64,000 nucleotides of DNA from IMG/VR virus record IMGVR_UViG_3300045135_001049, positions 1-64,000 of that record, one strand, 5' to 3'. The position numbers and the translations under genes were made by a program. Source of the DNA: a virus. Under the pieces are notes generated by a model that made no database searches, was not told the DNA's origin, and saw nothing but the letters and a program-made list of their open reading frames with translations. Of this stretch, positions 1 through 64,000 are shown piece after piece; position 1 is the first letter of the stretch, and each line of letters begins with the position of its first letter.

Positions 1-100
1 TTGCTTTACGTACAGCTTCAGTATTAAGTTCTAGTTGTTTATCCATGTAGTCTTTAGCCATAGCTAGGACGTCTGAACGAATTTCATATGCATTTTTCAT
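1..100 (-). CDS. Partial hypothetical phage protein, N-terminus only
   Basis: The reading frame begins at ATG (complement of 98-100) after the ribosome-binding site AAGGTAAAATT and runs off the left edge of the window. The visible N-terminus, MKNAYEIRSDVLAMAKDYMD, is of a kind seen in small conserved proteins of many lytic phages, but no function is known to me. It is the next gene in the leftward early/middle operon. Confidence 0.75.
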   Translation of the reverse strand, partial: MKNAYEIRSDVLAMAKDYMDKQLELNTEAVRKA

Positions 101-159
101 AATTTTACCTTTAGTGTGTGTGTTTAAGGCTATTTTACGAGCAGCCTTATTAACTCGTT

Positions 160-525
160 TTACATTCCTTCATCACGATCAGGCCATTCGACCTTATCGG
201 CTTGATCAAAGAAATCTTTCCACTTCTGCTCTGTTTCTGTTTCCATATCGGCTTTAGCTTCTTCAAAGCGATCCATCATGTAAGCACGAGCTTGTTTAAT
301 CTCTTCAGAAGAGTACTCATTTAACTGGAACACTTGGCAGAATGTATCTTCTAAGCGCCCTAGCTTTGCTTCCATGACTTCTGCAAGACCGTAAAGTACA
401 TTAAATGTACGATCAGAATTGTAGATGAAGTCTGAATCATACATCATTTCAGTAACAGTTTTCAAGTCTGATGCACTAGACCACAGCGCATTAATATCGT
501 TTTCTAAATCAAATCTATCTTTCAT
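160..525 (-). CDS. Hypothetical acidic protein, 121 aa
   Basis: Start chosen at the ATG beginning MKDRFDLE because GAGGAACC lies just upstream; a longer in-frame start would overlap the previous gene far more. The protein is acidic and helical-looking, with several Tyr/Met-rich segments and a C-terminal Trp/Asp-rich end. It overlaps the upstream 57-aa gene by 11 bases, so translation is probably coupled. Function is not recognised. Confidence 0.7.
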   Translation of the reverse strand: MKDRFDLENDINALWSSASDLKTVTEMMYDSDFIYNSDRTFNVLYGLAEVMEAKLGRLEDTFCQVFQLNEYSSEEIKQARAYMMDRFEEAKADMETETEQKWKDFFDQADKVEWPDRDEGM

Positions 526-688
526 CTTTAGGTTCCTCGTATTTACGAAGACATACGTCTTCTCCTTCAATACACCAAATAAGGGTATCACCAACTTCCC
601 AACCTAATTCAGAAAGTAATTCATCATTTAGAGGGAGTAAAAAGCAATCATGCTCTTCATCAAATAATACTTCTTCAACATACGACAT
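515..688 (-). CDS. Small AbrB-like phage protein, 57 aa
   Basis: Frame MSYVEEV... ending EEPKDER. The central stretch LPLNDELLSELGWEVGDTL (residues about 18-36) resembles the swapped-hairpin AbrB/MazE-like motif LPxxLLxxLGWxxGDxL common in small phage proteins, which may be DNA-binding. No enzyme motif is present. It sits in the leftward operon between two hypothetical genes and overlaps the next start. Confidence 0.65.
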   Translation of the reverse strand: MSYVEEVLFDEEHDCFLLPLNDELLSELGWEVGDTLIWCIEGEDVCLRKYEEPKDER

Positions 689-696
689 AACGCCCC

Positions 697-981
697 CTAG
701 TTGTAAAAGTCTACAGCACCTTCTACTTGTTCTTCAATCCAAGCAGGTACATCATCAAGATCCCAACTTTCATCTGTTTTAGGATCATACGCTTCAATAT
801 TTGTAATGTCTAGCAACTCGTAACGATACTCACCGTAATACTCATCAGGATCTGCAGCTCGGCTGCTATAGTTACCTGGACGAATGCAATAACATGCAAG
901 TTCGTATGTAACAATATATTCAATACCTTGGTACTCAGTATTAAAGTATTCTGTAGTAATTTCAGGGTCTCTATTACGCAT
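697..981 (-). CDS. Hypothetical protein, 94 aa
   Basis: Start chosen at ATG 981 (MRNRDPEIT) with AGGTGATT upstream; an in-frame GTG at 990 is also possible. The protein is rich in Tyr, Asp and Glu, contains two Cys and has no recognisable domain. It follows the SleB-type hydrolase gene with its ribosome-binding site overlapping that gene's end. Confidence 0.6.
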   Translation of the reverse strand: MRNRDPEITTEYFNTEYQGIEYIVTYELACYCIRPGNYSSRAADPDEYYGEYRYELLDITNIEAYDPKTDESWDLDDVPAWIEEQVEGAVDFYN

Positions 982-986
982 AATAA

Positions 987-1394
987 TCACCTATAAAAGA
1001 TGTGGTTGTCGATTTTTACAGTTTTTTTGTAATGTTTTGCCCAACTAGGGGAAACATATGTTGCATGATAGTACAGAGCACCCTCTGTAATATCTACAAA
1101 TTCTTTTTGGGACATAGCAGCAGCTAGGTTGATTGCTTCTCCCCAACGTACTGTGTCTTTTGGTTTGTCTGATTTTCCATCACACCACCAGCTAAACTGA
1201 CAGCGGTTTTTTACTGGGTGGTCATTCACATATTCTCCTTGTTTGACAACGTCACAAACGTTATCAGGAAAATGTGGTGAAGCAACCCTGTTAAGGACAA
1301 CCTCAGCTACAGCAATTTGTCCAGCCAAAGGCTCACTTCGAGCTTCATGGTAAATGTTAAGTGCAAGGCACATAACGCCTGCGGTGATAAGCAT
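987..1394 (-). CDS. SleB/CwlJ-type cell-wall hydrolase, candidate endolysin
   Basis: The 135-aa protein matches the Hydrolase_2 (SleB-like) family, which cuts peptidoglycan. Visible hallmarks are NIYHEARSEP near residue 13, with the conserved Glu of this family, then IAVAEVVLNRV, a CQFSWWCDGK segment, GALYYHATYVSP and a C-terminal NHIFYR. The first ten residues are hydrophobic but too short for a clear signal peptide. It lies in the leftward early/middle operon, away from the holin and M15 peptidase at 42.9-43.6 kb, so the phage encodes two unrelated peptidoglycan enzymes. Which one is the main endolysin cannot be told from sequence. Confidence 0.85.
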   Translation of the reverse strand: MLITAGVMCLALNIYHEARSEPLAGQIAVAEVVLNRVASPHFPDNVCDVVKQGEYVNDHPVKNRCQFSWWCDGKSDKPKDTVRWGEAINLAAAMSQKEFVDITEGALYYHATYVSPSWAKHYKKTVKIDNHIFYR

Positions 1395-1580
1395 TTATTT
1401 CTCCAATCGTAATCCTGCTTCTGCTAAATCTAGGTGTAAAGCTTCTCGGTATTCAAGTACAGCTTTTTCTGCACCATCTTTAGCGATCTGTTGGATAACT
1501 CCATTATGGATTTTACCCTCTAAGTAGTCATTACAACTTTTTATGTGTTCTATAACTTGGTAAAACTCTAGGTCAGTCAT
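1395..1580 (-). CDS. Hypothetical protein, 61 aa
   Basis: Frame MTDLEFYQVIEHIKSCN... directly abuts the SleB gene (no gap), with AAGGAAAAATT as ribosome-binding site. It is predicted mostly helical and soluble. Its gene is the first after the tRNA in the leftward direction. Adjacency to the hydrolase might mean a lysis-related role, but nothing in the sequence shows that. Confidence 0.65.
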   Translation of the reverse strand: MTDLEFYQVIEHIKSCNDYLEGKIHNGVIQQIAKDGAEKAVLEYREALHLDLAEAGLRLEK

Positions 1581-1599
1581 AATTTTTCCTTATGTATAT

Positions 1600-1676
1600 T
1601 GGCGTCCCCTGCAGGATTCGAACCTGCGACCACAATCTTAGAAGGATCGTGCTCTATCCAGCTGAGCTAAGGAGAC
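1600..1676 (-). tRNA. tRNA-Arg (anticodon UCU), CCA encoded
   Basis: Minus-strand cloverleaf. The 7-bp acceptor is GTCTCCT with AGGGGAC, the D-arm is GCTC/GAGC, the anticodon stem is CGATC/GATTG with loop CTTCTAA (anticodon UCU), and the T-arm GCAGG-TTCGAAT-CCTGC is canonical. Discriminator G is followed by a genomically encoded CCA. It would read AGA and AGG. Such codons occur in the phage genes, for example ACT-AGG-GAT in phoH and thyX. It lies between protein genes of the leftward operon. Confidence 0.95.
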
Positions 1677-1683
1677 TAAACTG

Positions 1684-1914
1684 CTATTCTACGAATGTAC
1701 CATAAAATCTTAAAACTTGTTTTAATGCTTCCATAACTACAATATTGTTATGGATATCATGATAATTGTGAGAGCCTTTATCTTCTTTTAGGTATAACTT
1801 TTGGTTATCTTCCATCAAAGCATTGTAATGCCATATCATACTTTCTACTGCGATTAGATCAGCTGCTTCTGTAGAATTAAGTAATTCTTGTAATGTTTGT
1901 TTAGTTGAAGTCAT
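1684..1914 (-). CDS. Hypothetical helical protein, 76 aa
   Basis: Start chosen at ATG 1914 (MTSTKQTL) with GGAAATAAC upstream; an in-frame ATG four codons earlier lies against the T-tract of the terminator at 1927-1950. The product looks all-helical. No domain is recognised. It is separated from PhoH by a terminator, so it probably starts a new transcript together with the tRNA. Confidence 0.65.
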   Translation of the reverse strand: MTSTKQTLQELLNSTEAADLIAVESMIWHYNALMEDNQKLYLKEDKGSHNYHDIHNNIVVMEALKQVLRFYGTFVE

Positions 1915-1926
1915 TGTTATTTCCAT

Positions 1927-1950
1927 AAAAAAAGGCTCCCGAAGGAGCCC
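1927..1950 (-). terminator. Rho-independent terminator after phoH
   Basis: On the minus strand GGGCTCC-TTCG-GGAGCC is followed by seven T residues. It ends the phoH-side transcript about 85 bases after the phoH stop and just before the next gene. Confidence 0.85.
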
Positions 1951-2035
1951 TTATAGTTCAAACTGAAAAATGAGTTTTTATACAGAACTCTAACTGTCTT
2001 CAAGTAACCAAACGGCCCTAAGGTAGTTGAAGTCT

Positions 2036-2746
2036 TTACTTGTATCCGTCTGGATACACTCGATGTTTCATTTTGATATAATCACCGACTAAACCAGAAC
2101 GTACAATGTCATCTTCTCCGAACTCTGTAAAGTCAAAGGTATTTTCCATTTTACGTAATACGTTTAGCAGTTCTTCAATATTTTTTTCTGAACCTTTAGT
2201 TAAATCACGCTGCAGAATATCTCCGCATAAAAGGATTTTACTGAAGTTACCGACCCTAGTTATTACTGAGTCTGCTTCGTGAGCGGTCATATTTTGAAAT
2301 TCGTCTACTATAATAATAGATCGATCTAAAGTTAGACCACGAATAAAAGATGTTGTAATAAATTCGATAGTTCTGTGTTTTTTCAGAATATCGTAAGCGT
2401 CACCTCGTCCAAATAGTTCTGTACAAATTGATTTGTAAGGAAGCTCATAAACTTCTCCTTTTTCCGCTAAAGTTCCCGGTAGGAAACCAACATCCCTAGT
2501 TGGTACTGCTGATCTTACAATGACAATGCGTTGATAATCTGTTAAAGGATTATTTAAATCTTCAAAAGCTTTATACAAAGCCATAAAAGTTTTACCAGTA
2601 CCTGGATAACCCATTAAAACTTGAGATTTATCACTATCAAAGTTTTTAAAAAACAACTGTTGGTTGTCTGTCATTGGGGAGATATCAGCGAGCGCTAGAT
2701 GATTGTCAGCAAGAAGGGGTTTCTTACTTCTTTTTTGTCGAGCCAT
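2036..2746 (-). CDS. phoH: PhoH-like P-loop ATPase
   Basis: The 236-aa protein (start MARQKRSKK) has Walker A GYPGTGKT at residues 46-53 and Walker B SIIIVDEFQNM around 143-153, the arrangement of the PhoH family of RNA-helicase-like ATPases. PhoH genes are common in marine and T4-like phages; their role in infection is not settled. The chosen ATG at 2746 follows a basic N-terminus and leaves a short gap to thyX, while a longer in-frame start lacks a good ribosome-binding site. It is the last gene before a terminator in the thyX-phoH segment. Confidence 0.9.
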   Translation of the reverse strand: MARQKRSKKPLLADNHLALADISPMTDNQQLFFKNFDSDKSQVLMGYPGTGKTFMALYKAFEDLNNPLTDYQRIVIVRSAVPTRDVGFLPGTLAEKGEVYELPYKSICTELFGRGDAYDILKKHRTIEFITTSFIRGLTLDRSIIIVDEFQNMTAHEADSVITRVGNFSKILLCGDILQRDLTKGSEKNIEELLNVLRKMENTFDFTEFGEDDIVRSGLVGDYIKMKHRVYPDGYK

Positions 2747-2814
2747 AGTTATTATAATTACCTTATGCAGGAGTGGGAAGCTCGATTGTATCACAACCAA
2801 GCTCCTTTTATAAC

Positions 2815-3486
2815 CTACTCGCTAATGTATTTAGCGGCAAGAGGGAAAATGGCTACGATAGCTTCAGCACACGCTTTAGCCACTTCGATATGTTCTTTTT
2901 GCGTACCGTTACCTGAACGGAGTTCAATAAAATGAATCCATGAACGTATAGTACCCTGCATGTAAAGACGACTCTTTGTGTTACCTTCCGGTAAGACACA
3001 ACGAGCTTGTTCTTTAGCAATACCATTTTTAATTGCCCATTCGTAAGCTTTAGTTGCTGCAGCAATAACTTTATTTTGTTCTTGCTCCCATCGGTCAGAA
3101 AGGGCAACATCATAAACTTCAATAGAGTTTTGACGGTTTTTATCATCTTGTAAACGTGCTTCTCGTAATACAAATTGATCACCAAATTCTTTAGGGTCTG
3201 CATAACGTTGGCTAAACTCTTGAAATGCGAATGAACGATGGCGAAGCATCTGACGAGCAATATCCCTAGTTGTTTCGATTTCTAGAGTTGCACTGGCCAT
3301 CTCGAAAGGTGACCAATGTTTATGTTTAGCCAGGTAGTCCAGAAGTTTTTCTGTAGTTACCATATTCATTTGGTTAGATGGATTAGAGACACGGGCACAA
3401 AAAGAAATAAGATCCTGCACATCGTCCATGCCTTCGTTAATAAATTTGCTGGTAGGCTGTGTGTAGCCAACAAGTCGTACTTCCAT
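2815..3486 (-). CDS. thyX: FAD-dependent thymidylate synthase ThyX
   Basis: Makes dTMP from dUMP using methylene-tetrahydrofolate and FAD, supplying DNA precursors during replication. The diagnostic ThyX motif RHRx7S is present (R82-H83-R84 to S92, in RHRSFAFQEFSQRY). At 223 aa it is of normal family length. The start MEVRLVGYT lies two bases after the preceding gene's stop, so it is in the same operon as the oxygenase-like and ATPase genes. Confidence 0.95.
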   Translation of the reverse strand: MEVRLVGYTQPTSKFINEGMDDVQDLISFCARVSNPSNQMNMVTTEKLLDYLAKHKHWSPFEMASATLEIETTRDIARQMLRHRSFAFQEFSQRYADPKEFGDQFVLREARLQDDKNRQNSIEVYDVALSDRWEQEQNKVIAAATKAYEWAIKNGIAKEQARCVLPEGNTKSRLYMQGTIRSWIHFIELRSGNGTQKEHIEVAKACAEAIVAIFPLAAKYISE

Positions 3487-3488
3487 AA

Positions 3489-4145
3489 TTAATCCTTAAT
3501 ACTTCTACGAACTAGTGAGTTTACGTATGGGTTGTTTAAATCTAAATAAACCATTAATGCGATGCGTTCTTGGTTACTGTTGTTATAGACATTGTGGTAA
3601 TGATAGGAGTTAAAGACATATGCTTTACCTACCTGAAATCGTTTTGATACTACTGATTTAAACCAATTCGGCTTAAAAAATCTTTTATACCATTTAAATT
3701 CTTCTTTATTTACTACGCAATACTTAAAATCAGTAGGCATAACTAAAGGAATCTGCACGGTTAAGATATTAGGAGGTGTACCATGTTCTAAGACATGACT
3801 ATGCCAGACAAGTGAACGTTTAGGAGCTATTCGCATAACTCTAGCACGAGAAGTACACCCTAGATCAGAAAGCAGTTTAGCAAAATTAGGACACTTTTGT
3901 AACAGTTCAGTAGAACTGGGTGCTCCTATACTTCCTTCATGCATATCTGTATAAAGGCCTCCATCAGAACTCATTAAACAAACTCCTGACCAGCTTTTAG
4001 CGTATTTGCTACGAACTGGCCAGTAGTTGCTTTTGTAATTTTTTAACTCATATTGCTTAATTACTTCTTCATACTCTTTTAAAAGAGCATCTATATTTAT
4101 ATTAATATCGAGTTCTATAAAAGGAATATCAAGAATATCAAGCAT
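3489..4145 (-). CDS. Aspartyl/asparaginyl hydroxylase-like 2OG-Fe(II) oxygenase
   Basis: The C-terminal half (residues about 110-215) has the cupin pattern of Asp/Asn beta-hydroxylases: a WHSHVLEHG segment with candidate Fe-ligand histidines, QIPLV, YCVVN, a glycine-containing VGKAYVFNS strand, then YHYHNVYNN with the distal His and an Arg in QERIALMVYLD that could bind 2-oxoglutarate. The family hydroxylates protein side chains or small molecules; the substrate here is unknown. It abuts thyX and the MoxR-like ATPase gene in one leftward operon. Assignment to the fold is fairly secure, activity is inferred. Confidence 0.7.
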   Translation of the reverse strand: MLDILDIPFIELDININIDALLKEYEEVIKQYELKNYKSNYWPVRSKYAKSWSGVCLMSSDGGLYTDMHEGSIGAPSSTELLQKCPNFAKLLSDLGCTSRARVMRIAPKRSLVWHSHVLEHGTPPNILTVQIPLVMPTDFKYCVVNKEEFKWYKRFFKPNWFKSVVSKRFQVGKAYVFNSYHYHNVYNNSNQERIALMVYLDLNNPYVNSLVRRSIKD

Positions 4146-5465
4146 TTACAGGCCTTTTAGGTTAGATACTAGTTTAGTAAAAAGTTTTTTATTGTTTGCT
4201 TCTTTATCAAGAATAGCTAATTGTGCATAGTTATTAATATCTTCTGTCTGAAGAGACTTAAGCACTGAGCTTAGCGACTCTAAAGGAAGAGCATACAAAT
4301 AAACTAGTAGTGGCATAGCTGCAGTTGCATCATCTTTGTTAATGTATTTCTTAATAAGAGTATCTGCAAATTCCTGACGACGAATAGCCTCTAGGTCTGA
4401 TACAATAGTTTCAATTGAAGTAGCAATTTCTTCTGGGTTAATTGTACCGGTTTTAGCAGCTTTCGCAATTTCTTTATTGATAATCTTTTCTAGCTCTTTG
4501 CTGGACATAGCATTACTATAACTGTTGTAGAAGACCATGAACTGAGCAGCCAGAGAAGCCCCCACAGTGCCTTTTACGTAATGAGTCATAATGTCAGCTG
4601 GTGTATCAGCAAGACGGTTCAGATAGGTTCCTAGACGCGTCCACGAACGTGGTGATGCACCTTTACTTCCATCTTCAGGAGTGAAGTGGAACTTTTTCTG
4701 GTTGTCGATAAGAAAATCAATAACCATTTGGTTAACATTGTTTTCTTTAGCCCAAGCCATCCAAGACTTAAAGTCTGGTTCTACTTCACAATCTACAAAA
4801 CGGTCTAGTAGTGCTGGGTCAAATTCTTGCACTGTGTAATCCCCATCTGCTGGGTTTACTGCAGCTACAATTAGAGTTTCTTGTCCGTTTACTAGTGGCA
4901 ACTCATGCGAATGCAGACGGTGATCCAGGATCAGCTGCAAAGACGCATTAAGAATGTCCGTAGGCGCACGGTTAAACTCATCAAGAAACAGTACAGAACG
5001 ACGTGCATCTAAGTAACCTACATTATTTTGACGTAAGATCTGTAAAGTGCTATTTTGTACATTGTAATACTCACAGTAAAGATTATTTAACTCATCACGA
5101 GAAATTTCTGGAGAGCCTTTATCTTCCATGTAATCGTAAACATAACCCATAAGGTCATTATCATTAAACTTTAGTTTACTCATACGTAGTCGAGTAGGCC
5201 AAGCAGCGTTAACAATATTAGTGTACCAAGTCGGTGCAGCCCACATAGTTGAATCCATACCGCTGATACGTTGTGTTACTGGAAGACCAAGCATGTCACC
5301 TGTATCCATCAAAGAGAGGATAAGAGTTTCTAGGTGCATGTTTTGTTCTTTAGCATACTGCGCTGCAGATTCAGATTTACCAAGGCCATGAAGACCTTTA
5401 ATTAGTGGTACATGACCACATACATCTGCTGCGGCAATCAGAGATTTTATTTCTGAAATATTCAT
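4146..5465 (-). CDS. MoxR-like AAA+ ATPase (N4 gp24 type)
   Basis: 439-aa AAA+ protein: Walker A GLHGLGKS at residues 24-31, Walker B SVLFLDEFNRAP near 157-168, a sensor-like VAAVNPADGDY segment and an arginine-finger-like LLDRFVDCEV. This is the MoxR branch, whose members usually work with a VWA-domain partner to remodel proteins; the partner is encoded at 6802-8058. In phage N4 the equivalent pair is gp24/gp25. An insertion of about 50 residues between Walker A and B, rich in Asn/Asp/Tyr, is noticeable. Its target in infection is unknown. Confidence 0.88.
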   Translation of the reverse strand: MNISEIKSLIAAADVCGHVPLIKGLHGLGKSESAAQYAKEQNMHLETLILSLMDTGDMLGLPVTQRISGMDSTMWAAPTWYTNIVNAAWPTRLRMSKLKFNDNDLMGYVYDYMEDKGSPEISRDELNNLYCEYYNVQNSTLQILRQNNVGYLDARRSVLFLDEFNRAPTDILNASLQLILDHRLHSHELPLVNGQETLIVAAVNPADGDYTVQEFDPALLDRFVDCEVEPDFKSWMAWAKENNVNQMVIDFLIDNQKKFHFTPEDGSKGASPRSWTRLGTYLNRLADTPADIMTHYVKGTVGASLAAQFMVFYNSYSNAMSSKELEKIINKEIAKAAKTGTINPEEIATSIETIVSDLEAIRRQEFADTLIKKYINKDDATAAMPLLVYLYALPLESLSSVLKSLQTEDINNYAQLAILDKEANNKKLFTKLVSNLKGL

Positions 5466-5830
5466 AAATTTTCCTCAATTATAGCAATAGAACGCCAGCC
5501 TTCAGCCCTACGTTTATGCCATTCTATTTGTTCTTTAAGATGTTCAATTTTATCAAGTAGACCACCATTGACCTCTAGGTGTATCTCTTTAGCTTGTTGG
5601 TAACCTTTGCTGAAAGCTCCCATAGCTTCATCTTCTAATTCTTCAATACGTTTTTCGTCTTTGTCTGAATCATTAAGTAAAACTTTACAGTTATGGTGAA
5701 GAGTAGCATTTTCTTCTAAAAGGTCTTCAATGGTACCTTGTTGGTAGTCCCAAGCTGCTTTAGCTACTTGTCGAGGAGTATACGCAGGAGAATTACTAGC
5801 GCTATCCCACCATTGTTCAAATGTTTTCAT
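5462..5830 (-). CDS. Hypothetical coiled-coil protein with FEQWW N-terminus, 122 aa
   Basis: Start set at ATG 5830 (MKTFEQWWDSA), overlapping the upstream stop as TGATG. Residues 1-30 carry the FEQWW...AAWDYQ motif widespread in small phage proteins and also found at the start of the protein at 6144-6431. Residues about 35-90 are strongly predicted coiled coil (Leu/Glu/Lys heptads). The gene overlaps the ATPase start by four bases. Confidence 0.7.
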   Translation of the reverse strand: MKTFEQWWDSASNSPAYTPRQVAKAAWDYQQGTIEDLLEENATLHHNCKVLLNDSDKDEKRIEELEDEAMGAFSKGYQQAKEIHLEVNGGLLDKIEHLKEQIEWHKRRAEGWRSIAIIEENL

Positions 5831-6051
5831 CAGTACCCCCATATACTTGATATAATACTTCCAATTAAAGAAGTTGCAGTGGATATAACTAAAAAGCCTA
5901 AAACAAGTCCAAGAGACTTAACATATACTGGCTGATCTTGCCACTGTAATTGGTAAAGCTTATTTCTGTCTACAGTCATAAGGGTAAGTATTACAAAAAA
6001 TATAAACAAAAAGAAAGTAGTTCCCGCTAGTTTCATAAATAAAACGCTCAT
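5830..6051 (-). CDS. Small membrane protein, two TM segments
   Basis: 73 aa with one hydrophobic segment at residues about 5-25 (LAGTTFFLFIFFVILTLM) and a second near the C-terminus (LGLVLGFLVISTATSLIG), separated by a charged loop. It could sit in the inner membrane with both ends on one side. No holin signature beyond size is seen. GGAG lies upstream, and TGATG overlap links it to the next gene. Confidence 0.65.
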   Translation of the reverse strand: MSVLFMKLAGTTFFLFIFFVILTLMTVDRNKLYQLQWQDQPVYVKSLGLVLGFLVISTATSLIGSIISSIWGY

Positions 6052-6063
6052 CACTTTACTCCT

Positions 6064-6144
6064 TTACATTTTAGTCATGGCAATAAACACTGCAGCTAAT
6101 GCCCAAGAAACGCCAACTAATGCAAATGCGTCTGCCCAGGTCAT
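6064..6144 (-). CDS. 26-aa single-TM peptide
   Basis: Very short frame MTWADAFALVGVSWALAAVF plus IAMTKM, a single transmembrane helix. GAGGAAGAGTG precedes the ATG and the start overlaps the previous stop, as for real genes here. Peptides of this type are common in phage middle operons. Small size keeps confidence moderate. Confidence 0.5.
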   Translation of the reverse strand: MTWADAFALVGVSWALAAVFIAMTKM

Positions 6145-6431
6145 CACTCTTCCTCTTGTGCGGCTTGTATCATGGCTTTGTAAGACTCATAGACCATACG
6201 GTATTCACCCTCTAACTCTGAGTCGCTTTCACGCCATCCTAAGCCAGCCTTAAACATCTTCTCTGTCGGCTCCACAGGTACAAGGACGTAGCCTTCAGGT
6301 AGCTCATACTCTGCGGTAGGAACATCATCCATACCGACTTGATAACCAGCTTCCCATGCGGCTTGGGCTATATCTTTTGTCGGCTCGCCTTCGTAATGAA
6401 GGAAGTTTGTAAACCATTCTTCAAATGTCAT
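6144..6431 (-). CDS. Hypothetical protein with FEEWF...AAWEAG N-terminus, 95 aa
   Basis: The N-terminal 30 residues (MTFEEWFTNFL...AQAAWEAGYQ) share the motif of the 5462-5830 protein. A second part, GYVLVPVEPTEKMFKAG around residues 48-64, is a motif I associate with small phage proteins of unknown function. Start may be ATG 6431 or the adjacent GTG 6434. The gene overlaps both neighbours by a few bases. Confidence 0.7.
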   Translation of the reverse strand: MTFEEWFTNFLHYEGEPTKDIAQAAWEAGYQVGMDDVPTAEYELPEGYVLVPVEPTEKMFKAGLGWRESDSELEGEYRMVYESYKAMIQAAQEEE

Positions 6432-6624
6432 CACTCTTCTCCACTACAGGTATATCACGCCATTCTGTCTCTCGTACTCCTTCGTACCATTCAGACTCGT
6501 AACGCTCCCACTTCTGCTGAAGGATGCGACGAATTACGGTATCTTTAGCAGAATCTCCGTAGTAATATCCCAATACGCTGCGTTCAACAAATTGTAATTC
6601 ATTAGTTGGTATCCAATCAGTCAT
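6421..6624 (-). CDS. Hypothetical protein, 67 aa
   Basis: Frame MTDWIPTNELQF..., ATGA overlap with the gene upstream and a short overlap with the gene downstream. Trp/Tyr/Glu-rich and acidic, no domain recognised. Retained because of its overlaps and intact reading frame in a dense operon. Confidence 0.6.
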   Translation of the reverse strand: MTDWIPTNELQFVERSVLGYYYGDSAKDTVIRRILQQKWERYESEWYEGVRETEWRDIPVVEKSDDI

Positions 6625-6800
6625 ATAAAATACTCCGGGTATAGGTCCATAATGTTTTCTTTAGTTATGCCTCTACGATTTAGTTCGGCACGAATGTATT
6701 CTAGCTCACGTTCCCAAGTGTCAGAAGTAACGTTGCTTGCTGCTCGTCTAGCAATTTCCTGTACTAAATCTTCAGTTGAGTCATAAGCGTAACCAATCAT
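6621..6800 (-). CDS. Hypothetical protein, 59 aa
   Basis: Frame MIGYAYDSTEDLVQEIARRA... ending PEYFI, starting two bases after the stop of the VWA metallopeptidase gene and overlapping the next gene as ATGA. It looks like one long amphipathic helix with many charged residues. No function recognised. Confidence 0.6.
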   Translation of the reverse strand: MIGYAYDSTEDLVQEIARRAASNVTSDTWERELEYIRAELNRRGITKENIMDLYPEYFI

Positions 6801-6801
6801 A

Positions 6802-8058
6802 TTATTTACCTGTTAATTTAATAGCTCGCATTTTTCCTTGATTCATTTCAGGCATGATTTGACCGCCATCTTCGATAAGCCAGATAACTGGTTTCCCTAG
6901 TTTAAAGAAAGGCTGTATGTCATCTTCAAAAAGGTAGCCGTCAGTAGTTACTACAAGAGCATCAAAATCAATCTTGTTTTTACGAAACTCTTCAATTGCT
7001 GGCGCTAGAATAGTACCACCACATCGAGTTCGTTCAACTGATCGGGAGTCCCTGGTAAGCTTGCTTGGAGGACTAGCTTCAGTGTCCACTTGAACCATTG
7101 TTACTGGTGTATTAAACATATCGCAGATGCTAATGATCTCACCCCATAATTGTTTTAGAGCATCATCATTTACCGATCCCGACACATCTGAAATTACACC
7201 AAGTTCAAATACACGATTTTTAGTACGTCCTTTAATCCAGTTGGCAAAAGGCATTCTTCTGTCTTTTCGGAGCAGTGTTTTTTTAATGTTGGCACGTTTG
7301 TTGCCTACAATAGCTCGTAAAACACGTTTCCAATCCACTTCTCGACGTACCATAAGGTTATCAAGCATGTTGGAATAATTACTAGGTAGAGTACCTTTTG
7401 ATTTAATAGCCTCATTACCGGCTTTCTCCACCATATTTTTAGTTAATTCTTGTTGAAGGGTTGGGTCCCCTTCTGTATCCATCCACAAATCGTGGTCATC
7501 CAGAGCAATTCCTCCAGCACCGTTACCTCCTTGACCTCCTTGTTGGATCTGATCGTCATCAAGAATTTCGTAGTAGTACTCTGCTGTTTGATTCCAAAGA
7601 ACATTTTCTTCTTTGGTTGGGATATTGTCTGGGTATAAGGCGTAACTAGGGAGATGATTTCTGGTAATTTCTTGGTTAAGAGCAGTATCACTAGCTACAT
7701 TGTATTTCATAAAGTCTTTGTCGCCTACACGCAGCAAATGACCAAGCGCAATGTGGAGCATTTCATGTTTGATGATACCAATGCGATGTTCAAGTGGCAT
7801 GTCTGAACAAAAACCCATAGTAGGTTCCATCTCACCGTCATCATTTTTAGCATAACCGATAACGGGAGATGGGTTAATGTACAAGTTGTAGTGGTCGTTT
7901 TTAAAGTTTACGCCAGCTGGAGCTTGTAATTGAGTTGAGAAGACCACACGACATTGAGCAAGTAAGTGCAAATAAAATACATATTCCCGAAAGTATGGGC
8001 TTGCTTGCATAGACATATTAGCAATAGCTTCGTCAAAAGCACTACGATCAATAGTCAT
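6802..8058 (-). CDS. Metallopeptidase-like plus VWA-domain protein (DUF2201 type, N4 gp25 type)
   Basis: 418 aa in two parts. The N-terminal part has a zinc-peptidase-like HEMLH motif (H98, E99, H102). After a Gly-rich linker near residues 172-183, the C-terminal part is a VWA-like domain with MIDAS DVSGS at 291-295 and a downstream TTDGY. This is the DUF2201 architecture. VWA proteins of this class pair with MoxR ATPases; that partner lies at 4146-5465. Whether the HExxH is catalytic is not known. GGAG lies just before the start. Confidence 0.85.
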   Translation of the reverse strand: MTIDRSAFDEAIANMSMQASPYFREYVFYLHLLAQCRVVFSTQLQAPAGVNFKNDHYNLYINPSPVIGYAKNDDGEMEPTMGFCSDMPLEHRIGIIKHEMLHIALGHLLRVGDKDFMKYNVASDTALNQEITRNHLPSYALYPDNIPTKEENVLWNQTAEYYYEILDDDQIQQGGQGGNGAGGIALDDHDLWMDTEGDPTLQQELTKNMVEKAGNEAIKSKGTLPSNYSNMLDNLMVRREVDWKRVLRAIVGNKRANIKKTLLRKDRRMPFANWIKGRTKNRVFELGVISDVSGSVNDDALKQLWGEIISICDMFNTPVTMVQVDTEASPPSKLTRDSRSVERTRCGGTILAPAIEEFRKNKIDFDALVVTTDGYLFEDDIQPFFKLGKPVIWLIEDGGQIMPEMNQGKMRAIKLTGK

Positions 8059-8077
8059 AGTAGTCTCCTTTTACATT

Positions 8078-8662
8078 TTAGTAGTGTTGTACTCGGTTAC
8101 GTGCCTTAGCTTCACGAGTACCAGTGTAGTTACCTACCGCCTGGCCAGACTTTAGAGAGCCATTCTGGTTGAACACTCGGTTGTAAGTACCCCAAGTACC
8201 TGCAGACAGGCGAGTAACCATACCACGGTCTAGCTGTACTTCGCATGATTCCTGAATCTCTGCTTCGCCAGCGTAACGAACGATAGTGTTCTTAGTAGGC
8301 TCTTTCTCACATACGTGGAATTCGTTGTAGTAGTTTTTAGACTTAAGGTACAAGCCGTTAGCTCGCATCAACCAGTTGATATCCATCTGAACAGCAACAA
8401 GTTTAAGGTTTGAACGGTGTACTTTTGCGTAAGAACCGGTGTTATAGATCTTAGTAACGTTAAATAGTTTTACAAGATCAGCACGGCTGATAGTTGAACC
8501 TGCTTTAAACAGAGTTTTGTTTTTAGTAATGATATTATCGTAATCAATCAGACGTTGCTGACGTTTTGTGATTTTACCCATACGACGAGAAGAAGCCCTA
8601 GATGTAGGAGCTGCTGCTGTAGTTGCGGTAATTACTTTTACTTTACGAGTTGATTTAGCCAT
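8078..8662 (-). CDS. Hypothetical basic protein, 194 aa
   Basis: Start set at ATG 8662 (MAKSTRKVKV) with AAAGGAAAAC upstream; an earlier in-frame ATG overlaps the previous gene. The first 50 residues are rich in Lys/Arg/Ser/Thr/Ala, as in nucleic-acid-binding tails. The remainder is mixed alpha/beta without a known motif. Its position just upstream of the VWA gene suggests shared expression, not a shared function. Confidence 0.7.
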   Translation of the reverse strand: MAKSTRKVKVITATTAAAPTSRASSRRMGKITKRQQRLIDYDNIITKNKTLFKAGSTISRADLVKLFNVTKIYNTGSYAKVHRSNLKLVAVQMDINWLMRANGLYLKSKNYYNEFHVCEKEPTKNTIVRYAGEAEIQESCEVQLDRGMVTRLSAGTWGTYNRVFNQNGSLKSGQAVGNYTGTREAKARNRVQHY

Positions 8663-8690
8663 TTTAATGTTTTCCTTTGGTTTATTTAGT

Positions 8691-8894
8691 TTAATCTTCA
8701 ATGCTTGCGTAGAATCGTGAAGTTCCCATCAAGTCATTCAAGTCATCATAAGAAAGATGGTCTGCTGTTGCATAGTAATCGTCTGCAATAGACCCTTCCA
8801 TGTAACCAAAACCTAACTTCTTAGACTTCTTTTTCTGAATTGCAGCGTGAGTCTGCAATTTCCGAATCTGTTTTTTGTTAATTTTCTTGCTCAT
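8691..8894 (-). CDS. Hypothetical basic protein, 67 aa
   Basis: Start at ATG 8894 (MSKKINKKQIRK) with GAGGAAAAAGATT upstream, inside the end of the previous gene. A strongly basic N-terminal helix is followed by an acidic, Tyr/Asp-rich half. No domain recognised. Confidence 0.65.
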   Translation of the reverse strand: MSKKINKKQIRKLQTHAAIQKKKSKKLGFGYMEGSIADDYYATADHLSYDDLNDLMGTSRFYASIED

Positions 8895-9072
8895 AATCTT
8901 TTTCCTCAACAAATTGTGGACAACCAGATGCCATATTAGCAATAGCCATAGGAGCACCTTCCCCGCCCCACCATGCTTCCGCATCATTGATTATTTGTGG
9001 CGTTAACTTTCTGCGACATTCCGTATTCCCGCATGGGGAATTACAAAAAGTCATATCTTTAAAGCCTATCAT
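8878..9072 (-). CDS. Small Cys-rich (zinc-ribbon-like) protein, 64 aa
   Basis: Start near ATG 9072 or 9075 after GAGGAGAAG. Pattern TFCNSPCGNTECRRKLTP with three Cys, then AEAWWGGEGAP and SGCPQF, resembles small conserved phage proteins with a zinc-knuckle look. Metal binding is inferred from Cys spacing only. It overlaps its neighbours. Confidence 0.65.
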   Translation of the reverse strand: MIGFKDMTFCNSPCGNTECRRKLTPQIINDAEAWWGGEGAPMAIANMASGCPQFVEEKDYEQEN

Positions 9073-9298
9073 CATCTTCTCCTCTGAATGCAGCACGAAG
9101 TTTTTCGTTAAACTCTGCTTCCATACTCCGGTAAAACTCATTTACCTGAGCTTGTAGAGCAGCAGCCTGCACTAACATCCCTAGTTGAAAGGACGCATAG
9201 GCAACTACGCCTACGTAACCCAGCTGAATATAAGTTTCAGGGGTTATGGTAATAAGATAAGCGCCAGCAATAGCAAGCACTAGATATATTAAACTCAT
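9059..9298 (-). CDS. Small membrane protein, 79 aa
   Basis: Start set at ATG 9298 (MSLIYLVLAIAGAY) after GAGGGAATGAA. Two hydrophobic segments at residues about 3-20 and 26-45, followed by a charged helix ending in EDDDRL. It belongs to a cluster of three short membrane-linked genes here. Function unknown. Confidence 0.65.
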   Translation of the reverse strand: MSLIYLVLAIAGAYLITITPETYIQLGYVGVVAYASFQLGMLVQAAALQAQVNEFYRSMEAEFNEKLRAAFRGEDDDRL

Positions 9299-9495
9299 TT
9301 CATTCCCTCGCATTTAACTCCCCATTCTTTATAGTCTGGGTGAATTCCCGCACATACATTTTCTTTATATGTACGTTCAAAAAGAACTGCGTCTTCGTAG
9401 TCCATTTTTCCTGCTATTCCCATAAAAGCCAAAAAAATAAGAACAACGACAAGAAAAATAAGCCTTTCCATGATTTTTTGTGGAATTTGAGACAT
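9295..9495 (-). CDS. Small single-TM protein, 66 aa
   Basis: Start at ATG 9495 (MSQIPQKIMERL) with GGAGAAGATA upstream and a TAATG overlap. One transmembrane segment (LIFLVVVLIFLAFMG, residues about 12-26) precedes a soluble tail with two Cys. Spanin-like size, but no lipobox and no recognisable partner. Confidence 0.65.
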   Translation of the reverse strand: MSQIPQKIMERLIFLVVVLIFLAFMGIAGKMDYEDAVLFERTYKENVCAGIHPDYKEWGVKCEGMK

Positions 9496-9713
9496 TATCT
9501 TCTCCATTTAATTTCATGTTCATAAAAATCGTCGTTATCTAACGATCGATACTCCGTAATATTAATGTACCAGCCATACAGCATGTCCAAAGTACGTACA
9601 TAAATAAGTACATCCTCCCATTCATACCCTTCTGAGACAAAAAATTCCTCTTTATCGACCATGTATTCTGGTTTAGTAATCCATACTGCCCAGCCAACAA
9701 CTTTTGAGTCCAT
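9495..9713 (-). CDS. Hypothetical protein, 72 aa
   Basis: Start at ATG 9713 (MDSKVVGWAVW) with GGAGAAAGTT; a longer in-frame start lacks a ribosome-binding site. Aromatic- and acid-rich, no known domain. It is the first leftward gene after the oppositely oriented DUF1127 gene, so it probably needs a promoter in 9714-9830. Confidence 0.65.
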   Translation of the reverse strand: MDSKVVGWAVWITKPEYMVDKEEFFVSEGYEWEDVLIYVRTLDMLYGWYINITEYRSLDNDDFYEHEIKWRR

Positions 9714-9820
9714 AACTTTCTCCAAATAAAAAAGAAAAATAGTTCCGTTTTTCCTAAGAATAAAAAATGGAACAATAATTTTCACTTGTATAGTAAGAAT
9801 TAATCACTATATTCCCGCTT

Positions 9821-9837
9821 TATACAAAAGTATAATA
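9821..9837 (+). promoter_or_regulatory. TATAAT box within a TTATAC-aaaa-GTATAA dyad
   Basis: A consensus -10 (TATAAT, 9831-9836) overlaps the perfect dyad TTATAC-AAAA-GTATAA, 28 bases before the DUF1127 start codon. No good -35 is visible at 17 bp. The dyad could be an operator, or -10 elements in both directions. It is the likely promoter for the only plus-strand gene in the left arm. Confidence 0.55.
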
Positions 9838-9863
9838 CACCCTCACACACAAAGGAATTATTT

Positions 9864-10034
9864 ATGAAACACAAAATTAAAAGAACGATCCAACGCATTT
9901 TCATCTCAATGATTCGTGCGCAAGAAAAAAGAGCAGTCGAGCATATTCTTTACCGTCTTTCCAAACGAGAATTAGATGACATTGGTATTAGCCGTTCTGA
10001 CATCTCTCGTATTGCTGCAGGTATGAAAAAATAA
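9864..10034 (+). CDS. DUF1127-family protein, 56 aa (moron)
   Basis: Frame MKHKIKRTIQRIF... with C-terminal LSKRELDDIGISRSDISRIA, the DUF1127 pattern (LxxreLxDIGisRxdI) of small basic bacterial proteins. Some members act in RNA-related regulation or phosphate/carbon control. Ribosome-binding site AAAGGAATT lies just upstream. It is the only plus-strand gene in the left 15.7 kb, has its own -10 box, and is shielded downstream by a minus-strand terminator. That is the anatomy of a host-derived moron. A role in modifying host regulation is inference. Confidence 0.8.
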   Translation: MKHKIKRTIQRIFISMIRAQEKRAVEHILYRLSKRELDDIGISRSDISRIAAGMKK

Positions 10035-10037
10035 AGC

Positions 10038-10057
10038 CGATACCCCGAAGGGTACCG
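10038..10057 (-). terminator. Terminator ending the RNAP-side leftward transcript
   Basis: On the minus strand CGGTACCC-TTCG-GGGTATCG (one G-U pair) is followed by GCTTTATTTTTT. It lies just after the stop of 10068-10343 and would stop leftward transcription before the opposed DUF1127 gene. On the plus strand there is no T-tract. Confidence 0.8.
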
Positions 10058-10067
10058 ACTGACACAG

Positions 10068-10343
10068 TTAATCTAGTTCTAGTGACAACTGCTCTAAACG
10101 TTTGTTGATAATATTCAACGCATAGCTAGTTACTTCGATGGCATCTTCATCTACATAGCGATCGATTACCGATTCCTGTGAGATGGAGTCCATCCATTTA
10201 TTGATTAGTCGACCGAATGCTTTCTTACGATTGCCTTCTGCAAGTGCTTCCACGATCACCTGATCATGTGAAGCCATGCTTACTAGACGGTTGACTACTT
10301 GCTTACGCTGTTTGTTTACTCGTGAACGACGTACTCTACGCAT
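10068..10343 (-). CDS. Hypothetical protein, 91 aa, downstream of RNAP genes
   Basis: Frame MRRVRRSRVNKQRKQ... with AAGGAAAATATC before the ATG. Very basic N-terminus (residues 1-20) followed by an all-helical, acidic C-terminal half. It starts 11 bases after the catalytic RNAP subunit stop and ends at a terminator, so the two are co-transcribed. A role as a polymerase accessory factor is possible but not shown by any motif. Confidence 0.7.
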   Translation of the reverse strand: MRRVRRSRVNKQRKQVVNRLVSMASHDQVIVEALAEGNRKKAFGRLINKWMDSISQESVIDRYVDEDAIEVTSYALNIINKRLEQLSLELD

Positions 10344-10354
10344 GATATTTTCCT

Positions 10355-11482
10355 TTACTTAAGTGCCATTGAGCTGGCTGTGAATGTACCTTCAAACGGT
10401 ACTACTTTAGATTTTAGGTTATTCCATTCTTCTTGAGCTTTACCTGGTGAGATACCAATGCTAATGAAGAAGTCTTTTAGAATTTCTTTACGGTTCTCGT
10501 AAATCTTCTCTAGTTCTTCTCCATACCATTTACGCACATCAGCCGCAGCTGCAGGTGACACAATGAATGCGTCATGAATAGGAATACCCCATCCATACTT
10601 GTCCATAACTTTACCAATTACCTTATTGGCAACTTGGCTATCAAGGTTATGTACAAGCAAAGTCATGAAGTAACGCTTGAATTGCTTTAGATCTGGTACT
10701 CGTTTAGTATCCATATGCAATACAGTATTGTACTGCTTATCTTCGCTATCCCAGATCTTGTACGCTCTAGCCTTCTCTCCTACATTTCGGTAGCGGTTAC
10801 AGCTAACATCAAACTCTTCATTCCAGATCTTGACTTTCATTGAGCTCTTAGGTGCAGCATTGTTGATAATGAACTCCTTCAACATATTTGCTACACCGAA
10901 TGGACCATCTGCCATTTCTTTAGTGTACAATGCAATATCTTCAGGACCATACTGGATCCCGTTGTCTTGCCATAGTTCACCACATGTTTTGCTAGAGCCA
11001 TACAGCATTGGTGTTGCTGCTTTCTTTAGCATTTGACGAGACATACCTTCTAGTTTCCAAGGATCTTCCAGAGTTTCTCCAATTACATTGGTCATCTCCA
11101 TTAGACGCTTGTCACCCAATAGAATACCTTCATACTGCAGCATAGATGCTGACGCATCCAGCTCAATAGGTACAGTCCATTTGTAGGTCTCATCACGGTA
11201 GTTGTGCTCACTGTGCACGGATAGGTGTCGTACTAGGCTAGATCCTTTCCCTTTCGGTATACGAAAGTAGTCGTCTAGCTCAGCATACAGACGCTCAAGC
11301 CACATGTTTTCATGTAGCTCTTTGCGATCTTCTTCATCTGCAAGATCAAGATCATGCAAGTTACCCATAATGTAGTCTGTTTGACCACATGCAACCTTAA
11401 GCTCAGTGTTACCTGAGCCTGGTTTGAATGAGCCTGATAGCTCTGCAATGAATAGGAATACTGCTTCACATTCTGTACGCAT
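10355..11482 (-). CDS. T7-like RNA polymerase, catalytic (C-terminal) subunit, N4 RNAPII type
   Basis: 375 aa carrying all C-terminal motifs of single-subunit RNA polymerases. Motif A is PIELDASASMLQYEG with catalytic D109. Motif B is RQMLKKAATPMLYGS with R149, K153, Y161 and G162 spaced exactly as R627, K631, Y639 and G640 of T7. Motif C is PIHDAF with H303-D304. The N-terminal half of the T7 enzyme is missing and is encoded by the neighbouring gene 16 bases upstream. N4 RNA polymerase II is known to be such a heterodimer and transcribes middle genes. GGAGGTACGTC precedes the ATG. Confidence 0.92.
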   Translation of the reverse strand: MRTECEAVFLFIAELSGSFKPGSGNTELKVACGQTDYIMGNLHDLDLADEEDRKELHENMWLERLYAELDDYFRIPKGKGSSLVRHLSVHSEHNYRDETYKWTVPIELDASASMLQYEGILLGDKRLMEMTNVIGETLEDPWKLEGMSRQMLKKAATPMLYGSSKTCGELWQDNGIQYGPEDIALYTKEMADGPFGVANMLKEFIINNAAPKSSMKVKIWNEEFDVSCNRYRNVGEKARAYKIWDSEDKQYNTVLHMDTKRVPDLKQFKRYFMTLLVHNLDSQVANKVIGKVMDKYGWGIPIHDAFIVSPAAAADVRKWYGEELEKIYENRKEILKDFFISIGISPGKAQEEWNNLKSKVVPFEGTFTASSMALK

Positions 11483-11498
11483 GACGTACCTCCATTTG

Positions 11499-12245
11499 TT
11501 AATCTTCGTAAGTGATGACCAGTGCAGACCTGAAGTCTTTACTACTGATCGGATTAGCCACTTTCTTTAATGCCTGACTAATAGCACGTCCACGGCTATC
11601 ACTGATGCTATCACCTGTAGTGAAAGTCTCATACCTGTGATAACTATGCCAATCGAAGATTCCACAAGATACTTTATCGTAACTTGCATCATCAGATTGC
11701 ATTTCTGGATACTCCTGACGGATCTTATCCATAGATTTAGTAAGATTCAGCTTGACAGCCTTCTCATACTCTTTCAGTTTTGCCATATCGTATCCAAACT
11801 GAGTATTACCAGCATCACGGAATCCTGTACGCACTAATCCAGTACGTTTAGTCTTACCATTCTGCCTCACTAGTTTAGATGCCCTAGCTTCACGACACTC
11901 AAGCAGATATTTATCGTACTTGTAGTTTGCTTTGATGCTATTAAGCTCATCCACATCTACATAGTCGTACAATTTATCAGCATTAAGCTTCAGTGATGCC
12001 CATTTACGACCTGTTAGACTACGACTTTCTACCCAATTATGGGCACATAGACGTCGTACAATGTCGTTATAGAGCTTTGGTCCCAGTTTGTCGTACCAGA
12101 ACAGTCCGTTGGTATCGCTATCATTAAGGAAATTCATCCATACTGCTTTCCAGAATGAGCGGATTTCATTTTCCTGCTCTGGATAATCAGTAAAGATAGC
12201 TGAACCTGGATATTCTAGCCGTCCTTCAAGTAGTTGCTCACGCAT
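11499..12245 (-). CDS. T7-like RNA polymerase, N-terminal subunit, N4 RNAPII type
   Basis: 248 aa. Near the C-terminus is DSRGR (D216-R220), equivalent to the DxxGR motif of T7 RNA polymerase (DWRGR), followed by AISQALKKVANPISSKDF, which corresponds to the segment after it. The protein ends where the catalytic subunit's sequence begins in the T7 alignment. A proper ribosome-binding site (AGGAGATAG) and a terminator upstream make it the first gene of the RNAP unit. N4 has the same two-gene arrangement. It presumably dimerises with the product of 10355-11482. Confidence 0.88.
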   Translation of the reverse strand: MREQLLEGRLEYPGSAIFTDYPEQENEIRSFWKAVWMNFLNDSDTNGLFWYDKLGPKLYNDIVRRLCAHNWVESRSLTGRKWASLKLNADKLYDYVDVDELNSIKANYKYDKYLLECREARASKLVRQNGKTKRTGLVRTGFRDAGNTQFGYDMAKLKEYEKAVKLNLTKSMDKIRQEYPEMQSDDASYDKVSCGIFDWHSYHRYETFTTGDSISDSRGRAISQALKKVANPISSKDFRSALVITYED

Positions 12246-12269
12246 GAGACTATCTCCTGAGTTTAGTTT

Positions 12270-12301
12270 ACATAAAAGAGTAGAGGGACTTTCGCCCCTC
12301 T
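12270..12301 (-). terminator. Terminator before the RNAP genes
   Basis: Minus-strand AGAGGG-GCGAAAGT-CCCTCT with a short T-tract (CTCTTTT). It lies between the 12316-12963 gene and the RNAP genes, so it could be an attenuator or end the early transcript. Confidence 0.6.
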
Positions 12302-12315
12302 AGGTGTTACGCGTA

Positions 12316-12963
12316 TTACAGTACAAATTCCACTTCTGCGATTGCTTCTTGAGCTTGCTCGTAGGCTTTCTCAGCAGTTTCCTGTGCACGTAGGAACTCT
12401 TTCTCAAAGTTCTCTTCGGTAATTGCTGACACATCAGCTACTACCCCTAGTTCCGATTGCAACACGCTAAGCACATTACGTACTGCAGGCACGTTGTACG
12501 GTACTTCGTCTACAATCACGTTGTTGTTACGTGAGTAGTAAGCTGGTGTACCGAATGCAGCTACTGTCTTCTCAATCAGTTCCATGTTCAGACCTGTCTC
12601 AATGAGAAGCAGATCTTTGTGTTCCTGGCAAGAGTACAGAATACCTGTAGCAATCTGATACATCAGGTCAACCTGTGTACCATAGTTGTAGCGGTGCTTA
12701 CCTGCCCACTTACGCATATCATCTGTTTTACGGTTCTTGATAGGCATACTGCTAACCAGACCTTCACAGATACCGACCATTGACTGAAGTTTCTCAGTCT
12801 GTAGTCGACTAGCTTCCATTGCTGCACGTGCATTCAGTAGTTCTTCACTACCTTCACGCTCAATAGTAGCTTGCAACAGTGCAACCTGTACTTTCTCACG
12901 GAGTTTCTCCGCATTGGCTGCTTTGATTGCTTCTGCTTTTGCTTTCAATTCTTCGATGTTCAT
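12316..12963 (-). CDS. Hypothetical helical protein, 215 aa
   Basis: Frame MNIEELKAKAEAIK... with AAAGGAAAATATCAC upstream. Residues 1-70 and 185-212 are Ala/Glu/Lys-rich helices likely to form coiled coils; the middle part has Tyr- and Asn-rich segments. It is the last gene before the terminator preceding the RNAP pair. No family recognised. Confidence 0.75.
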   Translation of the reverse strand: MNIEELKAKAEAIKAANAEKLREKVQVALLQATIEREGSEELLNARAAMEASRLQTEKLQSMVGICEGLVSSMPIKNRKTDDMRKWAGKHRYNYGTQVDLMYQIATGILYSCQEHKDLLLIETGLNMELIEKTVAAFGTPAYYSRNNNVIVDEVPYNVPAVRNVLSVLQSELGVVADVSAITEENFEKEFLRAQETAEKAYEQAQEAIAEVEFVL

Positions 12964-13001
12964 GTGATATTTTCCTTTTGTTTCAGTTAGTTAAGTTGTT
13001 T

Positions 13002-13271
13002 TTACACCATGACCCATGGACATGAGTCAGGTGTATATAGTATTTCCATTCCATCATAGTCTTCTATGAAGTAACGGTCTTCGTCTATCTCGACAATAAT
13101 GATATCCCCTACATTTTTGCAAGATTCGACACATTGGATAACTAATGGATCATGACGTTCTAGACCATAGTAATCTCGGTCAACTACACCATGACTTGCC
13201 ATCCATATCCGCATTTCTTCGGTGAACATGAATCCACCCCAGTTAGCATTGATTGCCACCTTAGTCGCCAT
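13002..13271 (-). CDS. Conserved small phage protein, 89 aa
   Basis: The N-terminus VAINANWGGFMFTEE and the C-terminal EDYDGMEI fit a small family seen in many phages (pattern KVxINxxxGGFxxS/TEE ... EYDGxE); its function is unknown to me. Its ATG lies inside the end of the preceding 40-aa gene. Confidence 0.75.
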   Translation of the reverse strand: MATKVAINANWGGFMFTEEMRIWMASHGVVDRDYYGLERHDPLVIQCVESCKNVGDIIIVEIDEDRYFIEDYDGMEILYTPDSCPWVMV

Positions 13272-13383
13272 ACACTAGCTCCCAATGTTGATACGTTACC
13301 TTAACCATCAGTACTTCAAGCGATGACTTCTCTTTCGAGTAACACAGACGTCTCCCTGTGTTCTTATCCACTAGATACCACAT
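13261..13383 (-). CDS. Hypothetical 40-aa protein
   Basis: Frame MWYLVDKNTGRRLCYSKEKS... ending ELVYGD. It overlaps the upstream gene as TAATG (with AGGAGATGG before the start) and the downstream gene by 11 bases. This pattern of coupled overlaps supports a real small gene. Function unknown. Confidence 0.6.
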   Translation of the reverse strand: MWYLVDKNTGRRLCYSKEKSSLEVLMVKVTYQHWELVYGD

Positions 13384-13598
13384 TACCATCTCCTTCTAGT
13401 TTGCTCATCCAGATCTTCGAACCAAGTATCCTGTTCGTAATCAAGCTCTAGATCTGCACCTGACTCAGATGCATAGGTTTCACATTCTATCTGGATCATG
13501 TCCAGCATATGCTCACATTCATTCGGATCATAATCTTCAGCATTACCCGCTGCTAGATAATCTCTAAACATATCCACAATGTATTCAGGATATCTCAT
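13383..13598 (-). CDS. Hypothetical acidic protein, 71 aa
   Basis: Frame MRYPEYIVDMFRDYLAAG..., strongly acidic with four Glu/Asp clusters and a basic C-terminus RRRW. Coupled to both neighbours by TAATG overlaps. Its charge could suit DNA mimicry or inhibition of a host DNA-binding protein, but no known inhibitor is recognised. Confidence 0.6.
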   Translation of the reverse strand: MRYPEYIVDMFRDYLAAGNAEDYDPNECEHMLDMIQIECETYASESGADLELDYEQDTWFEDLDEQTRRRW

Positions 13599-13768
13599 TA
13601 CATGTACTCCTCGTCGTCTATCTTACGAACGGTAAAGGTTGATTCATACTGTCCAGTCTCTTGGACATACTTACACATTGCAATGTAAGCCTCTTCTCCT
13701 GACGAGAATAAGCCAATCACTAGTTCTTTACTGTTATCCATTGGTTGCACTAGTTCATATGCTGTCAT
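13598..13768 (-). CDS. Hypothetical protein, 56 aa
   Basis: Frame MTAYELVQPMDNSKELVIGL... ending DDEEYM. ATGA overlap with the upstream gene and TAATG overlap with the downstream one. The ending STFTVRKIDDEEYM is typical of small early phage proteins. No domain recognised. Confidence 0.6.
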   Translation of the reverse strand: MTAYELVQPMDNSKELVIGLFSSGEEAYIAMCKYVQETGQYESTFTVRKIDDEEYM

Positions 13769-14076
13769 ATAAATTCCTCTGGGTATTCCTCATAATAGCT
13801 GTCCACTAGATCTTCTACTTCGTCTATGTAAACCAAGTCTTCGTTACCGAGCACCACACGTAATGCTGCTCGTTTACCGTTAGTAGTTTTATATTCAGAG
13901 CAAGAAGATTCGTTTATATACTTAATTTTTACAATGATCATACTGTATATATCTGCCATTCTTAACGAAGTCGCAACTATATAGTCTATACGGTCATCTT
14001 CATGAGCATAGTCATACCAATCAATCTTACCTGTAGTTCTTTCCACATAATAGTTAAAGCCATTATGATTTATCAT
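13765..14076 (-). CDS. Hypothetical protein, 103 aa
   Basis: Frame MINHNGFNYYVERTTG... preceded by AGGAGATAGCCT. Mixed alpha/beta, rich in Tyr and Asp, acidic C-terminus. Coupled to the next gene by ATGA. Function unknown. Confidence 0.65.
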   Translation of the reverse strand: MINHNGFNYYVERTTGKIDWYDYAHEDDRIDYIVATSLRMADIYSMIIVKIKYINESSCSEYKTTNGKRAALRVVLGNEDLVYIDEVEDLVDSYYEEYPEEFI

Positions 14077-14086
14077 AGGCTATCTC

Positions 14087-14260
14087 CTATAAAAGGTCAG
14101 CAGTGTTAAAGTATACTACAACGTCACCTGTTCTATCTGAGGTGTACCATACTTTGCATTCGTTATCTTGCTGACGCAGGTTGATGTAGACACCTTTAGG
14201 TATCTTGAAATACTTACGTGCCAGCATCTTGATCAGTGTTCTGTGGTTGATAGTTTCCAT
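14087..14260 (-). CDS. Hypothetical protein, 57 aa
   Basis: Frame METINHRTLIKMLARKYFKI... ending FNTADLL. It could be an RNA- or DNA-binding small protein given the basic N-terminal helix, but no motif is diagnostic. It begins the 13.0-14.3 kb run of overlapping small genes after a 200-bp gap. Confidence 0.6.
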   Translation of the reverse strand: METINHRTLIKMLARKYFKIPKGVYINLRQQDNECKVWYTSDRTGDVVVYFNTADLL

Positions 14261-14472
14261 GTTGTTTACCTGTATGTGTTGTACTTAGGATTATGCAGAT
14301 TTTGCATAATTAGGTGTGCTTAAGTTGTTGATAATATTACTTAGTAAAGTATGTGTACGAAGATGTACTCAAATACTAAGTGACTATCTGTATGATTAAG
14401 CAGGTCAAAATTGGTAGGAAATGGAGAATACTAGCCCAGATTGCTCTGGGACTAGCATATAATTGCGTGTAC
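14261..14472. other. Non-coding gap with hairpin
   Basis: No supported gene. It contains an AT-rich stretch (14300-14400) likely to carry the promoter for the small-gene run to the left, and the hairpin CTAG(T)CCCAGA/TCTGGG-CTAG at 14431-14455 just after the stop of 14473-14703. The hairpin lacks a T-tract, so it may be a processing or weak termination site. Confidence 0.5.
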
Positions 14473-14703
14473 TTACTCGTCTACGCGGAAATGTTGCATG
14501 ATTTCCCCATGAGAGTACAAAGTCTTTCCATCAGTTCTGTGTTTGAATGACTCAAAGTTTTCTGATCGATCGATTACTGCATCCCCAATAATCTTTTCTG
14601 CCTGTACCTGTGTAGTACTACGTAGCATTACTGCTAACGTGTTCAATACACTGGAGAATTTCCACAGTAGGACAATGCCTACTACTAACATTAATAGTTC
14701 CAT
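14473..14703 (-). CDS. Small membrane protein, 76 aa
   Basis: Start set at ATG 14703 (MELLMLVVGIVLLW) after AAGAGGAAAAC; a longer frame has no ribosome-binding site. One N-terminal transmembrane helix, then a soluble tail. In N4-type phages early membrane peptides can affect the host envelope, but no specific homologue is recognised. Confidence 0.7.
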   Translation of the reverse strand: MELLMLVVGIVLLWKFSSVLNTLAVMLRSTTQVQAEKIIGDAVIDRSENFESFKHRTDGKTLYSHGEIMQHFRVDE

Positions 14704-14770
14704 TTGTTTTCCTCTTGAGTTAATGATCATTAAGATAGTCAGACTATCCCACACAACCGTGACCAAGCCT

Positions 14771-14786
14771 GAACTGGCACCCCCCT
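14771..14786 (-). repeat. Copy A of GAACnnGCACCCCCCT repeat
   Basis: Sixteen bases matching 14 of 16 positions of copy B at 15798-15813. Both lie 70-85 bases upstream of leftward early gene starts, suggesting a shared early regulatory element. Confidence 0.6.
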
Positions 14787-14836
14787 TCGCTAGCGCTCAG
14801 GTGGCTATCACAACAGTGTCGTGTCGTGTCAGTGTC

Positions 14837-14866
14837 AAAAAAAAAAGGTGAGGACCCGAAGGTCCC
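14837..14866 (-). terminator. Terminator with ten-T tract
   Basis: Minus-strand GGACC-TTCG-GGTCC followed by TCACC and ten T residues. It lies just after the stop of the 37-aa gene and separates the first early genes from the next leftward unit. Confidence 0.8.
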
Positions 14867-14872
14867 CAACTC

Positions 14873-14986
14873 TTATAGTACTGTGATTGCGGCAGTGAAT
14901 CCTGCGATGAATCCTAGCGATGCTCCGACTGTGAAGTAGAGTACCACTAGTTCATTTGCTGCCTTACGTGCTCGACGAGTTACCAT
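14873..14986 (-). CDS. 37-aa membrane peptide
   Basis: Frame MVTRRARKAANELVV... with one hydrophobic segment (LYFTVGASLGFIAGFTAAI) after a basic N-terminus. AGGAGAAAAGAAC precedes the ATG and a terminator follows the stop. Function unknown. Confidence 0.6.
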   Translation of the reverse strand: MVTRRARKAANELVVLYFTVGASLGFIAGFTAAITVL

Positions 14987-15104
14987 TGTTCTTTTCTCCT
15001 GTATGTACCATTGTTACTACACCATTAACGACGTAGTATAGACGTTGAGTGCCAGCTGTTTGACGCTGAACTTCTTTACATTTAGTAGCCATAGTCTGGT
15101 TCAT
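14964..15104 (-). CDS. Hypothetical 46-aa protein
   Basis: Frame MNQTMATKCKEVQRQ... with AAGGAGTACATC upstream, overlapping the following gene's start by 23 bases. Basic and soluble. No domain recognised. Confidence 0.55.
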   Translation of the reverse strand: MNQTMATKCKEVQRQTAGTQRLYYVVNGVVTMVHTGEKNNGNSSST

Positions 15105-15114
15105 GATGTACTCC

Positions 15115-15408
15115 TTAGCGTACTGACTTGATGTAAGCAACTAGGTGGTTTGCTGCTACAAGTGCTTCTACACCTGTGGCCTCTACACCGATTGCCTTGA
15201 GAAGTTCGTGGCTTGTCTCTACTCGTGAGATAGCTGCCTGACCTTCTGCGTTCTGTGCAAGCATACGACCTGCACCTGCTAGAGTACCGATTGCAGCGAA
15301 CACTTCGCCCACTGCACCAGTAGTTTCTGAGTACACCATGCCGAGTCCACCTTTCTTAGGTTCAGCGATTGGTGGTAGTTGGATTGAGTTGTTCTGTTTA
15401 GTAGCCAT
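15115..15408 (-). CDS. Early protein, 97 aa
   Basis: Frame MATKQNNSIQLPPIAEP... with AGGCTTACTA upstream. Pro/Gly-rich N-terminus followed by an Ala-rich helical body. It directly follows the first early gene. No known domain. Confidence 0.7.
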   Translation of the reverse strand: MATKQNNSIQLPPIAEPKKGGLGMVYSETTGAVGEVFAAIGTLAGAGRMLAQNAEGQAAISRVETSHELLKAIGVEATGVEALVAANHLVAYIKSVR

Positions 15409-15728
15409 TAGTAAGCCTCCACTTTAGCTAGTTGGGTAGTCACTGGCATGTCATCTTTAACAAGCTCAGCGATGATGTAGGTAACCTCGTCCTTATCCCT
15501 ACGGAATCCAGTCACAGCTTCAGTGAGCCACTCAGGATTGTGAGATGCGATGAGGTTGAGGTTGATGTTGTTGAGCTTGATCTGCTCTTCACCTTCACGA
15601 TTCACACTTGCGTCTAAGCGAAGTACGAACTGTGCTGGTAGTTTAACATCGGTTTTTGTTTGGAAGACCTTGATAGGTTTGCTCTTCACGTTGCCGTTAA
15701 TTGCACGGACTAAGATGGTATCAGCCAT
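15408..15728 (-). CDS. First early gene, 106 aa
   Basis: Start set at ATG 15728 (MADTILVRAINGN) after AGGAGAGATACC; the upstream in-frame extension has no ribosome-binding site. It looks like a compact beta-rich protein. Being the first gene of the leftward region it should be among the first expressed after DNA entry. In N4, small proteins at this position assist RNA polymerase II, but no similarity is visible. Confidence 0.7.
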   Translation of the reverse strand: MADTILVRAINGNVKSKPIKVFQTKTDVKLPAQFVLRLDASVNREGEEQIKLNNINLNLIASHNPEWLTEAVTGFRRDKDEVTYIIAELVKDDMPVTTQLAKVEAY

Positions 15729-15797
15729 GGTATCTCTCCTGTTGGCGTTAATGGTACAGCCCCTGTGGCCACACCCGTACACAATACTCAGGACTTA

Positions 15798-15813
15798 GAA
15801 CACGCACCCCCCT
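15798..15813 (-). repeat. Copy B of GAACnnGCACCCCCCT repeat
   Basis: Matches copy A at 14771-14786 at 14 of 16 positions. It is 70 bases before the first early gene. Confidence 0.6.
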
Positions 15814-15925
15814 CAGAAAAAAGGGACGTTACATCAGCAACCACGGGGGGTAGTCGGTCGCGTAAGCGGACGAGGGGGAGTAATGCCCTCTTACAAAATT
15901 TTAAAAATTTCCCACATGAAGTTGT

Positions 15926-15940
15926 TGAGAACTGTTCTCA
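15926..15940. promoter_or_regulatory. Perfect dyad TGAGAACTGTTCTCA
   Basis: A 7-1-7 perfect palindrome, equally readable as a 6-bp stem with a 3-nt loop (CAG on the minus strand). N4 virion RNA polymerase recognises early promoters as small hairpins with 5-7 bp stems and 3-nt loops. Its place upstream of the early genes fits, but the match is structural only. A repressor operator is an alternative. Confidence 0.4.
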
Positions 15941-15949
15941 TTTAGGTAT

Positions 15950-16036
15950 GCAGAATTGCACACCTAGAATTTTTTAGGGGGTGTGCAGAATTGCGCACCT
16001 TGTATATATAAATATATGTAGTATGTTTTGCGCACC
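15950..16036. repeat. Direct repeats GCAGAATTGCRCACC and inverted GCACACC/GGTGTGC
   Basis: GCAGAATTGC(A/G)CACC occurs at 15950-15964 and 15985-15999, and its end TTGCGCACC again at 16028-16036; the TTGCRCACC cores are 35 and 37 bases apart. The first copy also pairs with GGTGTGC (15980-15986) to form a stem. The array looks like binding sites for a replication or regulatory protein. Confidence 0.65.
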
Positions 16037-16178
16037 CTGTATCTTTATACAGTGAAACTACCCTTTCACAAACACCCAACTAGTGAAAATATAATTGGTA
16101 TATTAATCCCTAGTTCCCTTCCTTACAGGGAATACAGTCCCATATTTGCTTGACCCATACATAACCCATTTGACACTA

Positions 16179-16337
16179 TAATGTCCTTTATATGACTCAT
16201 TACGTCACAATAGACATAATAATGTCCCTTATCTGTCACCTTAGCTAAGCTGTGTTAGTTTAAAATAATTTAGGTTATTGTCCTGTAATGTCCGTGCAAG
16301 TACTGTGCAAGGGTTGCGCAATAAGTGTGCAAGGGTT
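16179..16337. repeat. TAATGTCC and GTGCAAG(GGTT) iteron-like copies
   Basis: TAATGTCC occurs at 16179, 16220 and 16286, with TATTGTCC between; GTGCAAG occurs at 16294, 16305 and 16327, the last two extended by GGTT. The palindrome TTGCGCAA sits at 16314. The final copy runs into the -10 box of the first rightward promoter, so a bound protein would affect it. Confidence 0.6.
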
Positions 16338-16342
16338 ATAAT
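16314..16342 (+). promoter_or_regulatory. Promoter of the first rightward gene
   Basis: TTGCGC, 17-bp spacer, TATAAT, 27 bases before the ATG at 16369. The spacer holds the last GTGCAAGGGTT repeat. Confidence 0.65.
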
Positions 16343-16368
16343 GCATACATAGAAACTAGGAGATTGAT

Positions 16369-16551
16369 ATGCAAGTTATTGAAGAAGTAGAGCACGAAGA
16401 TGGTTCGGCTACCTACACAATTGATATGACTGAGGAAGAGCGTAAGGCTGTAATGGAGCAAGGCCTATTATGGATGGTCGTTGCTGGTATTACTGAAGTT
16501 ACCCCTACTGCAGTACTAGAAGCGTACATGCAGGAGAAAGATAATGGATAA
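16369..16551 (+). CDS. Small conserved phage protein, 60 aa
   Basis: N-terminus EHEDGSATYTIDMTEEERKA matches a motif common in small phage proteins (DGSAxxxxDMTEEE), otherwise unknown. AGGAG is placed correctly. First gene of the rightward arm; overlaps the next gene by eight bases. Confidence 0.7.
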   Translation: MQVIEEVEHEDGSATYTIDMTEEERKAVMEQGLLWMVVAGITEVTPTAVLEAYMQEKDNG

Positions 16552-16765
16552 TAACCAAACTATAATTGACTGGAAAGCAATAGAGAGTACTGCTCCTGGC
16601 AGCGTTATTGAAATACCAGAATACTCAGAATGGGTTTGTTACCTATTTGGAGGTAAACCGGATAACGGCATTATATGGCGACCACTAAAAGGAGAACATC
16701 CTAATTGGTTCTGGCGTAAGATGCAGTATTTTTGTTTTGGTAATAAGTGGGTAAAAGATGAGTAA
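16544..16765 (+). CDS. Hypothetical Trp-rich protein, 73 aa
   Basis: Frame MDNNQTIIDWKAIES..., containing eight Trp. It overlaps both neighbours by eight bases. No domain recognised. Confidence 0.65.
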   Translation: MDNNQTIIDWKAIESTAPGSVIEIPEYSEWVCYLFGGKPDNGIIWRPLKGEHPNWFWRKMQYFCFGNKWVKDE

Positions 16766-16940
16766 CCTAGTTAGATTTGTAAGAGTAGATGGTAATTTTA
16801 GAGATACTGTTTATATCAACCCTGATCGTGTTGCATACATAAAAGAGGGGAACTACCCCACCATATACCTGGATGCCGGTTACTTCATGAAGGTAGAAGG
16901 AAGTATAAAAGAAATAACAGATAAACTAGTAGGTAACTAA
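16758..16940 (+). CDS. Hypothetical protein, 60 aa
   Basis: Frame MSNLVRFVRVDGNFRDTVY..., compact beta-rich with VYINPDRVAYI, a pattern of small phage proteins of unknown role. It follows in the overlapping gene run. Confidence 0.65.
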   Translation: MSNLVRFVRVDGNFRDTVYINPDRVAYIKEGNYPTIYLDAGYFMKVEGSIKEITDKLVGN

Positions 16941-16941
16941 G

Positions 16942-17328
16942 ATGAGTGTATCGTACTCTACTAACTGGATGGGTCCTGTATCTATGCAGTGGTACAAAGA
17001 TCGTGGACTTACTGTTGGTATCTGCGAGAAACTAGGGGAAGACAGAGTGTTCTTTCCTAAGGGCTACAAAGCAGGTGACTGGTGGGAATACGATCAGATT
17101 ACTACTAATTACTGTGCTGGACGTATTGATATCCGAGATAGTAGCAAGGAAGGTTACGATGGATGGGATGAATACAGCCTAGCTCCTATGCACTGCGAAG
17201 ACTGGAATGCTCTTAGCGACTTCCTCTGGGATTTGCATGGTGAGACTGTAATACCGTACGATTCTTTAATCATGTTGTTTGAAGCGTGGTACGGCAAGAA
17301 AATTAGATGGTGGATTGATGAAGAGTAA
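16942..17328 (+). CDS. Hypothetical protein, 128 aa
   Basis: Frame MSVSYSTNWMGPVSMQWYKD..., rich in Trp, Tyr and Asp; the N-terminus is typical of a small phage family of unknown function. The stop overlaps the following start. Confidence 0.7.
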   Translation: MSVSYSTNWMGPVSMQWYKDRGLTVGICEKLGEDRVFFPKGYKAGDWWEYDQITTNYCAGRIDIRDSSKEGYDGWDEYSLAPMHCEDWNALSDFLWDLHGETVIPYDSLIMLFEAWYGKKIRWWIDEE

Positions 17329-17500
17329 ACTGTATTGGCAGCTCCGTAAGGCAATGACCTACAAGAGTATGAAGATGGGCTCTATTGTTACTAGCTTTCG
17401 CCCTCACAAGTATGCACCAATTAAAATGCGTACTTACCCATGTAACAGATGGGGGGCGGGGTACTGGAGAAACAAACCTAGGAGATCAGTACTTGACTAA
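17318..17500 (+). CDS. Hypothetical basic protein, 60 aa
   Basis: Start ATG 17318 (MKSKLYWQLRKAM). Strongly basic with Arg/Lys/Tyr; ends PRRSVLD. Possibly nucleic-acid binding, no motif. The coding sequence has an unusual G-rich patch (TGGGGGGCGGGG, 17449-17460). Confidence 0.55.
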   Translation: MKSKLYWQLRKAMTYKSMKMGSIVTSFRPHKYAPIKMRTYPCNRWGAGYWRNKPRRSVLD

Positions 17501-17672
17501 GAGATACGAAATTGCAGACGTCAGATTTAATAGTGGTATGGGCGCTGTCCTGTGTGACATATGTGGCATCATTATTAAGACTGGGTTTGACCATGAAGAC
17601 AAACAGCACTTATGTCCAAGTTGCGCACTGGATGAGTTAGCAAGGCTGACACAGGAAATGGGATTAGAATGA
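17493..17672 (+). CDS. Zinc-ribbon-like protein, TTG start, 59 aa
   Basis: Chosen start is TTG 17493, with AGGAGATCAGTAC upstream; the longer ATG frame overlaps the previous gene completely. CDIC (CxxC) and CPSC (CxxC) are about 22 residues apart, a classic four-Cys zinc ribbon. Likely a small metal-binding regulatory protein; the target is unknown. Confidence 0.6.
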   Translation: MTKRYEIADVRFNSGMGAVLCDICGIIIKTGFDHEDKQHLCPSCALDELARLTQEMGLE

Positions 17673-17875
17673 TTGCACACTTACCCAAACATTGGGTTGC
17701 CGGTATTTGTAAAGAGGAAGAGTGGGTTGGAGAGTTCTACGCTACCCCTGATGAGTTACTGGTATGGTGTGAAGACGAGTTTCAAGATGAGCTTGTCGTG
17801 CAATTAGTATTAGATCTGTGTGATGCACAGAAAGTATATGAAGAATGGTGGGAGAGAGTAAGGAAAAATGACTGA
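17669..17875 (+). CDS. Hypothetical acidic protein, 68 aa
   Basis: Frame MIAHLPKHWVAGICKEEEW..., ATGA overlap with the previous gene and an 8-base overlap with the ParB-like gene. No domain recognised. Confidence 0.65.
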   Translation: MIAHLPKHWVAGICKEEEWVGEFYATPDELLVWCEDEFQDELVVQLVLDLCDAQKVYEEWWERVRKND

Positions 17876-18587
17876 TTATTATGAAATACACCCATTAGCT
17901 AATATCGTAGCAATGGCAGGAACACGAGAGCAGCAAGCTCTTACACAAGACATATTGCGCAATGGACAGAACGAACCTGCTGTGTTGTGGCGTGGTAAGA
18001 TTGTAGACGGTAGATGTAGACAGCTTGCATGTACAACGCTGGGCATTCCTCTGGAGACTCGTGCGTTAGGTGACAAGCTTACAGAAGAAGAAGTAGCCAA
18101 GGTTGTTAAGAGTTTGAATACTCGCCGTAACTTGACAGAAACACAGAAGATCGTTAGTGGTTACCTAGATCAACAACGAACCGGACAAACAAACGGGCAA
18201 ATTGCAGAGGAATGGGCGGTATCCGTTCGTAGTCTGCAGAACTTCAAGCTAGTAGCTACGGCACGTCCAGAACTAGTGGAGCCTTTGTTTAACGGTGACA
18301 GTGTTGTGGTCATTGATCCGGACAAAGGTTACGAGGTTACTACTAATAAAGTTAACACCTTAGCTCGTATTGTTAAGATGGAGCAGGAGAAAGGTCGGGT
18401 AAAAGTAGTGAAGCCTGAAGAAGTAGAAGCAATGCAGTACAGCGTTAACAACTTGATTAGTACTGAACTAGGCAGAGCAGAACACAGAGACCTAGTGGCT
18501 GCTTTTAAACACACTGGTAATAAAGAGCAGATGTTTAGCGCAATGGCTGCTGAGCTGATGAACTACAAATACCAGGTTGCTGAATAA
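17868..18587 (+). CDS. ParB-like (ParB/Srx fold) protein, 239 aa
   Basis: Residues about 10-70 match the ParB N-terminal/ParB-Srx fold, including NEPAVLWRGKIVDGRCRQLA, where the GR(C/N)R box contacts nucleotide in ParB CTPases. Residues 75-115 (LTETQKIVSGYL...AEEWAVSVRSLQNFK) resemble the ParB helix-turn-helix linker. No ParA is seen, so a partition role is unlikely; a DNA-binding regulator or nuclease-like role is possible. It sits among small accessory genes at the start of the rightward arm, just right of the repeat-rich region. Confidence 0.75.
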   Translation: MTDYYEIHPLANIVAMAGTREQQALTQDILRNGQNEPAVLWRGKIVDGRCRQLACTTLGIPLETRALGDKLTEEEVAKVVKSLNTRRNLTETQKIVSGYLDQQRTGQTNGQIAEEWAVSVRSLQNFKLVATARPELVEPLFNGDSVVVIDPDKGYEVTTNKVNTLARIVKMEQEKGRVKVVKPEEVEAMQYSVNNLISTELGRAEHRDLVAAFKHTGNKEQMFSAMAAELMNYKYQVAE

Positions 18588-18802
18588 TGACTAGCGAAGA
18601 AGCAACAAAGCATAAGCTTAGACAGATACGTGATATGTATATGGTTATGGGTACCCCATTTAATGAAGACTATGAATGGGGGTTCTATAATGGTGTAGAA
18701 ATTGCACTGGCTATGTTAGAGCAGCGTCCTGCGTTTTATATAGACAAAGAAGGTAAGCATAACCCACAAGACATAGCTAACTACCCTGAGTATTTCCTTT
18801 AG
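18587..18802 (+). CDS. Hypothetical protein, 71 aa
   Basis: Frame MTSEEATKHKLRQIRDMY..., coupled to the ParB-like gene by a TAATGA overlap. The pattern ATKxKLRxIRDxYMxxGTPFNExYExGFxNGVEIALxxLExRPAFY recalls small conserved phage proteins of unknown function. Ends before a promoter. Confidence 0.65.
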   Translation: MTSEEATKHKLRQIRDMYMVMGTPFNEDYEWGFYNGVEIALAMLEQRPAFYIDKEGKHNPQDIANYPEYFL

Positions 18803-18812
18803 GAATAAGTAA

Positions 18813-18821
18813 TGCTATAAT
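18813..18821 (+). promoter_or_regulatory. Extended -10 promoter TGCTATAAT
   Basis: TGC-TATAAT, 46 bases before the ATG at 18867; no clear -35, as usual for extended -10 promoters. Confidence 0.55.
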
Positions 18822-18866
18822 GGACACATTTATTTAACCCAAGAAACCCTTATAAATGAGTGCGTT

Positions 18867-19016
18867 ATGCAAGAAGAATTAGAAAAAAGACTACGCAGAG
18901 AAAATGGTAGCTTAACCTACGAAGAGATTTTAGAAATTTTAGAGGCAGAACTATATGACAGTATTGATAGTCCGTACAAGCCTCTAAACTTTCATGACGA
19001 TGATGAAGATTTCTAA
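18867..19016 (+). CDS. Hypothetical acidic protein, 49 aa
   Basis: Frame MQEELEKRLRRENG... ending HDDDEDF, downstream of an extended -10 promoter. It overlaps the next start by 23 bases. Helical N-terminal half, acidic tail. Confidence 0.5.
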   Translation: MQEELEKRLRRENGSLTYEEILEILEAELYDSIDSPYKPLNFHDDDEDF

Positions 19017-19431
19017 GGAAGGCCTTAGTCTAGAAGAAGATGTAGGCATACTGTATTTAGTATACTTTGAGCTAGATGGTAAGCAGCTAGTTAAAATTGG
19101 CGTAACAGCTAGGACTATAGAAGAACGAGTATCAGAAATACTCATCAGCATATTTAAGAAATACCGAGAGTTCCCTTACTGCAGGCCTAAGAGATTTCGT
19201 AAGACTGGGAACGTATACGAAAAAGAGGCTCAGCTTCATGCATACTTTAAAGAGTATAGCTATGAGCCCGCCAACAAGTTTAGTGGATCAACTGAATTCT
19301 TTGACATTGACCTGGATAAGGTTGTTGAGGTGTATGAGAATCTACTAGATGGGAAGGAATTACATGAAAGTGGACAAGAGCAAGATCAGAACTCCGGACG
19401 AGGAGTATGCGTATCTATGGGCGAAGCTTGA
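18994..19431 (+). CDS. GIY-YIG/T5orf172-like nuclease-fold protein, 145 aa
   Basis: Pattern YLVYFELDGKQLVKIGVTARTIEER (residues about 21-45), then GNVYEKEAQLHAYFKEY with the candidate catalytic Glu, fits the T5orf172/MUG113 branch of the GIY-YIG fold. Members are often regulators or accessory endonucleases. The C-terminal 20 residues read into the next gene. Several ATGs lie at the start; the exact start is uncertain. Confidence 0.7.
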   Translation: MTMMKISKEGLSLEEDVGILYLVYFELDGKQLVKIGVTARTIEERVSEILISIFKKYREFPYCRPKRFRKTGNVYEKEAQLHAYFKEYSYEPANKFSGSTEFFDIDLDKVVEVYENLLDGKELHESGQEQDQNSGRGVCVSMGEA

Positions 19432-19582
19432 CACTATAGGAAACTTCTTTGCATGGGAAGTACACCCTAATGTTGTACGTAATGCAGACATGCAACGCAA
19501 AAAGATTTGGAAAAAACTTCAATTACTGGTTGACTCACCAGAATTCCAGGAATATAATCCATGGTATAAAGTCAATTCATAA
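19364..19582 (+). CDS. Hypothetical protein, 72 aa
   Basis: Start ATG 19364 (MKVDKSKIRTPDEEYAY) with GGAAGGAATTAC. Overlaps the end of the GIY-YIG-like gene by 68 bases. Last gene before a strong terminator, so it closes the accessory unit. No domain recognised. Confidence 0.65.
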   Translation: MKVDKSKIRTPDEEYAYLWAKLDTIGNFFAWEVHPNVVRNADMQRKKIWKKLQLLVDSPEFQEYNPWYKVNS

Positions 19583-19628
19583 GACCCTCCCCCCCAATAA
19601 TAATAATATACTCTCTCCTTGTTTTTAC

Positions 19629-19656
19629 AGCCCCTTGCTTAGGGGCTTATTTTTTG
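19629..19656 (+). terminator. Terminator before terminase genes
   Basis: AGCCCCT-TGCTT-AGGGGCT followed by TATTTTTT; a textbook rho-independent terminator. Confidence 0.9.
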
Positions 19657-19663
19657 TTATACT
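19635..19663 (+). promoter_or_regulatory. Promoter nested in the terminator
   Basis: TTGCTT (loop of the terminator), 17-bp spacer, TATACT. It would start transcription of the terminase genes directly after termination of the accessory unit. Confidence 0.5.
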
Positions 19664-19704
19664 CCAGAAAAACATACACCCCTATACATATAATGGAGTA
19701 AATA

Positions 19705-20427
19705 ATGGGTCAGCTACTGACAATTGATGAAGTCAAACAGGCAATGCCTAAGAAAAAGAACTTCATTACCCAAGAAGCAGTGGATATTATTAACAAATCT
19801 ATGAATGATCCTGAATTTCAGGGTGAATCACTGCTACAAACTGCGTCAACTTACGAGGCAGTATTAAAAGGTGCGCGAGCATCGGTACCAGAGTACCTAA
19901 ATGCCATTAGATTCTGCGCATATATGACAACAAATGACTCAAATTACACGGAAGCTTACAAAAAAGTGTTTGCTGACCGTGATTTTGTGAAAGATCGCAT
20001 TAATCTACCAACAACAGACCCAAAATACGCAGAATTAACCTCTGCAGCGTCAAGATACCGTAGAACTAAGCTAGTAACAGACATTCTTACTGCAAGTCAA
20101 GTACCATTAGACCTAATTTTTACCGGCCATCGCTACAAAGCTATTGGAATTCTTGCGGATGTTATGGAAAATGGGCGATATGACCGCGATCGTATCAATG
20201 CTGCTAAAGAATTACTTGCTGCCACCAAAGGACCAGACAACGTTAAGATTGAATTAGACGTTGGTGTTAGTGAATCTAGTGCAGTACAGCAGCTTAACGA
20301 CCAACTTGCAGAGATTGCAGGTCGATCACTTAAGCATCTTGAAGCAGGAGCCACTAGTTTGAACGAACTTGGTGCAATGAAAGTAGTTGATGACGACATC
20401 ATTGAAGGTGAGTTTACAAATGGTTAA
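19705..20427 (+). CDS. terS: Terminase small subunit (putative)
   Basis: 240 aa, immediately upstream of the large terminase. The helical middle part (YRRTKLVTDILTASQVPLD ... GILADVMENGRYDRDRINAAKELLAATKG) fits a DNA-recognition/oligomerisation subunit. N4-type phages encode a protein of this size here. The assignment rests mainly on position. GGAG before the ATG, terminator-promoter upstream. Confidence 0.65.
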   Translation: MGQLLTIDEVKQAMPKKKNFITQEAVDIINKSMNDPEFQGESLLQTASTYEAVLKGARASVPEYLNAIRFCAYMTTNDSNYTEAYKKVFADRDFVKDRINLPTTDPKYAELTSAASRYRRTKLVTDILTASQVPLDLIFTGHRYKAIGILADVMENGRYDRDRINAAKELLAATKGPDNVKIELDVGVSESSAVQQLNDQLAEIAGRSLKHLEAGATSLNELGAMKVVDDDIIEGEFTNG

Positions 20428-20632
20428 TTCTACTACAACTGCAGTAACAGGTTCTATTACATCTAGTCCTTACTTAGTACAGGGTGATATTATGCCTGCT
20501 TCATTACATATCGAGGAAGAAGGTAGTATTAGCTTAGGCGATGACTTTACTATTAGTGTCAAAGAGTTGCGAGCTTGTATTAAAGCAATGCGTGATATTG
20601 CACGTCAAGAGTATCCTGAGGACTTTATCTAA
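20420..20632 (+). CDS. Hypothetical protein between terminase genes, 70 aa
   Basis: Start ATG 20420 (MVNSTTTAVTGSITSS) overlaps the previous stop; the last base of its stop is the first of the terminase ATG. C-terminal helix ISVKELRACIKAMRDIARQEYP. Tight coupling to the large terminase suggests a packaging or head-related role, unproven. Confidence 0.65.
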   Translation: MVNSTTTAVTGSITSSPYLVQGDIMPASLHIEEEGSISLGDDFTISVKELRACIKAMRDIARQEYPEDFI

Positions 20633-22197
20633 TGTCAGAACAATATGTGCCAAGTGCGGAGGCAATGAAGTTTATTGCATTTATCCGAGCAGCCAACGTT
20701 GAAGACAACGCCAACGCCGAGATCCACTACAGACTAGCTGATAAGTACTTTGGTACTGACAAGCAAGTATTAATTGAAGCATTCCGTGGTAGCGCAAAGT
20801 CTACTATGATGGAGTGGTTAGTAATTTACATTGCTGCTATGGGGAATCTGCATAACTTTGGTAGGGTAAACTTTATTGCATTTATTGGTGACTCTATGGA
20901 AAACGGTACAAAAAACTTTTTCCGTAACGTTGTTGGTAAAATTGATAAATCTGAACTACTAAAACAGTTAATTAAGATCAAACGTAAGACTGATTCGGAG
21001 CTAGAATTAGAAAATGCTGATGGTGTTGAACTTAACCTCAAAGGCTATGGCGCTAGTACAAACATTCGTGGTGTTCGTTATAAAGGCGCTCGTCCTGATA
21101 TTGTTATCCTTGACGACATTACTACTAACGATGCTATTAATTCTGAGACCATCCAAAACACAATCAACGATAACTTTTATAAATCAGTTATTCCGGCATT
21201 GCATCCAACCCGATATAAGATATTTTTCATTGGTACACCAATATCTGAACGAGATATTATTCATCAGCTTAGTGACAACCCTAAATGGGTAGTGCATAAG
21301 TTTCCTATTGCTGAGAAGTTTCCATGTGATGCGCAAGAGTTTGTAGGTAACTGGGAAGACCGATTCCCTTACGATGCGGTATTAGAAAAGTACGAAATGT
21401 ACAAAGCTGCTGGTAAAGCCCAAGACTTCTACCAAGAATTTATGTTAGAAATCACGGACTTAACCACACTTCTTGTTGAAGAAGAAGACATACAGTGGTT
21501 TGATCCTTCTATTATTAAGAAGAATAAAGAGAGTTATAACTTCTACATATCCACTGACTTTGCAACTAGTACTAAGAAATCTGCTGACTTTTCTACTATT
21601 GGTGTGTGGGCAATATCTAGCAATAATGACTGGTTACTTGTAGATGGTCAATGTATGCGTCAAACAATGCAAGAAAACATTGATGATCTGTTCCGTTACG
21701 TTAAGAAATGGAACCCGCTAAGCGTGGGCATAGAAAGCTCAGGGCAGCAGGGGGGCTTTATATCTATCATGCAAGAAATGATGATGAAGCGTAACGTATG
21801 GTTTACGTTTGCTAAGAAACCTGGCAGTAAAGATGTAGGTATTCGTCCTAACAAAGACAAGATCCACAGATTTGTTACAGGCGTACAGCCTAAATTTAAG
21901 CAGAACAAGATCTGGTTGCCTAAACCTGAAATGGCCAAACTTACCTCCCCTAGATTAGTGGAACTAGTTGAGGAAATGCACCATGAGCTTAGTAGACTCA
22001 CGTTAGCTGGTGGTGTTAAAGCGTTAGCGCATGATGATGCTATAGATTTGCTAAACCAGTTATCAGAAATGGATATTTACTTGCCATCAGAAAGTGCTGG
22101 CAGTATGTCGTCTACTGTTACTGAAGATGGGCTTATCTGGGAATCAATATGGGAAGACGAAGACGAAGATTATACAGTTAATAGTACAGTGTTTTAA
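20632..22197 (+). CDS. terL: Terminase large subunit
   Basis: 521-aa packaging motor. The ATPase domain has Walker A-like FRGSAKST (51-58) and Walker B VILDD (158-162). The RNase-H-like nuclease domain shows D309 in YISTDFATS, E368 in GIESSGQ and D468/D469 in AHDDAIDLL, a plausible acidic triad. It drives ATP-dependent DNA packaging and cuts the concatemer. Length fits N4-type large terminases. Confidence 0.95.
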   Translation: MSEQYVPSAEAMKFIAFIRAANVEDNANAEIHYRLADKYFGTDKQVLIEAFRGSAKSTMMEWLVIYIAAMGNLHNFGRVNFIAFIGDSMENGTKNFFRNVVGKIDKSELLKQLIKIKRKTDSELELENADGVELNLKGYGASTNIRGVRYKGARPDIVILDDITTNDAINSETIQNTINDNFYKSVIPALHPTRYKIFFIGTPISERDIIHQLSDNPKWVVHKFPIAEKFPCDAQEFVGNWEDRFPYDAVLEKYEMYKAAGKAQDFYQEFMLEITDLTTLLVEEEDIQWFDPSIIKKNKESYNFYISTDFATSTKKSADFSTIGVWAISSNNDWLLVDGQCMRQTMQENIDDLFRYVKKWNPLSVGIESSGQQGGFISIMQEMMMKRNVWFTFAKKPGSKDVGIRPNKDKIHRFVTGVQPKFKQNKIWLPKPEMAKLTSPRLVELVEEMHHELSRLTLAGGVKALAHDDAIDLLNQLSEMDIYLPSESAGSMSSTVTEDGLIWESIWEDEDEDYTVNSTVF

Positions 22198-22369
22198 GTA
22201 TTATGTGGTATAATACGTAAATGAGCACAGTAAAATTAGGTAGCGTAATTATAGGGATATGATTGACTTCAAAAGTAAAAACCACTATAATTACGCTTAC
22301 ATACTATAGTCAAATCTTAGTAGCACCTATCTAGACTACTAGCTCCAGCTAAACTTATAGGAATTTATA
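22198..22369 (+). promoter_or_regulatory. Promoter and stem-loop region before the connector-like gene
   Basis: Two promoters. The first is the extended -10 TGGTATAAT (22206-22214). The second is near-consensus TTGACT-17 bp-TATAAT (22263-22291). The second lies inside a perfect 13-bp inverted repeat, AGCGTAATTATAG (22242-22254) and CTATAATTACGCT (22285-22297), so its -10 is in the right arm. Probable main late promoter for the adsorption module; the stem-loop could modulate it. Confidence 0.75.
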
Positions 22370-22993
22370 ATGAAAGTACAAGAGGTAGTAGACATAGCTC
22401 GCTACAGCGAATTAGCCAGTGTTGCTGTAAAAGACAATACTGCTGCTATCGTATCCTTTCTAAATCTAGGGATGGTTGAGTTATACACTCGATTTCCAAT
22501 TAAAACAGAAGAACATCTAGTAGAGCTTCAAGAAAATACTACTATGTACGAAATGCCTGCAGACTTTATGTACGCATTATCGGCGTATGGTGAAGTGCCT
22601 GAAGACGCGCCTAAAACGGATACTCTAAGACCAGTACCAATTAATGAAGAAGATGATCCGTATAGTATCTTTTTTCCTGACTGGAACACAGTACAGATTC
22701 CTGCAGTTGCTAATGGTTCTTACATTTCTATTATTTATGTTGCTAAGCCTGCTACTATAACCCCAGATAACTTAGATGTTGAATTAGAGCTGCCTGATAC
22801 TTTAATTGATGCTTTGGTAAGTTACATTGGCTACAGAGCTCACATGGGTATTAGGGGTGATGGACAATCCGATAATAACGCTCATTGGCAGCGATTTGAT
22901 CGCAACTGCAAAAAAGCTAGAGAGTTGGGGGTGGCATTCCCTGTTGATTCTTTAAGAATGAGTGAACGAATTACAGATAGAGGATTTGCTTAA
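22370..22993 (+). CDS. Connector/tail-adaptor-like protein, 207 aa (N4 gp67 type)
   Basis: Located right after the terminase, as gp67 in N4. Helical N-terminus (VVDIARYSELASVA...), central beta part with MYEMPADFMYALSA, and ELPDTLIDALVSYIGYRAHMG near the C-terminus, a pattern of phage head-tail adaptor proteins. Function inferred from position and this pattern. The stop overlaps the next start. Confidence 0.65.
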   Translation: MKVQEVVDIARYSELASVAVKDNTAAIVSFLNLGMVELYTRFPIKTEEHLVELQENTTMYEMPADFMYALSAYGEVPEDAPKTDTLRPVPINEEDDPYSIFFPDWNTVQIPAVANGSYISIIYVAKPATITPDNLDVELELPDTLIDALVSYIGYRAHMGIRGDGQSDNNAHWQRFDRNCKKARELGVAFPVDSLRMSERITDRGFA

Positions 22994-25900
22994 TGAGCAG
23001 ACGCGTAAGTAGCCTAGATAAAACTACGGTTGGTATTGAACGTGATATTGGTAGCCAGTACGACAATGTAAAAACTGTTGCTACAAATATTGATGACGTA
23101 GTACGTGTAGCTGATAGTATTGATAATATTGACCGCGTTGATCAAAGTATTGAAAACATCGATAGAGTGTTTGTGTCTATTGATAATGTTGATATTGTAG
23201 AAGATCATATTGACAATATTGACAGAGTAGCAATTAGCGCAGATCATGTAGATGTAGTATCTACTAATATTGATGCTGTTCTTACTGTATCAGGTGATAT
23301 TTCTAATGTAGTTAAAGTTGCAGAAGATTTAAATGAAGCTATTTCAGAAATTGAAACTGTAGCTAATGATTTAAACGAAACTACATCTGAAATCGAAACC
23401 GTAGCTTTTAGTATCGACAATGTTAATACTGTTGGTACCCACATTACTAATGTAGATCGAGTTGCAACCTCTGCAGACAATGTTGACCGAGTGTCAACTT
23501 CTGCAGACAACTTAGATCGCGTATACACGTCTATTACTAATCTTGATCGTGTATATACATCTATTGCGGAAGTAGACAGAGTATATTCTTCTATTACAGA
23601 AGTAGATCGTTTATACACCAGTATTGCTGAGATTGATCGAGTATACACTTCAATTGGTAATTTAGACCGTGTACATACGTCAGTAGATAACCTAGATCGC
23701 GTTCATACAAGTATTGGTAATATTGATCGCGTAGAGGATTCAGCAGACAATTTAGACCGCGTTCATACTTCGATTGATAATCTTGATCGTGTACACACAA
23801 GCATTGCAAATATCGACAGAGTAGAAGACTCAGCTGATAACTTAGACCGTGTATTTACCTCTATCGACAATTTGGATAGAGTTTACACAAGTATTGATAA
23901 TGTAGACCGTGTTGATCAATCTATTGCAGAAGTAGATAGAGTCTACACTAGCATTGACAATCTAGATCGCGTTTACACCAGCATCGATAACTTGGACAGA
24001 GTTGATCAGAGTATTGACAACTTAGACCGAGTACATACTAGCATCGACAATGTTGATAGAGTCGATCAAAGCATTGATAACGTAGACAGACTAGTTGTAG
24101 TAGACACTGAAGGTTCTGGCGTAGCTACTGTTGATTCTATCGATCGTCTTAACACCGGTACTACCCCTGATAATATTGATCGTCTTAATACTGGTGCAAC
24201 AGCAAATAACATTGACCGTGTAGAAGATAGCGCAGACAACATTGACCGCTTACATACGTCTATTGCGGAGATTGATCGTCTTTACACTTCTGTTGACAAT
24301 ATCGATAGAGTTCACACTTCAATTGCTGAAGTAGATCGCGTATACACCTCTATTGGCAATATTGATAGAGTCGACACGTCAATTGATAACTTAGATAGAG
24401 TACATACCAGTATTGATAAGCTGGACCGTGTACATACATCTATTGATAAGTTAGACACTGTACATGATGATTTAACTCGCGTTGATACCGTAGCAGATAA
24501 CATCCTAGATGTTAATCGTGTTGCAGATTCTGCCGACAATTTAGACAGAGTCCACACATCAGTAGACAACCTTGACCGAGTATACACATCTATTGACAAT
24601 GTTGATCGTGTATCTACTTCTGCGGATAAACTAGACAGGGTACATACTTCTATTGCTGAGGTAGATCGTGTTTATTCAAGTATTACAAATGTCGACCGTG
24701 TTTATACTTCTATTGATAACCTCGATAGAGTTTACACTAGCGTAGATAACCTTGACAGGGTACATACTAGTATCGGTAACGTTGACCGTGTAGATGAATC
24801 TATCGATAAAGTTGACCGTGTATACACTAGTATTGACGAAGTAGACCGAGTTTATACTTCTATCGCTAATGTTGATCGTCTTAACGTTGTTGACTCGGAT
24901 GGCTCACTAGTTGCTACGGTAGACTCTATTGACCGTCTAAACACAGGCGCTACTGCTAACAACATGGACCGATTAAACACCGGTTCTACTGCTAATAACA
25001 TTGACAGAGTTGCTACTTCTGCTGATAAGCTTGACCGTGTACATACATCGATCTCTGAACTAGATAGAGTTTATACCTCTATTGATAACTTGGATCGCGT
25101 TGATACATCGATCGATAACTTAGATCGGGTATACACTAGTATCGATAACCTGGATAGAGTAGATCAGTCAATTGATTACATTGACAGACTACACACGTCT
25201 ATTACAGAAATTGACCGCATCCACACATCTATCGCTAACCTAGATAGAGTGCATACTTCTGTTGATAACTTAGACAGAGTGCATACAAGTATTGACAATG
25301 TAGATACAGTTAACACTCATATCGCTAACGTAGATATTGTTGCAGACAATATTGCAGATGTTAATACTGTTGCAACTGATATTGCTAAAGTAATTAAGGT
25401 AGCAGATGATCTTAATGAAGCTATTTCGGAAGTAGAAGTAGTTGCTAACGACCTTAGTGAAACAACCTCTGAAATTGAAACTGTTGCAGGCAGCATTGCT
25501 AATGTTGATGCAGTAGGTACAGATATTGCCAATGTAAATACTGTTGCTGGTAGTATCACTAAAGTAAATACAGTTTCTGATTCTATTGACAACGTAAATC
25601 GTGTTTACACAAGCATTGCTAGCGTTGATAGATTAAACACTGGCAGTACTGCAAACAATATGGATCGACTGACTACGTCAGCTGATAATATTGACAGAGT
25701 ACATACCTCAATTACCGAAGTTGATAGACTTTACACGTCAATCGATAACATTGACCGAGTTCACACTAGTATTGATAAGGTGGATAGGGTTAATACTTCA
25801 ATCGATAATATCGATAGGGTTTATACTTCTATTGGTAATATTGATATTGTTGAAGACCATATCACTAACATTGATACAGTTGCTGACAGCATCACAAATG

Positions 25901-28900
25901 CAAACACTGTAGCTACAGATATCGCAAACGTAAATACTGTTGCAACTAACATCGCAAACGTTAATACTGTTGCTGGTATTGACACAGATGTTACTACCGT
26001 ATCTGGTATTAACACTGATGTAACTACTGTATCAGGCATTTCTGCAAATGTTACTACTGTAGCTGGAATTAGTACAGACGTAACCACAGTAGCTACTAAC
26101 AACGCAAATGTTACTACGGTTGCAAACAACGATGTTAATGTAACTACTGTTGCAGGTATCGATTCAGATGTAACCACTGTTGCAGGAATTAGCGGCAACG
26201 TTACTACTGTAGCAACTAATGACGCTAACGTTACAACTGTTGCAACTGACATTGCAAATGTAAATACAACAGCAACCAACATTACTAACGTAAATACGGT
26301 AGCTGGTATTGATAGCGACGTAACAACTGTTGCTGGTATCAGCGGTAATGTAACTACCGTAGCTACTAATGATGCAAACGTAACGACAGTAGCAACGGAT
26401 ATTGCAAACGTTAACACGACTGCAGGTAGTATTACAGGTGTAAATACCGTAGCTACTGATATTGCCAACGTAAACACAACCGCAACTAATATTGCTAATG
26501 TGAACACAGTTGCGGGAATTGACAGTGATGTAACTACTGTAGCTACAAATAATGCTAACGTTACTACAGTCGCTGATGATATCGCTAATGTAAATACTAC
26601 TGCTACAAACATTACAAATGTTAACACGGTAGCAGGCATTGACGCAGATGTTACGACTGTAGCCGGTATTAGTGCAAACGTTACAACTGTTGCTACTAAC
26701 GATACCAACGTTACTACAGTAGCTACAGACATAGCTAACGTTAACACCACTGCTACTAACATTACGGATGTAAATACTGTTGCAGGAAGTATTACAAGTG
26801 TAAACACTGCAGCAACAGATATTGCTAACATCAACACAGTAGCTGGTATTAGCTCTGATGTTACAACAGTATCTGGGAATAATGCCAATGTAACTACAGT
26901 TGCTACAGATATTAGCAACGTCAATACTACGGCTGGTAGCATCTCTAATGTCAACACAGTTGCAGGTGATATTGCGAATGTAAACACTACAGCAGGAAGC
27001 ATTGCTTCAGTTAACACAGTAGCAACAGACCTAGATCTAGAGACTTCTAACGTTGTAGTAGTAAGCACTAACATTACTGACGTTAACACAGTTGCTGGAA
27101 ATATGACTAGCGTCAATACTGTTGCTACTGACATGACTAACGTTAATACTGTAGGTAGCAATATTGCAGACGTAACTTCAGTTGCGGATAACATGACTGA
27201 AGTATTAGCAGCTGACACTCATGCGGCTACTGCAACTACTAAAGCTGGAGAAGCCTCTGACAGCGCCGCTGCGGCGTTAGTAAGTGAAGGTAATGCGTCA
27301 GACAGTGAAGATGCTGCTGCGGCTTCAGCGCTCGCTGCGGCAGGCTCAGCTACTTCTGCACAAACTAGCTTGGAAACTTTCCAAGGACAGTACGCTTCTC
27401 AGGCTACTGCACCATCTAGTGCAGATATTGGTGACTTGTGGTTTGATACTAGCGTAGATGTTATGAAAGTTTATAGCTCTAGTGGCTGGGCATCTGCCTC
27501 TAGTTCTATTGAAGGCATTAAAACAGATTTTCAATTTGTTATGTCTGCAGACCAAACTGTTATCTCTGGTAATGGTTTAGTAATTGACACTGCTGGCCTG
27601 GTAAATGTTTATTTAAACGGTATTCGTTTACAGACTGCAGATTACACAATTGATGCCCCTAATAACACTGTCACCCTAGCTTATGCTGCTGCTGCAGGTG
27701 ACGAAGTAGAAGTAGAAGTATTTGGTAACTTTGCCGGTCAATCTGGCGCTGAAGTTGCTATTACCGGTGGTGTTATTACAGGTCTTGACGAGCTAAGTTC
27801 TGCTTCATTGCAGATTACTGGGGGCACTGGTACCCAAGGTACTATGACTTGGAATACTGACGAAGAGACAGTAGACCTAGTTCTTGATGGTGCTACATTA
27901 CAACTTGGTCAAGAAATTCATTACCATGTACGTAACAACACTGCTACTAGTATTCCTAATGGTACTCCTGTTTACGCTTCAGGAACTTTAGGAGCTAGTG
28001 GTAGGATTACTGTAGCGCCATTTATTGCAGATGGTACTATTGCTGTTAAATACTTCTTGGGTGTTACAACAGAGGCTATTGCTGCTGGTTCAGACGGCAA
28101 AGTAACAGACTTTGGTAAAGTACGATCGTTTGATACAAGTGGCTTTAGCGAAGGAGACGTACTATACCCTAGCTCTACTGCAGCTGGTGAATTTACCAAT
28201 ACCGCTCCTGCAGCACCTAATTTAGCAATTCCTTGCGGTTTTGTAATTAACTCAGCTAACAATGGTACAGTTTTTGTACGTGTACATCCTCAGGATGACA
28301 ACGCTTACCAATTAGTTGCAGAACAAACGGCTACAAACATTAACAATTCTGGCACTGATATGCTAAGTCTTGCTGATGGTTGGTACAAATGGGGTAGTAC
28401 AACTCCAACTGACGCGCCGTTTAATTATGCTTCAATGCTCCAGTTATCGGACACTAACCAAAAAATACAAATGGCGTTTGGCTCATCTGGTAGAGGCCGT
28501 TTGGCAATTCGCAGAGCTGACAGCGGTACGTTTTATGATTGGACAAGTGCTTGGACTGATGCAGACTTTGGCTCAGCTAAAATTTCAAATTGGGACACAG
28601 CTTATGGGTGGGGCAACCACGGAGCTGAAGGGTACGCGACAGAGGGTTACGTCACAAACGCAATTGCAGATTTAGTTGATAGTGCCCCAGGAACTCTTGA
28701 TACATTAAATGAACTAGCGGCTGCGCTTGGCGACGATGCTAATTTTGCCACCACTGTTACTGATAGCATTGCGACAAAAGCTCCTTTAGCTAATCCTTCT
28801 TTTACTGGTGACATTACATTAAGTAGTCCTATAACAAGCCCGTCTGAAATTCGTATTAGTATGGGTGGCGGTACTTGGGTTGCAGGTACTGAGATAGGGC

Positions 28901-30111
28901 GTTATAGTTTTTACACTACAGATGGAAGTGGAATAGGCGCACGTGAGCTGGCTTCTGTTAGAGCTATTTCAGAGGATGGTGGTACTACTGCGAGCGGTGC
29001 TTTAGCATTCTACACCAGTGTTTATAACACTGCTGCTAGTGAAGCAATGCGCATTAGCGCAAATAGGTATGTTGGTATTGGAGAAGCTGAGCCTGATCAA
29101 CGACTTCACGTAAATGCCGGTACCACTAACGTAGCTGCAAAATTTGAATCCACTGATTCCCAAGTTTGGTTGGCGCTTACTGATAATAACACTACTTATG
29201 GTACATTAATCGGTAGGGATACTGACGACAACAAACTATTTACTGTTGCTGATAATAATGTATACGAAAAGTTTTACATTACTGAAGATGGCCAAGCTAC
29301 GTTTAGGTACAAACCTACGGCAAATGAAAATGGCGTTATTGATGTTCTGACACTTAGAGCGGATGATCCTAATAACGTAGTTGATTATCTATCTGGTGAT
29401 GGTGTTGGTCTACTGTTTAAGATTGGTACAAATGACGTTAGTGGTTCTACATCTCAAATTGGTGCTAGAATTGCTACTTTACGTGGTTCTGGTACTGATA
29501 CCAACTCTTCAACGTATCTTGGGTTCTATACATCTGATGATGACCAAACTCTTGATAGAGTTGCTACGCTTGATAAGAATGCTCTTCGAATTAATGAGCA
29601 AGAGACAAACGCAGTCGGTTCATTTATTATTGGCAACGGTTCTGATGGCACAGCATTCTATATCAAAAAAGAGCATGATTCTACTAATAACTACTTAGCG
29701 TCTATTTACGCAGGTTATGGTGGTTCTTCGTTCTCTGATTTGAATATCTATCGTGGTACTAACGGAGATTCAGATGCTTACGTTAAGTTTAGTAAGTCTG
29801 ATCTAAGCGCAACATTTGGTGGAGATATTAATAGTTTATCTGATAAAAAACTAAAAGATAATATTCAGCCTATTGTAAATGCAACTGAAACTATTAATAA
29901 AATTAACGGGTATTCTTACGACTGGAAAAATGGTACAGGTAAAGGACATGGTGTTATTGCCCAAGAACTTGAAGAAGTTCTGCCTACCCTAGTTGCTGAG
30001 TCAGAAGGTACGAAAAGTGTTAAATACCTAGAGTTAATTCCATTCTTACTTGAAGCAATTAAAGAACAGGATAAACGTATTAAAGAACTTGAACTTAAAC
30101 TAGACAAGTAA
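22993..30111 (+). CDS. Giant tail fibre with decapeptide repeats and S74 chaperone, 2372 aa
   Basis: Residues about 17-1405 are an almost unbroken series of ten-residue repeats (IDNLDRVHTS and IANVNTVATD types). An Ala/Ser-rich coil (about 1410-1465) and a GDLWFDT...MKVYSSSGW module near 1475 follow, then beta-rich receptor-type domains. The C-terminus is a Peptidase_S74 intramolecular chaperone: Ser2283-Asp with K2288 five residues on (SDKKLK), then GVIAQELEEVLP and a final coiled coil. This domain trimerises the fibre and cuts itself off. It should be a host-contacting fibre. Same strand as, and 42 bases before, the propeller gene. Confidence 0.88.
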   Translation: MSRRVSSLDKTTVGIERDIGSQYDNVKTVATNIDDVVRVADSIDNIDRVDQSIENIDRVFVSIDNVDIVEDHIDNIDRVAISADHVDVVSTNIDAVLTVSGDISNVVKVAEDLNEAISEIETVANDLNETTSEIETVAFSIDNVNTVGTHITNVDRVATSADNVDRVSTSADNLDRVYTSITNLDRVYTSIAEVDRVYSSITEVDRLYTSIAEIDRVYTSIGNLDRVHTSVDNLDRVHTSIGNIDRVEDSADNLDRVHTSIDNLDRVHTSIANIDRVEDSADNLDRVFTSIDNLDRVYTSIDNVDRVDQSIAEVDRVYTSIDNLDRVYTSIDNLDRVDQSIDNLDRVHTSIDNVDRVDQSIDNVDRLVVVDTEGSGVATVDSIDRLNTGTTPDNIDRLNTGATANNIDRVEDSADNIDRLHTSIAEIDRLYTSVDNIDRVHTSIAEVDRVYTSIGNIDRVDTSIDNLDRVHTSIDKLDRVHTSIDKLDTVHDDLTRVDTVADNILDVNRVADSADNLDRVHTSVDNLDRVYTSIDNVDRVSTSADKLDRVHTSIAEVDRVYSSITNVDRVYTSIDNLDRVYTSVDNLDRVHTSIGNVDRVDESIDKVDRVYTSIDEVDRVYTSIANVDRLNVVDSDGSLVATVDSIDRLNTGATANNMDRLNTGSTANNIDRVATSADKLDRVHTSISELDRVYTSIDNLDRVDTSIDNLDRVYTSIDNLDRVDQSIDYIDRLHTSITEIDRIHTSIANLDRVHTSVDNLDRVHTSIDNVDTVNTHIANVDIVADNIADVNTVATDIAKVIKVADDLNEAISEVEVVANDLSETTSEIETVAGSIANVDAVGTDIANVNTVAGSITKVNTVSDSIDNVNRVYTSIASVDRLNTGSTANNMDRLTTSADNIDRVHTSITEVDRLYTSIDNIDRVHTSIDKVDRVNTSIDNIDRVYTSIGNIDIVEDHITNIDTVADSITNANTVATDIANVNTVATNIANVNTVAGIDTDVTTVSGINTDVTTVSGISANVTTVAGISTDVTTVATNNANVTTVANNDVNVTTVAGIDSDVTTVAGISGNVTTVATNDANVTTVATDIANVNTTATNITNVNTVAGIDSDVTTVAGISGNVTTVATNDANVTTVATDIANVNTTAGSITGVNTVATDIANVNTTATNIANVNTVAGIDSDVTTVATNNANVTTVADDIANVNTTATNITNVNTVAGIDADVTTVAGISANVTTVATNDTNVTTVATDIANVNTTATNITDVNTVAGSITSVNTAATDIANINTVAGISSDVTTVSGNNANVTTVATDISNVNTTAGSISNVNTVAGDIANVNTTAGSIASVNTVATDLDLETSNVVVVSTNITDVNTVAGNMTSVNTVATDMTNVNTVGSNIADVTSVADNMTEVLAADTHAATATTKAGEASDSAAAALVSEGNASDSEDAAAASALAAAGSATSAQTSLETFQGQYASQATAPSSADIGDLWFDTSVDVMKVYSSSGWASASSSIEGIKTDFQFVMSADQTVISGNGLVIDTAGLVNVYLNGIRLQTADYTIDAPNNTVTLAYAAAAGDEVEVEVFGNFAGQSGAEVAITGGVITGLDELSSASLQITGGTGTQGTMTWNTDEETVDLVLDGATLQLGQEIHYHVRNNTATSIPNGTPVYASGTLGASGRITVAPFIADGTIAVKYFLGVTTEAIAAGSDGKVTDFGKVRSFDTSGFSEGDVLYPSSTAAGEFTNTAPAAPNLAIPCGFVINSANNGTVFVRVHPQDDNAYQLVAEQTATNINNSGTDMLSLADGWYKWGSTTPTDAPFNYASMLQLSDTNQKIQMAFGSSGRGRLAIRRADSGTFYDWTSAWTDADFGSAKISNWDTAYGWGNHGAEGYATEGYVTNAIADLVDSAPGTLDTLNELAAALGDDANFATTVTDSIATKAPLANPSFTGDITLSSPITSPSEIRISMGGGTWVAGTEIGRYSFYTTDGSGIGARELASVRAISEDGGTTASGALAFYTSVYNTAASEAMRISANRYVGIGEAEPDQRLHVNAGTTNVAAKFESTDSQVWLALTDNNTTYGTLIGRDTDDNKLFTVADNNVYEKFYITEDGQATFRYKPTANENGVIDVLTLRADDPNNVVDYLSGDGVGLLFKIGTNDVSGSTSQIGARIATLRGSGTDTNSSTYLGFYTSDDDQTLDRVATLDKNALRINEQETNAVGSFIIGNGSDGTAFYIKKEHDSTNNYLASIYAGYGGSSFSDLNIYRGTNGDSDAYVKFSKSDLSATFGGDINSLSDKKLKDNIQPIVNATETINKINGYSYDWKNGTGKGHGVIAQELEEVLPTLVAESEGTKSVKYLELIPFLLEAIKEQDKRIKELELKLDK
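23041..27210 (+). repeat. About 139 tandem 30-bp units encoding a decapeptide
   Basis: Each unit encodes I-x-x-(V/L)-x-x-V-x-(T/S)-x. The first part is dominated by DRV units, the later part by NTV/TTV units. Interruptions include DLNEAISEIETV (23320 and 25410) and GSTANNIDRLNTG-type segments. DNA copies differ by many synonymous changes, so identity is at protein level. Confidence 0.9.
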
Positions 30112-30153
30112 CCTTACAAATTTTAAAACAGCTGAGTTCAAAAAGGAGCGAAG

Positions 30154-33100
30154 ATGGCTATTAAAGTACACGGCAACGCAGTTGCAGATTTTGAAGCAAA
30201 AGCAGTATTCCCTACTCATGGGTCTTCTGTTGACATTACCACTATTGGTAACACAAATGATGACGCAGTTAAACTGCCGCGTCTTGTAAAGAAAGGCGAT
30301 AACTGGGACATTACCACCGCTAGTTATACTGGTAATTTTCAAAAGATTTCTTCTCAAGGTGGTACTCCTTCTGGTATGTTTTTCAAACCAGATGGAAAAG
30401 TTATGTTTACAGTTGGTGAATCGGGAGACTCGGTTTCTGCTTGGGACTTAACAACTCCTTGGAATGTTTCTACTGCTGTGTATCGTGAAAGACTTTATAT
30501 TGGTTTTCACGCAAAAACTCCCCGTGGTATATATTTTAGACCTGATGGCCATAGGATGTATATCTATGATCTAACATACAGATCTCTTCGTGAGTATGTA
30601 CTTGATGTTGCATGGTCAATTAACAGTGCGTCTTTCTTAGACAATGACTCAGGTACTGTAGAACGTTATTATATTGGTTATCGTGATACTGCACCAAACG
30701 GCGTATTCATCACCCCTGACGGCGGTACTATGATTACTCTTGGCGACTCTGGTAATGACTGGGATATCTTTACATTACAAGAGCCTTGGAAAGTATCTAC
30801 TGCCGATCACGTTCAGAATTTTGGTTATGTTTCTTTAATTACTGGAGGCGGTGGAACAAGCTATGGTCGCCCATCAGGTTGGTCATGGAAACCAGATGGT
30901 ACTGGTTTGATTATGACGGAGTATGCACCATCTATTGTTCATGAGTTTTCATTTTCGACTGCTTGGGATGTTACAACTGCATCGTATGTTAGATCATATA
31001 CATTGCCAGGTATTTCAAGAGTAGACTATGCTGAATCAGTTGAATGGGGTTTAAATGGTAACTCTTTCTTTGTAGTTTGTATGCATAATGATATTATTGC
31101 TGAATTCACAGTATCTTCTGCTTACTCGTTAACTGGTGCAACTTTTGTTGGCGCACACTCTGTTGCCGACTTAATGCCTTCTCCTTCTTCACTTAAATTT
31201 GCAGACAACGGTAACGTTGCTTACATGACAGGCTCTAGTGCAGACAGAATTTATGCGTTTGACCTAGATTCCCCTTATAGCCTTGATAAATTAACATATC
31301 GTTCTAGTATGGATGTTGGTTTTCAATCAGCCACTCCAAGATCACTTTACATTAGAGATAATAATCTTGATATATATTGTACAGGTTCGTCTGGTGACGA
31401 CATTAGACACTATACATTAAGTGCTGAACATGACTTAGCAAGTGTTACAGGATCTATTTTACCTTTATTTGAGCATGCTAATGAGTACACTGGTCTATTT
31501 TTTAAACCAGATGGTACCCGCCTGTTTATGGTTAATAGTACAGGAGGCTGTGTAGAAGAATATGCACTGCAAAATCCTTGGCAAATTTCAGGCGCAACAC
31601 TAGTACAACAAAAAGGTACAATTTCTCAACGTGACCCTCGTGGTATTTGGATTCGTGGTGACGGTAACAGATTGTTTATTGTTGGCGAGGCTGGTGACTA
31701 CGTAGATTCATATTACTTGTCTACATCGTGGGATATTTCTACGATGACGTTTGAGCGTAACTTTAGCATAGGTAGTAAAGAAACTACTCCTCGTTCTGTA
31801 TTTTTTAAAACAGATGGATCAAAGTTTTGGGCGTTAGGATATAGCTCTGATACAGTGTGGGAATATGATCTCACTAACTCTAGACTAGTTTTTGAGTCTA
31901 ATGTTGATATTGGATCTGATGCAGAAATTGGCGGAAACTTAACTGTCGGTAAAGAGATTATTGCGCAAGGTCGTATCGATGCAGGTGACGTAAGAACAGA
32001 TTATATTAAAGTTGAAAACAATCTTCGTTTTGGTAATGACGGTGTTATCAACCCAGCAATGGATACAGACCTTGCTATTTCTCAACGTGTAGGCGAACTA
32101 GGTCAGTTTGATTACAACGACTATGACACAAAAGTAAATGATGTTTGGATCAGCCCAGACGGTACTAAAATGTTTGCTCTTGGTGGTACTAATCGCAGAA
32201 TGCATTATTTTACGCTTACTACTCCTAATGATATTAACACACGTGTATATGATGGTTATGTTGACTTAGAAGCAATATATGGCGCTAAAGAACCTAAAGG
32301 TATGTGGTTTAATGATGCTGGTACACAATGCTGGATTGTTGACTATCAATCTTTTGTCGTAGCAAAACTAACGCTTTCTACCGCATGGGATGTAACTACG
32401 TTATCGTTTAATGGTAATTCTCCATACAGATCAAATGATGTATCTGGTTATTTAACTTCACCTACTGGTATTTTCTGGAAGCCTGATGGTACAAAGTTTT
32501 GGTTAACAGGGGATTCAACTAACGCTATTAAAGAATTTTCTACTTCTACTGATTGGGTTATAACAGGCGCAACATACTTAGGGCAACTTGATACTGATGT
32601 ATTAACTGGAACTACTGGTACTGGTCAATATGCACCTAATATTAGTGGTTTAGAATTTAGCGCAGACGGTACTAAATGTTACATCACAGGTAACTTTATT
32701 GACGCTGTTCTTCAACTAACATTATCTACTGCTTGGGATATTACTAGTGCTTCATTCGACTCTGGTTCTATCACTATGACTGGAGACTTGCCTCAAAGTT
32801 CTATCAACGGTATTTGGGTTAAAAATGATGGTCGAAGAGTTTATAGTATTGATGGTGCAACACTCTATCATTATTATTTAAACACGGCACATGACATGTC
32901 AACTGCTGTTCAACAGCAAGGTATAACTCTCCCATACGGATTAGCGTCTGGCACTGGTATTCATATGAAAGACGATGGTACTGGCGGCGTGTTGTTTGAT
33001 GGTTCATATATTGAAGGTGCTATTTACTTTACACTTTCTACTGCTTGGGATTTGAATACCTTTTCAATTGATGGTGGAAGTAGAAACGAATTAGATATAT

Positions 33101-36100
33101 CTAGTAGATTATCGACAGTACAAGGGTTGACTCTTGATGATTCTGGTACAAGAATGTATCTATGTGGATCGACTACTGCTGATGTTGTACAGTACAGTTT
33201 ATCTTCAGCACATAATATTACCTCTGCAAGTCACGCAAATACTTTAGACGTGTCTGCTGATTTTAGTGGTCTTACTCTAAGAGATAATGCTATTAGTAGT
33301 GATGGTACTAAACTATATGTTGTTGGTTCAGCAAATCCAAATTCTAAAATTGTTGTATATGATTTAAGCACAGCATGGAATATTTCTACTGCAACTAAGT
33401 CTTATGAGATTGCACAAGATATTCTTGACCCCTATGGTCGTCTTAGTATTGATGATATTCGAGATATTAAATTTGGAAATAGTGGTACTAAATTTTACAT
33501 AATCGATGCTGCCGCTGACAGAGTTTATCAGTATAATCTAAGCACTGCTTGGAATATTGAAGAATCTAGTTTAACTTATATTAGTGATTCTAGAACTCTA
33601 ATTGATGGAACATGTGAAGGCGTTACGTTTGATTCTACTGGTACATATTTGTATTTGATGGGTAATAGTACAAATAAAATCGGTCAATATCGCTTAAAAA
33701 CTCCTTGGGAAATCTCTTCTATGGAGTATATGAAACAGTTGTGGATTGGTCATATTTTATCATCTCCTACATGTATCTATATTACACCAACAGGTAATAA
33801 ACTTATTGGTGCTGGAACTATTGCGGATTCCGTTGTTGAATTCCCAATGACAGTTAATTACCAGATTTCAAGTATTGCCACTGGTAATCATTTCCACTCA
33901 GATGAGTACGAAACTGCAACAAGTGCTGGTTTTATGTCCCCAGATGGTCAGTATATGTCATTAGTTGGTAGTGCTACTGACAGACAACAACTTTGGAAAC
34001 TAGATACAGCGTGGGACCTTACTACAGCTAAATTGATGGGCTATAATACAGGCACTTCAGGTGACGCCTATATGAATGCTGTATACTACTCAGACGATGG
34101 TCAGTATGTATTTTACTATGACTATAAAAGCGATTTAATTAACAGATATACTTTAGGTACCGCTTGGGACCCATTCTCTGGGTACGGCAGTAGACAATAC
34201 GTTGGTACAGCTTCTTTAGGTGGTGGTATTGATGGTCTTGCTTTTGCAGGTAATGGCACAAAAATGTATATCGCAGATGGTTCTTCCGACAGAATTAAAT
34301 GTGTTACTTTAAGCACTGCTTGGGATTTGACTACTGCTGATCTTGGTGACTATGTATATGTTGGGGCTTATGAAGCCGCACCAGAAGGACTAGTTTTAAA
34401 ATCAGATGGTACAAAAATGTATGTTGTTGGTTCTTCTGGAGATGAAGTTAACCAATTTAGTCTATCAACTGCATGGGATATTAGCACCGCTACTTATGAA
34501 AAGAACTTTAGGGTAAATGCTTTTGAAACAGCACCTGCTGGATTTACTTTTAAAACAGATGGTACTAAATTCTGGTTCCTTGGTAATACGTCAAGATCAA
34601 TTTATGAATACACCCTTTCTACTGCATGGGACGTTGCTACTGCTACATATGTTGGTAGAGCGTACATTGGTGATCTGTCAGGTAACCCAGAAGGTATTGA
34701 GTTTAAAAAATCTAATGGTGGTACAATCTTTATCGTAGATAATAAAGATAACGCTATCTATGAGTACAATAACATTACTGATTGGACAGTTATTGGGTCT
34801 GGTGGTATACCTCAACCAGACATTCTTGACTTAAAAGACTATGATGACTTACCTACAGGTGTGCATGTTAAATCTGACGGTACACGACTAGTGGTAGTAG
34901 GTGACACATCTGAAGATGCTTGGCAGTTTGATATGTCAACTGCTTTTGATATTAAAACAGCAACATACAACAGTGTTAAATATGTGCCAAACTTTGGTAA
35001 CGCTTATAGAACACATGATGTATTCTTTAATAAAACTGGATCCAAGTATTATATCCTTTGTCAATACAGAAACATATTGGCACAATATGACTTAAGTACG
35101 TCATGGGATATCTCTACATCTACGTTAGAGTATGTATTAGACTTAACTTATAACACTATGTATTACTACGCAAGTACCTCTAGCTTTGATGGTGCAACAG
35201 GTATTTGTTTTACAGATGATGGTACTAAGTTGCTTGTAACTAACTCATACAATAATACTATTACTGCTATTGGTCTGGACATACCATACGATATTCGTTC
35301 TGCTAAATTAAAAACTCGTTCAGCATATATGGATGAAGCACAATCTACTGGTGCAGGTTATGAGACAAACTTTGGTCAAATAGTATTTACGTCTGATGGT
35401 CGTAAAATGTTTGTTACTGGTCGTGATAAAAACGCTGTAAGAGAATATGACTTATCAACTCCGTTTGATATTTCATCTAGTGTTTACAATGGTGTTCAAG
35501 TAGCTACAGGAATCGATGGGAATAACTATGGTCTGCATTTTAGCCCTTGTGGTTATCATATGTACACTACAGGTTATGATTCTGATCTTTTAAGATACCA
35601 TAGATTATCATCTCCATTTGATTTAAGCACTGCAACAGCAGGTGCCACAATGGGTCTTGGGGAATCTGGTAGTTACGTGTATGGTGATCACATACCTCTT
35701 GACGTATACGTTAGATACGATGGTAAGAAGTTGTACTATACTGGTGAATACAGTACAAAACTAGTGGAATTTGATTTATCAACTCCATTTGATATTAGTA
35801 CAGCAACTTTTAACCAATATCGTTCAGTAGCAGATGCTGGTCACTACCCTAGAGCATTTACGTTTAGGGCCGATGGTACAAGAGTTTACTTTGTAGAAGA
35901 TGAGCGTGACACGTTTATTGAATACAAACTAACTACGCCTTGGGATATTAGCACCATGGTTCTTCATCGTAAGAAGAAGTTCCCATATGGTTTTTACAAC
36001 CCACAAGGTCTTGCGTTTAGTGCTAATGGTGACTACGTGTACTTTACATCTAGGCACAACGAGACGATTGTGCAGGTGCCTATTACTGAAAACTATCTTT

Positions 36101-36375
36101 CTATTGAAGGGCAGGTTGCAGTCAATGGTGGGTTTACAATTGGCGGTAATATGATTACGACTAGAAACGTTAGTAACTATGGTAACTACGGGTTTGGTAC
36201 TGACACACCGCAAACATCTATTGACGCAAGTGGTAGACAAGATGGTATTGTTTTCCCAACAGGCACTACTGCTGAACGCCCAGGAAATGCTCCTGCTGGT
36301 ACTGTCAGGTATAACACTGATAATAGTAAGTTAGAAATCTGTTTAGGTGGAGGCAGTTGGACTAACCTACACTAA
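30154..36375 (+). CDS. Giant beta-propeller-repeat tail protein, 2073 aa
   Basis: About 34 repeats of roughly 50-60 residues, each with a PDGTKMYVVG-like strand and an LSTAWDISTATY-like strand, the pattern of beta-propeller blades. Ten lie before and twenty-four after a spacer at residues about 575-645 containing IGGNLTVGKEIIAQG, a typical fibre shaft segment. The C-terminus GTTAERPGNAPAGTVRYNT...GSWTNL is a common phage fibre end. Propellers of this kind are typical of marine phage adsorption proteins. AAAGGAGCGAAG precedes the ATG. Its exact receptor is unknown. Confidence 0.82.
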   Translation: MAIKVHGNAVADFEAKAVFPTHGSSVDITTIGNTNDDAVKLPRLVKKGDNWDITTASYTGNFQKISSQGGTPSGMFFKPDGKVMFTVGESGDSVSAWDLTTPWNVSTAVYRERLYIGFHAKTPRGIYFRPDGHRMYIYDLTYRSLREYVLDVAWSINSASFLDNDSGTVERYYIGYRDTAPNGVFITPDGGTMITLGDSGNDWDIFTLQEPWKVSTADHVQNFGYVSLITGGGGTSYGRPSGWSWKPDGTGLIMTEYAPSIVHEFSFSTAWDVTTASYVRSYTLPGISRVDYAESVEWGLNGNSFFVVCMHNDIIAEFTVSSAYSLTGATFVGAHSVADLMPSPSSLKFADNGNVAYMTGSSADRIYAFDLDSPYSLDKLTYRSSMDVGFQSATPRSLYIRDNNLDIYCTGSSGDDIRHYTLSAEHDLASVTGSILPLFEHANEYTGLFFKPDGTRLFMVNSTGGCVEEYALQNPWQISGATLVQQKGTISQRDPRGIWIRGDGNRLFIVGEAGDYVDSYYLSTSWDISTMTFERNFSIGSKETTPRSVFFKTDGSKFWALGYSSDTVWEYDLTNSRLVFESNVDIGSDAEIGGNLTVGKEIIAQGRIDAGDVRTDYIKVENNLRFGNDGVINPAMDTDLAISQRVGELGQFDYNDYDTKVNDVWISPDGTKMFALGGTNRRMHYFTLTTPNDINTRVYDGYVDLEAIYGAKEPKGMWFNDAGTQCWIVDYQSFVVAKLTLSTAWDVTTLSFNGNSPYRSNDVSGYLTSPTGIFWKPDGTKFWLTGDSTNAIKEFSTSTDWVITGATYLGQLDTDVLTGTTGTGQYAPNISGLEFSADGTKCYITGNFIDAVLQLTLSTAWDITSASFDSGSITMTGDLPQSSINGIWVKNDGRRVYSIDGATLYHYYLNTAHDMSTAVQQQGITLPYGLASGTGIHMKDDGTGGVLFDGSYIEGAIYFTLSTAWDLNTFSIDGGSRNELDISSRLSTVQGLTLDDSGTRMYLCGSTTADVVQYSLSSAHNITSASHANTLDVSADFSGLTLRDNAISSDGTKLYVVGSANPNSKIVVYDLSTAWNISTATKSYEIAQDILDPYGRLSIDDIRDIKFGNSGTKFYIIDAAADRVYQYNLSTAWNIEESSLTYISDSRTLIDGTCEGVTFDSTGTYLYLMGNSTNKIGQYRLKTPWEISSMEYMKQLWIGHILSSPTCIYITPTGNKLIGAGTIADSVVEFPMTVNYQISSIATGNHFHSDEYETATSAGFMSPDGQYMSLVGSATDRQQLWKLDTAWDLTTAKLMGYNTGTSGDAYMNAVYYSDDGQYVFYYDYKSDLINRYTLGTAWDPFSGYGSRQYVGTASLGGGIDGLAFAGNGTKMYIADGSSDRIKCVTLSTAWDLTTADLGDYVYVGAYEAAPEGLVLKSDGTKMYVVGSSGDEVNQFSLSTAWDISTATYEKNFRVNAFETAPAGFTFKTDGTKFWFLGNTSRSIYEYTLSTAWDVATATYVGRAYIGDLSGNPEGIEFKKSNGGTIFIVDNKDNAIYEYNNITDWTVIGSGGIPQPDILDLKDYDDLPTGVHVKSDGTRLVVVGDTSEDAWQFDMSTAFDIKTATYNSVKYVPNFGNAYRTHDVFFNKTGSKYYILCQYRNILAQYDLSTSWDISTSTLEYVLDLTYNTMYYYASTSSFDGATGICFTDDGTKLLVTNSYNNTITAIGLDIPYDIRSAKLKTRSAYMDEAQSTGAGYETNFGQIVFTSDGRKMFVTGRDKNAVREYDLSTPFDISSSVYNGVQVATGIDGNNYGLHFSPCGYHMYTTGYDSDLLRYHRLSSPFDLSTATAGATMGLGESGSYVYGDHIPLDVYVRYDGKKLYYTGEYSTKLVEFDLSTPFDISTATFNQYRSVADAGHYPRAFTFRADGTRVYFVEDERDTFIEYKLTTPWDISTMVLHRKKKFPYGFYNPQGLAFSANGDYVYFTSRHNETIVQVPITENYLSIEGQVAVNGGFTIGGNMITTRNVSNYGNYGFGTDTPQTSIDASGRQDGIVFPTGTTAERPGNAPAGTVRYNTDNSKLEICLGGGSWTNLH

Positions 36376-36381
36376 TGAATA

Positions 36382-36402
36382 AAGGGGGGAGCAATCCCCC
36401 TA
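36382..36402 (+). terminator. G5/C5 hairpin after propeller gene
   Basis: GGGGG-AGCAAT-CCCCC just after the stop, with only a weak T-rich stretch downstream; partial terminator. Confidence 0.5.
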
Positions 36403-36427
36403 GTTCTACATATTATTTTAATCAAGC

Positions 36428-36456
36428 TTGTGTTTTAATAGTTTAAATTGTATAAT
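36428..36456 (+). promoter_or_regulatory. Sigma70-like late promoter
   Basis: TTGTGT, 17-bp spacer, TATAAT, 31 bases before the GTG start at 36488. Confidence 0.7.
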
Positions 36457-36487
36457 ACATACGCTGATATTTATAGGAATTATTATT

Positions 36488-38014
36488 GTGGCAAAATCAA
36501 AGACCAGATTAGTAGCTGATTATTTAAGTCAGATTGATACTGATCCAGATACTGGTGAAGTAATCAGCTCATCGGACTATACTGACAGCGCTATTTCTGG
36601 GCTTATTAGTTCAGCTCCTGATGCATTAAACACTCTTGACGAACTAGCGGCTGCAATTAACGATGATGCTGGGTATTACACTACCATTACTAACGCCCTA
36701 GCTACTAAGTACGAGAGTGGCGACGATGTTTCTCTAGGCTCCGCTACTTTCACTGGAGACGTTTTACTAAACGAGGCTACTCCGTTTTTACGCCTACAGG
36801 AAAACAGCGCTGGAGCGAAACGCCTAGACTTGTCTGTTAACAATTCGGCGCAGGCTAAGATTGAGGCAAACCAATCAGCCTCTACAATGATTTTTAACGT
36901 TAGCTCTTCAGAAGCGCTACGACTTAACTACAACGCTAATGGAGCAGTGTTTAACGAAGGCGGAGTTGACAGAGACTTCCGTATCGAGTCCAATGACAAA
37001 AGCCATATGTTCTACCTTGATGCAGGAAATAACCGCATCGGTATTAACGACAGCACCCCGTACGCTACGTTTGATGTTACGCACAACGGTGTAGATGACT
37101 ACATCATGCGCATTGACGGTGCATCAAACTACCAAGGTTGGAAAATCGCATCGTCTACAGACTACGGTAACGGTACCGTAATAATCGAAAACGTTACAGC
37201 CCCCGGTTCAGGTACTGCTAACGGCTGGACATGGTTTAAAAACAACGGAACCATCGGTTCAGGTGGTGCTACACGCCACAGCGTTAAAATTGATGGCTAC
37301 GTAGACATCGGCCAAGCTACCACGTTGGGCGAAGGACTAGTTGTTAAACAAGGTGCCGTTATTAACGATGACGGCGCTGACTATGATTTTCGTATTGAGT
37401 CTACCGGTAGCACTCACATGGTTTACGTAGACGGCGGTAATAGCCGCTTAGGTATACGTAATTCCTCTCCTGAGTACACGTTAGATGTTGTCGGCGACAT
37501 TGCGATGGCTGCCGCTACCGCGATAGTCGGTAAAGACGGCACAGGCGGCGACACTCAACTTTTATACTGGAACGGAAATACCGCTTATTGGGGCCGCAGT
37601 TCTCTTGGCGGAAGCGTTGACCAGCATGAGTTTAGAACCGGAGGCACAACTAGGTTATCCGTAAAATTAGGCGGAGAAGTAGGACTTAGCACCAATGTCG
37701 ACTTACAGACTAACAGCTCTTCTACTTCATCCACCACTCAGGCTGCTATCTACACATTCAGCGCGACTGATTACACGGGTGCGAAACTAACCGTTTGCGT
37801 AACGGACAGTACGGCAACTGAGCGTTACATCACAGAGCTTCTTGTAACCCACGACGGCACAACCGCTGTGTCTACAGAATATGGGCAAGTCGCTACCAAT
37901 ACTGCGCTTGCAGCTTTCGATGTGGATATTGTTTCTGGCAACGTGCGTGTTTTAGCAACTCCGGCATCATCTAACAGCATGACCTTCAAAGTCATGTCCA
38001 CGCAACTACTCTAA
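36488..38014 (+). CDS. Tail fibre/appendage protein, 508 aa (GTG start)
   Basis: Start is GTG 36488 (VAKSKTRLVADYL) with TATAGGAATT upstream; the upstream ATG would encode a hydrophobic leader across the promoter and is rejected. The N-terminal SAPDALNTLDELAAAINDD is a fibre motif also present in the 2372-aa fibre (SAPGTLDTLNELAAALGDD). The rest is beta-rich shaft with DFRIES and STRLGI-type repeats. First gene of a GC-richer block. Confidence 0.75.
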   Translation: MAKSKTRLVADYLSQIDTDPDTGEVISSSDYTDSAISGLISSAPDALNTLDELAAAINDDAGYYTTITNALATKYESGDDVSLGSATFTGDVLLNEATPFLRLQENSAGAKRLDLSVNNSAQAKIEANQSASTMIFNVSSSEALRLNYNANGAVFNEGGVDRDFRIESNDKSHMFYLDAGNNRIGINDSTPYATFDVTHNGVDDYIMRIDGASNYQGWKIASSTDYGNGTVIIENVTAPGSGTANGWTWFKNNGTIGSGGATRHSVKIDGYVDIGQATTLGEGLVVKQGAVINDDGADYDFRIESTGSTHMVYVDGGNSRLGIRNSSPEYTLDVVGDIAMAAATAIVGKDGTGGDTQLLYWNGNTAYWGRSSLGGSVDQHEFRTGGTTRLSVKLGGEVGLSTNVDLQTNSSSTSSTTQAAIYTFSATDYTGAKLTVCVTDSTATERYITELLVTHDGTTAVSTEYGQVATNTALAAFDVDIVSGNVRVLATPASSNSMTFKVMSTQLL

Positions 38015-38028
38015 GGGGACAGTGAACC

Positions 38029-40383
38029 ATGAGTAATACAAAAGCATTTAAGATCAAGAACGGCCTTGATCTACAAGCGTACGAAAATACGCTGTCAAGT
38101 ACTGGTATACGTGTTTTCGTTTACAACACAAGTAAAGACTCTGATGGCGGCGCATGGAGAAACCGCTGCCAGCACACATCGTGGTACAATGAACCGCTAA
38201 ATACTAATTATCGCGGGTCGCGTAGAGATTTTCCTGTTGTGGCGGTAATTAAATGCGAAAACGGGGGTATTGTAATTTATGATGGTGATGATCCTACGCT
38301 CCCAATGTGGATGTCTATTCCGGCGTATTACAGCCACAACTCTTTGCTAGGGTATGGTTCCAGCGGTGGTATTAAAGGCATTTACATGCTTAACGGTACG
38401 CTATGTGCTTGCGCATCTAGTGCCACATCTGACTCTAGCGTAAACGGTTTAAATGTTATTAACTTTATCTCAGACAGTGCAAAACAGTTTGACGAAGCTG
38501 GGTTGAGCTACTGGCCCGGAACAATAGCCGAAAGGACCTCTACTTCTACAAACCTAATGTGGTACACGGCCCCCAATGACATCAAAGGCCAGACTATTTC
38601 AAGGTACATGGTGAATGTTTCCATGAGAGTTTTGCCTAATGCCAAAGTGGATGAGGCAACAGGCTTACCGCAGCCGACTATCGTACTTATGACGAATGAG
38701 GGACTGAGTGTTGTTCACGACGATGATTTAGTCCGCAGCATAGGCTACTCTAGCTACGATGACATGCGAAGCGGGGGTATCCTAGACGACGGTAGTTTGT
38801 GGTTTACCAGTGACGCTTCGTCGAACCAAAGATGGGTGCACGTTGATAGAACCCTTCCGACCTCAAATTCTAGCCGTGGGGCGGGTTATAACGGGGATCA
38901 AGACGACGAAATGTACCACTGCGTAGACACTAGCTGGTACGCTGGTGAGAAAATGAAACTCGTTATTGGGCAAATTAACGGGGCGGCAACAGGCATGATG
39001 AACGATATTGTCGTCGGCGATAACGACCAAGGTTTTGACATTATTCACCGCAACCCCCTTGATCCGAAGTACGGTATGGTTGCCCATATTCAATTAGACT
39101 ACAATACTGGTTGGTTGCCCGGCGGTGCAGGGTATTACAACGGTTATAGCGGTTATTCACGAGGTACGGCATTAGCCACTTTAGCGGGTACGGATGACTC
39201 AAACCATGTCGGTACCGAGTTAGCTAACCCTAGTAATAACTTTAGTAATTGGAGTGAACGTGCTGGTAACGGCGCGGGCTTTACAATCGAAACCGATGGA
39301 ACGGTAAGCGTTGTAAACGGCGATGGATCAACGGCTGCGTGGTTAGATTATAACTTTAGCACTACAGCCGGAAAAACTTACACAGTCGATATAAATTACA
39401 CTTCGGCGAGCGGAACCGGGTTAGGTATCTATGTTAACTACGGTAGTGGCCCTAACGGGTACGAGTGGGATAGAAAACACAGCTTTGTAGCTTCAGGCTC
39501 TAATACTGCTATATCTCTCTATAGGTACCAAGGGCACATTGGTTCAGGCACTTTGTCGTCCGTTAGCGTCCGAGAAGCGGTACCTGATCGAACTGTACAC
39601 GACTTAGCGCCTCAAGTTTACGGTACGGTAACTGTTGAACCAGTGGCAACAGGCGCGGAGCTTGTTTGTTACAAAGGCTTTAACGGCAGTAATTACCTGA
39701 AACGGCCTTACACGTCTAAGTTAGATTTTGGTACGGGTGATTTTTGTTATAGCTTCTGGCATGACTGTACTGAGACAGCCCCAGATCGAATTTTAATGTC
39801 ACACGGTCGATATAAATATCCGGGTTCGGGGTTAAGTATTTTGCAACGTAACTCAGCCGGTACTGCGGACGAGTTTATTTTTTATATCGGCAACTCAGGG
39901 CACATAATTTATAAAGTTGAGTCCAGAGGATGGGAGCTATGGAACGTTGTGCGTAGACAAGGGCAGGTCTTTATTTATAGAAACGGTCAGCTTGAAGGTA
40001 GTTTTGCCAACAGCTCAAGCATCGACCTTTCTGCCGCAACCGTGAAAGACTTCTACATAGGCGCGGGTATGGAGACGAGTGTTTTCAACTACGGCGCAGG
40101 TCGCTTAGCTCTCTTTAGAGTATCTGGGCAAGCTCCTACCGAAGAAAACATTATGAAGATGTATAACGATGAGAAAGCGTTGTTTAGACCGTATGCAAAG
40201 TGTACAATGGCTGGAAACCACAATGGAGTGACAGGATTGTCGTACGATGATTACACAGGGTTGCTGCACGTAGGCTCTGCTTCAGCGCACAGTGTGTTTG
40301 GTGGGCTTCAGCTTGTTGATAGTACTGATGATACAGTCAACTATTACGTTTCTGCAAGCAATGGCACAGTGGTAGAGGATTAA
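38029..40383 (+). CDS. Receptor-binding protein with LamG-like domain, 784 aa
   Basis: N-terminal part (residues about 28-300) matches a phage tail module recognised by DSDGGAWRNRCQHTSWYNE and VIYDGDDPTLPMWM, followed by propeller-like sequence. A linker with CBM-like beta strands (about 400-520) leads to a C-terminal LamG/concanavalin-like domain (about 540-710: FNGSNYLKRPYTSKLDFGTG ... GRLALFRVSGQAPTEENI). LamG domains bind sugars. GGGGACAGTGAACC precedes the ATG. Confidence 0.8.
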   Translation: MSNTKAFKIKNGLDLQAYENTLSSTGIRVFVYNTSKDSDGGAWRNRCQHTSWYNEPLNTNYRGSRRDFPVVAVIKCENGGIVIYDGDDPTLPMWMSIPAYYSHNSLLGYGSSGGIKGIYMLNGTLCACASSATSDSSVNGLNVINFISDSAKQFDEAGLSYWPGTIAERTSTSTNLMWYTAPNDIKGQTISRYMVNVSMRVLPNAKVDEATGLPQPTIVLMTNEGLSVVHDDDLVRSIGYSSYDDMRSGGILDDGSLWFTSDASSNQRWVHVDRTLPTSNSSRGAGYNGDQDDEMYHCVDTSWYAGEKMKLVIGQINGAATGMMNDIVVGDNDQGFDIIHRNPLDPKYGMVAHIQLDYNTGWLPGGAGYYNGYSGYSRGTALATLAGTDDSNHVGTELANPSNNFSNWSERAGNGAGFTIETDGTVSVVNGDGSTAAWLDYNFSTTAGKTYTVDINYTSASGTGLGIYVNYGSGPNGYEWDRKHSFVASGSNTAISLYRYQGHIGSGTLSSVSVREAVPDRTVHDLAPQVYGTVTVEPVATGAELVCYKGFNGSNYLKRPYTSKLDFGTGDFCYSFWHDCTETAPDRILMSHGRYKYPGSGLSILQRNSAGTADEFIFYIGNSGHIIYKVESRGWELWNVVRRQGQVFIYRNGQLEGSFANSSSIDLSAATVKDFYIGAGMETSVFNYGAGRLALFRVSGQAPTEENIMKMYNDEKALFRPYAKCTMAGNHNGVTGLSYDDYTGLLHVGSASAHSVFGGLQLVDSTDDTVNYYVSASNGTVVED

Positions 40384-40387
40384 GAAT

Positions 40388-41605
40388 ATGGGTATTAAAA
40401 GAACAACCCCTTCTGTTGATGTACGCCAAGAGTTAGAAAAACTAAAACGTCCTAGCGGCGTAAAAGGCGAGCAGGTCTTACGCGCTAAAAACGTGGAAGA
40501 AGCTTTCTACGCTGTCGGCGCAGGGCGTAGAAACATAGTTATTAACGGTGATATGCGAATTGCTCAAAGAGGTAACTCCAGCACTTTTAGTCAGTCTAAT
40601 AAAGGGTACAAAACCGTTGACCGTTTTAAGGTTTGGGAACAAGGCGCTCCGACCACTGTGTTTAACTTAACACAGGAAGAAGACGCTCCAAGCGAGTTTA
40701 AGTATAGTACAAAGTTTGAATGTACTACCGCAAACACAGACGGTATTCCTAGCGGGGTACATCAGTATCTTCAGTATGACGTGGAAGTCCGTGATTGCTA
40801 TGGGTGGGCATGGGGTACTTCAGATGCAAAACCTTTAACATTGTCGTTTTGGGCAAAGTCAAACGTAGGGGGGGCTTATGTTGTGCGCATGGAAACAACT
40901 AATGGGGTCGACCTAGATTACTTTACTGCTCCGTACAATTTACAAGGAACAGGCGCTTGGGAGAAAATTGTCTTACATATACCCCCTAACAAGATTTCTA
41001 ATACACGAAACGCAGTTGATAGTGCTCAAGGTTTTACTATGAAGTGGATTATTCAATCTTCTACTTCGTATTCTAGTGGTAATAAGTTGGTCGGATGGGT
41101 AGACAGCCCAAGCACAAACCAACTTGAAGCAGGTCAAGTGGCGGATATAGGAGCTAACGTAGGTAACTACTGGCAGATTACGGGTGTCCAACTTGAGATC
41201 GGTAAAGAGGCAACCCCGTTCGAGCACCGTAGCTACGGTGAAGAGTTGGCGTTGTGCCAGAGGTACTATAAAAGGTTTGACCGTACAGCTGGTAATCATT
41301 CCAATACAGCGGACGCGTACTTACCCTTTGTTTGGATAAGCCCGAACACTACTGATATCGCTGCAACAGTACAACATAGCCCACCAATGAGAGCTAATCC
41401 CACTATTACATTCTCGGGGACTATAACCATAACACCTAGTATGACAGTAGGAACGAGTTTTACTTCTGATTCATGGAATGCTTCCGCAGGCGGGTGCAAG
41501 GCTTCGTACATTGCCCTGACAGGAGGGTCTGGCGGTACCACAGGTTATGCTCGTCGGTCGTACTTAAACGCTTCTTCTTACCTGGCTTTTGACGCGGAGA
41601 TATAA
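40388..41605 (+). CDS. Carbohydrate-binding tail spike/fibre tip protein, 405 aa
   Basis: Contains RNIVINGDMRIAQRG near residue 48, a jelly-roll CBM-like body, and GVQLEIGKEATPFEHRSYGE...CQRYYKRF near 262-298, motifs shared by many phage receptor-binding proteins. The variable C-terminal 110 residues probably contact the receptor. It directly follows the LamG protein in the GC-richer block. Confidence 0.8.
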   Translation: MGIKRTTPSVDVRQELEKLKRPSGVKGEQVLRAKNVEEAFYAVGAGRRNIVINGDMRIAQRGNSSTFSQSNKGYKTVDRFKVWEQGAPTTVFNLTQEEDAPSEFKYSTKFECTTANTDGIPSGVHQYLQYDVEVRDCYGWAWGTSDAKPLTLSFWAKSNVGGAYVVRMETTNGVDLDYFTAPYNLQGTGAWEKIVLHIPPNKISNTRNAVDSAQGFTMKWIIQSSTSYSSGNKLVGWVDSPSTNQLEAGQVADIGANVGNYWQITGVQLEIGKEATPFEHRSYGEELALCQRYYKRFDRTAGNHSNTADAYLPFVWISPNTTDIAATVQHSPPMRANPTITFSGTITITPSMTVGTSFTSDSWNASAGGCKASYIALTGGSGGTTGYARRSYLNASSYLAFDAEI

Positions 41606-41607
41606 GT

Positions 41608-42123
41608 ATGACCTACAAAACTAATGAATTTTGTGTCACTAAAGGCGAAATGACTATCCCGATTGACCCAGCTAACCGTCACTATCAAGAAATACTTGAT
41701 GACGTAATCGCACAAGGAGCGGATTGTTGGGACGGAGATATTCCGGAAAGCATTCAGGCTGATGCAGACGCTAAACTTTTTGCTCAGCAGTTGTCTGATT
41801 ACAAACGCGCCATGAAACGCCTTGCGCAGTACACACTTGCTACTGGGCAGGAAGAAGTAACGGAGCAGCAGCAGGGCGCTGACGAAGAATGGAACGAGAG
41901 CACCGGTGAAATGGAGCCTGTCATGGTGTCTGTAGTGGTGCAGAAAGCGATAGAACCTATCGAAGCTACTATCGAAGTCTCCGAAGCAGACGCTAACGGA
42001 AACGTCACAACCACTACTATCGACAACCCTTTAATAACGCAGGATAATGCAGAACGTGCTGAGGCACAAGCAGTTGTCGATGCAACCCCACAAGCCGTCA
42101 TTGACGCATATAACGAGGAATAA
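41608..42123 (+). CDS. Fibre-associated protein, possible assembly chaperone, 171 aa
   Basis: Two bases after the tip protein gene. Helical Gln/Glu/Ala-rich sequence with PANRHYQEILDDVIAQGA near residues 22-39, a motif seen in small proteins encoded next to tail fibres. Position suggests a tail-fibre assembly factor; not proven. Confidence 0.55.
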   Translation: MTYKTNEFCVTKGEMTIPIDPANRHYQEILDDVIAQGADCWDGDIPESIQADADAKLFAQQLSDYKRAMKRLAQYTLATGQEEVTEQQQGADEEWNESTGEMEPVMVSVVVQKAIEPIEATIEVSEADANGNVTTTTIDNPLITQDNAERAEAQAVVDATPQAVIDAYNEE

Positions 42124-42125
42124 TC

Positions 42126-42470
42126 ATGACAGCACAAGTAACTTGGTCAATTAACGACCTAAAATACAATGTTACTGACGGCGGTGTATTTGAAGTTCGC
42201 TGGTCTTGCACCGCGACTGACGACGTAGAAACAGGCTGCACCGCTGTAGAAAGTGGCAAAGCAACTTGGGAATACGACACCGAAGCTGAGGACTGGGTAG
42301 CGATTGCTGACCTGACTGAAGAGACTGTCCTTGCTTGGGTTAAAGAGCATCTAGGTGTTGACAAAGTAACCGAAATCGAAGAGAATCGTAAAGGTAAAGT
42401 CGATGCTCAAGTAGCTCGCAAAGCGCAGGTTGTATCTGGTGTGCCTTGGGCTGCCGCTACAGCTGAATAA
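42126..42470 (+). CDS. Small conserved fibre-cluster protein, 114 aa
   Basis: Pattern VTWSINDLKYNVTDGGVFEV ... TEETVLAWVKEHLG ... GVPWA fits a family of small phage proteins encoded after tail-fibre genes. Function unknown. Last gene of the GC-richer block. Confidence 0.65.
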   Translation: MTAQVTWSINDLKYNVTDGGVFEVRWSCTATDDVETGCTAVESGKATWEYDTEAEDWVAIADLTEETVLAWVKEHLGVDKVTEIEENRKGKVDAQVARKAQVVSGVPWAAATAE

Positions 42471-42498
42471 TTTAACTTACTTATAAGGAATGATAACA

Positions 42499-42729
42499 AT
42501 GGCTAAAGATGAAAAGAAAACCATTACTATCAATGATAAAGAATACGATCTGTCTACTTTTTCTAAAGAAGAGATTACTATGTATAACCACATTCAGGAT
42601 TTGAATCGTAAACTAGATTCTGCTCTGTTTAATGTAGATCAGCTGAAAGTAGGTCAGGATGCTTTCGCAAGAATGCTTCTGAATTCTTTGGAAACTCCAC
42701 AGGAAGTGGAAGAAGCCCCAGCAGCTTAA
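42499..42729 (+). CDS. Hypothetical protein, 76 aa
   Basis: Start ATG 42499 (MAKDEKKTITINDKEYDLS) with AAGGAATGATAAC. Short beta part then a helix (MYNHIQDLNRKLDSALFNVDQL). Followed by a terminator. Function unknown. Confidence 0.7.
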   Translation: MAKDEKKTITINDKEYDLSTFSKEEITMYNHIQDLNRKLDSALFNVDQLKVGQDAFARMLLNSLETPQEVEEAPAA

Positions 42730-42734
42730 TAGGT

Positions 42735-42758
42735 AAGGGGCTTCGGCCCCTTATTTAT
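42735..42758 (+). terminator. Terminator after fibre block
   Basis: AAGGGGC-TTCG-GCCCCTT followed by ATTTAT. Confidence 0.8.
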
Positions 42759-42778
42759 CAATTCTGAAAGGTAATCTA

Positions 42779-42874
42779 GTGAAAGATAGCTGGATCTTAG
42801 TATGTAAAAACTCTTGGTATACAACGTATGTAAATACTAAAAGTCTAGAGTACAAAAGAGTACCTACCCCCTAG
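42779..42874 (+). CDS. Candidate 31-aa peptide, GTG start
   Basis: GTG after AAAGG opens MKDSWILVCKNSWYTTYVN... ending RVPTP. Short and unsupported by homology. Its stop codon lies within a CCCTAGTT octamer. Confidence 0.35.
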   Translation: MKDSWILVCKNSWYTTYVNTKSLEYKRVPTP

Positions 42875-42893
42875 TTAATTAGAAGGATATCTT

Positions 42894-43265
42894 ATGTGGT
42901 CAGTATTAGCTAAAATATTTGGTAGTGGTGATGTTATTAAATCAGGTATTCAGCTGATTGATGACATGCATACTTCTACAGAAGAAGAAATCATGGCTAA
43001 GACAAAAGCTAAGACTGACTTGCTTGCATCTTACGCCCCATTCAAACTAGCACAACGATACTTAGCTTTGATGTTTGCTGTCAGCTTCTTAGGTACGTTT
43101 ATGCTTGTAATGGGTATGACGTTGTGGGGTAGAGGTGATATTGAAGCAGTTAAGCAAGTGCTTGGTGACTTTTACATTGGTGAGATTATGCTCACTATCG
43201 TTGCATTCTATTTTGGTGGTGGTGCTTTTGAAGGCTTGCTGGAAAAACGACAGGTAAAAAAGTAA
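42894..43265 (+). CDS. Holin-like membrane protein, 123 aa
   Basis: Two clear transmembrane segments (LALMFAVSFLGTFMLVMGM, residues about 58-76, and IMLTIVAFYFGGGAFEG near 101-117) after an amphipathic N-terminal half. This fits the multi-TM holin-like class often encoded next to an endolysin. The next gene, overlapping by one base, encodes an M15 peptidase, so the pair is a holin-endolysin cassette. Confidence 0.7.
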   Translation: MWSVLAKIFGSGDVIKSGIQLIDDMHTSTEEEIMAKTKAKTDLLASYAPFKLAQRYLALMFAVSFLGTFMLVMGMTLWGRGDIEAVKQVLGDFYIGEIMLTIVAFYFGGGAFEGLLEKRQVKK

Positions 43266-43636
43266 TGAGCTGGAAATATTTTACTGGAAAAGAAATGTCT
43301 TGCAGCCATTGTGGTGAATGTCATATGGACAAAGAGTTTATGAAAAAACTAGACTTTTTACGTGAGTGTTACGGTAAACCAATGACTATTACTTCTGCCT
43401 ATAGATGCGCTGAACACCCTATAGAAGCTCGTAAAAGCAAGCCTGGAGCACATAATACAGGTAAAGCAGCTGACGTTGCGGTATCTAGGGGCGAAGCTCA
43501 CGAGTTACTTACCCTAGCTATGCAAGCAGGGTTTAGTGGTATTGGTATCCAACAAAAAGGTGAAGGTAGGTTTCTTCACTTAGATACTTGTACAAATAAT
43601 GAAATTTCTCCTCGTCCCACTGTTTGGAGTTATTAG
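43265..43636 (+). CDS. M15-family peptidoglycan peptidase (endolysin)
   Basis: 123 aa with the zinc-site pattern of M15A/VanY-like peptidases: SAYRCAEHP, GAHNTGKAADV with His and Asp ligands, and FLHLD with the second His. These enzymes cleave peptidoglycan stem peptides. No signal peptide, so export depends on the adjacent holin. Four N-terminal Cys/His (CSHCGECH) are unusual and could bind an extra metal. Confidence 0.85.
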   Translation: MSWKYFTGKEMSCSHCGECHMDKEFMKKLDFLRECYGKPMTITSAYRCAEHPIEARKSKPGAHNTGKAADVAVSRGEAHELLTLAMQAGFSGIGIQQKGEGRFLHLDTCTNNEISPRPTVWSY

Positions 43637-43652
43637 CATACTGTGGTATAAT
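43624..43652 (+). promoter_or_regulatory. Late promoter before portal gene
   Basis: TTGGAG, 17-bp spacer, TATAAT, with extended TGG. The -35 overlaps the end of the M15 gene. It shares GTGGTATAATNNGTAAA with 22204-22220. Confidence 0.7.
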
Positions 43653-43710
43653 GAGTAAAATTTTAGTCGCTATATATTAGCATGCTATACCTTGAATATT
43701 GAAGGGAACT

Positions 43711-45705
43711 ATGAAAGTTAAAAAAGCAGAATTGCTCAGCGCTTTGAAAGCCGATTTGAAAGCAGCAGAGATCCTGAAACGTGAACAGGATACTGCTATT
43801 TACAAATGGAAAGCCGAGTACAATGGCGAGCCCTATGGCAATGAGCAAAAGGGCAAATCTGCTATTGTTTCTCGTGATATCAAAAAACAATCTGAGTGGC
43901 AGCATGCTACTATTGTAGATCCGTTTGTTAGTACTACGGACGTTATTAAGTGTACTCCTATCACATTTGAAGATGAGCTAGCAGCTCGTCAAAATGAACT
44001 TCTTTTAAACACGCAGTTTTGTCGTAAATTTGACCGCTATAACTTTATGTCTAAAGCGGTTAAAGTCCTAGACCAGGAAGGTACCCTAGTTGTACAGACT
44101 GGTTGGGATTACGAAGATAAAGAAGTAACTACTATGGCTGAAATGGTTATTACCGATGAATACGGTAGAGAAGTCATTGTAGAGCAAGAAGTTACTGAAA
44201 CTGTTGTTGTTAGAAATCAACCAACTGCAAAAGTATGTCGTAACCATGACGTATATATTGATCCTACTTGTCAAGACAACCTAGATAACGCTCAATTCGT
44301 TATTTATCGTTACGAAACTGATATGTCTACTCTTAAAAAAGACGGTAGATATAAAAATTTAGAGCAGGTGTCTAACGCTAGCATTGACGACTACGATTAC
44401 ACTAATACCCCTGCTGACCCTACCTACTTTAAGTTTAACGATGAACCTCGTAAGAAGATGATCGTATATGAGTACTGGGGTAACTATGACGTAAACGGTG
44501 ATGGTATCGCAGAGCCTATCGTATGTTCTTGGATTAAAGATACTATTATTCGTCTACAGTCTAATCCATACCCTGACGGCAAGCCTCCATTTATTGTTGT
44601 ACCATTTAACAGCATTCCTTTCAAAATGCATGGTGAAGCTAACGCTGAGCTGATTGGCGACAACCAGAAAGTTAAGACTGCTATTATCCGTGGTATTATT
44701 GATAACATGGCACAGTCTAACAACGGGCAGGTTGCTGTACGTAAAGGCGCCCTAGATCAAATTAACCGCAAGAAGTTTATTGCTGGTCAGAACTTTGAGT
44801 TTAACGGTACCCCTAACGACTTCTGGCAGGGTAGCTACAACTCTATTCCTGGCTCCGCATTTGATATGATTGGTTTGATGAACAATGAAATCGAATCCAT
44901 TACTGGTACTAAGTCTTTTAGTGGTGGTATCAATGCTGGTGCTTTGGGTGCAACTGCTACGGGTGCTAGAGGGGCTCTGGACGCTACTGCTACTCGTCGG
45001 ATGAACATTGTACGTAACATCGCAGAGAACCTAGTTAAGCCTCTTATGCGTAAGTGGATGGCTTACAATGCTGAGTTCTTAGAGGACGAAGAGATTGTAC
45101 GTGTTACTAACGAAGAGTTTGTACCTGTACGTCGTGACGATCTTGAAGGACGTATCGACCTAGATATTAGTATTTCTACTGCTGAAGACAATGCAGCTAA
45201 GTCACAAGAACTGTCATTCTTGCTACAGACTCTTGGACCTAATGAAGATCCTGCGGTACGCCGTAGTATCATGGCAGATATTATGGAACTTATGCGTATG
45301 CCTGAACAGGCTAAACGTATTCGTGAATATCAGCCACAGCCTGATCCTGTGCAAGAGCAGCTTAAGCAGCTTGAACTTCAGCGTCTTATGCTTGAGAACA
45401 AAAAACTTGAAGCAGACATTGCTGATAAAATGGCTCGTGCAAATGAAAACACTATTGATGCAGAACTTAAGAAGAACAAAGCAGCAGTTGAAGCAGCTAA
45501 AGCTCGTAAGTTAACTAGTGAAGCTGATATGACTGATCTTAAGTTTATTAAAGAAGATGAAGGCTTTGCTCACCTAGAACGTGTTGAGATGGAAGATCTT
45601 AAACATGCACAGCGTATGCAACAGGAAGAAGCAAAGCGTCAAGCAAATTTGGAACAAATGCTAATCCAGCAACAAGCTGGCGATAAAAACATTGGGGTAA
45701 TGTAA
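43711..45705 (+). CDS. Portal protein (N4 gp59 type), 664 aa
   Basis: Forms the dodecameric ring at the capsid vertex for DNA entry and exit. The body has YNGEPYGNEQKGKSAIVSRD, a YEYWGNYDVNGDGIAEPI stretch and an IPFKMHGEANAELIGDNQ segment typical of podovirus portals. The C-terminal 130 residues are a long charged coiled coil. The start ATG is preceded by GAAGGGAACT. Position before scaffold and capsid genes supports it. Confidence 0.88.
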   Translation: MKVKKAELLSALKADLKAAEILKREQDTAIYKWKAEYNGEPYGNEQKGKSAIVSRDIKKQSEWQHATIVDPFVSTTDVIKCTPITFEDELAARQNELLLNTQFCRKFDRYNFMSKAVKVLDQEGTLVVQTGWDYEDKEVTTMAEMVITDEYGREVIVEQEVTETVVVRNQPTAKVCRNHDVYIDPTCQDNLDNAQFVIYRYETDMSTLKKDGRYKNLEQVSNASIDDYDYTNTPADPTYFKFNDEPRKKMIVYEYWGNYDVNGDGIAEPIVCSWIKDTIIRLQSNPYPDGKPPFIVVPFNSIPFKMHGEANAELIGDNQKVKTAIIRGIIDNMAQSNNGQVAVRKGALDQINRKKFIAGQNFEFNGTPNDFWQGSYNSIPGSAFDMIGLMNNEIESITGTKSFSGGINAGALGATATGARGALDATATRRMNIVRNIAENLVKPLMRKWMAYNAEFLEDEEIVRVTNEEFVPVRRDDLEGRIDLDISISTAEDNAAKSQELSFLLQTLGPNEDPAVRRSIMADIMELMRMPEQAKRIREYQPQPDPVQEQLKQLELQRLMLENKKLEADIADKMARANENTIDAELKKNKAAVEAAKARKLTSEADMTDLKFIKEDEGFAHLERVEMEDLKHAQRMQQEEAKRQANLEQMLIQQQAGDKNIGVM

Positions 45706-46061
45706 TGAGCTACATCGAAAAAGCAAGACAGAATAAAGCCAATGCTGAAAAGGCAGCGGCTTTTGACAATATGCAGCAGCAGGCAAGAGATCGTGATATG
45801 CGTTCTGCTGGTGCTAATGAAGCATACACTGCGGTAGAACGTGAGATGATGCGTAGAGCACAAGAGCAGCAGATGCAACAGCAAATGGCTGATGCTTACA
45901 ATCGTCCAGAATTCCAAGGTCCACAACCTACTTCTGCTGATTGGGTTGATGGCCTAGCTGGTAGTGTGCGTAATGCGGGTAACGCAGTTGGTAACTGGTG
46001 GACTAACACCATGAACCGTGTAAACAAGATTGATCCTTTAACTAACGAACCTAGGAAGTAA
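45705..46061 (+). CDS. Gln-rich virion-module protein, 118 aa
   Basis: Overlaps the portal stop by one base. N-terminal 65 residues are Gln/Met/Ala/Arg-rich helix; C-terminal part has a WVDGLAGSVRNAGNAVGNWW amphipathic segment, similar to membrane-active or internal virion peptides. Function unknown. Confidence 0.7.
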   Translation: MSYIEKARQNKANAEKAAAFDNMQQQARDRDMRSAGANEAYTAVEREMMRRAQEQQMQQQMADAYNRPEFQGPQPTSADWVDGLAGSVRNAGNAVGNWWTNTMNRVNKIDPLTNEPRK

Positions 46062-46062
46062 G

Positions 46063-46293
46063 ATGGAAGGTTTAGCTCAGCAAATGGCGCAACCTGCAGG
46101 TGACCCTGGTGCAGGTGTGACTGTAGAACAAGTTATTCAAATGTTAATGCAAGGTGTAGATCCTGAAGAATTGGTTAAACAGGGCATTCCTCCTGAACTG
46201 ATTATGCAGGCTATTCAAATTATTGAACAACAGATGGCAGCACAGCAGGCACCAGAACAGGGCCTAGCTGCACAGAGTGTAGGCGGAATGTGA
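46063..46293 (+). CDS. Small Gln/Met-rich protein, 76 aa
   Basis: Begins MEGLAQQMAQPAG and contains an EQVIQMLMQGVDPEELVKQG helix pair. The GLAQQM start is shared with 47686-47814 and, more loosely, 46295-46561. Likely a minor head-module protein. Confidence 0.65.
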   Translation: MEGLAQQMAQPAGDPGAGVTVEQVIQMLMQGVDPEELVKQGIPPELIMQAIQIIEQQMAAQQAPEQGLAAQSVGGM

Positions 46294-46294
46294 T

Positions 46295-46561
46295 ATGGCT
46301 GGATTGGCTGAAGAGTTAGCTTGTAACAAACCTAAGCGTACCCCTAACCATAAGACTAAGTCTCATGTGGTTAAAGCTTGTGAAAATGGTAAGGAAAAGA
46401 CTATTCGCTTTGGCCAGCAAGGCGTAAAAGGCTCACCTAAAAAGAAAGGTGAGTCTAAAGCATATGCAGCTAGACGCAAATCTTTTAAAGCACGTCACGC
46501 TAAGAATATTGCTAAAGGTAAGATGTCTGCGGCTTACTGGTCGAACCGCGAAAAATGGTAA
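46295..46561 (+). CDS. Basic conserved phage protein, 88 aa
   Basis: Very basic, with RFGQQGVKGSPKKKGESKAY and FKARHAKNIAKGKMSAAYW, motifs of a small protein family widespread in phages with large heads. Probably binds DNA or RNA; role unknown. Confidence 0.75.
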   Translation: MAGLAEELACNKPKRTPNHKTKSHVVKACENGKEKTIRFGQQGVKGSPKKKGESKAYAARRKSFKARHAKNIAKGKMSAAYWSNREKW

Positions 46562-47040
46562 TTCAAAAGGAAGATGGCAGGTTCTATAAGAAGTGCCCTA
46601 GTTGTGAAGAAGAGCAGAGCTATTTGCGTAAAAACTATGCGGTAGAGTCTGAAAAAGCAGGAAAACTTTGTAAAAAGTGTGCTAACAGGAAGCCAGAAAA
46701 TAATGCTCATAAAGGGTTTTATAAAGGAGTGTTAAGAGCTTCTTTCGTACACAAGTATAAAACCGGTGCTGAAACTAGGGGTATTGAGTGGGATGTGTCA
46801 TTTGAATACTTAGCGGACTTGCTAATTGAACAAGACTTTAAATGTGCATTATCTGGCGAAGACCTAGATGCAATGGAAGTATCTAATAATTGCTCTCTTG
46901 ATCGCATTGATAGCAGTCAAGGGTATGTAAAAGGAAACTTACAATGGGTTACTTCTATGGTTAATATGTGTAAGCAAGGTTACACCCAAGACGAGTTTAT
47001 TAATATGTGTAAACAAATTGCTGATAAGGTTAAATGGTAA
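46555..47040 (+). CDS. HNH-type homing endonuclease, 161 aa
   Basis: N-terminal zinc ribbon (CPSC near residues 15-18, CKKC near 39-42), then an HNH-like core CALSGEDL ... CSLDRIDSSQGYVKGNLQWV. Free-standing enzymes of this type cut DNA and spread their own gene. It interrupts the portal-to-scaffold module and overlaps both neighbours by seven bases. Confidence 0.8.
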   Translation: MVIQKEDGRFYKKCPSCEEEQSYLRKNYAVESEKAGKLCKKCANRKPENNAHKGFYKGVLRASFVHKYKTGAETRGIEWDVSFEYLADLLIEQDFKCALSGEDLDAMEVSNNCSLDRIDSSQGYVKGNLQWVTSMVNMCKQGYTQDEFINMCKQIADKVKW

Positions 47041-47390
47041 TGCCTTCTGATAAAGATTATAGCAATGAGAGTACTATTAAACTCTTAGCCATGCAGCAAG
47101 ACAAGATGCATGACGACATAAAAGAGATTAACTCTTCGTTGCGCAGTGTTGCTGATGCTTTACAGAACCTAGCTGTATTAGAGCAGAAGCATGCAGATGC
47201 TATGGACACAATTAAACGTGCTCATAGTCGTATTGATAAAGTTGAAACAGATGTAAAGACCGAAGTAAAAGGTCATGAAAAAAGAATACAGAACCTTGAG
47301 CTACACGACGCTAAAACTGTATGGATTGAACGGTTTGTAATGGTTATTTTAGCGGGGATCTTGAGTCTGTGGGTTAAAGGCGGACTTTAA
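47034..47390 (+). CDS. Coiled-coil protein with C-terminal TM (XhlA-like), 118 aa
   Basis: A long coiled coil (residues about 15-90, HDDIKEINSSLRSVADALQN...) ends in one transmembrane helix (ERFVMVILAGILSLWV). This resembles XhlA-type lysis accessory proteins. The next gene encodes a three-TM protein. A second lysis pair is possible. Confidence 0.6.
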   Translation: MVMPSDKDYSNESTIKLLAMQQDKMHDDIKEINSSLRSVADALQNLAVLEQKHADAMDTIKRAHSRIDKVETDVKTEVKGHEKRIQNLELHDAKTVWIERFVMVILAGILSLWVKGGL

Positions 47391-47686
47391 TGGATACCTC
47401 TTTAGCCGTAGCTTACCTAGATGTAGTTAGTGCTCCTATACTTATTGTTTACGTTTTGTTTTCTTGTACTGCAAGAAAATACCCTTTTACAGTTAGATTT
47501 GGGGTATTTACAGCTGCAGTTGGAATGTTAGCACAATCTTATGTAGTGTTTGCTGGTATGGATCAACTACAGGGATTAGGTACTTTGTGGGCTTTAAAAG
47601 ATATTGGCCTTAGTATTGTAGCGACATGTATAATTGTTAAATGTGCATTCTGGACTATTAAACAACTAGTTAAGGGTAATAAGTAA
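47390..47686 (+). CDS. Three-TM membrane protein, holin candidate, 98 aa
   Basis: Hydrophobic segments near residues 12-28, 38-55 and 68-88. Overlaps the preceding gene by one base. Class I holin-like topology, but no family signature. Confidence 0.55.
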   Translation: MDTSLAVAYLDVVSAPILIVYVLFSCTARKYPFTVRFGVFTAAVGMLAQSYVVFAGMDQLQGLGTLWALKDIGLSIVATCIIVKCAFWTIKQLVKGNK

Positions 47687-47814
47687 TGGAACAAGGCCTA
47701 GCCCAACAGATGGTATATGGCGATGGTGAAGGCCAAAATACCAAACATTACTACGCAGGGGTTAAAAAACCTGTGGTAAAAAAGAAAAAAAGCAAGAAAA
47801 AGGCTAAAAAATAG
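47686..47814 (+). CDS. 42-aa protein with GLAQQM start and Lys-rich tail
   Basis: Frame MEQGLAQQMVYGDGEG... with a C-terminal run of Lys/Ala/Ser. The start overlaps the previous stop. Similar N-terminus to 46063-46293. Confidence 0.55.
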   Translation: MEQGLAQQMVYGDGEGQNTKHYYAGVKKPVVKKKKSKKKAKK

Positions 47815-47844
47815 TTGTAATCAAAGGTTTATGTGTTATATAAT
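47815..47844 (+). promoter_or_regulatory. Sigma70-like late promoter
   Basis: TTGTAA, 18-bp spacer, TATAAT, 79 bases before the ATG at 47923. Confidence 0.6.
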
Positions 47845-47922
47845 ACGGTCGTATAAACAATAAACGTCTAACGTATTGTTTTATATGAGACATTTTTAAT
47901 AACATAGACAAAGGATTCATTT

Positions 47923-48228
47923 ATGAACAACCTTAACGACCAGCAAATTCTTGAAGTAGAAAATCGATATTGGGCAGACATGTGGGCTTCCCTTGAAAGA
48001 CTAAAAGAAAATAAAGATTTCCAGAAAGTTATTCTAGAAGGTTATTTTCGAGATAAAGCCGTAAACGGTGTTAGTCTATTAGCCCAGGATGCTATTGTTG
48101 CAGGTGGTCATCGTACTGCTGTTATGGAAGATTTGATTGCTATCTCTAGCCTAGAAGACTTCTTTGTAACAATCGAGAACCTAGGTACTATCCCTTCTGA
48201 AGACGACGAAGACGAAACGATTCAGTAA
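47923..48228 (+). CDS. Hypothetical protein before scaffold, 101 aa
   Basis: Frame MNNLNDQQILEVENRYWAD..., helical with a very acidic C-terminus (SEDDEDETIQ). First gene of the capsid transcription unit. AAAGGATTCATTT upstream. Function unknown. Confidence 0.7.
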   Translation: MNNLNDQQILEVENRYWADMWASLERLKENKDFQKVILEGYFRDKAVNGVSLLAQDAIVAGGHRTAVMEDLIAISSLEDFFVTIENLGTIPSEDDEDETIQ

Positions 48229-48243
48229 GAAGGAGCATAGACC

Positions 48244-49479
48244 ATGAGAGATGAAGATTTATGGGATATGTCTGATGATGAGCTTGAGGCGGCCTTTAAG
48301 GAAGCCCAAGCTGCAGAACAGTCACCCGATACCGCACTGGAGGAAGACGCTCCGGTACTTGAAGAATTTCCTGAGTCAGAACCTTCTATGGAAGACACTG
48401 ACGAAGAAGTAGAATTTGAAGATGGTCCAGAACAATCTGAAGCTGAAGATGAAGATCTTGAACTTGAGGACTCCGGCCATGATGCTAGCGACGAATCCGA
48501 AACGGACGAAGTAGCTGAGGAAGACGATTCTGAAACTGAAGAGGATGATCCCGACGGGGACTCTGAAACAGATGAAGAACCTAGTTCTGATGATGCTGAA
48601 GAAGATGAAGAGGAAGAGCAACCAGTACAGACGTACAAGTTTAAAGCCAACGGCAAAGATTATGAATTCTCTAGCGAAGAGATCGTAGATCAGTTTCCTA
48701 GAATCTTTGGGCAGGCAATGGACTACACCAAAAAGATGCAAGCCATCAAACCTTGGCGTAAAACCATTGATGCTATTGAAGGTGCTAAACTAAATCATGA
48801 TGACGTAAGTCTAATGATCGATGTACTGAAGGGCGACAAAGGTGCAATCACAGAAGTATTGAAACGAACAGGTGTTGATACCCTCGAACTAGATGCGGAT
48901 GGAGAAAACCCTTATGTGGCTAAGGATTATGGTCGAGACGATAGTGCCTTGGCTATCAAAGACATTGTCGATGATATCAGCCAAGACGTAGAGTATGCAA
49001 CGACCCATAATATTTTGTCTAAGGAATGGGACGATAAGTCGTGGAATACCATGGCCCAAAATCCTGAGATGATTAGACTGCTCCATACGGACGTAAAAAG
49101 CGGCATGTATAAAACTCTACAGCCGTTAGCTGAAAAGCTAAAAGTTTACGATGGCGGCAATAAGTCGGACTTAGACTATTATAAAGAAGCTGCTCAACAG
49201 CACTTTAACCAAGTTGCTGAGCAAGAAGCTTACGAAGAGCGTCAAGCTACTAGACAGGCAGAGCGTGAAGCTAAACTAGCTGCTGCAGAAGCAGAGAAGG
49301 CTAGGTTAGAAGAAGTAAAAGCCCAGTCACAAAAGCGAACTGCTACTAAGCAAGCCTCTGCAAAGCGTAAAGCTGCAGCTCCTACTAAAGCGGCAGCGAG
49401 TCGAGATGTAATCGATTATCTTGATGATTCAGATGAAGCATTTGATGATTGGTATAAACGATTACAAGAAGACATGTAA
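48244..49479 (+). CDS. Scaffold-like capsid assembly protein, 411 aa
   Basis: The first 125 residues are extremely acidic (Asp/Glu/Ser), and about 310-385 form an Ala/Glu/Lys coiled coil. The position just before the major capsid gene and this composition are typical of scaffolding proteins. No protease domain is visible. AAGGAGCATAGACC precedes the ATG. Confidence 0.75.
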   Translation: MRDEDLWDMSDDELEAAFKEAQAAEQSPDTALEEDAPVLEEFPESEPSMEDTDEEVEFEDGPEQSEAEDEDLELEDSGHDASDESETDEVAEEDDSETEEDDPDGDSETDEEPSSDDAEEDEEEEQPVQTYKFKANGKDYEFSSEEIVDQFPRIFGQAMDYTKKMQAIKPWRKTIDAIEGAKLNHDDVSLMIDVLKGDKGAITEVLKRTGVDTLELDADGENPYVAKDYGRDDSALAIKDIVDDISQDVEYATTHNILSKEWDDKSWNTMAQNPEMIRLLHTDVKSGMYKTLQPLAEKLKVYDGGNKSDLDYYKEAAQQHFNQVAEQEAYEERQATRQAEREAKLAAAEAEKARLEEVKAQSQKRTATKQASAKRKAAAPTKAAASRDVIDYLDDSDEAFDDWYKRLQEDM

Positions 49480-49493
49480 AATAAATCATCTTC

Positions 49494-49512
49494 GGGGAGC
49501 ATAATGCTCCCC
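49494..49512 (+). terminator. GGGGAGCAT/ATGCTCCCC hairpin before capsid gene
   Basis: Nine-bp perfect inverted repeat with no T-tract; a partial terminator or mRNA-processing site that could separate scaffold from capsid levels. A TATAAT follows at 49521. Confidence 0.5.
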
Positions 49513-49540
49513 AACACAGCTATAATAGAGGACTATAAAA

Positions 49541-50671
49541 ATGGCTACTAACGTATACGGTAACGGCGCAAACAGCACTGCTGGCGCTAATACTATTGTT
49601 CACTACTACGACCGTGCTGGTGTTAAAGCGGCTAACCGCGTTAACGTTTACGGTCAGTTCGCAGACCGTAAGTCTATGCCTAAGAAAATGGGTAAGACTT
49701 TCAAGATCTCTAAATTTTTGCACATGTACGACCGTGCACTGAACGACGCTGAATTCTCTGCAAAAGGTTTCCTTTCTGCACGTGATATCGCAGACGTAAA
49801 CACTGCTCTTTCTTCTGCAACTCTTGCTGAAGGTGCTGGTGCAGTTAACAAACGTTCATTGCAGAAAGTTACAATGGAAACTAGCTTGGCTCGTTACGGC
49901 GAAATGATCGACTACACTGATGAAGTTGAACTTTTCTCTGAAGACGCTATCCAGGTTCGTTACCGTGAAGAACTAGGTGAGCTTGCAAACTCTCGCATGG
50001 AAGACCTTATCCAGCTTGATATGCTTGCAACTGGTACTGTAATGTACTCTGGTGCTGCTGCTGCAATCGGTGATGTTGAAGATCGTGTATCTTACGACTT
50101 GATCCGTAAAGCTGTTCGCAAACTAGTTCGTAACCGTGCTCAGAAAAACACTCAGCTGGTTACTGGCTCTAACAAAATCGATACTCAGACTGTAGCTAAA
50201 GCTTACTACGCTGTTATCGGTGCAAACGTTAAGGGTGACCTTGAAACTCTGACTCGTGGTACTGTTGCTGACAACGGCACTACTGAGTTCGTTTACATCC
50301 CAGCTCACAAGTACGCTTCTGCTGCTACTCTGGCTGAAGGCGAAGTTGGTGCAATGCACGAAGTTCGTTTCATCGAGTCTGAGTCTGCTGTTGTATACGC
50401 TGGCCAGGGTGCTGCTGCAACTGACGCTTCACTGTCAGCTACTGGTGGTAACTACGATGTATTCCCTATCCTTTTCCCAACTCAGGGTGCATTCGCAACT
50501 GTTGGTCTGAAAGGTCAGGATAAGATCAAGTTCAACTCTAAGTCTCCTGAAGTAGTAGAAAACGCTAACCCATACGGTACTAACGGTTTCTTCTCTTACA
50601 ATTTCTTCTACGCTGGTATTATCCTTGAAGAAGAAAAACTGCTTAAAGTTCTGGTTACTGCATCTGCATAA
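49541..50671 (+). CDS. Major capsid protein (N4 gp56 type), 376 aa
   Basis: Probable HK97-fold capsid protein. Sequence features: TIVHYYDRAGVKAANRVNVYGQFADRK near the N-terminus, a YRNRAQKNTQ-type region, and the C-terminal FFSYNFFYAGIILEEEKLLK typical of N4-type capsid proteins. Codon use is distinctly different from its neighbours (GTT/GCT/ATC-rich), consistent with very high expression. A strong terminator follows. GAGGAC before the ATG. Confidence 0.9.
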   Translation: MATNVYGNGANSTAGANTIVHYYDRAGVKAANRVNVYGQFADRKSMPKKMGKTFKISKFLHMYDRALNDAEFSAKGFLSARDIADVNTALSSATLAEGAGAVNKRSLQKVTMETSLARYGEMIDYTDEVELFSEDAIQVRYREELGELANSRMEDLIQLDMLATGTVMYSGAAAAIGDVEDRVSYDLIRKAVRKLVRNRAQKNTQLVTGSNKIDTQTVAKAYYAVIGANVKGDLETLTRGTVADNGTTEFVYIPAHKYASAATLAEGEVGAMHEVRFIESESAVVYAGQGAAATDASLSATGGNYDVFPILFPTQGAFATVGLKGQDKIKFNSKSPEVVENANPYGTNGFFSYNFFYAGIILEEEKLLKVLVTASA

Positions 50672-50695
50672 TCTAACTTAGGCTGAGACTATAAG

Positions 50696-50719
50696 AACCC
50701 CGCTTCGGCGGGGTTTTTT
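50696..50719 (+). terminator. Strong terminator after major capsid gene
   Basis: AACCCCGC-TTCG-GCGGGGTT followed by TTTT. Confidence 0.95.
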
Positions 50720-50729
50720 ATTAAAAAGC

Positions 50730-50759
50730 TTTACATTTGCGGTAATCCTATTATATAAT
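50730..50759 (+). promoter_or_regulatory. Sigma70-like late promoter
   Basis: TTTACA, 18-bp spacer, TATAAT, right after the capsid terminator; drives the following virion genes. Confidence 0.7.
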
Positions 50760-50811
50760 GGTGCTGCATTAATAACCTTAACTCTAAATAACCTATGAAG
50801 GACTTAGAACT

Positions 50812-51297
50812 ATGTCAACATTACAAGAATTGAAACAAGAAGCTGATGAGCTAGGTGTATCGTACGCTAAAAACGTATCTGCTAATAAACTGCAGGAAAA
50901 GATCGAAGCGTTTTACGAAGCACAAGAAACTTCAGGCCCTGCTTTAGAAGAGGTAGTAGCCAAAGAAGAGTCTAAACCTAAGTCAGCTGCTGCAAAAACA
51001 TTAAGCGATAAGATTGCTGCTGCTAGAGCAAAAGCTGAAGAAACTCGCATTGTTACTATTATTGATAACGACCAGCGTGTTAACAACCAGACTACTACTT
51101 GTACCGTAAACTGTTCAAATGAATACTTTGATCTAGGTACAATTATTCTTCCTCTTAACGAGAAGATTGAAGTACGTGTTGGACACCTGAAGACGCTAGA
51201 GCAGGTAATGATTCCTCTGCACATGCGTGATAACAAGACAGGTCTTTCGACTGTCAAGATGCGTCCTCGTTACACTATTTCGTACGAAGACCGATAA
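50812..51297 (+). CDS. Virion protein with HeH/LEM-like N-terminus, 161 aa
   Basis: N-terminal 35 residues (LKQEADELGVSYAKNVSANK) resemble the HeH/LEM-like helix-extended-helix domain found in phage head proteins. The C-terminal half is a beta domain with NEYFDLGTIILPLNEKIEVRVGH. Placed directly after the capsid gene. Confidence 0.65.
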   Translation: MSTLQELKQEADELGVSYAKNVSANKLQEKIEAFYEAQETSGPALEEVVAKEESKPKSAAAKTLSDKIAAARAKAEETRIVTIIDNDQRVNNQTTTCTVNCSNEYFDLGTIILPLNEKIEVRVGHLKTLEQVMIPLHMRDNKTGLSTVKMRPRYTISYEDR

Positions 51298-51301
51298 TTG
51301 A

Positions 51302-51319
51302 AAGGGCCTACGGGCCCTT
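51302..51319 (+). terminator. AAGGGCC-TACG-GGCCCTT hairpin
   Basis: Perfect 7-bp stem just after a stop codon, but no T-tract; weak terminator or processing site. Confidence 0.5.
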
Positions 51320-51344
51320 ACTTTGGTATATAAAAGGATGAGCT

Positions 51345-51707
51345 ATGAGCTGCGATGTAGCTAAATTTACGATCACTAAAGGTTTGGATAACACCTTTGT
51401 CTTTACCATCAAAGCTGATGGTTCAACCTTACCTATGGAAATTGAAGGTAGCGATACTTTTAATGCCCGTCTTATTACTTTAGCAGACGATTCCGTTGTG
51501 TTGACTAAATCCCTAGTTGTTACGGACGCCTTAAATGGTAAAGCTTCTTTGACAATTAGCTCTTCTGAGACTGACTCTCTAGTAAGCGATAAAGGCACAA
51601 AATCGGACCGTTACTATTTACGTCCTGTGTATAAGCTAGTTATTGAATGCAACACTGTCAATAACGGCGATTTTATTGCAAAGGTGCCAGAAGTTTATGT
51701 CGACTAA
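51345..51707 (+). CDS. Hypothetical virion-module protein, 120 aa
   Basis: Frame MSCDVAKFTITKGLDNTFVF..., a compact beta-sandwich-like protein (KADGSTLPMEIEGSDTFNAR). This pattern is found in small Ig-like or adaptor proteins of phage tails. Its end overlaps the next start. Function unknown. Confidence 0.7.
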   Translation: MSCDVAKFTITKGLDNTFVFTIKADGSTLPMEIEGSDTFNARLITLADDSVVLTKSLVVTDALNGKASLTISSSETDSLVSDKGTKSDRYYLRPVYKLVIECNTVNNGDFIAKVPEVYVD

Positions 51708-54700
51708 TGTCACTCCTACTATAGACGTAGAATTAGATACTACAGAAGTAACTAACTTAGATTCTACAGGGCAGATAACTGCTCCTGCAACTACAGAGAT
51801 TAATTTAAGCGAAACAACGTCTAACGTTGAAGGGTACAAAAAAGAGTACTCTGTTATAGGCGATGGTCTGTACGCTTCACTTTCTGTAGATGAAGCGCCT
51901 CTATGGCTAACTAGTTTAGTAGATGCTGTAGTAAACGCATCTATTGCAAATGGTATGACAAACTACGATTTGCTTGTACAAGATGTGCGTAACGCTATTG
52001 ATTCTATTGATGTAGCAAAAAACACATATGTAGAGCAGATTGATGTAACTACTTTAATTGACGGTATTGTAACTAGTAAACTAGAAACCCTTAACGCTAC
52101 TTATGAAGGTGCTTTTGCTACTAAAGCAGAGCTTTCTACTGCCGTAGCTACTGCTACTCAATCCTTAGCACAAGACATTACAGACCTTTCTGTAGGTTTT
52201 GGTGAAGACTTAACTTCTCGTATTACCGCCGTACAACTAGCGTATGCTGATGAGGACAGTGCTCTTGCTGATGATATTACGGCTTTAGAATCTGCGTTTG
52301 AAGATCAAGAATCTAATGTAGAAGCAGTCTCTACTGCAACTAGTGGTTTACAAACTTATGTTGGTTTGACGGAAGATGGTGTTCCAAATGGTACAGGCAT
52401 TCTTTCTTCTGTAGCGTTACTACAAAAACAAGCTGATGGTTTAATTGAAACTTTTGTTGGTACGCATGAACTTGTCAATAATGACATGGACGGAAATATT
52501 GACACAAATGAGTTAAGAACAAACCAGTGGCCTTATGCTTTGTGGCTTCCTATGGAAGGTACAGTAGATCCTACTTTTACAACTCGTACTGCTTATAAAG
52601 ATAATGTAGCAGCATCATACCCAGTACCTGAACATACTGTTTACAAAAATACGGCTAATAATACTTTTTGGGAATACCATCCTGTTACTTATGGTGGTTG
52701 GGAACAAATCTTAGAAACAGAGTATTTACTAAGAAAAACAACTGTAAGGGATTCTCACTTAGGCGATTCTTATATTCGGTACGAAATCGTAAATGGAGCC
52801 ACTAGTTATGAAGAATCTTACAAGTTTGTTAAAATTGATGTAGATACTTCATCTCCTTTTAATACGGATAGTGAAGGGTACTCTTGGGCAGTTGTAAGCG
52901 ACACTCCTGCGGATGCTGCTTACATTGAAGCGCTTAACGCTTACGCACTGGCTGATGGTAAAGTTTCACAGTTTTACGCATGGGGTGGTCCTTATGCTCC
53001 TGCAGATTATACTGTTACAAACCCAGACGACACCACAGAAACTATTAATGGTGACGACTTTAGTTACTGGTTTAAAGCAAACGGCGAACTACAGTATAAA
53101 GTCAACAACGCATGGGTAGCTGTGCCTATTGGCTACGGGGATGGTCCTCATATTGCAGAAGGTGATGTACTTACTGTATTTGACCCCGACACTAGAGATT
53201 ACACAAATTACAGACGAAAAGGGACTAGTTGGGCCCAGGTAGGCCCAACAGGAATTATTGCTAAGAGCAAATTTTTTGTAGATTTAGACGCTGATGTAAA
53301 TGGAGCAGATGGTATTGCAGCTGCCCAAGCTAATCTAGAAATTACAGTCGAAACCTACGCTAAGAGTAGTAATAGTGAAAAATTATCTGGGTTATCTGCC
53401 CTAGATGTAGGGTGGACTACAGATGCTTCTGTTACTTATGCTGAATCAGATGCAAATCCTATAGGAGCTTGTCAAACTTTTACATATGCAGAAGCGGTTG
53501 CTTTTGCGGAGTCTAAAGGTTTAAGGCTTCCTACTCTTTTAGAGGTTAAAGGGGGTTTAGGCCAAGGTACGGGTTGTAGCTACGATTCAGCACAAATTTG
53601 GACTTCTACACCAGGGGTAACTCCTGGTACTCATTATAGTTGTAGAGGTAATTATTCAGATCCTGATACAGATATTATAGAAGAAGACGATACTGCAGTA
53701 CGAGCATGTCGTTTTGTTGCTGATAGTCATGATAAATTAACTGCAGCAACTTTACACGCGCAAACTAAGTTTGAATATAATGCTCCTGTTACAATTAATG
53801 GTATCACACAGAATGCAGGTTTTGGTCTTGTAAACGAGCTAAGCTCTGTTGAAAATGGACCAGCAACAGGCAGCAGTGAATTCTGGGTGGCTGCTGATAG
53901 ATTCAAAATAATGAATCCCGACAATACGGCTAACTATGCTGCGTTTTCTATTAATGACGATGGCGGGCTTACACTAAGCACTAGTTATACAGAAGCAACA
54001 CGTAATGAACCTAGGGGCGCGTATAATAGCTCCACTAGTTATGTAAGAGGCGATGTTGTTACGTTTAACAACTCGAGCTACACAGCACTTAAAAGCCTTA
54101 CAAATGTAACTCCTAGTAATGATGGTGTTAACTGGCAGCTCCTTGCCTCGCAAGGTATGACTGCTTTATTGTATGAGTGGGAAGGATCTGATGCTTGGCC
54201 TGCAAGTACAACTGAAGCTAGTGCAGACACGCATTCTTTTGATTCGAATTTTGCAGGTAATGTAATTATCAGGGTACTTGCTAACGACGCGGAAGGCGGC
54301 GTTAGGATTAAATTTAATGATAGCGTAGAAGTACCATTTTCTCGTACTCTTGGAAATGCCACTGATGAATGGTACCAGTTTAATTTTACTAATCTAGTAG
54401 CTGGTACAAATACTATTAAGTTTTGGGCTTCTACTGGTGATGGTGGGTCTGTTAAACGAATTGAAGTAGCGTTTGTAGGTGCTGAGGGTGTGGATGGGGC
54501 TTACACAGATTTTCTATTTACTAGAAAAAGTTCTACCCCTTCCGATCCTGACGGTGCTGATACTTGGTACACTAACGTAGTTGATGTGCCAAGTGGTGCT
54601 GGTGATTTATGGTCTATTAAAAAAGTAGTATCTGCTGGGGGCATTTCCACTAGCTATGTAGATAAACGTGTAATTGATGCACCTATTATACGTGAATTAA

Positions 54701-57192
54701 CTATTTACAGTAATGCTACTAGCGGTACTGCTACTGTCCCTACAGGTAGTACTTATAATTTTAGTACTGATAGTCTTAGTATTGGCACAAATCCTACAAA
54801 TTTTACTTGGAGTAGAAGTTTACCAGGTCTTAATAATACAGGCGAAAAAATATATGTTTCGACTGGCTTAGTAACCGGTAACGCAACTCAAACTAGCGTT
54901 AGTATTTCTTGGTCTGACCCAGTTGTTTATACCCAAAAAACTAATGGTGATATTTACCGTGAGGTAGTGCTTTACGCCAATGCTTCTAGCAGTCCTACTA
55001 AACCAGGAGCAACTGCAGGTTGGAATACTTCAGGTAGCTCTGTTGATATTGGAGCAACGGACACTACTCCTGCTTGGACTGTTAACCCAGCTACTCCTTC
55101 TGTAGGAGAGCTTACGTGGCGTACACAAATTACTTTAAGGCAACCTCAAGGTTCAGGAAATTGGGAGACTGTTGATAGTGAATGGGGTACTCCTGTACAA
55201 CTTACAGGTTTATCTGGTGAAGCCACTGATACTATCTATACAGTATCAACTACAGCTCCAGCTACTCCAGCAGCTAGTTCTACTACCCCTTCTGGGTGGT
55301 CAGCTACATTACCTACTAAAGTAGATAATATCTGGGTATCTATCGGTACTAAAGGGCAAGGCGGCACTACATATACTTGGGGTGCCCCTGTTATGCTTTC
55401 TGAGCATACCCCTAATATGTTGCTTGCACAAAAAACACTACCCTGGCCTATAGGTACTGGTAGTGCTGATACTGAAGGAGGTACTTGGACCTATTCTGGT
55501 CTTACTACTGAGAATAGTAGGGCGCTAGGAACAGACCCTTTTGGGGGCACTTCTGTTATATGGACTGCTACAAATAATGATACTAGTACTGGTCATGATG
55601 GTGGATTTAAAGGGTCTCCTAAAGTAGAAATAGACTCGTCAAAAACATATCGCTTCACTCTATTTATGAAGCAAGAGTCTACTGGGGCTGTCAGGTATTT
55701 TGGCTGTCATGCTTATACTGACGGAAGTAATACTGCAGTTACTACTAATACCGGTAGTAATACTACAAATCCTTATTTTAGATCTAGCTTTGATTTACCT
55801 TCAAATGACGAATGGTACCTATTAGTAGGGTTTTTAAAACCTTATGGCAGTACTGAAACTACAAATAGAGCTGAAACTGGTATTTGGCGGGTATCTGATG
55901 GGGTGCAAGTTAGTACCTCCAGCTTTAATGATTTTCGTATGTCTTCCGAGGCCATTAATAGTGCTCATATAAGAGCATTTTACTATAATGATTCTAGCAC
56001 AAGTGCGAGATCAACATATTTTTGGGGCCCTCGCATCGATGTAATGGACGATCGTGCTCCTACAATTACTGATTTATTGCGTAAAACACTACAAGGACAA
56101 ACGTATAAAGAAATATTTTTATATGCTAATGCAGCTGAAGCTCCGACCTTACCTCCAGTGGCTGATTATTTTGATGCTACGACAGGTAGCTCTGCAGTAG
56201 TTGCTGATGCAACATGGACGCCTTCTGTAGGAAGTCCTGACACGGGTGAGTCTACTTGGCGTACGTCTTTGACCCTAGTTAAAGTAAGTGACCAAACTCC
56301 GTGGACTAATCATGATGGTAGTTGGAATACTGCTATTAAAGTATCAGGGCATGATGGTGTAAGTTATACAGGTACGACAGAATATTATAAACTAACAAAC
56401 TCAGATACTGCCCCCGATAGGTACTCAAGCGATACTACTATTGATACTGGCTGGAGTACTAGTCCTTCTAGTCCTACATCTAGTAATAGGTACTTATGGA
56501 ACTTTAACCGTAACTCTAGGTCCGATGGTAGCTTTGACGATAGTTCAGTATCCTTAATTACTAGTATGGTTAAAAGTATTAGTAGTATTACTGAGTATTA
56601 TCAATTAGGTACTAGTGCTACTACGGCGCCTACAGATACTTGGCAAACTTCTATAGCTAACGCAGGAGCTATTTCTGATAGTAAACCGTACCTATGGAAT
56701 AAGACTGTTATTGCCTATACTGATGGAAGCACAAGTACTACCACGTATACCTTGATAGCTGCTAAAGGTGCTGAAGGATATACTCCTGTAAAAGGTACAG
56801 ACTATTTTGATGGGGCTCCTGGTAGCCCAGGTGCAGGTTTTTACCATACCGCTGCTTACACTTCCACTAGCAGTACTAACTCTACTATTACGTCCAGGTT
56901 TACTACTGTAGTAGGTAGAGCTCCTGTAGCAGGTGACGTATTTACACAGGAAGCTAGTGATGGTAGCACGTTAACTAAACGTTATGATGGTAGTGAATGG
57001 GAAGCTCCTGCCCTTATTATAGATGGTAGTATGATTGTTGATGGTAGTGTTACAGCAGATCATTTAGCTGTTAACTCATTATCAGCGGTCAATGCTGATA
57101 TGGGTACAATTACTGCAGGTACACTACAAAATAGTACAGGCACCTTTATTTTAGACCTGACTGCTGGTACTATTACCATTAAAACATCATGA
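51697..57192 (+). CDS. Tail-tip/host-specificity-like protein (lambda gpJ-like C-terminus), 1831 aa
   Basis: Residues about 120-230 are coiled coils of the DUF1983 kind (AKTYVEQIDV..., SRITAVQLAYADEDSALADD). A Lcl/DUF1566-like C-type lectin segment lies at about 565-680 (FAESKGLRLPTLLEV, IWTSTPG, Cys-rich). Repeated fibronectin/Ig-like beta domains follow. The last 70 residues (ALIIDGSMIVDGSVTADHL ... ADMGTITAGTLQN) are the lambda gpJ-type ending. Start ATG 51697 (MSTNVTPTI). Probably the central tail tip or receptor protein. Confidence 0.78.
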   Translation: MSTNVTPTIDVELDTTEVTNLDSTGQITAPATTEINLSETTSNVEGYKKEYSVIGDGLYASLSVDEAPLWLTSLVDAVVNASIANGMTNYDLLVQDVRNAIDSIDVAKNTYVEQIDVTTLIDGIVTSKLETLNATYEGAFATKAELSTAVATATQSLAQDITDLSVGFGEDLTSRITAVQLAYADEDSALADDITALESAFEDQESNVEAVSTATSGLQTYVGLTEDGVPNGTGILSSVALLQKQADGLIETFVGTHELVNNDMDGNIDTNELRTNQWPYALWLPMEGTVDPTFTTRTAYKDNVAASYPVPEHTVYKNTANNTFWEYHPVTYGGWEQILETEYLLRKTTVRDSHLGDSYIRYEIVNGATSYEESYKFVKIDVDTSSPFNTDSEGYSWAVVSDTPADAAYIEALNAYALADGKVSQFYAWGGPYAPADYTVTNPDDTTETINGDDFSYWFKANGELQYKVNNAWVAVPIGYGDGPHIAEGDVLTVFDPDTRDYTNYRRKGTSWAQVGPTGIIAKSKFFVDLDADVNGADGIAAAQANLEITVETYAKSSNSEKLSGLSALDVGWTTDASVTYAESDANPIGACQTFTYAEAVAFAESKGLRLPTLLEVKGGLGQGTGCSYDSAQIWTSTPGVTPGTHYSCRGNYSDPDTDIIEEDDTAVRACRFVADSHDKLTAATLHAQTKFEYNAPVTINGITQNAGFGLVNELSSVENGPATGSSEFWVAADRFKIMNPDNTANYAAFSINDDGGLTLSTSYTEATRNEPRGAYNSSTSYVRGDVVTFNNSSYTALKSLTNVTPSNDGVNWQLLASQGMTALLYEWEGSDAWPASTTEASADTHSFDSNFAGNVIIRVLANDAEGGVRIKFNDSVEVPFSRTLGNATDEWYQFNFTNLVAGTNTIKFWASTGDGGSVKRIEVAFVGAEGVDGAYTDFLFTRKSSTPSDPDGADTWYTNVVDVPSGAGDLWSIKKVVSAGGISTSYVDKRVIDAPIIRELTIYSNATSGTATVPTGSTYNFSTDSLSIGTNPTNFTWSRSLPGLNNTGEKIYVSTGLVTGNATQTSVSISWSDPVVYTQKTNGDIYREVVLYANASSSPTKPGATAGWNTSGSSVDIGATDTTPAWTVNPATPSVGELTWRTQITLRQPQGSGNWETVDSEWGTPVQLTGLSGEATDTIYTVSTTAPATPAASSTTPSGWSATLPTKVDNIWVSIGTKGQGGTTYTWGAPVMLSEHTPNMLLAQKTLPWPIGTGSADTEGGTWTYSGLTTENSRALGTDPFGGTSVIWTATNNDTSTGHDGGFKGSPKVEIDSSKTYRFTLFMKQESTGAVRYFGCHAYTDGSNTAVTTNTGSNTTNPYFRSSFDLPSNDEWYLLVGFLKPYGSTETTNRAETGIWRVSDGVQVSTSSFNDFRMSSEAINSAHIRAFYYNDSSTSARSTYFWGPRIDVMDDRAPTITDLLRKTLQGQTYKEIFLYANAAEAPTLPPVADYFDATTGSSAVVADATWTPSVGSPDTGESTWRTSLTLVKVSDQTPWTNHDGSWNTAIKVSGHDGVSYTGTTEYYKLTNSDTAPDRYSSDTTIDTGWSTSPSSPTSSNRYLWNFNRNSRSDGSFDDSSVSLITSMVKSISSITEYYQLGTSATTAPTDTWQTSIANAGAISDSKPYLWNKTVIAYTDGSTSTTTYTLIAAKGAEGYTPVKGTDYFDGAPGSPGAGFYHTAAYTSTSSTNSTITSRFTTVVGRAPVAGDVFTQEASDGSTLTKRYDGSEWEAPALIIDGSMIVDGSVTADHLAVNSLSAVNADMGTITAGTLQNSTGTFILDLTAGTITIKTS

Positions 57193-57200
57193 GGTAATTT

Positions 57201-57914
57201 ATGTACACTGATATTCCATGGGATAGTGCAACAGCTCTTACACAAGAAGAGATTGACGCCCTAGGTATTACCCAAGAACAAATTGATGCAGCAGTAGCCG
57301 CTTTTGAACAACAAGAGCAAGTAAATATTACGGAAGAAGATACAGAGTTTGCCCCTGTAGACGCAGCAAAACAGTACCAAGAGTTCTTAAATAACATAGG
57401 AGCTAGGTACAATATTACTGGCGGTAAGTTTATAAAAGCTGATGATGGTGAGTTTTTAGCTACTGATAAACTTTTAGGTAAGGGTACAATTTTTATTGAT
57501 AAGCGGAATAACGCATACTCAGTACTTAGCGATAATCCTTTCATAGGACTACCTTACAGACTAAAAGACCAGAACTGCGCTATTATGACAGCTAAGTATT
57601 TAGACTATGCTACTAATGATGGTGTAGGGTACGAAAAACTAATGAAAGCAATACCAATGCGTAGGCTTATATATTATTTTCGGAATGCTGTTAATCCTTT
57701 ACTAGAAGATATTGGGTTTGTTAGAGTACCTGTAGAAGAGATTGAAATTAACGATATTATTGTATGGCAATTTAATAAAACAGCTACATCCCATATGGGG
57801 GTGTACTTAGGTAATAACAAAATGATACATCATATTCCTTCAATGATTTCTTGTATTGATGATGTAGACCTCTCTAGTTCTAAAGTTTTAGGGGTTTATC
57901 GCTATGGCAGCTAG
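57201..57914 (+). CDS. NlpC/P60-like tail protein (lambda gpK-like), 237 aa
   Basis: The C-terminal half has a cysteine-peptidase-like arrangement: NCAIMTAKYLDY with the candidate catalytic Cys near residue 126, GFVRVPVEEIEINDIIVWQF, and SHMGVYLGNNKMIHHIP with the His. This is the phage NlpC/P60 tail family that trims peptidoglycan during entry or matures the tail. It directly follows the gpJ-like gene, as gpK relates to gpJ in lambda-like modules. GAGGTAATTT before the ATG. Confidence 0.75.
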   Translation: MYTDIPWDSATALTQEEIDALGITQEQIDAAVAAFEQQEQVNITEEDTEFAPVDAAKQYQEFLNNIGARYNITGGKFIKADDGEFLATDKLLGKGTIFIDKRNNAYSVLSDNPFIGLPYRLKDQNCAIMTAKYLDYATNDGVGYEKLMKAIPMRRLIYYFRNAVNPLLEDIGFVRVPVEEIEINDIIVWQFNKTATSHMGVYLGNNKMIHHIPSMISCIDDVDLSSSKVLGVYRYGS

Positions 57915-58602
57915 GACTTTCTATATTGATGAAGACAGCGGTAACATATTAATTGCGGATAATAATAATTACACTGCTGCTGAACTAGCTGATATGGCTG
58001 CTGACGTAACAGGTAACCTAGATAGCCTAGTATTTCATACTGATTTTAATTTTGTGACTATTCAAGGAGTTGTATCTATAAGTACCGTATCTGTTACCTC
58101 CTTGCCTAGGCATACGGAGACTTGGTCTGATGGAGGAGGTGGTTGTAAAATCATATGTTCAAAGTTGTTTGAATATGGATTACTACCTTCACATATTTAT
58201 GCAGCGGATCAAGAATTTGGGTTTAAATTAAAAAATGAAAACCCAGAAGCTTATGCTGGTTATATTAAATGGGCCCAGTCAGTAGTTGATTGGATGGAAA
58301 CTTCAGGCCCTAATATAATGTTTTGGATTAGAGATAAAGAACTAAGGGAAGAAAAACAAAGGAATTGTTTTATTAACCTAACTAAAACTATAGCTACACC
58401 TTGGGCACACCATATGGCTTATCTTATGGGATATGAACAAAAAGATAATAAAACAGGTAAACGGCTAATGAGCCAAGGCCTAGCTATATGCAAATTGTTT
58501 GGCAAATACACTAATACAGAAAAAGAACAATCTATATTAGGTAAATATTTAACACTATTTACTATAGGGCCTTATTTTTATTTATTATCGAGAATTAACT
58601 AA
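57904..58602 (+). CDS. Conserved tail-module protein, 232 aa
   Basis: Middle section GGCKIICSKLFEYGLLPSHIY followed by AADQEFGF and YAGYIKWAQSVVDWM fits a phage family in which such a CTKL-x-AAD-x-GY pattern recurs. Cys-rich and helical at the C-terminus. Function unknown. Overlaps the NlpC/P60-like gene by 11 bases. Confidence 0.65.
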   Translation: MAARTFYIDEDSGNILIADNNNYTAAELADMAADVTGNLDSLVFHTDFNFVTIQGVVSISTVSVTSLPRHTETWSDGGGGCKIICSKLFEYGLLPSHIYAADQEFGFKLKNENPEAYAGYIKWAQSVVDWMETSGPNIMFWIRDKELREEKQRNCFINLTKTIATPWAHHMAYLMGYEQKDNKTGKRLMSQGLAICKLFGKYTNTEKEQSILGKYLTLFTIGPYFYLLSRIN

Positions 58603-58871
58603 TGGGTAGTTTAGCAGTTCCTACCGTAAGAATAGATACAATAAACGCAGGAGTAAGCCCTGTTACTAACCCATCTAATTTATTACTAGAACTAGGGGGA
58701 GTATTGTATAACGAAGGTTACTTTTACAATAACGATATTTATCAAAGACAAATATTTCCTACATATGATGCAAGTAATAATAATATTTATTTAAAAGTAA
58801 TAACAGTAGCTTTTACAGGCAATGTTGAAGCTACTTCTTTTACTAACGTAAAGGTACATGTAATTGGTTAA
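58602..58871 (+). CDS. Hypothetical beta-rich protein, 89 aa
   Basis: Frame MGSLAVPTVRIDTINAGV..., beta-rich, Asn-rich, no domain recognised. Overlaps both neighbours by a few bases. Likely a small tail-tip decoration protein. Confidence 0.65.
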   Translation: MGSLAVPTVRIDTINAGVSPVTNPSNLLLELGGVLYNEGYFYNNDIYQRQIFPTYDASNNNIYLKVITVAFTGNVEATSFTNVKVHVIG

Positions 58872-59694
58872 TAAAGTAGAAATTACTCCAAGTAGAATTA
58901 TTACAAGGGATAGCAGTGGTAACTCCACATTTGATACTAATAACTTGTATTTAAAAACAGATCCTACTGGTAGTATGCAAATTGGTGGTTATACCCAAGT
59001 ACCTGGTTATAGAGCTTATTTCTTGTATACCCAAGAGGGTATTATATACTACCCTGAGAATACTGGATACGCTATGACCTTAGGTGATTGTCACAACTAT
59101 AATGGTACCGTACCTGCTACTAACGCAGCGAGTGGGTATTATTCTTTTTATGCGCCAGCAGGTATAACAGAATGGATTTCTTCTTGCGGAATTACGATGC
59201 CGCAAGGTGCACCTTTATTTATGCTTATAGAAGGAACAACACCTATGGGGGCTATAAAGTATAAGAACAACTACGGGGATACTTATGCTGATGTTGGTAC
59301 CGTTTACTTAAAGCTTGTTCAAATGGTTTTTAGGGTACCTAACCAGCAAGGTCAATTTTTTATGCTTCCTTTTATCGAAATTATGCATGATGAAATAGTT
59401 GACGCTTATAATACTTACGGCGAAGGTTACTATCAAGTTTATTTTTTATCAGGTACTAATTGGTTTACGGCTAATCGTACTTGGGATCAAAAAGGGTGGA
59501 ATGCTAATAATATCCCAGACCGTAGTAGTTTTACAGTAAATTCCTACAATACTGGTACAAAAACCTTTTCTTTGTCTAGTATATTTGATACTAACAGTAG
59601 CAGTAGTAGATACTGGGGTAAGGTACTTAGTCCTTTTGTTTTACCAAAAATTGAAGTACCTCCTACCAATATAGGAATTGCGGTAACTCCATGA
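58864..59694 (+). CDS. Tail-module protein, TTG start, 276 aa
   Basis: The only available start is TTG 58864 (AAAGG nine bases upstream). The N-terminal VEITPSRIITRDSSGNSTFD is clearly related to the start of the next gene (LKITSDKIIIQNSNNVEKFN). The rest is a Gly/Tyr/Asn-rich beta protein. Probably a tail-surface protein. Confidence 0.65.
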   Translation: MVNKVEITPSRIITRDSSGNSTFDTNNLYLKTDPTGSMQIGGYTQVPGYRAYFLYTQEGIIYYPENTGYAMTLGDCHNYNGTVPATNAASGYYSFYAPAGITEWISSCGITMPQGAPLFMLIEGTTPMGAIKYKNNYGDTYADVGTVYLKLVQMVFRVPNQQGQFFMLPFIEIMHDEIVDAYNTYGEGYYQVYFLSGTNWFTANRTWDQKGWNANNIPDRSSFTVNSYNTGTKTFSLSSIFDTNSSSSRYWGKVLSPFVLPKIEVPPTNIGIAVTP

Positions 59695-60200
59695 GTTTAA
59701 AAATAACTAGTGATAAGATCATTATCCAAAACAGTAATAATGTTGAAAAATTTAATAGTTCTCAACGTTTGCTTTATCAAGTTGGTTACGCAACCGGTAA
59801 TAGTACTTTAACATCTTCTAATTCTTGGAGATACATACCGCACAATCTTAACATTGACACAGATAATGATATTGTTACAATGTACATAACGTTGACAAGT
59901 GGTACTGGTTCTGTTGCTAGTAACTTTATTAACTTAAGGGTACCCGCTCAAAGCCCTATACCTATTGATGTAAACGCTCGTGCTGTTAATACCCGTTATG
60001 GCGCTGTAGACAGTACATGGATGACGGCGTATGCTAGTAGAGAAATAGCACATTTTTATGCAGGGTGGTTATCGTATGTTACTGTTCTTGATATGGGTTG
60101 GGATTCAGAACCAGGTATTAGTAAAGGAAGTACGCCAGCAGGGACTAACCATTCATTAGGGTTTAAATGGGAAATATACGTATATAAATATACTACATAG
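59691..60200 (+). CDS. Paralogous tail-module protein, 169 aa
   Basis: ATGA overlap with the previous gene. Shares the N-terminal strand-turn motif with it and has a beta-rich, aromatic C-terminal part (SLGFKWEIYVYKYTT). Likely the same structural class. Confidence 0.65.
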   Translation: MSLKITSDKIIIQNSNNVEKFNSSQRLLYQVGYATGNSTLTSSNSWRYIPHNLNIDTDNDIVTMYITLTSGTGSVASNFINLRVPAQSPIPIDVNARAVNTRYGAVDSTWMTAYASREIAHFYAGWLSYVTVLDMGWDSEPGISKGSTPAGTNHSLGFKWEIYVYKYTT

Positions 60201-60208
60201 GTGTGATA

Positions 60209-60436
60209 ATGAACTTAGAAAATAAAGAAATTGACATAGAGTTTATGTCATCAAATATGGTAACAGGGGAATCAGTAGTAACTGTTTCTATTTCTAAAGA
60301 AGTAGCTCCGGAAATACTACAAAAAATAGGTACTTACAAGTTATCTTTTGCGGCTAGTACTTTTACTTCTATGGACGACCCTCAGCTGCTTATTGCTTTG
60401 CAAGAAAGATTATCAGTAATACCTGAACCAGTTTAG
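60209..60436 (+). CDS. Hypothetical protein, 75 aa
   Basis: Start ATG 60209 (MNLENKEIDIEFM) with AGGTG nearby; GTG at 60203 is an alternative. Small beta-rich protein ending the tail-tip unit. No domain recognised. Confidence 0.6.
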   Translation: MNLENKEIDIEFMSSNMVTGESVVTVSISKEVAPEILQKIGTYKLSFAASTFTSMDDPQLLIALQERLSVIPEPV

Positions 60437-60438
60437 TA

Positions 60439-60467
60439 AAGACATATTACAGTAAAGCTGGTATAAT
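60439..60467 (+). promoter_or_regulatory. Late promoter with extended -10 TGGTATAAT
   Basis: AAGACA, 17-bp spacer, TATAAT, extended by TGG; 31 bases before the ATG at 60498. Confidence 0.7.
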
Positions 60468-60497
60468 AGAGCAAACGTTTAACCCTAGGATTAAGAC

Positions 60498-61742
60498 ATG
60501 GCAGATATACAATTAGACAGTATCACTAATGATGCTGATACTGGAGTCTTTGACAAGCTCATGGCAGCTGTTAATGCCCAGATAGAAAGTCAGTACCTTA
60601 ACAACAGAATCACCGGTAGTGACTACGCTAATGTCTACCTAGGTGGTATGCAAGCTGTACTTCAGCAAAGTATGCAGTTTGCTCTTCAAGAACAACTTAC
60701 TGAAGCTCAGATTGAAGATGTTGTAGCTGGTACTGCTCTTAAAACTAAGCAGTTAGAAATTGCTGGGCAGGAATTAGCAGCGAAAACTTATGAAGTAGAA
60801 ACTTTACTACCAGATCAACATAACACTAATGTTGCTCAACAGACTATTCTTGCAACTCAAGAAGAAGCTGAGCAATATAAAGTGGATAGTTTGATGCCTG
60901 CAGAGCTTGCTCAAATTCAGAAACAAACAGATGTTGCTGAACGTACTATTACGGAACAGGAACTTACTGGTGCTAAGCAGCGTACTATTCTAGATACTGA
61001 AGAACAGGCTAAGCAATACGAAGTAGATAATATATTGCCTGCTAATTTAGCCCAAGTACAAAAACAAACTGACGTTGCTGAACGCGGAATGGTTGAGCAA
61101 GAAAGCACTGGCTCTAAACAGCGTCTAGTGTTAGATAAAGATATTGCTTTAAAGACTTACGAAAATACTGTTTTACAGTCTGATCAACATAATACTAATA
61201 TAGCACAACAAACTTTATTAGCCACTGAAGAACAAGCTAAGCAGTATGAAGTGGATAACATATTACCCGCTAATCTGGCGCAAATTCAAAAGCAAACTGA
61301 TGTTGCAGAACGTGACATGGCAGAACAAGAAGCTACTGGAAGCAAACAACGTCTAGTCTTGGATCAAGATATTGCTATCAAAGAATATGAAAATACAACT
61401 TTACAAGTTGATCAACATAACAAACTTGTAAAAGATGTAGATGTTGCTGAACGTGGTATGGTGGAACAAGAACTTACTGGCATTAAACAGCGTATTATTT
61501 TAGATACCGAAGAAGAAGCTAAACAGTACGAAGTAGATCACCTTTTACCTGAACAGCTTACTAAGCTGCAGGAAGAAATTGATTTGCTACAGTCGCAAGA
61601 TCAAGCGGTATACACTGATCGTGTTCTTAAGGACAAACAAGCTGCTAAGCTTGGTTTAGACAATGTTATGAAACAAGCTGAAGCTGCTCGACAGAGTGAC
61701 CCTAGTTTTGTTTACACGCCTAACTATGAGGAGACTTTATAA
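60498..61742 (+). CDS. Repeat-rich coiled-coil virion protein, 414 aa
   Basis: Residues about 110-370 consist of recurring blocks such as AQIQKQTDVAER, EQELTGxKQR, EEQAKQYEVDNILPANL and TLQxDQHNTN, giving long Gln/Glu-rich helices. This composition is common in N4-type virion proteins lying between capsid and virion-RNAP genes. Preceded by an extended -10 promoter. Confidence 0.7.
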   Translation: MADIQLDSITNDADTGVFDKLMAAVNAQIESQYLNNRITGSDYANVYLGGMQAVLQQSMQFALQEQLTEAQIEDVVAGTALKTKQLEIAGQELAAKTYEVETLLPDQHNTNVAQQTILATQEEAEQYKVDSLMPAELAQIQKQTDVAERTITEQELTGAKQRTILDTEEQAKQYEVDNILPANLAQVQKQTDVAERGMVEQESTGSKQRLVLDKDIALKTYENTVLQSDQHNTNIAQQTLLATEEQAKQYEVDNILPANLAQIQKQTDVAERDMAEQEATGSKQRLVLDQDIAIKEYENTTLQVDQHNKLVKDVDVAERGMVEQELTGIKQRIILDTEEEAKQYEVDHLLPEQLTKLQEEIDLLQSQDQAVYTDRVLKDKQAAKLGLDNVMKQAEAARQSDPSFVYTPNYEETL

Positions 61743-61745
61743 GCC

Positions 61746-62624
61746 ATGGCTACTATTTCACTTACTAACACGCTAGACGTAGCTGATAAGTACGAAACGC
61801 TTGTACGACAATCGCTGTCTGGCACATCTGCATATATTCGTGCTAAAGAGACGATCCAGGATCTGGTAGACTCTGGTGCAATCGATGAAGCGCAGAAAGC
61901 TGAGATTATCAGCAATATTGTTGGCGGTATCATCAATAACATCACTAGCTCTAGTATGTCTACTGCAATGGCTTGGGCAAATGCGGAAAAAGAAATTGCG
62001 CTTAAGAAGCTAGAACTTGCTAAACAGTTGGATATTTTAGATCAAGAGAACTATGTAAAACAAGCACAAGTAAAACAAATTGAGAATACTATCCGACTAG
62101 CTAAAGTAGAGTCTAAACGTATGTTTGGTACTGCTACATTTGATAGTGAAGGTAACGTAACTTCTTTGGCTTCTGACGGTAAAGTCTACAAAGACATGGA
62201 GCTAGTTGATAGCAACATCAATAAGACTGCAGAAGAGATTGCCCTAGTTCAACAGAAAGTTACAGAGTCTCATGCAGCAGTACATAAGATTGTTGCTGAT
62301 ACTTACGTTAACTATGGTAACTACACTTATTCAGGTCTTGGTAGTACTGGTATTACCGGTGTTGCAGCTAGCCACGGTGATTACAAAACTCTTAGTAAAA
62401 CTCAGCAAGAGATTGCTATTGAACAAGCTAAAGGGTATGTATACAACGCTTGGGCTAACGCTCTGACAGGTTCTGCTTCTATGTTGGGTACAGCTATTGC
62501 AGCTGAATACGCTGAGTTTGGTGCTAATCAGCCAGGCGGTATCTTGTTGGATACAATCCTTGATGCTGCTCGTAACTTGAAAGCAGCTACTACTACAACT
62601 GATGAAGCTACTCCTACGTACTAA
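61746..62624 (+). CDS. Helical virion protein, 292 aa
   Basis: Mostly alpha-helical with a long charged stretch near residues 75-110 (NAEKEIALKKLELAKQLDIL). The C-terminal SLAxAxAAEYAEFGANQPGG-like region is small and Ala-rich. Four bases after the previous gene. Likely a structural protein co-expressed with it. Confidence 0.65.
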   Translation: MATISLTNTLDVADKYETLVRQSLSGTSAYIRAKETIQDLVDSGAIDEAQKAEIISNIVGGIINNITSSSMSTAMAWANAEKEIALKKLELAKQLDILDQENYVKQAQVKQIENTIRLAKVESKRMFGTATFDSEGNVTSLASDGKVYKDMELVDSNINKTAEEIALVQQKVTESHAAVHKIVADTYVNYGNYTYSGLGSTGITGVAASHGDYKTLSKTQQEIAIEQAKGYVYNAWANALTGSASMLGTAIAAEYAEFGANQPGGILLDTILDAARNLKAATTTTDEATPTY

Positions 62625-62626
62625 TC

Positions 62627-64000
62627 ATGAAAAGACCACAGCCTGATATAGGTGATATCTTAAAGTCTGACTTTATTAACAATCTAGGTAGTACTAGGAA
62701 GTTTACAAGACTTTGGGGTACCACTTATATTGGGGGTGTGGAAGTTCTAAACCACCGTAGATACTACTACCCTCGAAGTGCTAGGCCTGCTAACTTTGAA
62801 AAGTTATTTAGGTACCTAGGTGCTTATGAGGATCTTAATAACAATGATCCTAAAGGGGTGCAAAGTGCTTGGTTCTATCTTAATAAGAACAAAGGTTCAG
62901 GGTTACCTGTAGCAGAAGGTGGTACTTTAGAAGACTCGTACCACTTGTTTGTATCATATAACTTAGATCAGTTATGGTGGGATGAGGCTGATGGTGCGAT
63001 GCCTGAAAACCTTACGCTCACTACGAGTATTGTTATTGAAGCGTTAATAGATGGTTCTAGAACAGACACAGTTAGTACTACCCCTTTATTAGACCCTAGC
63101 TGGCCTACTGAACAACTTATTACCGCTATTCAAAATAACTACGAAACTTTATGGGATACTTGTTTAATATCTCAACAAGGCGTAGGTGTTATTAATAAAG
63201 GCACCTTTACAAGCAGTGTAGCTAATGTTGAATTGCCTGACGAAGATGACCTTTCTCCTGATGACCCGTGGCTAGCCGCGTTATCTAGATATGCGTTACG
63301 TAATAACGACGTCGTATGCACAATTAAAGATGTACAGATTGGTTACGCTAAGAGTAGTACAGGTAGAAGATACGCTACTTACGTTGTAGATATTGAAATA
63401 CCTCATATGTCTTTTGATACTTCATCTGCTGTAGTAAACCAGATAGCGTTAGACCTAGGTAAGACGTATACAAGCCGTACAAGAACTCGTTTATCCTACC
63501 CTAATGGGTACTGGACTAAGCAAGAAATTACAGCTATGGATATTAGTGATCTGCAGGATGATCCTGATATTGTTACTCGTCCCTATCTTCTGTGGGAAAA
63601 TGAAGCAGAAGAAGACGATTCTAGGTATAGTAATATTTGGCTTAACTCTGGCGGTACATACTATCTTAAGGCCGATGCAGTACGTAACCCCAGAAACTAC
63701 GGACTTACTTATAAAGGTTTATTTTCTTACTTAGTAAGTCTTATAGACTCTGGGTACAAAAAGAAAAAAGTTAAGTGGTGGAAGAAAGCTTTAGCAGTTG
63801 TAACTTTTGTAGTACTAGTAATAGTAAATCCATTTGGTGCTGCAACTGTATGGGGCGCTATTTTAGCAGCTGCTACAGTTCTGACACTATTAACATTGGC
63901 ATTTGCTCTTGCAGGTATGGATGATTGGGCTGCTGCATTTGCAGAAGCTAACAAGATGATTGAGCCACTAGTTATCATAGCCACTATTATTATGCTAACC
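62627..64000 (+). CDS. Virion protein with hydrophobic region, incomplete at right edge
   Basis: ATG 62627 opens MKRPQPDIGDILKSDF... and the frame stays open to the window end (457 codons visible). The soluble N-terminal 380 residues are mixed alpha/beta with many Tyr/Arg; then comes a basic stretch (SGYKKKKVKWWKK) and at least two hydrophobic segments (ALAVVTFVVLVIVNPFG, AAATVLTLLTLAFALAG). The layout could suit an ejected or membrane-contacting virion protein. Not recognised beyond that. Confidence 0.75.
   Translation, partial: MKRPQPDIGDILKSDFINNLGSTRKFTRLWGTTYIGGVEVLNHRRYYYPRSARPANFEKLFRYLGAYEDLNNNDPKGVQSAWFYLNKNKGSGLPVAEGGTLEDSYHLFVSYNLDQLWWDEADGAMPENLTLTTSIVIEALIDGSRTDTVSTTPLLDPSWPTEQLITAIQNNYETLWDTCLISQQGVGVINKGTFTSSVANVELPDEDDLSPDDPWLAALSRYALRNNDVVCTIKDVQIGYAKSSTGRRYATYVVDIEIPHMSFDTSSAVVNQIALDLGKTYTSRTRTRLSYPNGYWTKQEITAMDISDLQDDPDIVTRPYLLWENEAEEDDSRYSNIWLNSGGTYYLKADAVRNPRNYGLTYKGLFSYLVSLIDSGYKKKKVKWWKKALAVVTFVVLVIVNPFGAATVWGAILAAATVLTLLTLAFALAGMDDWAAAFAEANKMIEPLVIIATIIMLT

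Follow-up and report, generated by a model that had tools for sequence, protein, structure and literature searches.

What is a gene for a small DUF1127 protein doing in the genome of a marine phage, reading against all of its neighbors? The question arises in a 64,000-nucleotide stretch of viral DNA (the window), positions 1 to 64,000 of the IMG/VR record IMGVR_UViG_3300045135_001049, which has 70,347 bases in all, belongs to the same lineage as Alteromonas phage AD45-P1, and contains portal, terminase, and polymerase-subunit families. Its left arm (1 to about 15.8 kb) is made up of leftward genes, and the DUF1127 ORF is the only credible plus-strand gene there, as a sequence-only reading of this DNA had already proposed. 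The only other plus-strand ORF of at least 90 aa in the arm, at 14543-14851, overlaps a minus-strand ORF conserved in a relative and was discarded. The features of the locus, and the one homologue found in a relative, are as follows.

9495-9713, minus strand: next leftward gene, with an ATG at 9713 and a GGAGA box
9729-9774, minus strand: second hairpin (GTTCC...AGGAAAAACGGAAC followed by a T-rich stretch), lying upstream of the gene at 9495-9713
9820-9836, plus strand: TTATAC-AAAA-GTATAA dyad with TATAAT, a candidate -10 without a -35
9851-9856, plus strand: ribosome-binding site AAAGGA, 7 nt upstream of the DUF1127 ATG
9864-10034, plus strand: DUF1127 small protein gene, 56 aa, ATG start, PF06568 match
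10025-10060, minus strand: intrinsic terminator of the leftward polymerase operon, hairpin 10060-10035 plus T run
10068-10343, minus strand: gene for a 91-aa product, flanked by the polymerase gene and the terminator, with a homologue in L005 (60% identity)
10355-11482, minus strand: N4-like RNA polymerase (C-terminal) subunit gene (phrog_2051, phrog_414), the syntenic anchor
L041:1730-1921, minus strand: 63-aa DUF1127 ORF in the relative contig 3300045135_002242, a syntenic homologue

The window ORF matches PF06568 at 28.6 bits against a gathering cut-off of 23.3 (E 1.2e-6), was also picked up with this family by the whole-genome scan, and has a second family match to phrog_26566. The Pfam alignment covers profile positions 17-36 of 37 in the window protein and 2-37 in the L041 homologue. 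The family core LxDIGxSR (motif L.DIG.SR..I) is present, and in an alignment of 26 DUF1127 sequences residues L37, D39, I40, G41, S43, and R44 are invariant and I47 nearly so. The protein is 14.3% arginine, with a computed pI of 11.0 and a net charge of about +9, and is among the two highest in Lys+Arg of the 26 aligned sequences. Its N-terminal 18 residues are amphipathic and cationic, with a calculated hydrophobic moment of 0.60-0.64. An AlphaFold2 model (pLDDT 84, pTM 0.56) has helices at residues 2-31, 34-39, and 44-51; among its best matches in a viral library are phage proteins with the names YjiS-like or DUF1127 (TM 0.89), and a fold search of the PDB with the same model gave no significant match. 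The protein is predicted to form a long N-terminal amphipathic helix followed by a conserved helical pair, LSxRELDDIGISRxDI. Judged by its sequence, the ORF at 9864-10034 is a real gene and an ordinary DUF1127 member in an unusual position, and the 56-codon gene and the good ribosome-binding site of the sequence-only reading both hold.

That reading also took the gene for a moron, with an operator-like promoter of its own and a terminator insulating it from leftward transcripts. The terminator is real and acts leftward, with an 11-bp stem (-17.3 kcal/mol) and a T run reaching into the DUF1127 gene at its 3' end, but it is not that gene's own insulator. A hairpin of the same form stands behind the polymerase gene or the 91-aa gene in L041, L005, L008, and L009, and L006 has a hairpin of different sequence at this position. 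Since L005, L008, and L009 carry the hairpin and the PF06568 scan found no DUF1127 in them, comparison of the loci indicates that the terminator is ancestral: it closes the polymerase operon and was not brought in by the DUF1127 gene. When read on the plus strand, the hairpin has no T run, which leaves the DUF1127 gene without a visible terminator of its own.

The second hairpin, on the other side of the gene, is found at the corresponding place in L005 (about 10294-10345) and L008 (about 4999-5050), and across these three sequences its arms covary (GTTCC/GGAAC vs GTTTC/GAAAC); it could be a phage promoter, a leader, or a second terminator. For the next leftward gene, the ATG at 9713 is probably the start rather than the listed GTG at 9785, which would leave a 150-bp divergent region. 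The DUF1127 gene thus sits between the polymerase-operon terminator and the second hairpin, two elements that adjoin each other in L005 and L008. A moron in the strict sense has its own promoter and its own terminator and is independently expressed, classically from a prophage. The name is apt here in that an extra gene has been inserted, in opposite orientation, between ancestral elements, but the gene has no visible terminator of its own, and its own promoter comes down to a candidate -10 box.

As to that promoter, the dyad TTATACAAAAGTATAA is present at 9820-9835, as a single exact copy within the window, with TATAAT at 9831-9836. Nevertheless, 14.6% of dinucleotide shuffles of the 78 bp at 9786-9863 give one or more dyads of this kind (arm 6, loop 3-8), the plus strand of the window contains 33 copies of TATAAT, the best -35 candidate at spacers of 14 to 20 has 2/6 matches, and a promoter scan made no call at the site. 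The dyad is also missing from L041, the relative with the same gene arrangement. By these counts the operator-like dyad is within chance and not conserved, and that part of the earlier proposal falls away. We also considered a wider family of TTATAC-GTATAA operators; the 13 sites with at most 2 mismatches, against 7.7 expected, were reached by 4/100 shuffles and are weakly above chance, but lie mostly within genes, and this family was set aside. An independent DUF1127 transcript is nevertheless implied by orientation, because a gene opposed to its neighbors must be transcribed separately from them.

When and from where the gene was acquired can be addressed in part with the relatives. Besides the window's own record, the PF06568 scan took in 27 related or candidate viral records, and its sole match within this phage lineage outside the window was contig 3300045135_002242, the nearest relative detected, in which the polymerase gene is likewise followed by a convergent DUF1127 ORF and the same terminator stands in between. 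The frame is therefore kept at the same place in one relative but was not found in five other contigs of the lineage or in Alteromonas phage AD45-P1, an absence that is only suggestive where many of the scanned relatives are fragments. AD45-P1 (103.9 kb) is of the same lineage: its genes for the polymerase, a MoxR-type ATPase, and a VWA-like protein show 47-70% identity to those of the window. It differs in having no DUF1127 match and in having its polymerase gene split in two.

An unrooted tree built from three neighboring proteins separates the window and L041 phages from the others with 88% ultrafast bootstrap support, which is consistent with a single acquisition of DUF1127 in their common ancestor. 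However, the two DUF1127 copies are 37-38% identical, against 74% for the polymerase proteins, and the L041 copy matches the one in roseophage CRP-13 at 54% identity (60 bits), above its best score of 31.5 bits in 289 alphaproteobacterial genomes. Given these identities, a replacement or an independent capture of the gene is possible.

Two side observations concern these relatives. The polymerase gene, intact in the window, is split at residues 277/278 in AD45-P1 (L002/L007), with a GIY-YIG gene nearby in the gap, and its homologue in L006 is in three pieces with breaks near 107 and 313; these breaks are likely introns or homing-element insertions. Contig 3300045135_002242 carries the polymerase-terminator-DUF1127 stretch at both ends (L040, L041) in copies about 93% identical, and has a stretch of about 6 kb, mostly of higher GC, near one end. 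Because of the end copies, the contig may be a chimeric assembly, and we gave its GC-rich stretch no weight as evidence of a host.

Scanning IMG/VR with an alignment of the DUF1127 family yielded 125 confirmed viral places, of which 80 were kept and sorted by eye into about nine sequence groups. The neighbors of these genes include ribonucleotide reductase (L067), terminase (L140, L090, L122), a GH108-type endolysin (L140), DNA polymerase (L129), and alternative oxidase (L119). In isolates, the gene lies between mazG and ribonucleotide reductase in ICBM1 and a little upstream of the terminase genes in CRP-13 and CRP-738, and phage Melnitz has a gene annotated as DUF1127. DUF1127 genes are thus spread over several unrelated phage lineages. 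No phage-encoded DUF1127 protein was found in the titles and abstracts of the searchable literature on DUF1127 and phages, nor did we find the recurrence of the family in marine phages discussed in the papers that were searchable.

Some of these contigs are of interest in their own right. In the cobavirus-like group, DUF1127 (L067:3995-4192) overlaps the start of a B12-dependent ribonucleotide reductase (4189-6093) by 4 nt, and the pair is conserved in L067, similar loci, and L147. In a 93 kb marine viral contig, an alternative oxidase (L119:4184-4777; PF01786, E 2e-76) directly follows DUF1127, and a contig with a DUF1127 gene also encodes a plastocyanin/azurin-family protein (L004:6822-7241; PF00127). 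A phosphate permease suspected from sequence beside DUF1127 in L004 had no Pfam match and was dropped.

With regard to hosts, tblastn of the window protein against isolate phages gave no match even at E 1. The L041 copy and two other phage copies had to serve as queries instead, and the four tblastn queries that gave the matches with host information included a gammaproteobacterial protein. Matches with a stated host fall in Rhodobacteraceae, rhizobia and relatives, and Methylophilales, i.e., almost all alphaproteobacteria plus Methylophilales, with many matches at E 0.1 to 5, making this a pattern and not a test; a few further matches have no stated host or come from uncultured or faecal samples. 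Among sampled bacterial genomes, DUF1127 is present in 69/190 alphaproteobacterial and 15/185 gammaproteobacterial ones, and bacterial matches to the window protein are mostly alphaproteobacterial. Over 75 bases, the window's tRNA-Arg(TCT) shares 92% identity with a tRNA from an alphaproteobacterial genome, against a best of 86% among 229 gammaproteobacterial genomes, and the L016 relative has a different tRNA-Arg (53/77 identical). Phage tRNAs move between phages. As both genome sets are samples and phage tRNAs are mobile, an alphaproteobacterial host for the window phage is a suggestion, set beside the fact that its nearest isolated relative, AD45-P1, infects Alteromonas.

The bacterial and phage members known so far provide points of comparison. 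YjiS, known from E. coli and Salmonella (54 aa in the latter, PF06568), resembles the window protein in size, domain, and arginine-richness but is chromosomal. The small DUF1127 proteins of Agrobacterium tumefaciens and CcaF1 (71 aa) of Rhodobacter sphaeroides share its domain and arginine content, but their genes are cellular, and CcaF1 stands upstream of sRNA genes in one operon (PMC12501420), a layout not seen in the window. Roseophages CRP-13, CRP-738, and CRP-603 and cobaviruses SIO1, ICBM1, P12053L, and CRP-4 to CRP-6 have phage-borne small DUF1127 genes as the window does, but these lineages are unrelated to it and their copies are co-directional with their neighbors, whereas the window copy is opposed.

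What the protein does is best approached through work on the bacterial members, which makes an action on host physiology, as the sequence-only reading had suggested, plausible. DUF1127 proteins from both Agrobacterium and E. coli bind PhoR, and those of Sinorhizobium, Rhodobacter, and E. coli can take over from the Agrobacterium proteins in reducing pstS transcription (PMC12501420), while Salmonella YjiS is located at the inner membrane and has the sensor kinase SsrA as an interaction partner (PMC11707872). Because of this published work, we tentatively favor, at somewhat short of even chances, a phage version of the small host regulators acting at a PhoR-type sensor kinase. The protein would attach to the surface of the inner membrane or to acidic segments of proteins, would bind the host kinase or some other partner that the cellular DUF1127 proteins have, and would thereby shift phosphate or nutrient signaling during infection; the gene, its family, its synteny, and its spread in phages are shown, and we infer its expression, its membrane or kinase binding, and its effect on phosphate. 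The amphipathic N-terminal 18 residues fit such a role, as do the PF06568 score, the helical model close to phage YjiS-like and DUF1127 proteins, an arginine content equal to the published family mean of 14% (PMC12501420), the convergent copy at the same place in L041, the recurrence across unrelated phage lineages, and a phoH-like gene in the same phage (window 2036-2800, minus strand, phrog_170). However, phosphate uptake in bacteria goes down under DUF1127, which is contrary to what a phage might be expected to need unless its copy competes with the host protein, and the window gene matches the second half of the Pfam profile only. The divergence between the window and L041 copies, the Alteromonas host of AD45-P1, and the position of the cobavirus genes beside mazG and ribonucleotide reductase rather than phosphate transport genes also tell against it.

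Next in order comes a role in RNA turnover, which we consider somewhat unlikely, in which the basic protein would bind RNA in the manner of CcaF1 and alter sRNA processing and mRNA turnover, for instance by protecting phage transcripts or speeding host mRNA decay. RNA binding by CcaF1, as cited in PMC12501420 and PMC11707872, and the high Lys+Arg content of the window protein speak for this role, but Salmonella YjiS showed no RNA binding (PMC11707872) and most other aligned phage members are less basic. Its placement next to the polymerase gene, conserved in two phages, would instead suit a phage-internal regulator binding DNA or the phage RNA polymerase encoded nearby, and a small, basic, helical protein with a weak fold resemblance to Cro, CII, and Fis could be one; yet all of those PDB matches have E above 5 and are not significant, DUF1127 genes of other lineages lie beside terminase, ribonucleotide reductase, endolysin, and DNA polymerase, and the five lineage contigs and AD45-P1 do without a copy, making such a regulator improbable. 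Absence from most relatives, a promoter that is not demonstrable, and a match to profile positions 17-36 alone would be in keeping with a recently captured bacterial gene fragment, a non-functional passenger carried by recombination. We hold this to be the least probable case: the frame is intact with a ribosome-binding site and invariant motif residues, the L041 frame is intact at the same place with the motif kept at 37-38% identity, and the L041 copy is nearer to phage copies than to anything in the 289 alphaproteobacterial genomes.

If the sensor-kinase role applies, DUF1127 might even be a recurrent host-takeover module in phages of alphaproteobacteria (and Methylophilales), acquired several times and controlling PhoR-centered phosphate signaling, although we regard this broader proposal as doubtful. 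With two 2025 papers (PMC12501420, PMC11707872) linking DUF1127 proteins to sensor kinases, a recurrent marine phage DUF1127 would be a natural probe of both the function of the family and the handling of host phosphate supply by phages, and, since bacterial DUF1127 proteins of different classes stand in for those of Agrobacterium, the phage versions could be put into these mutants as well.

Elsewhere in the window, two giant ORFs, 22993-30111 (2372 aa) and 30154-36375 (2073 aa), lie just before the tail-fibre-matching genes at 36428-38014 and 40388-41605. The first contains long arrays of a 30-nt (10-residue) repeat, e.g., at 23449-27000, and the second has repeats around 'STAWDI'.
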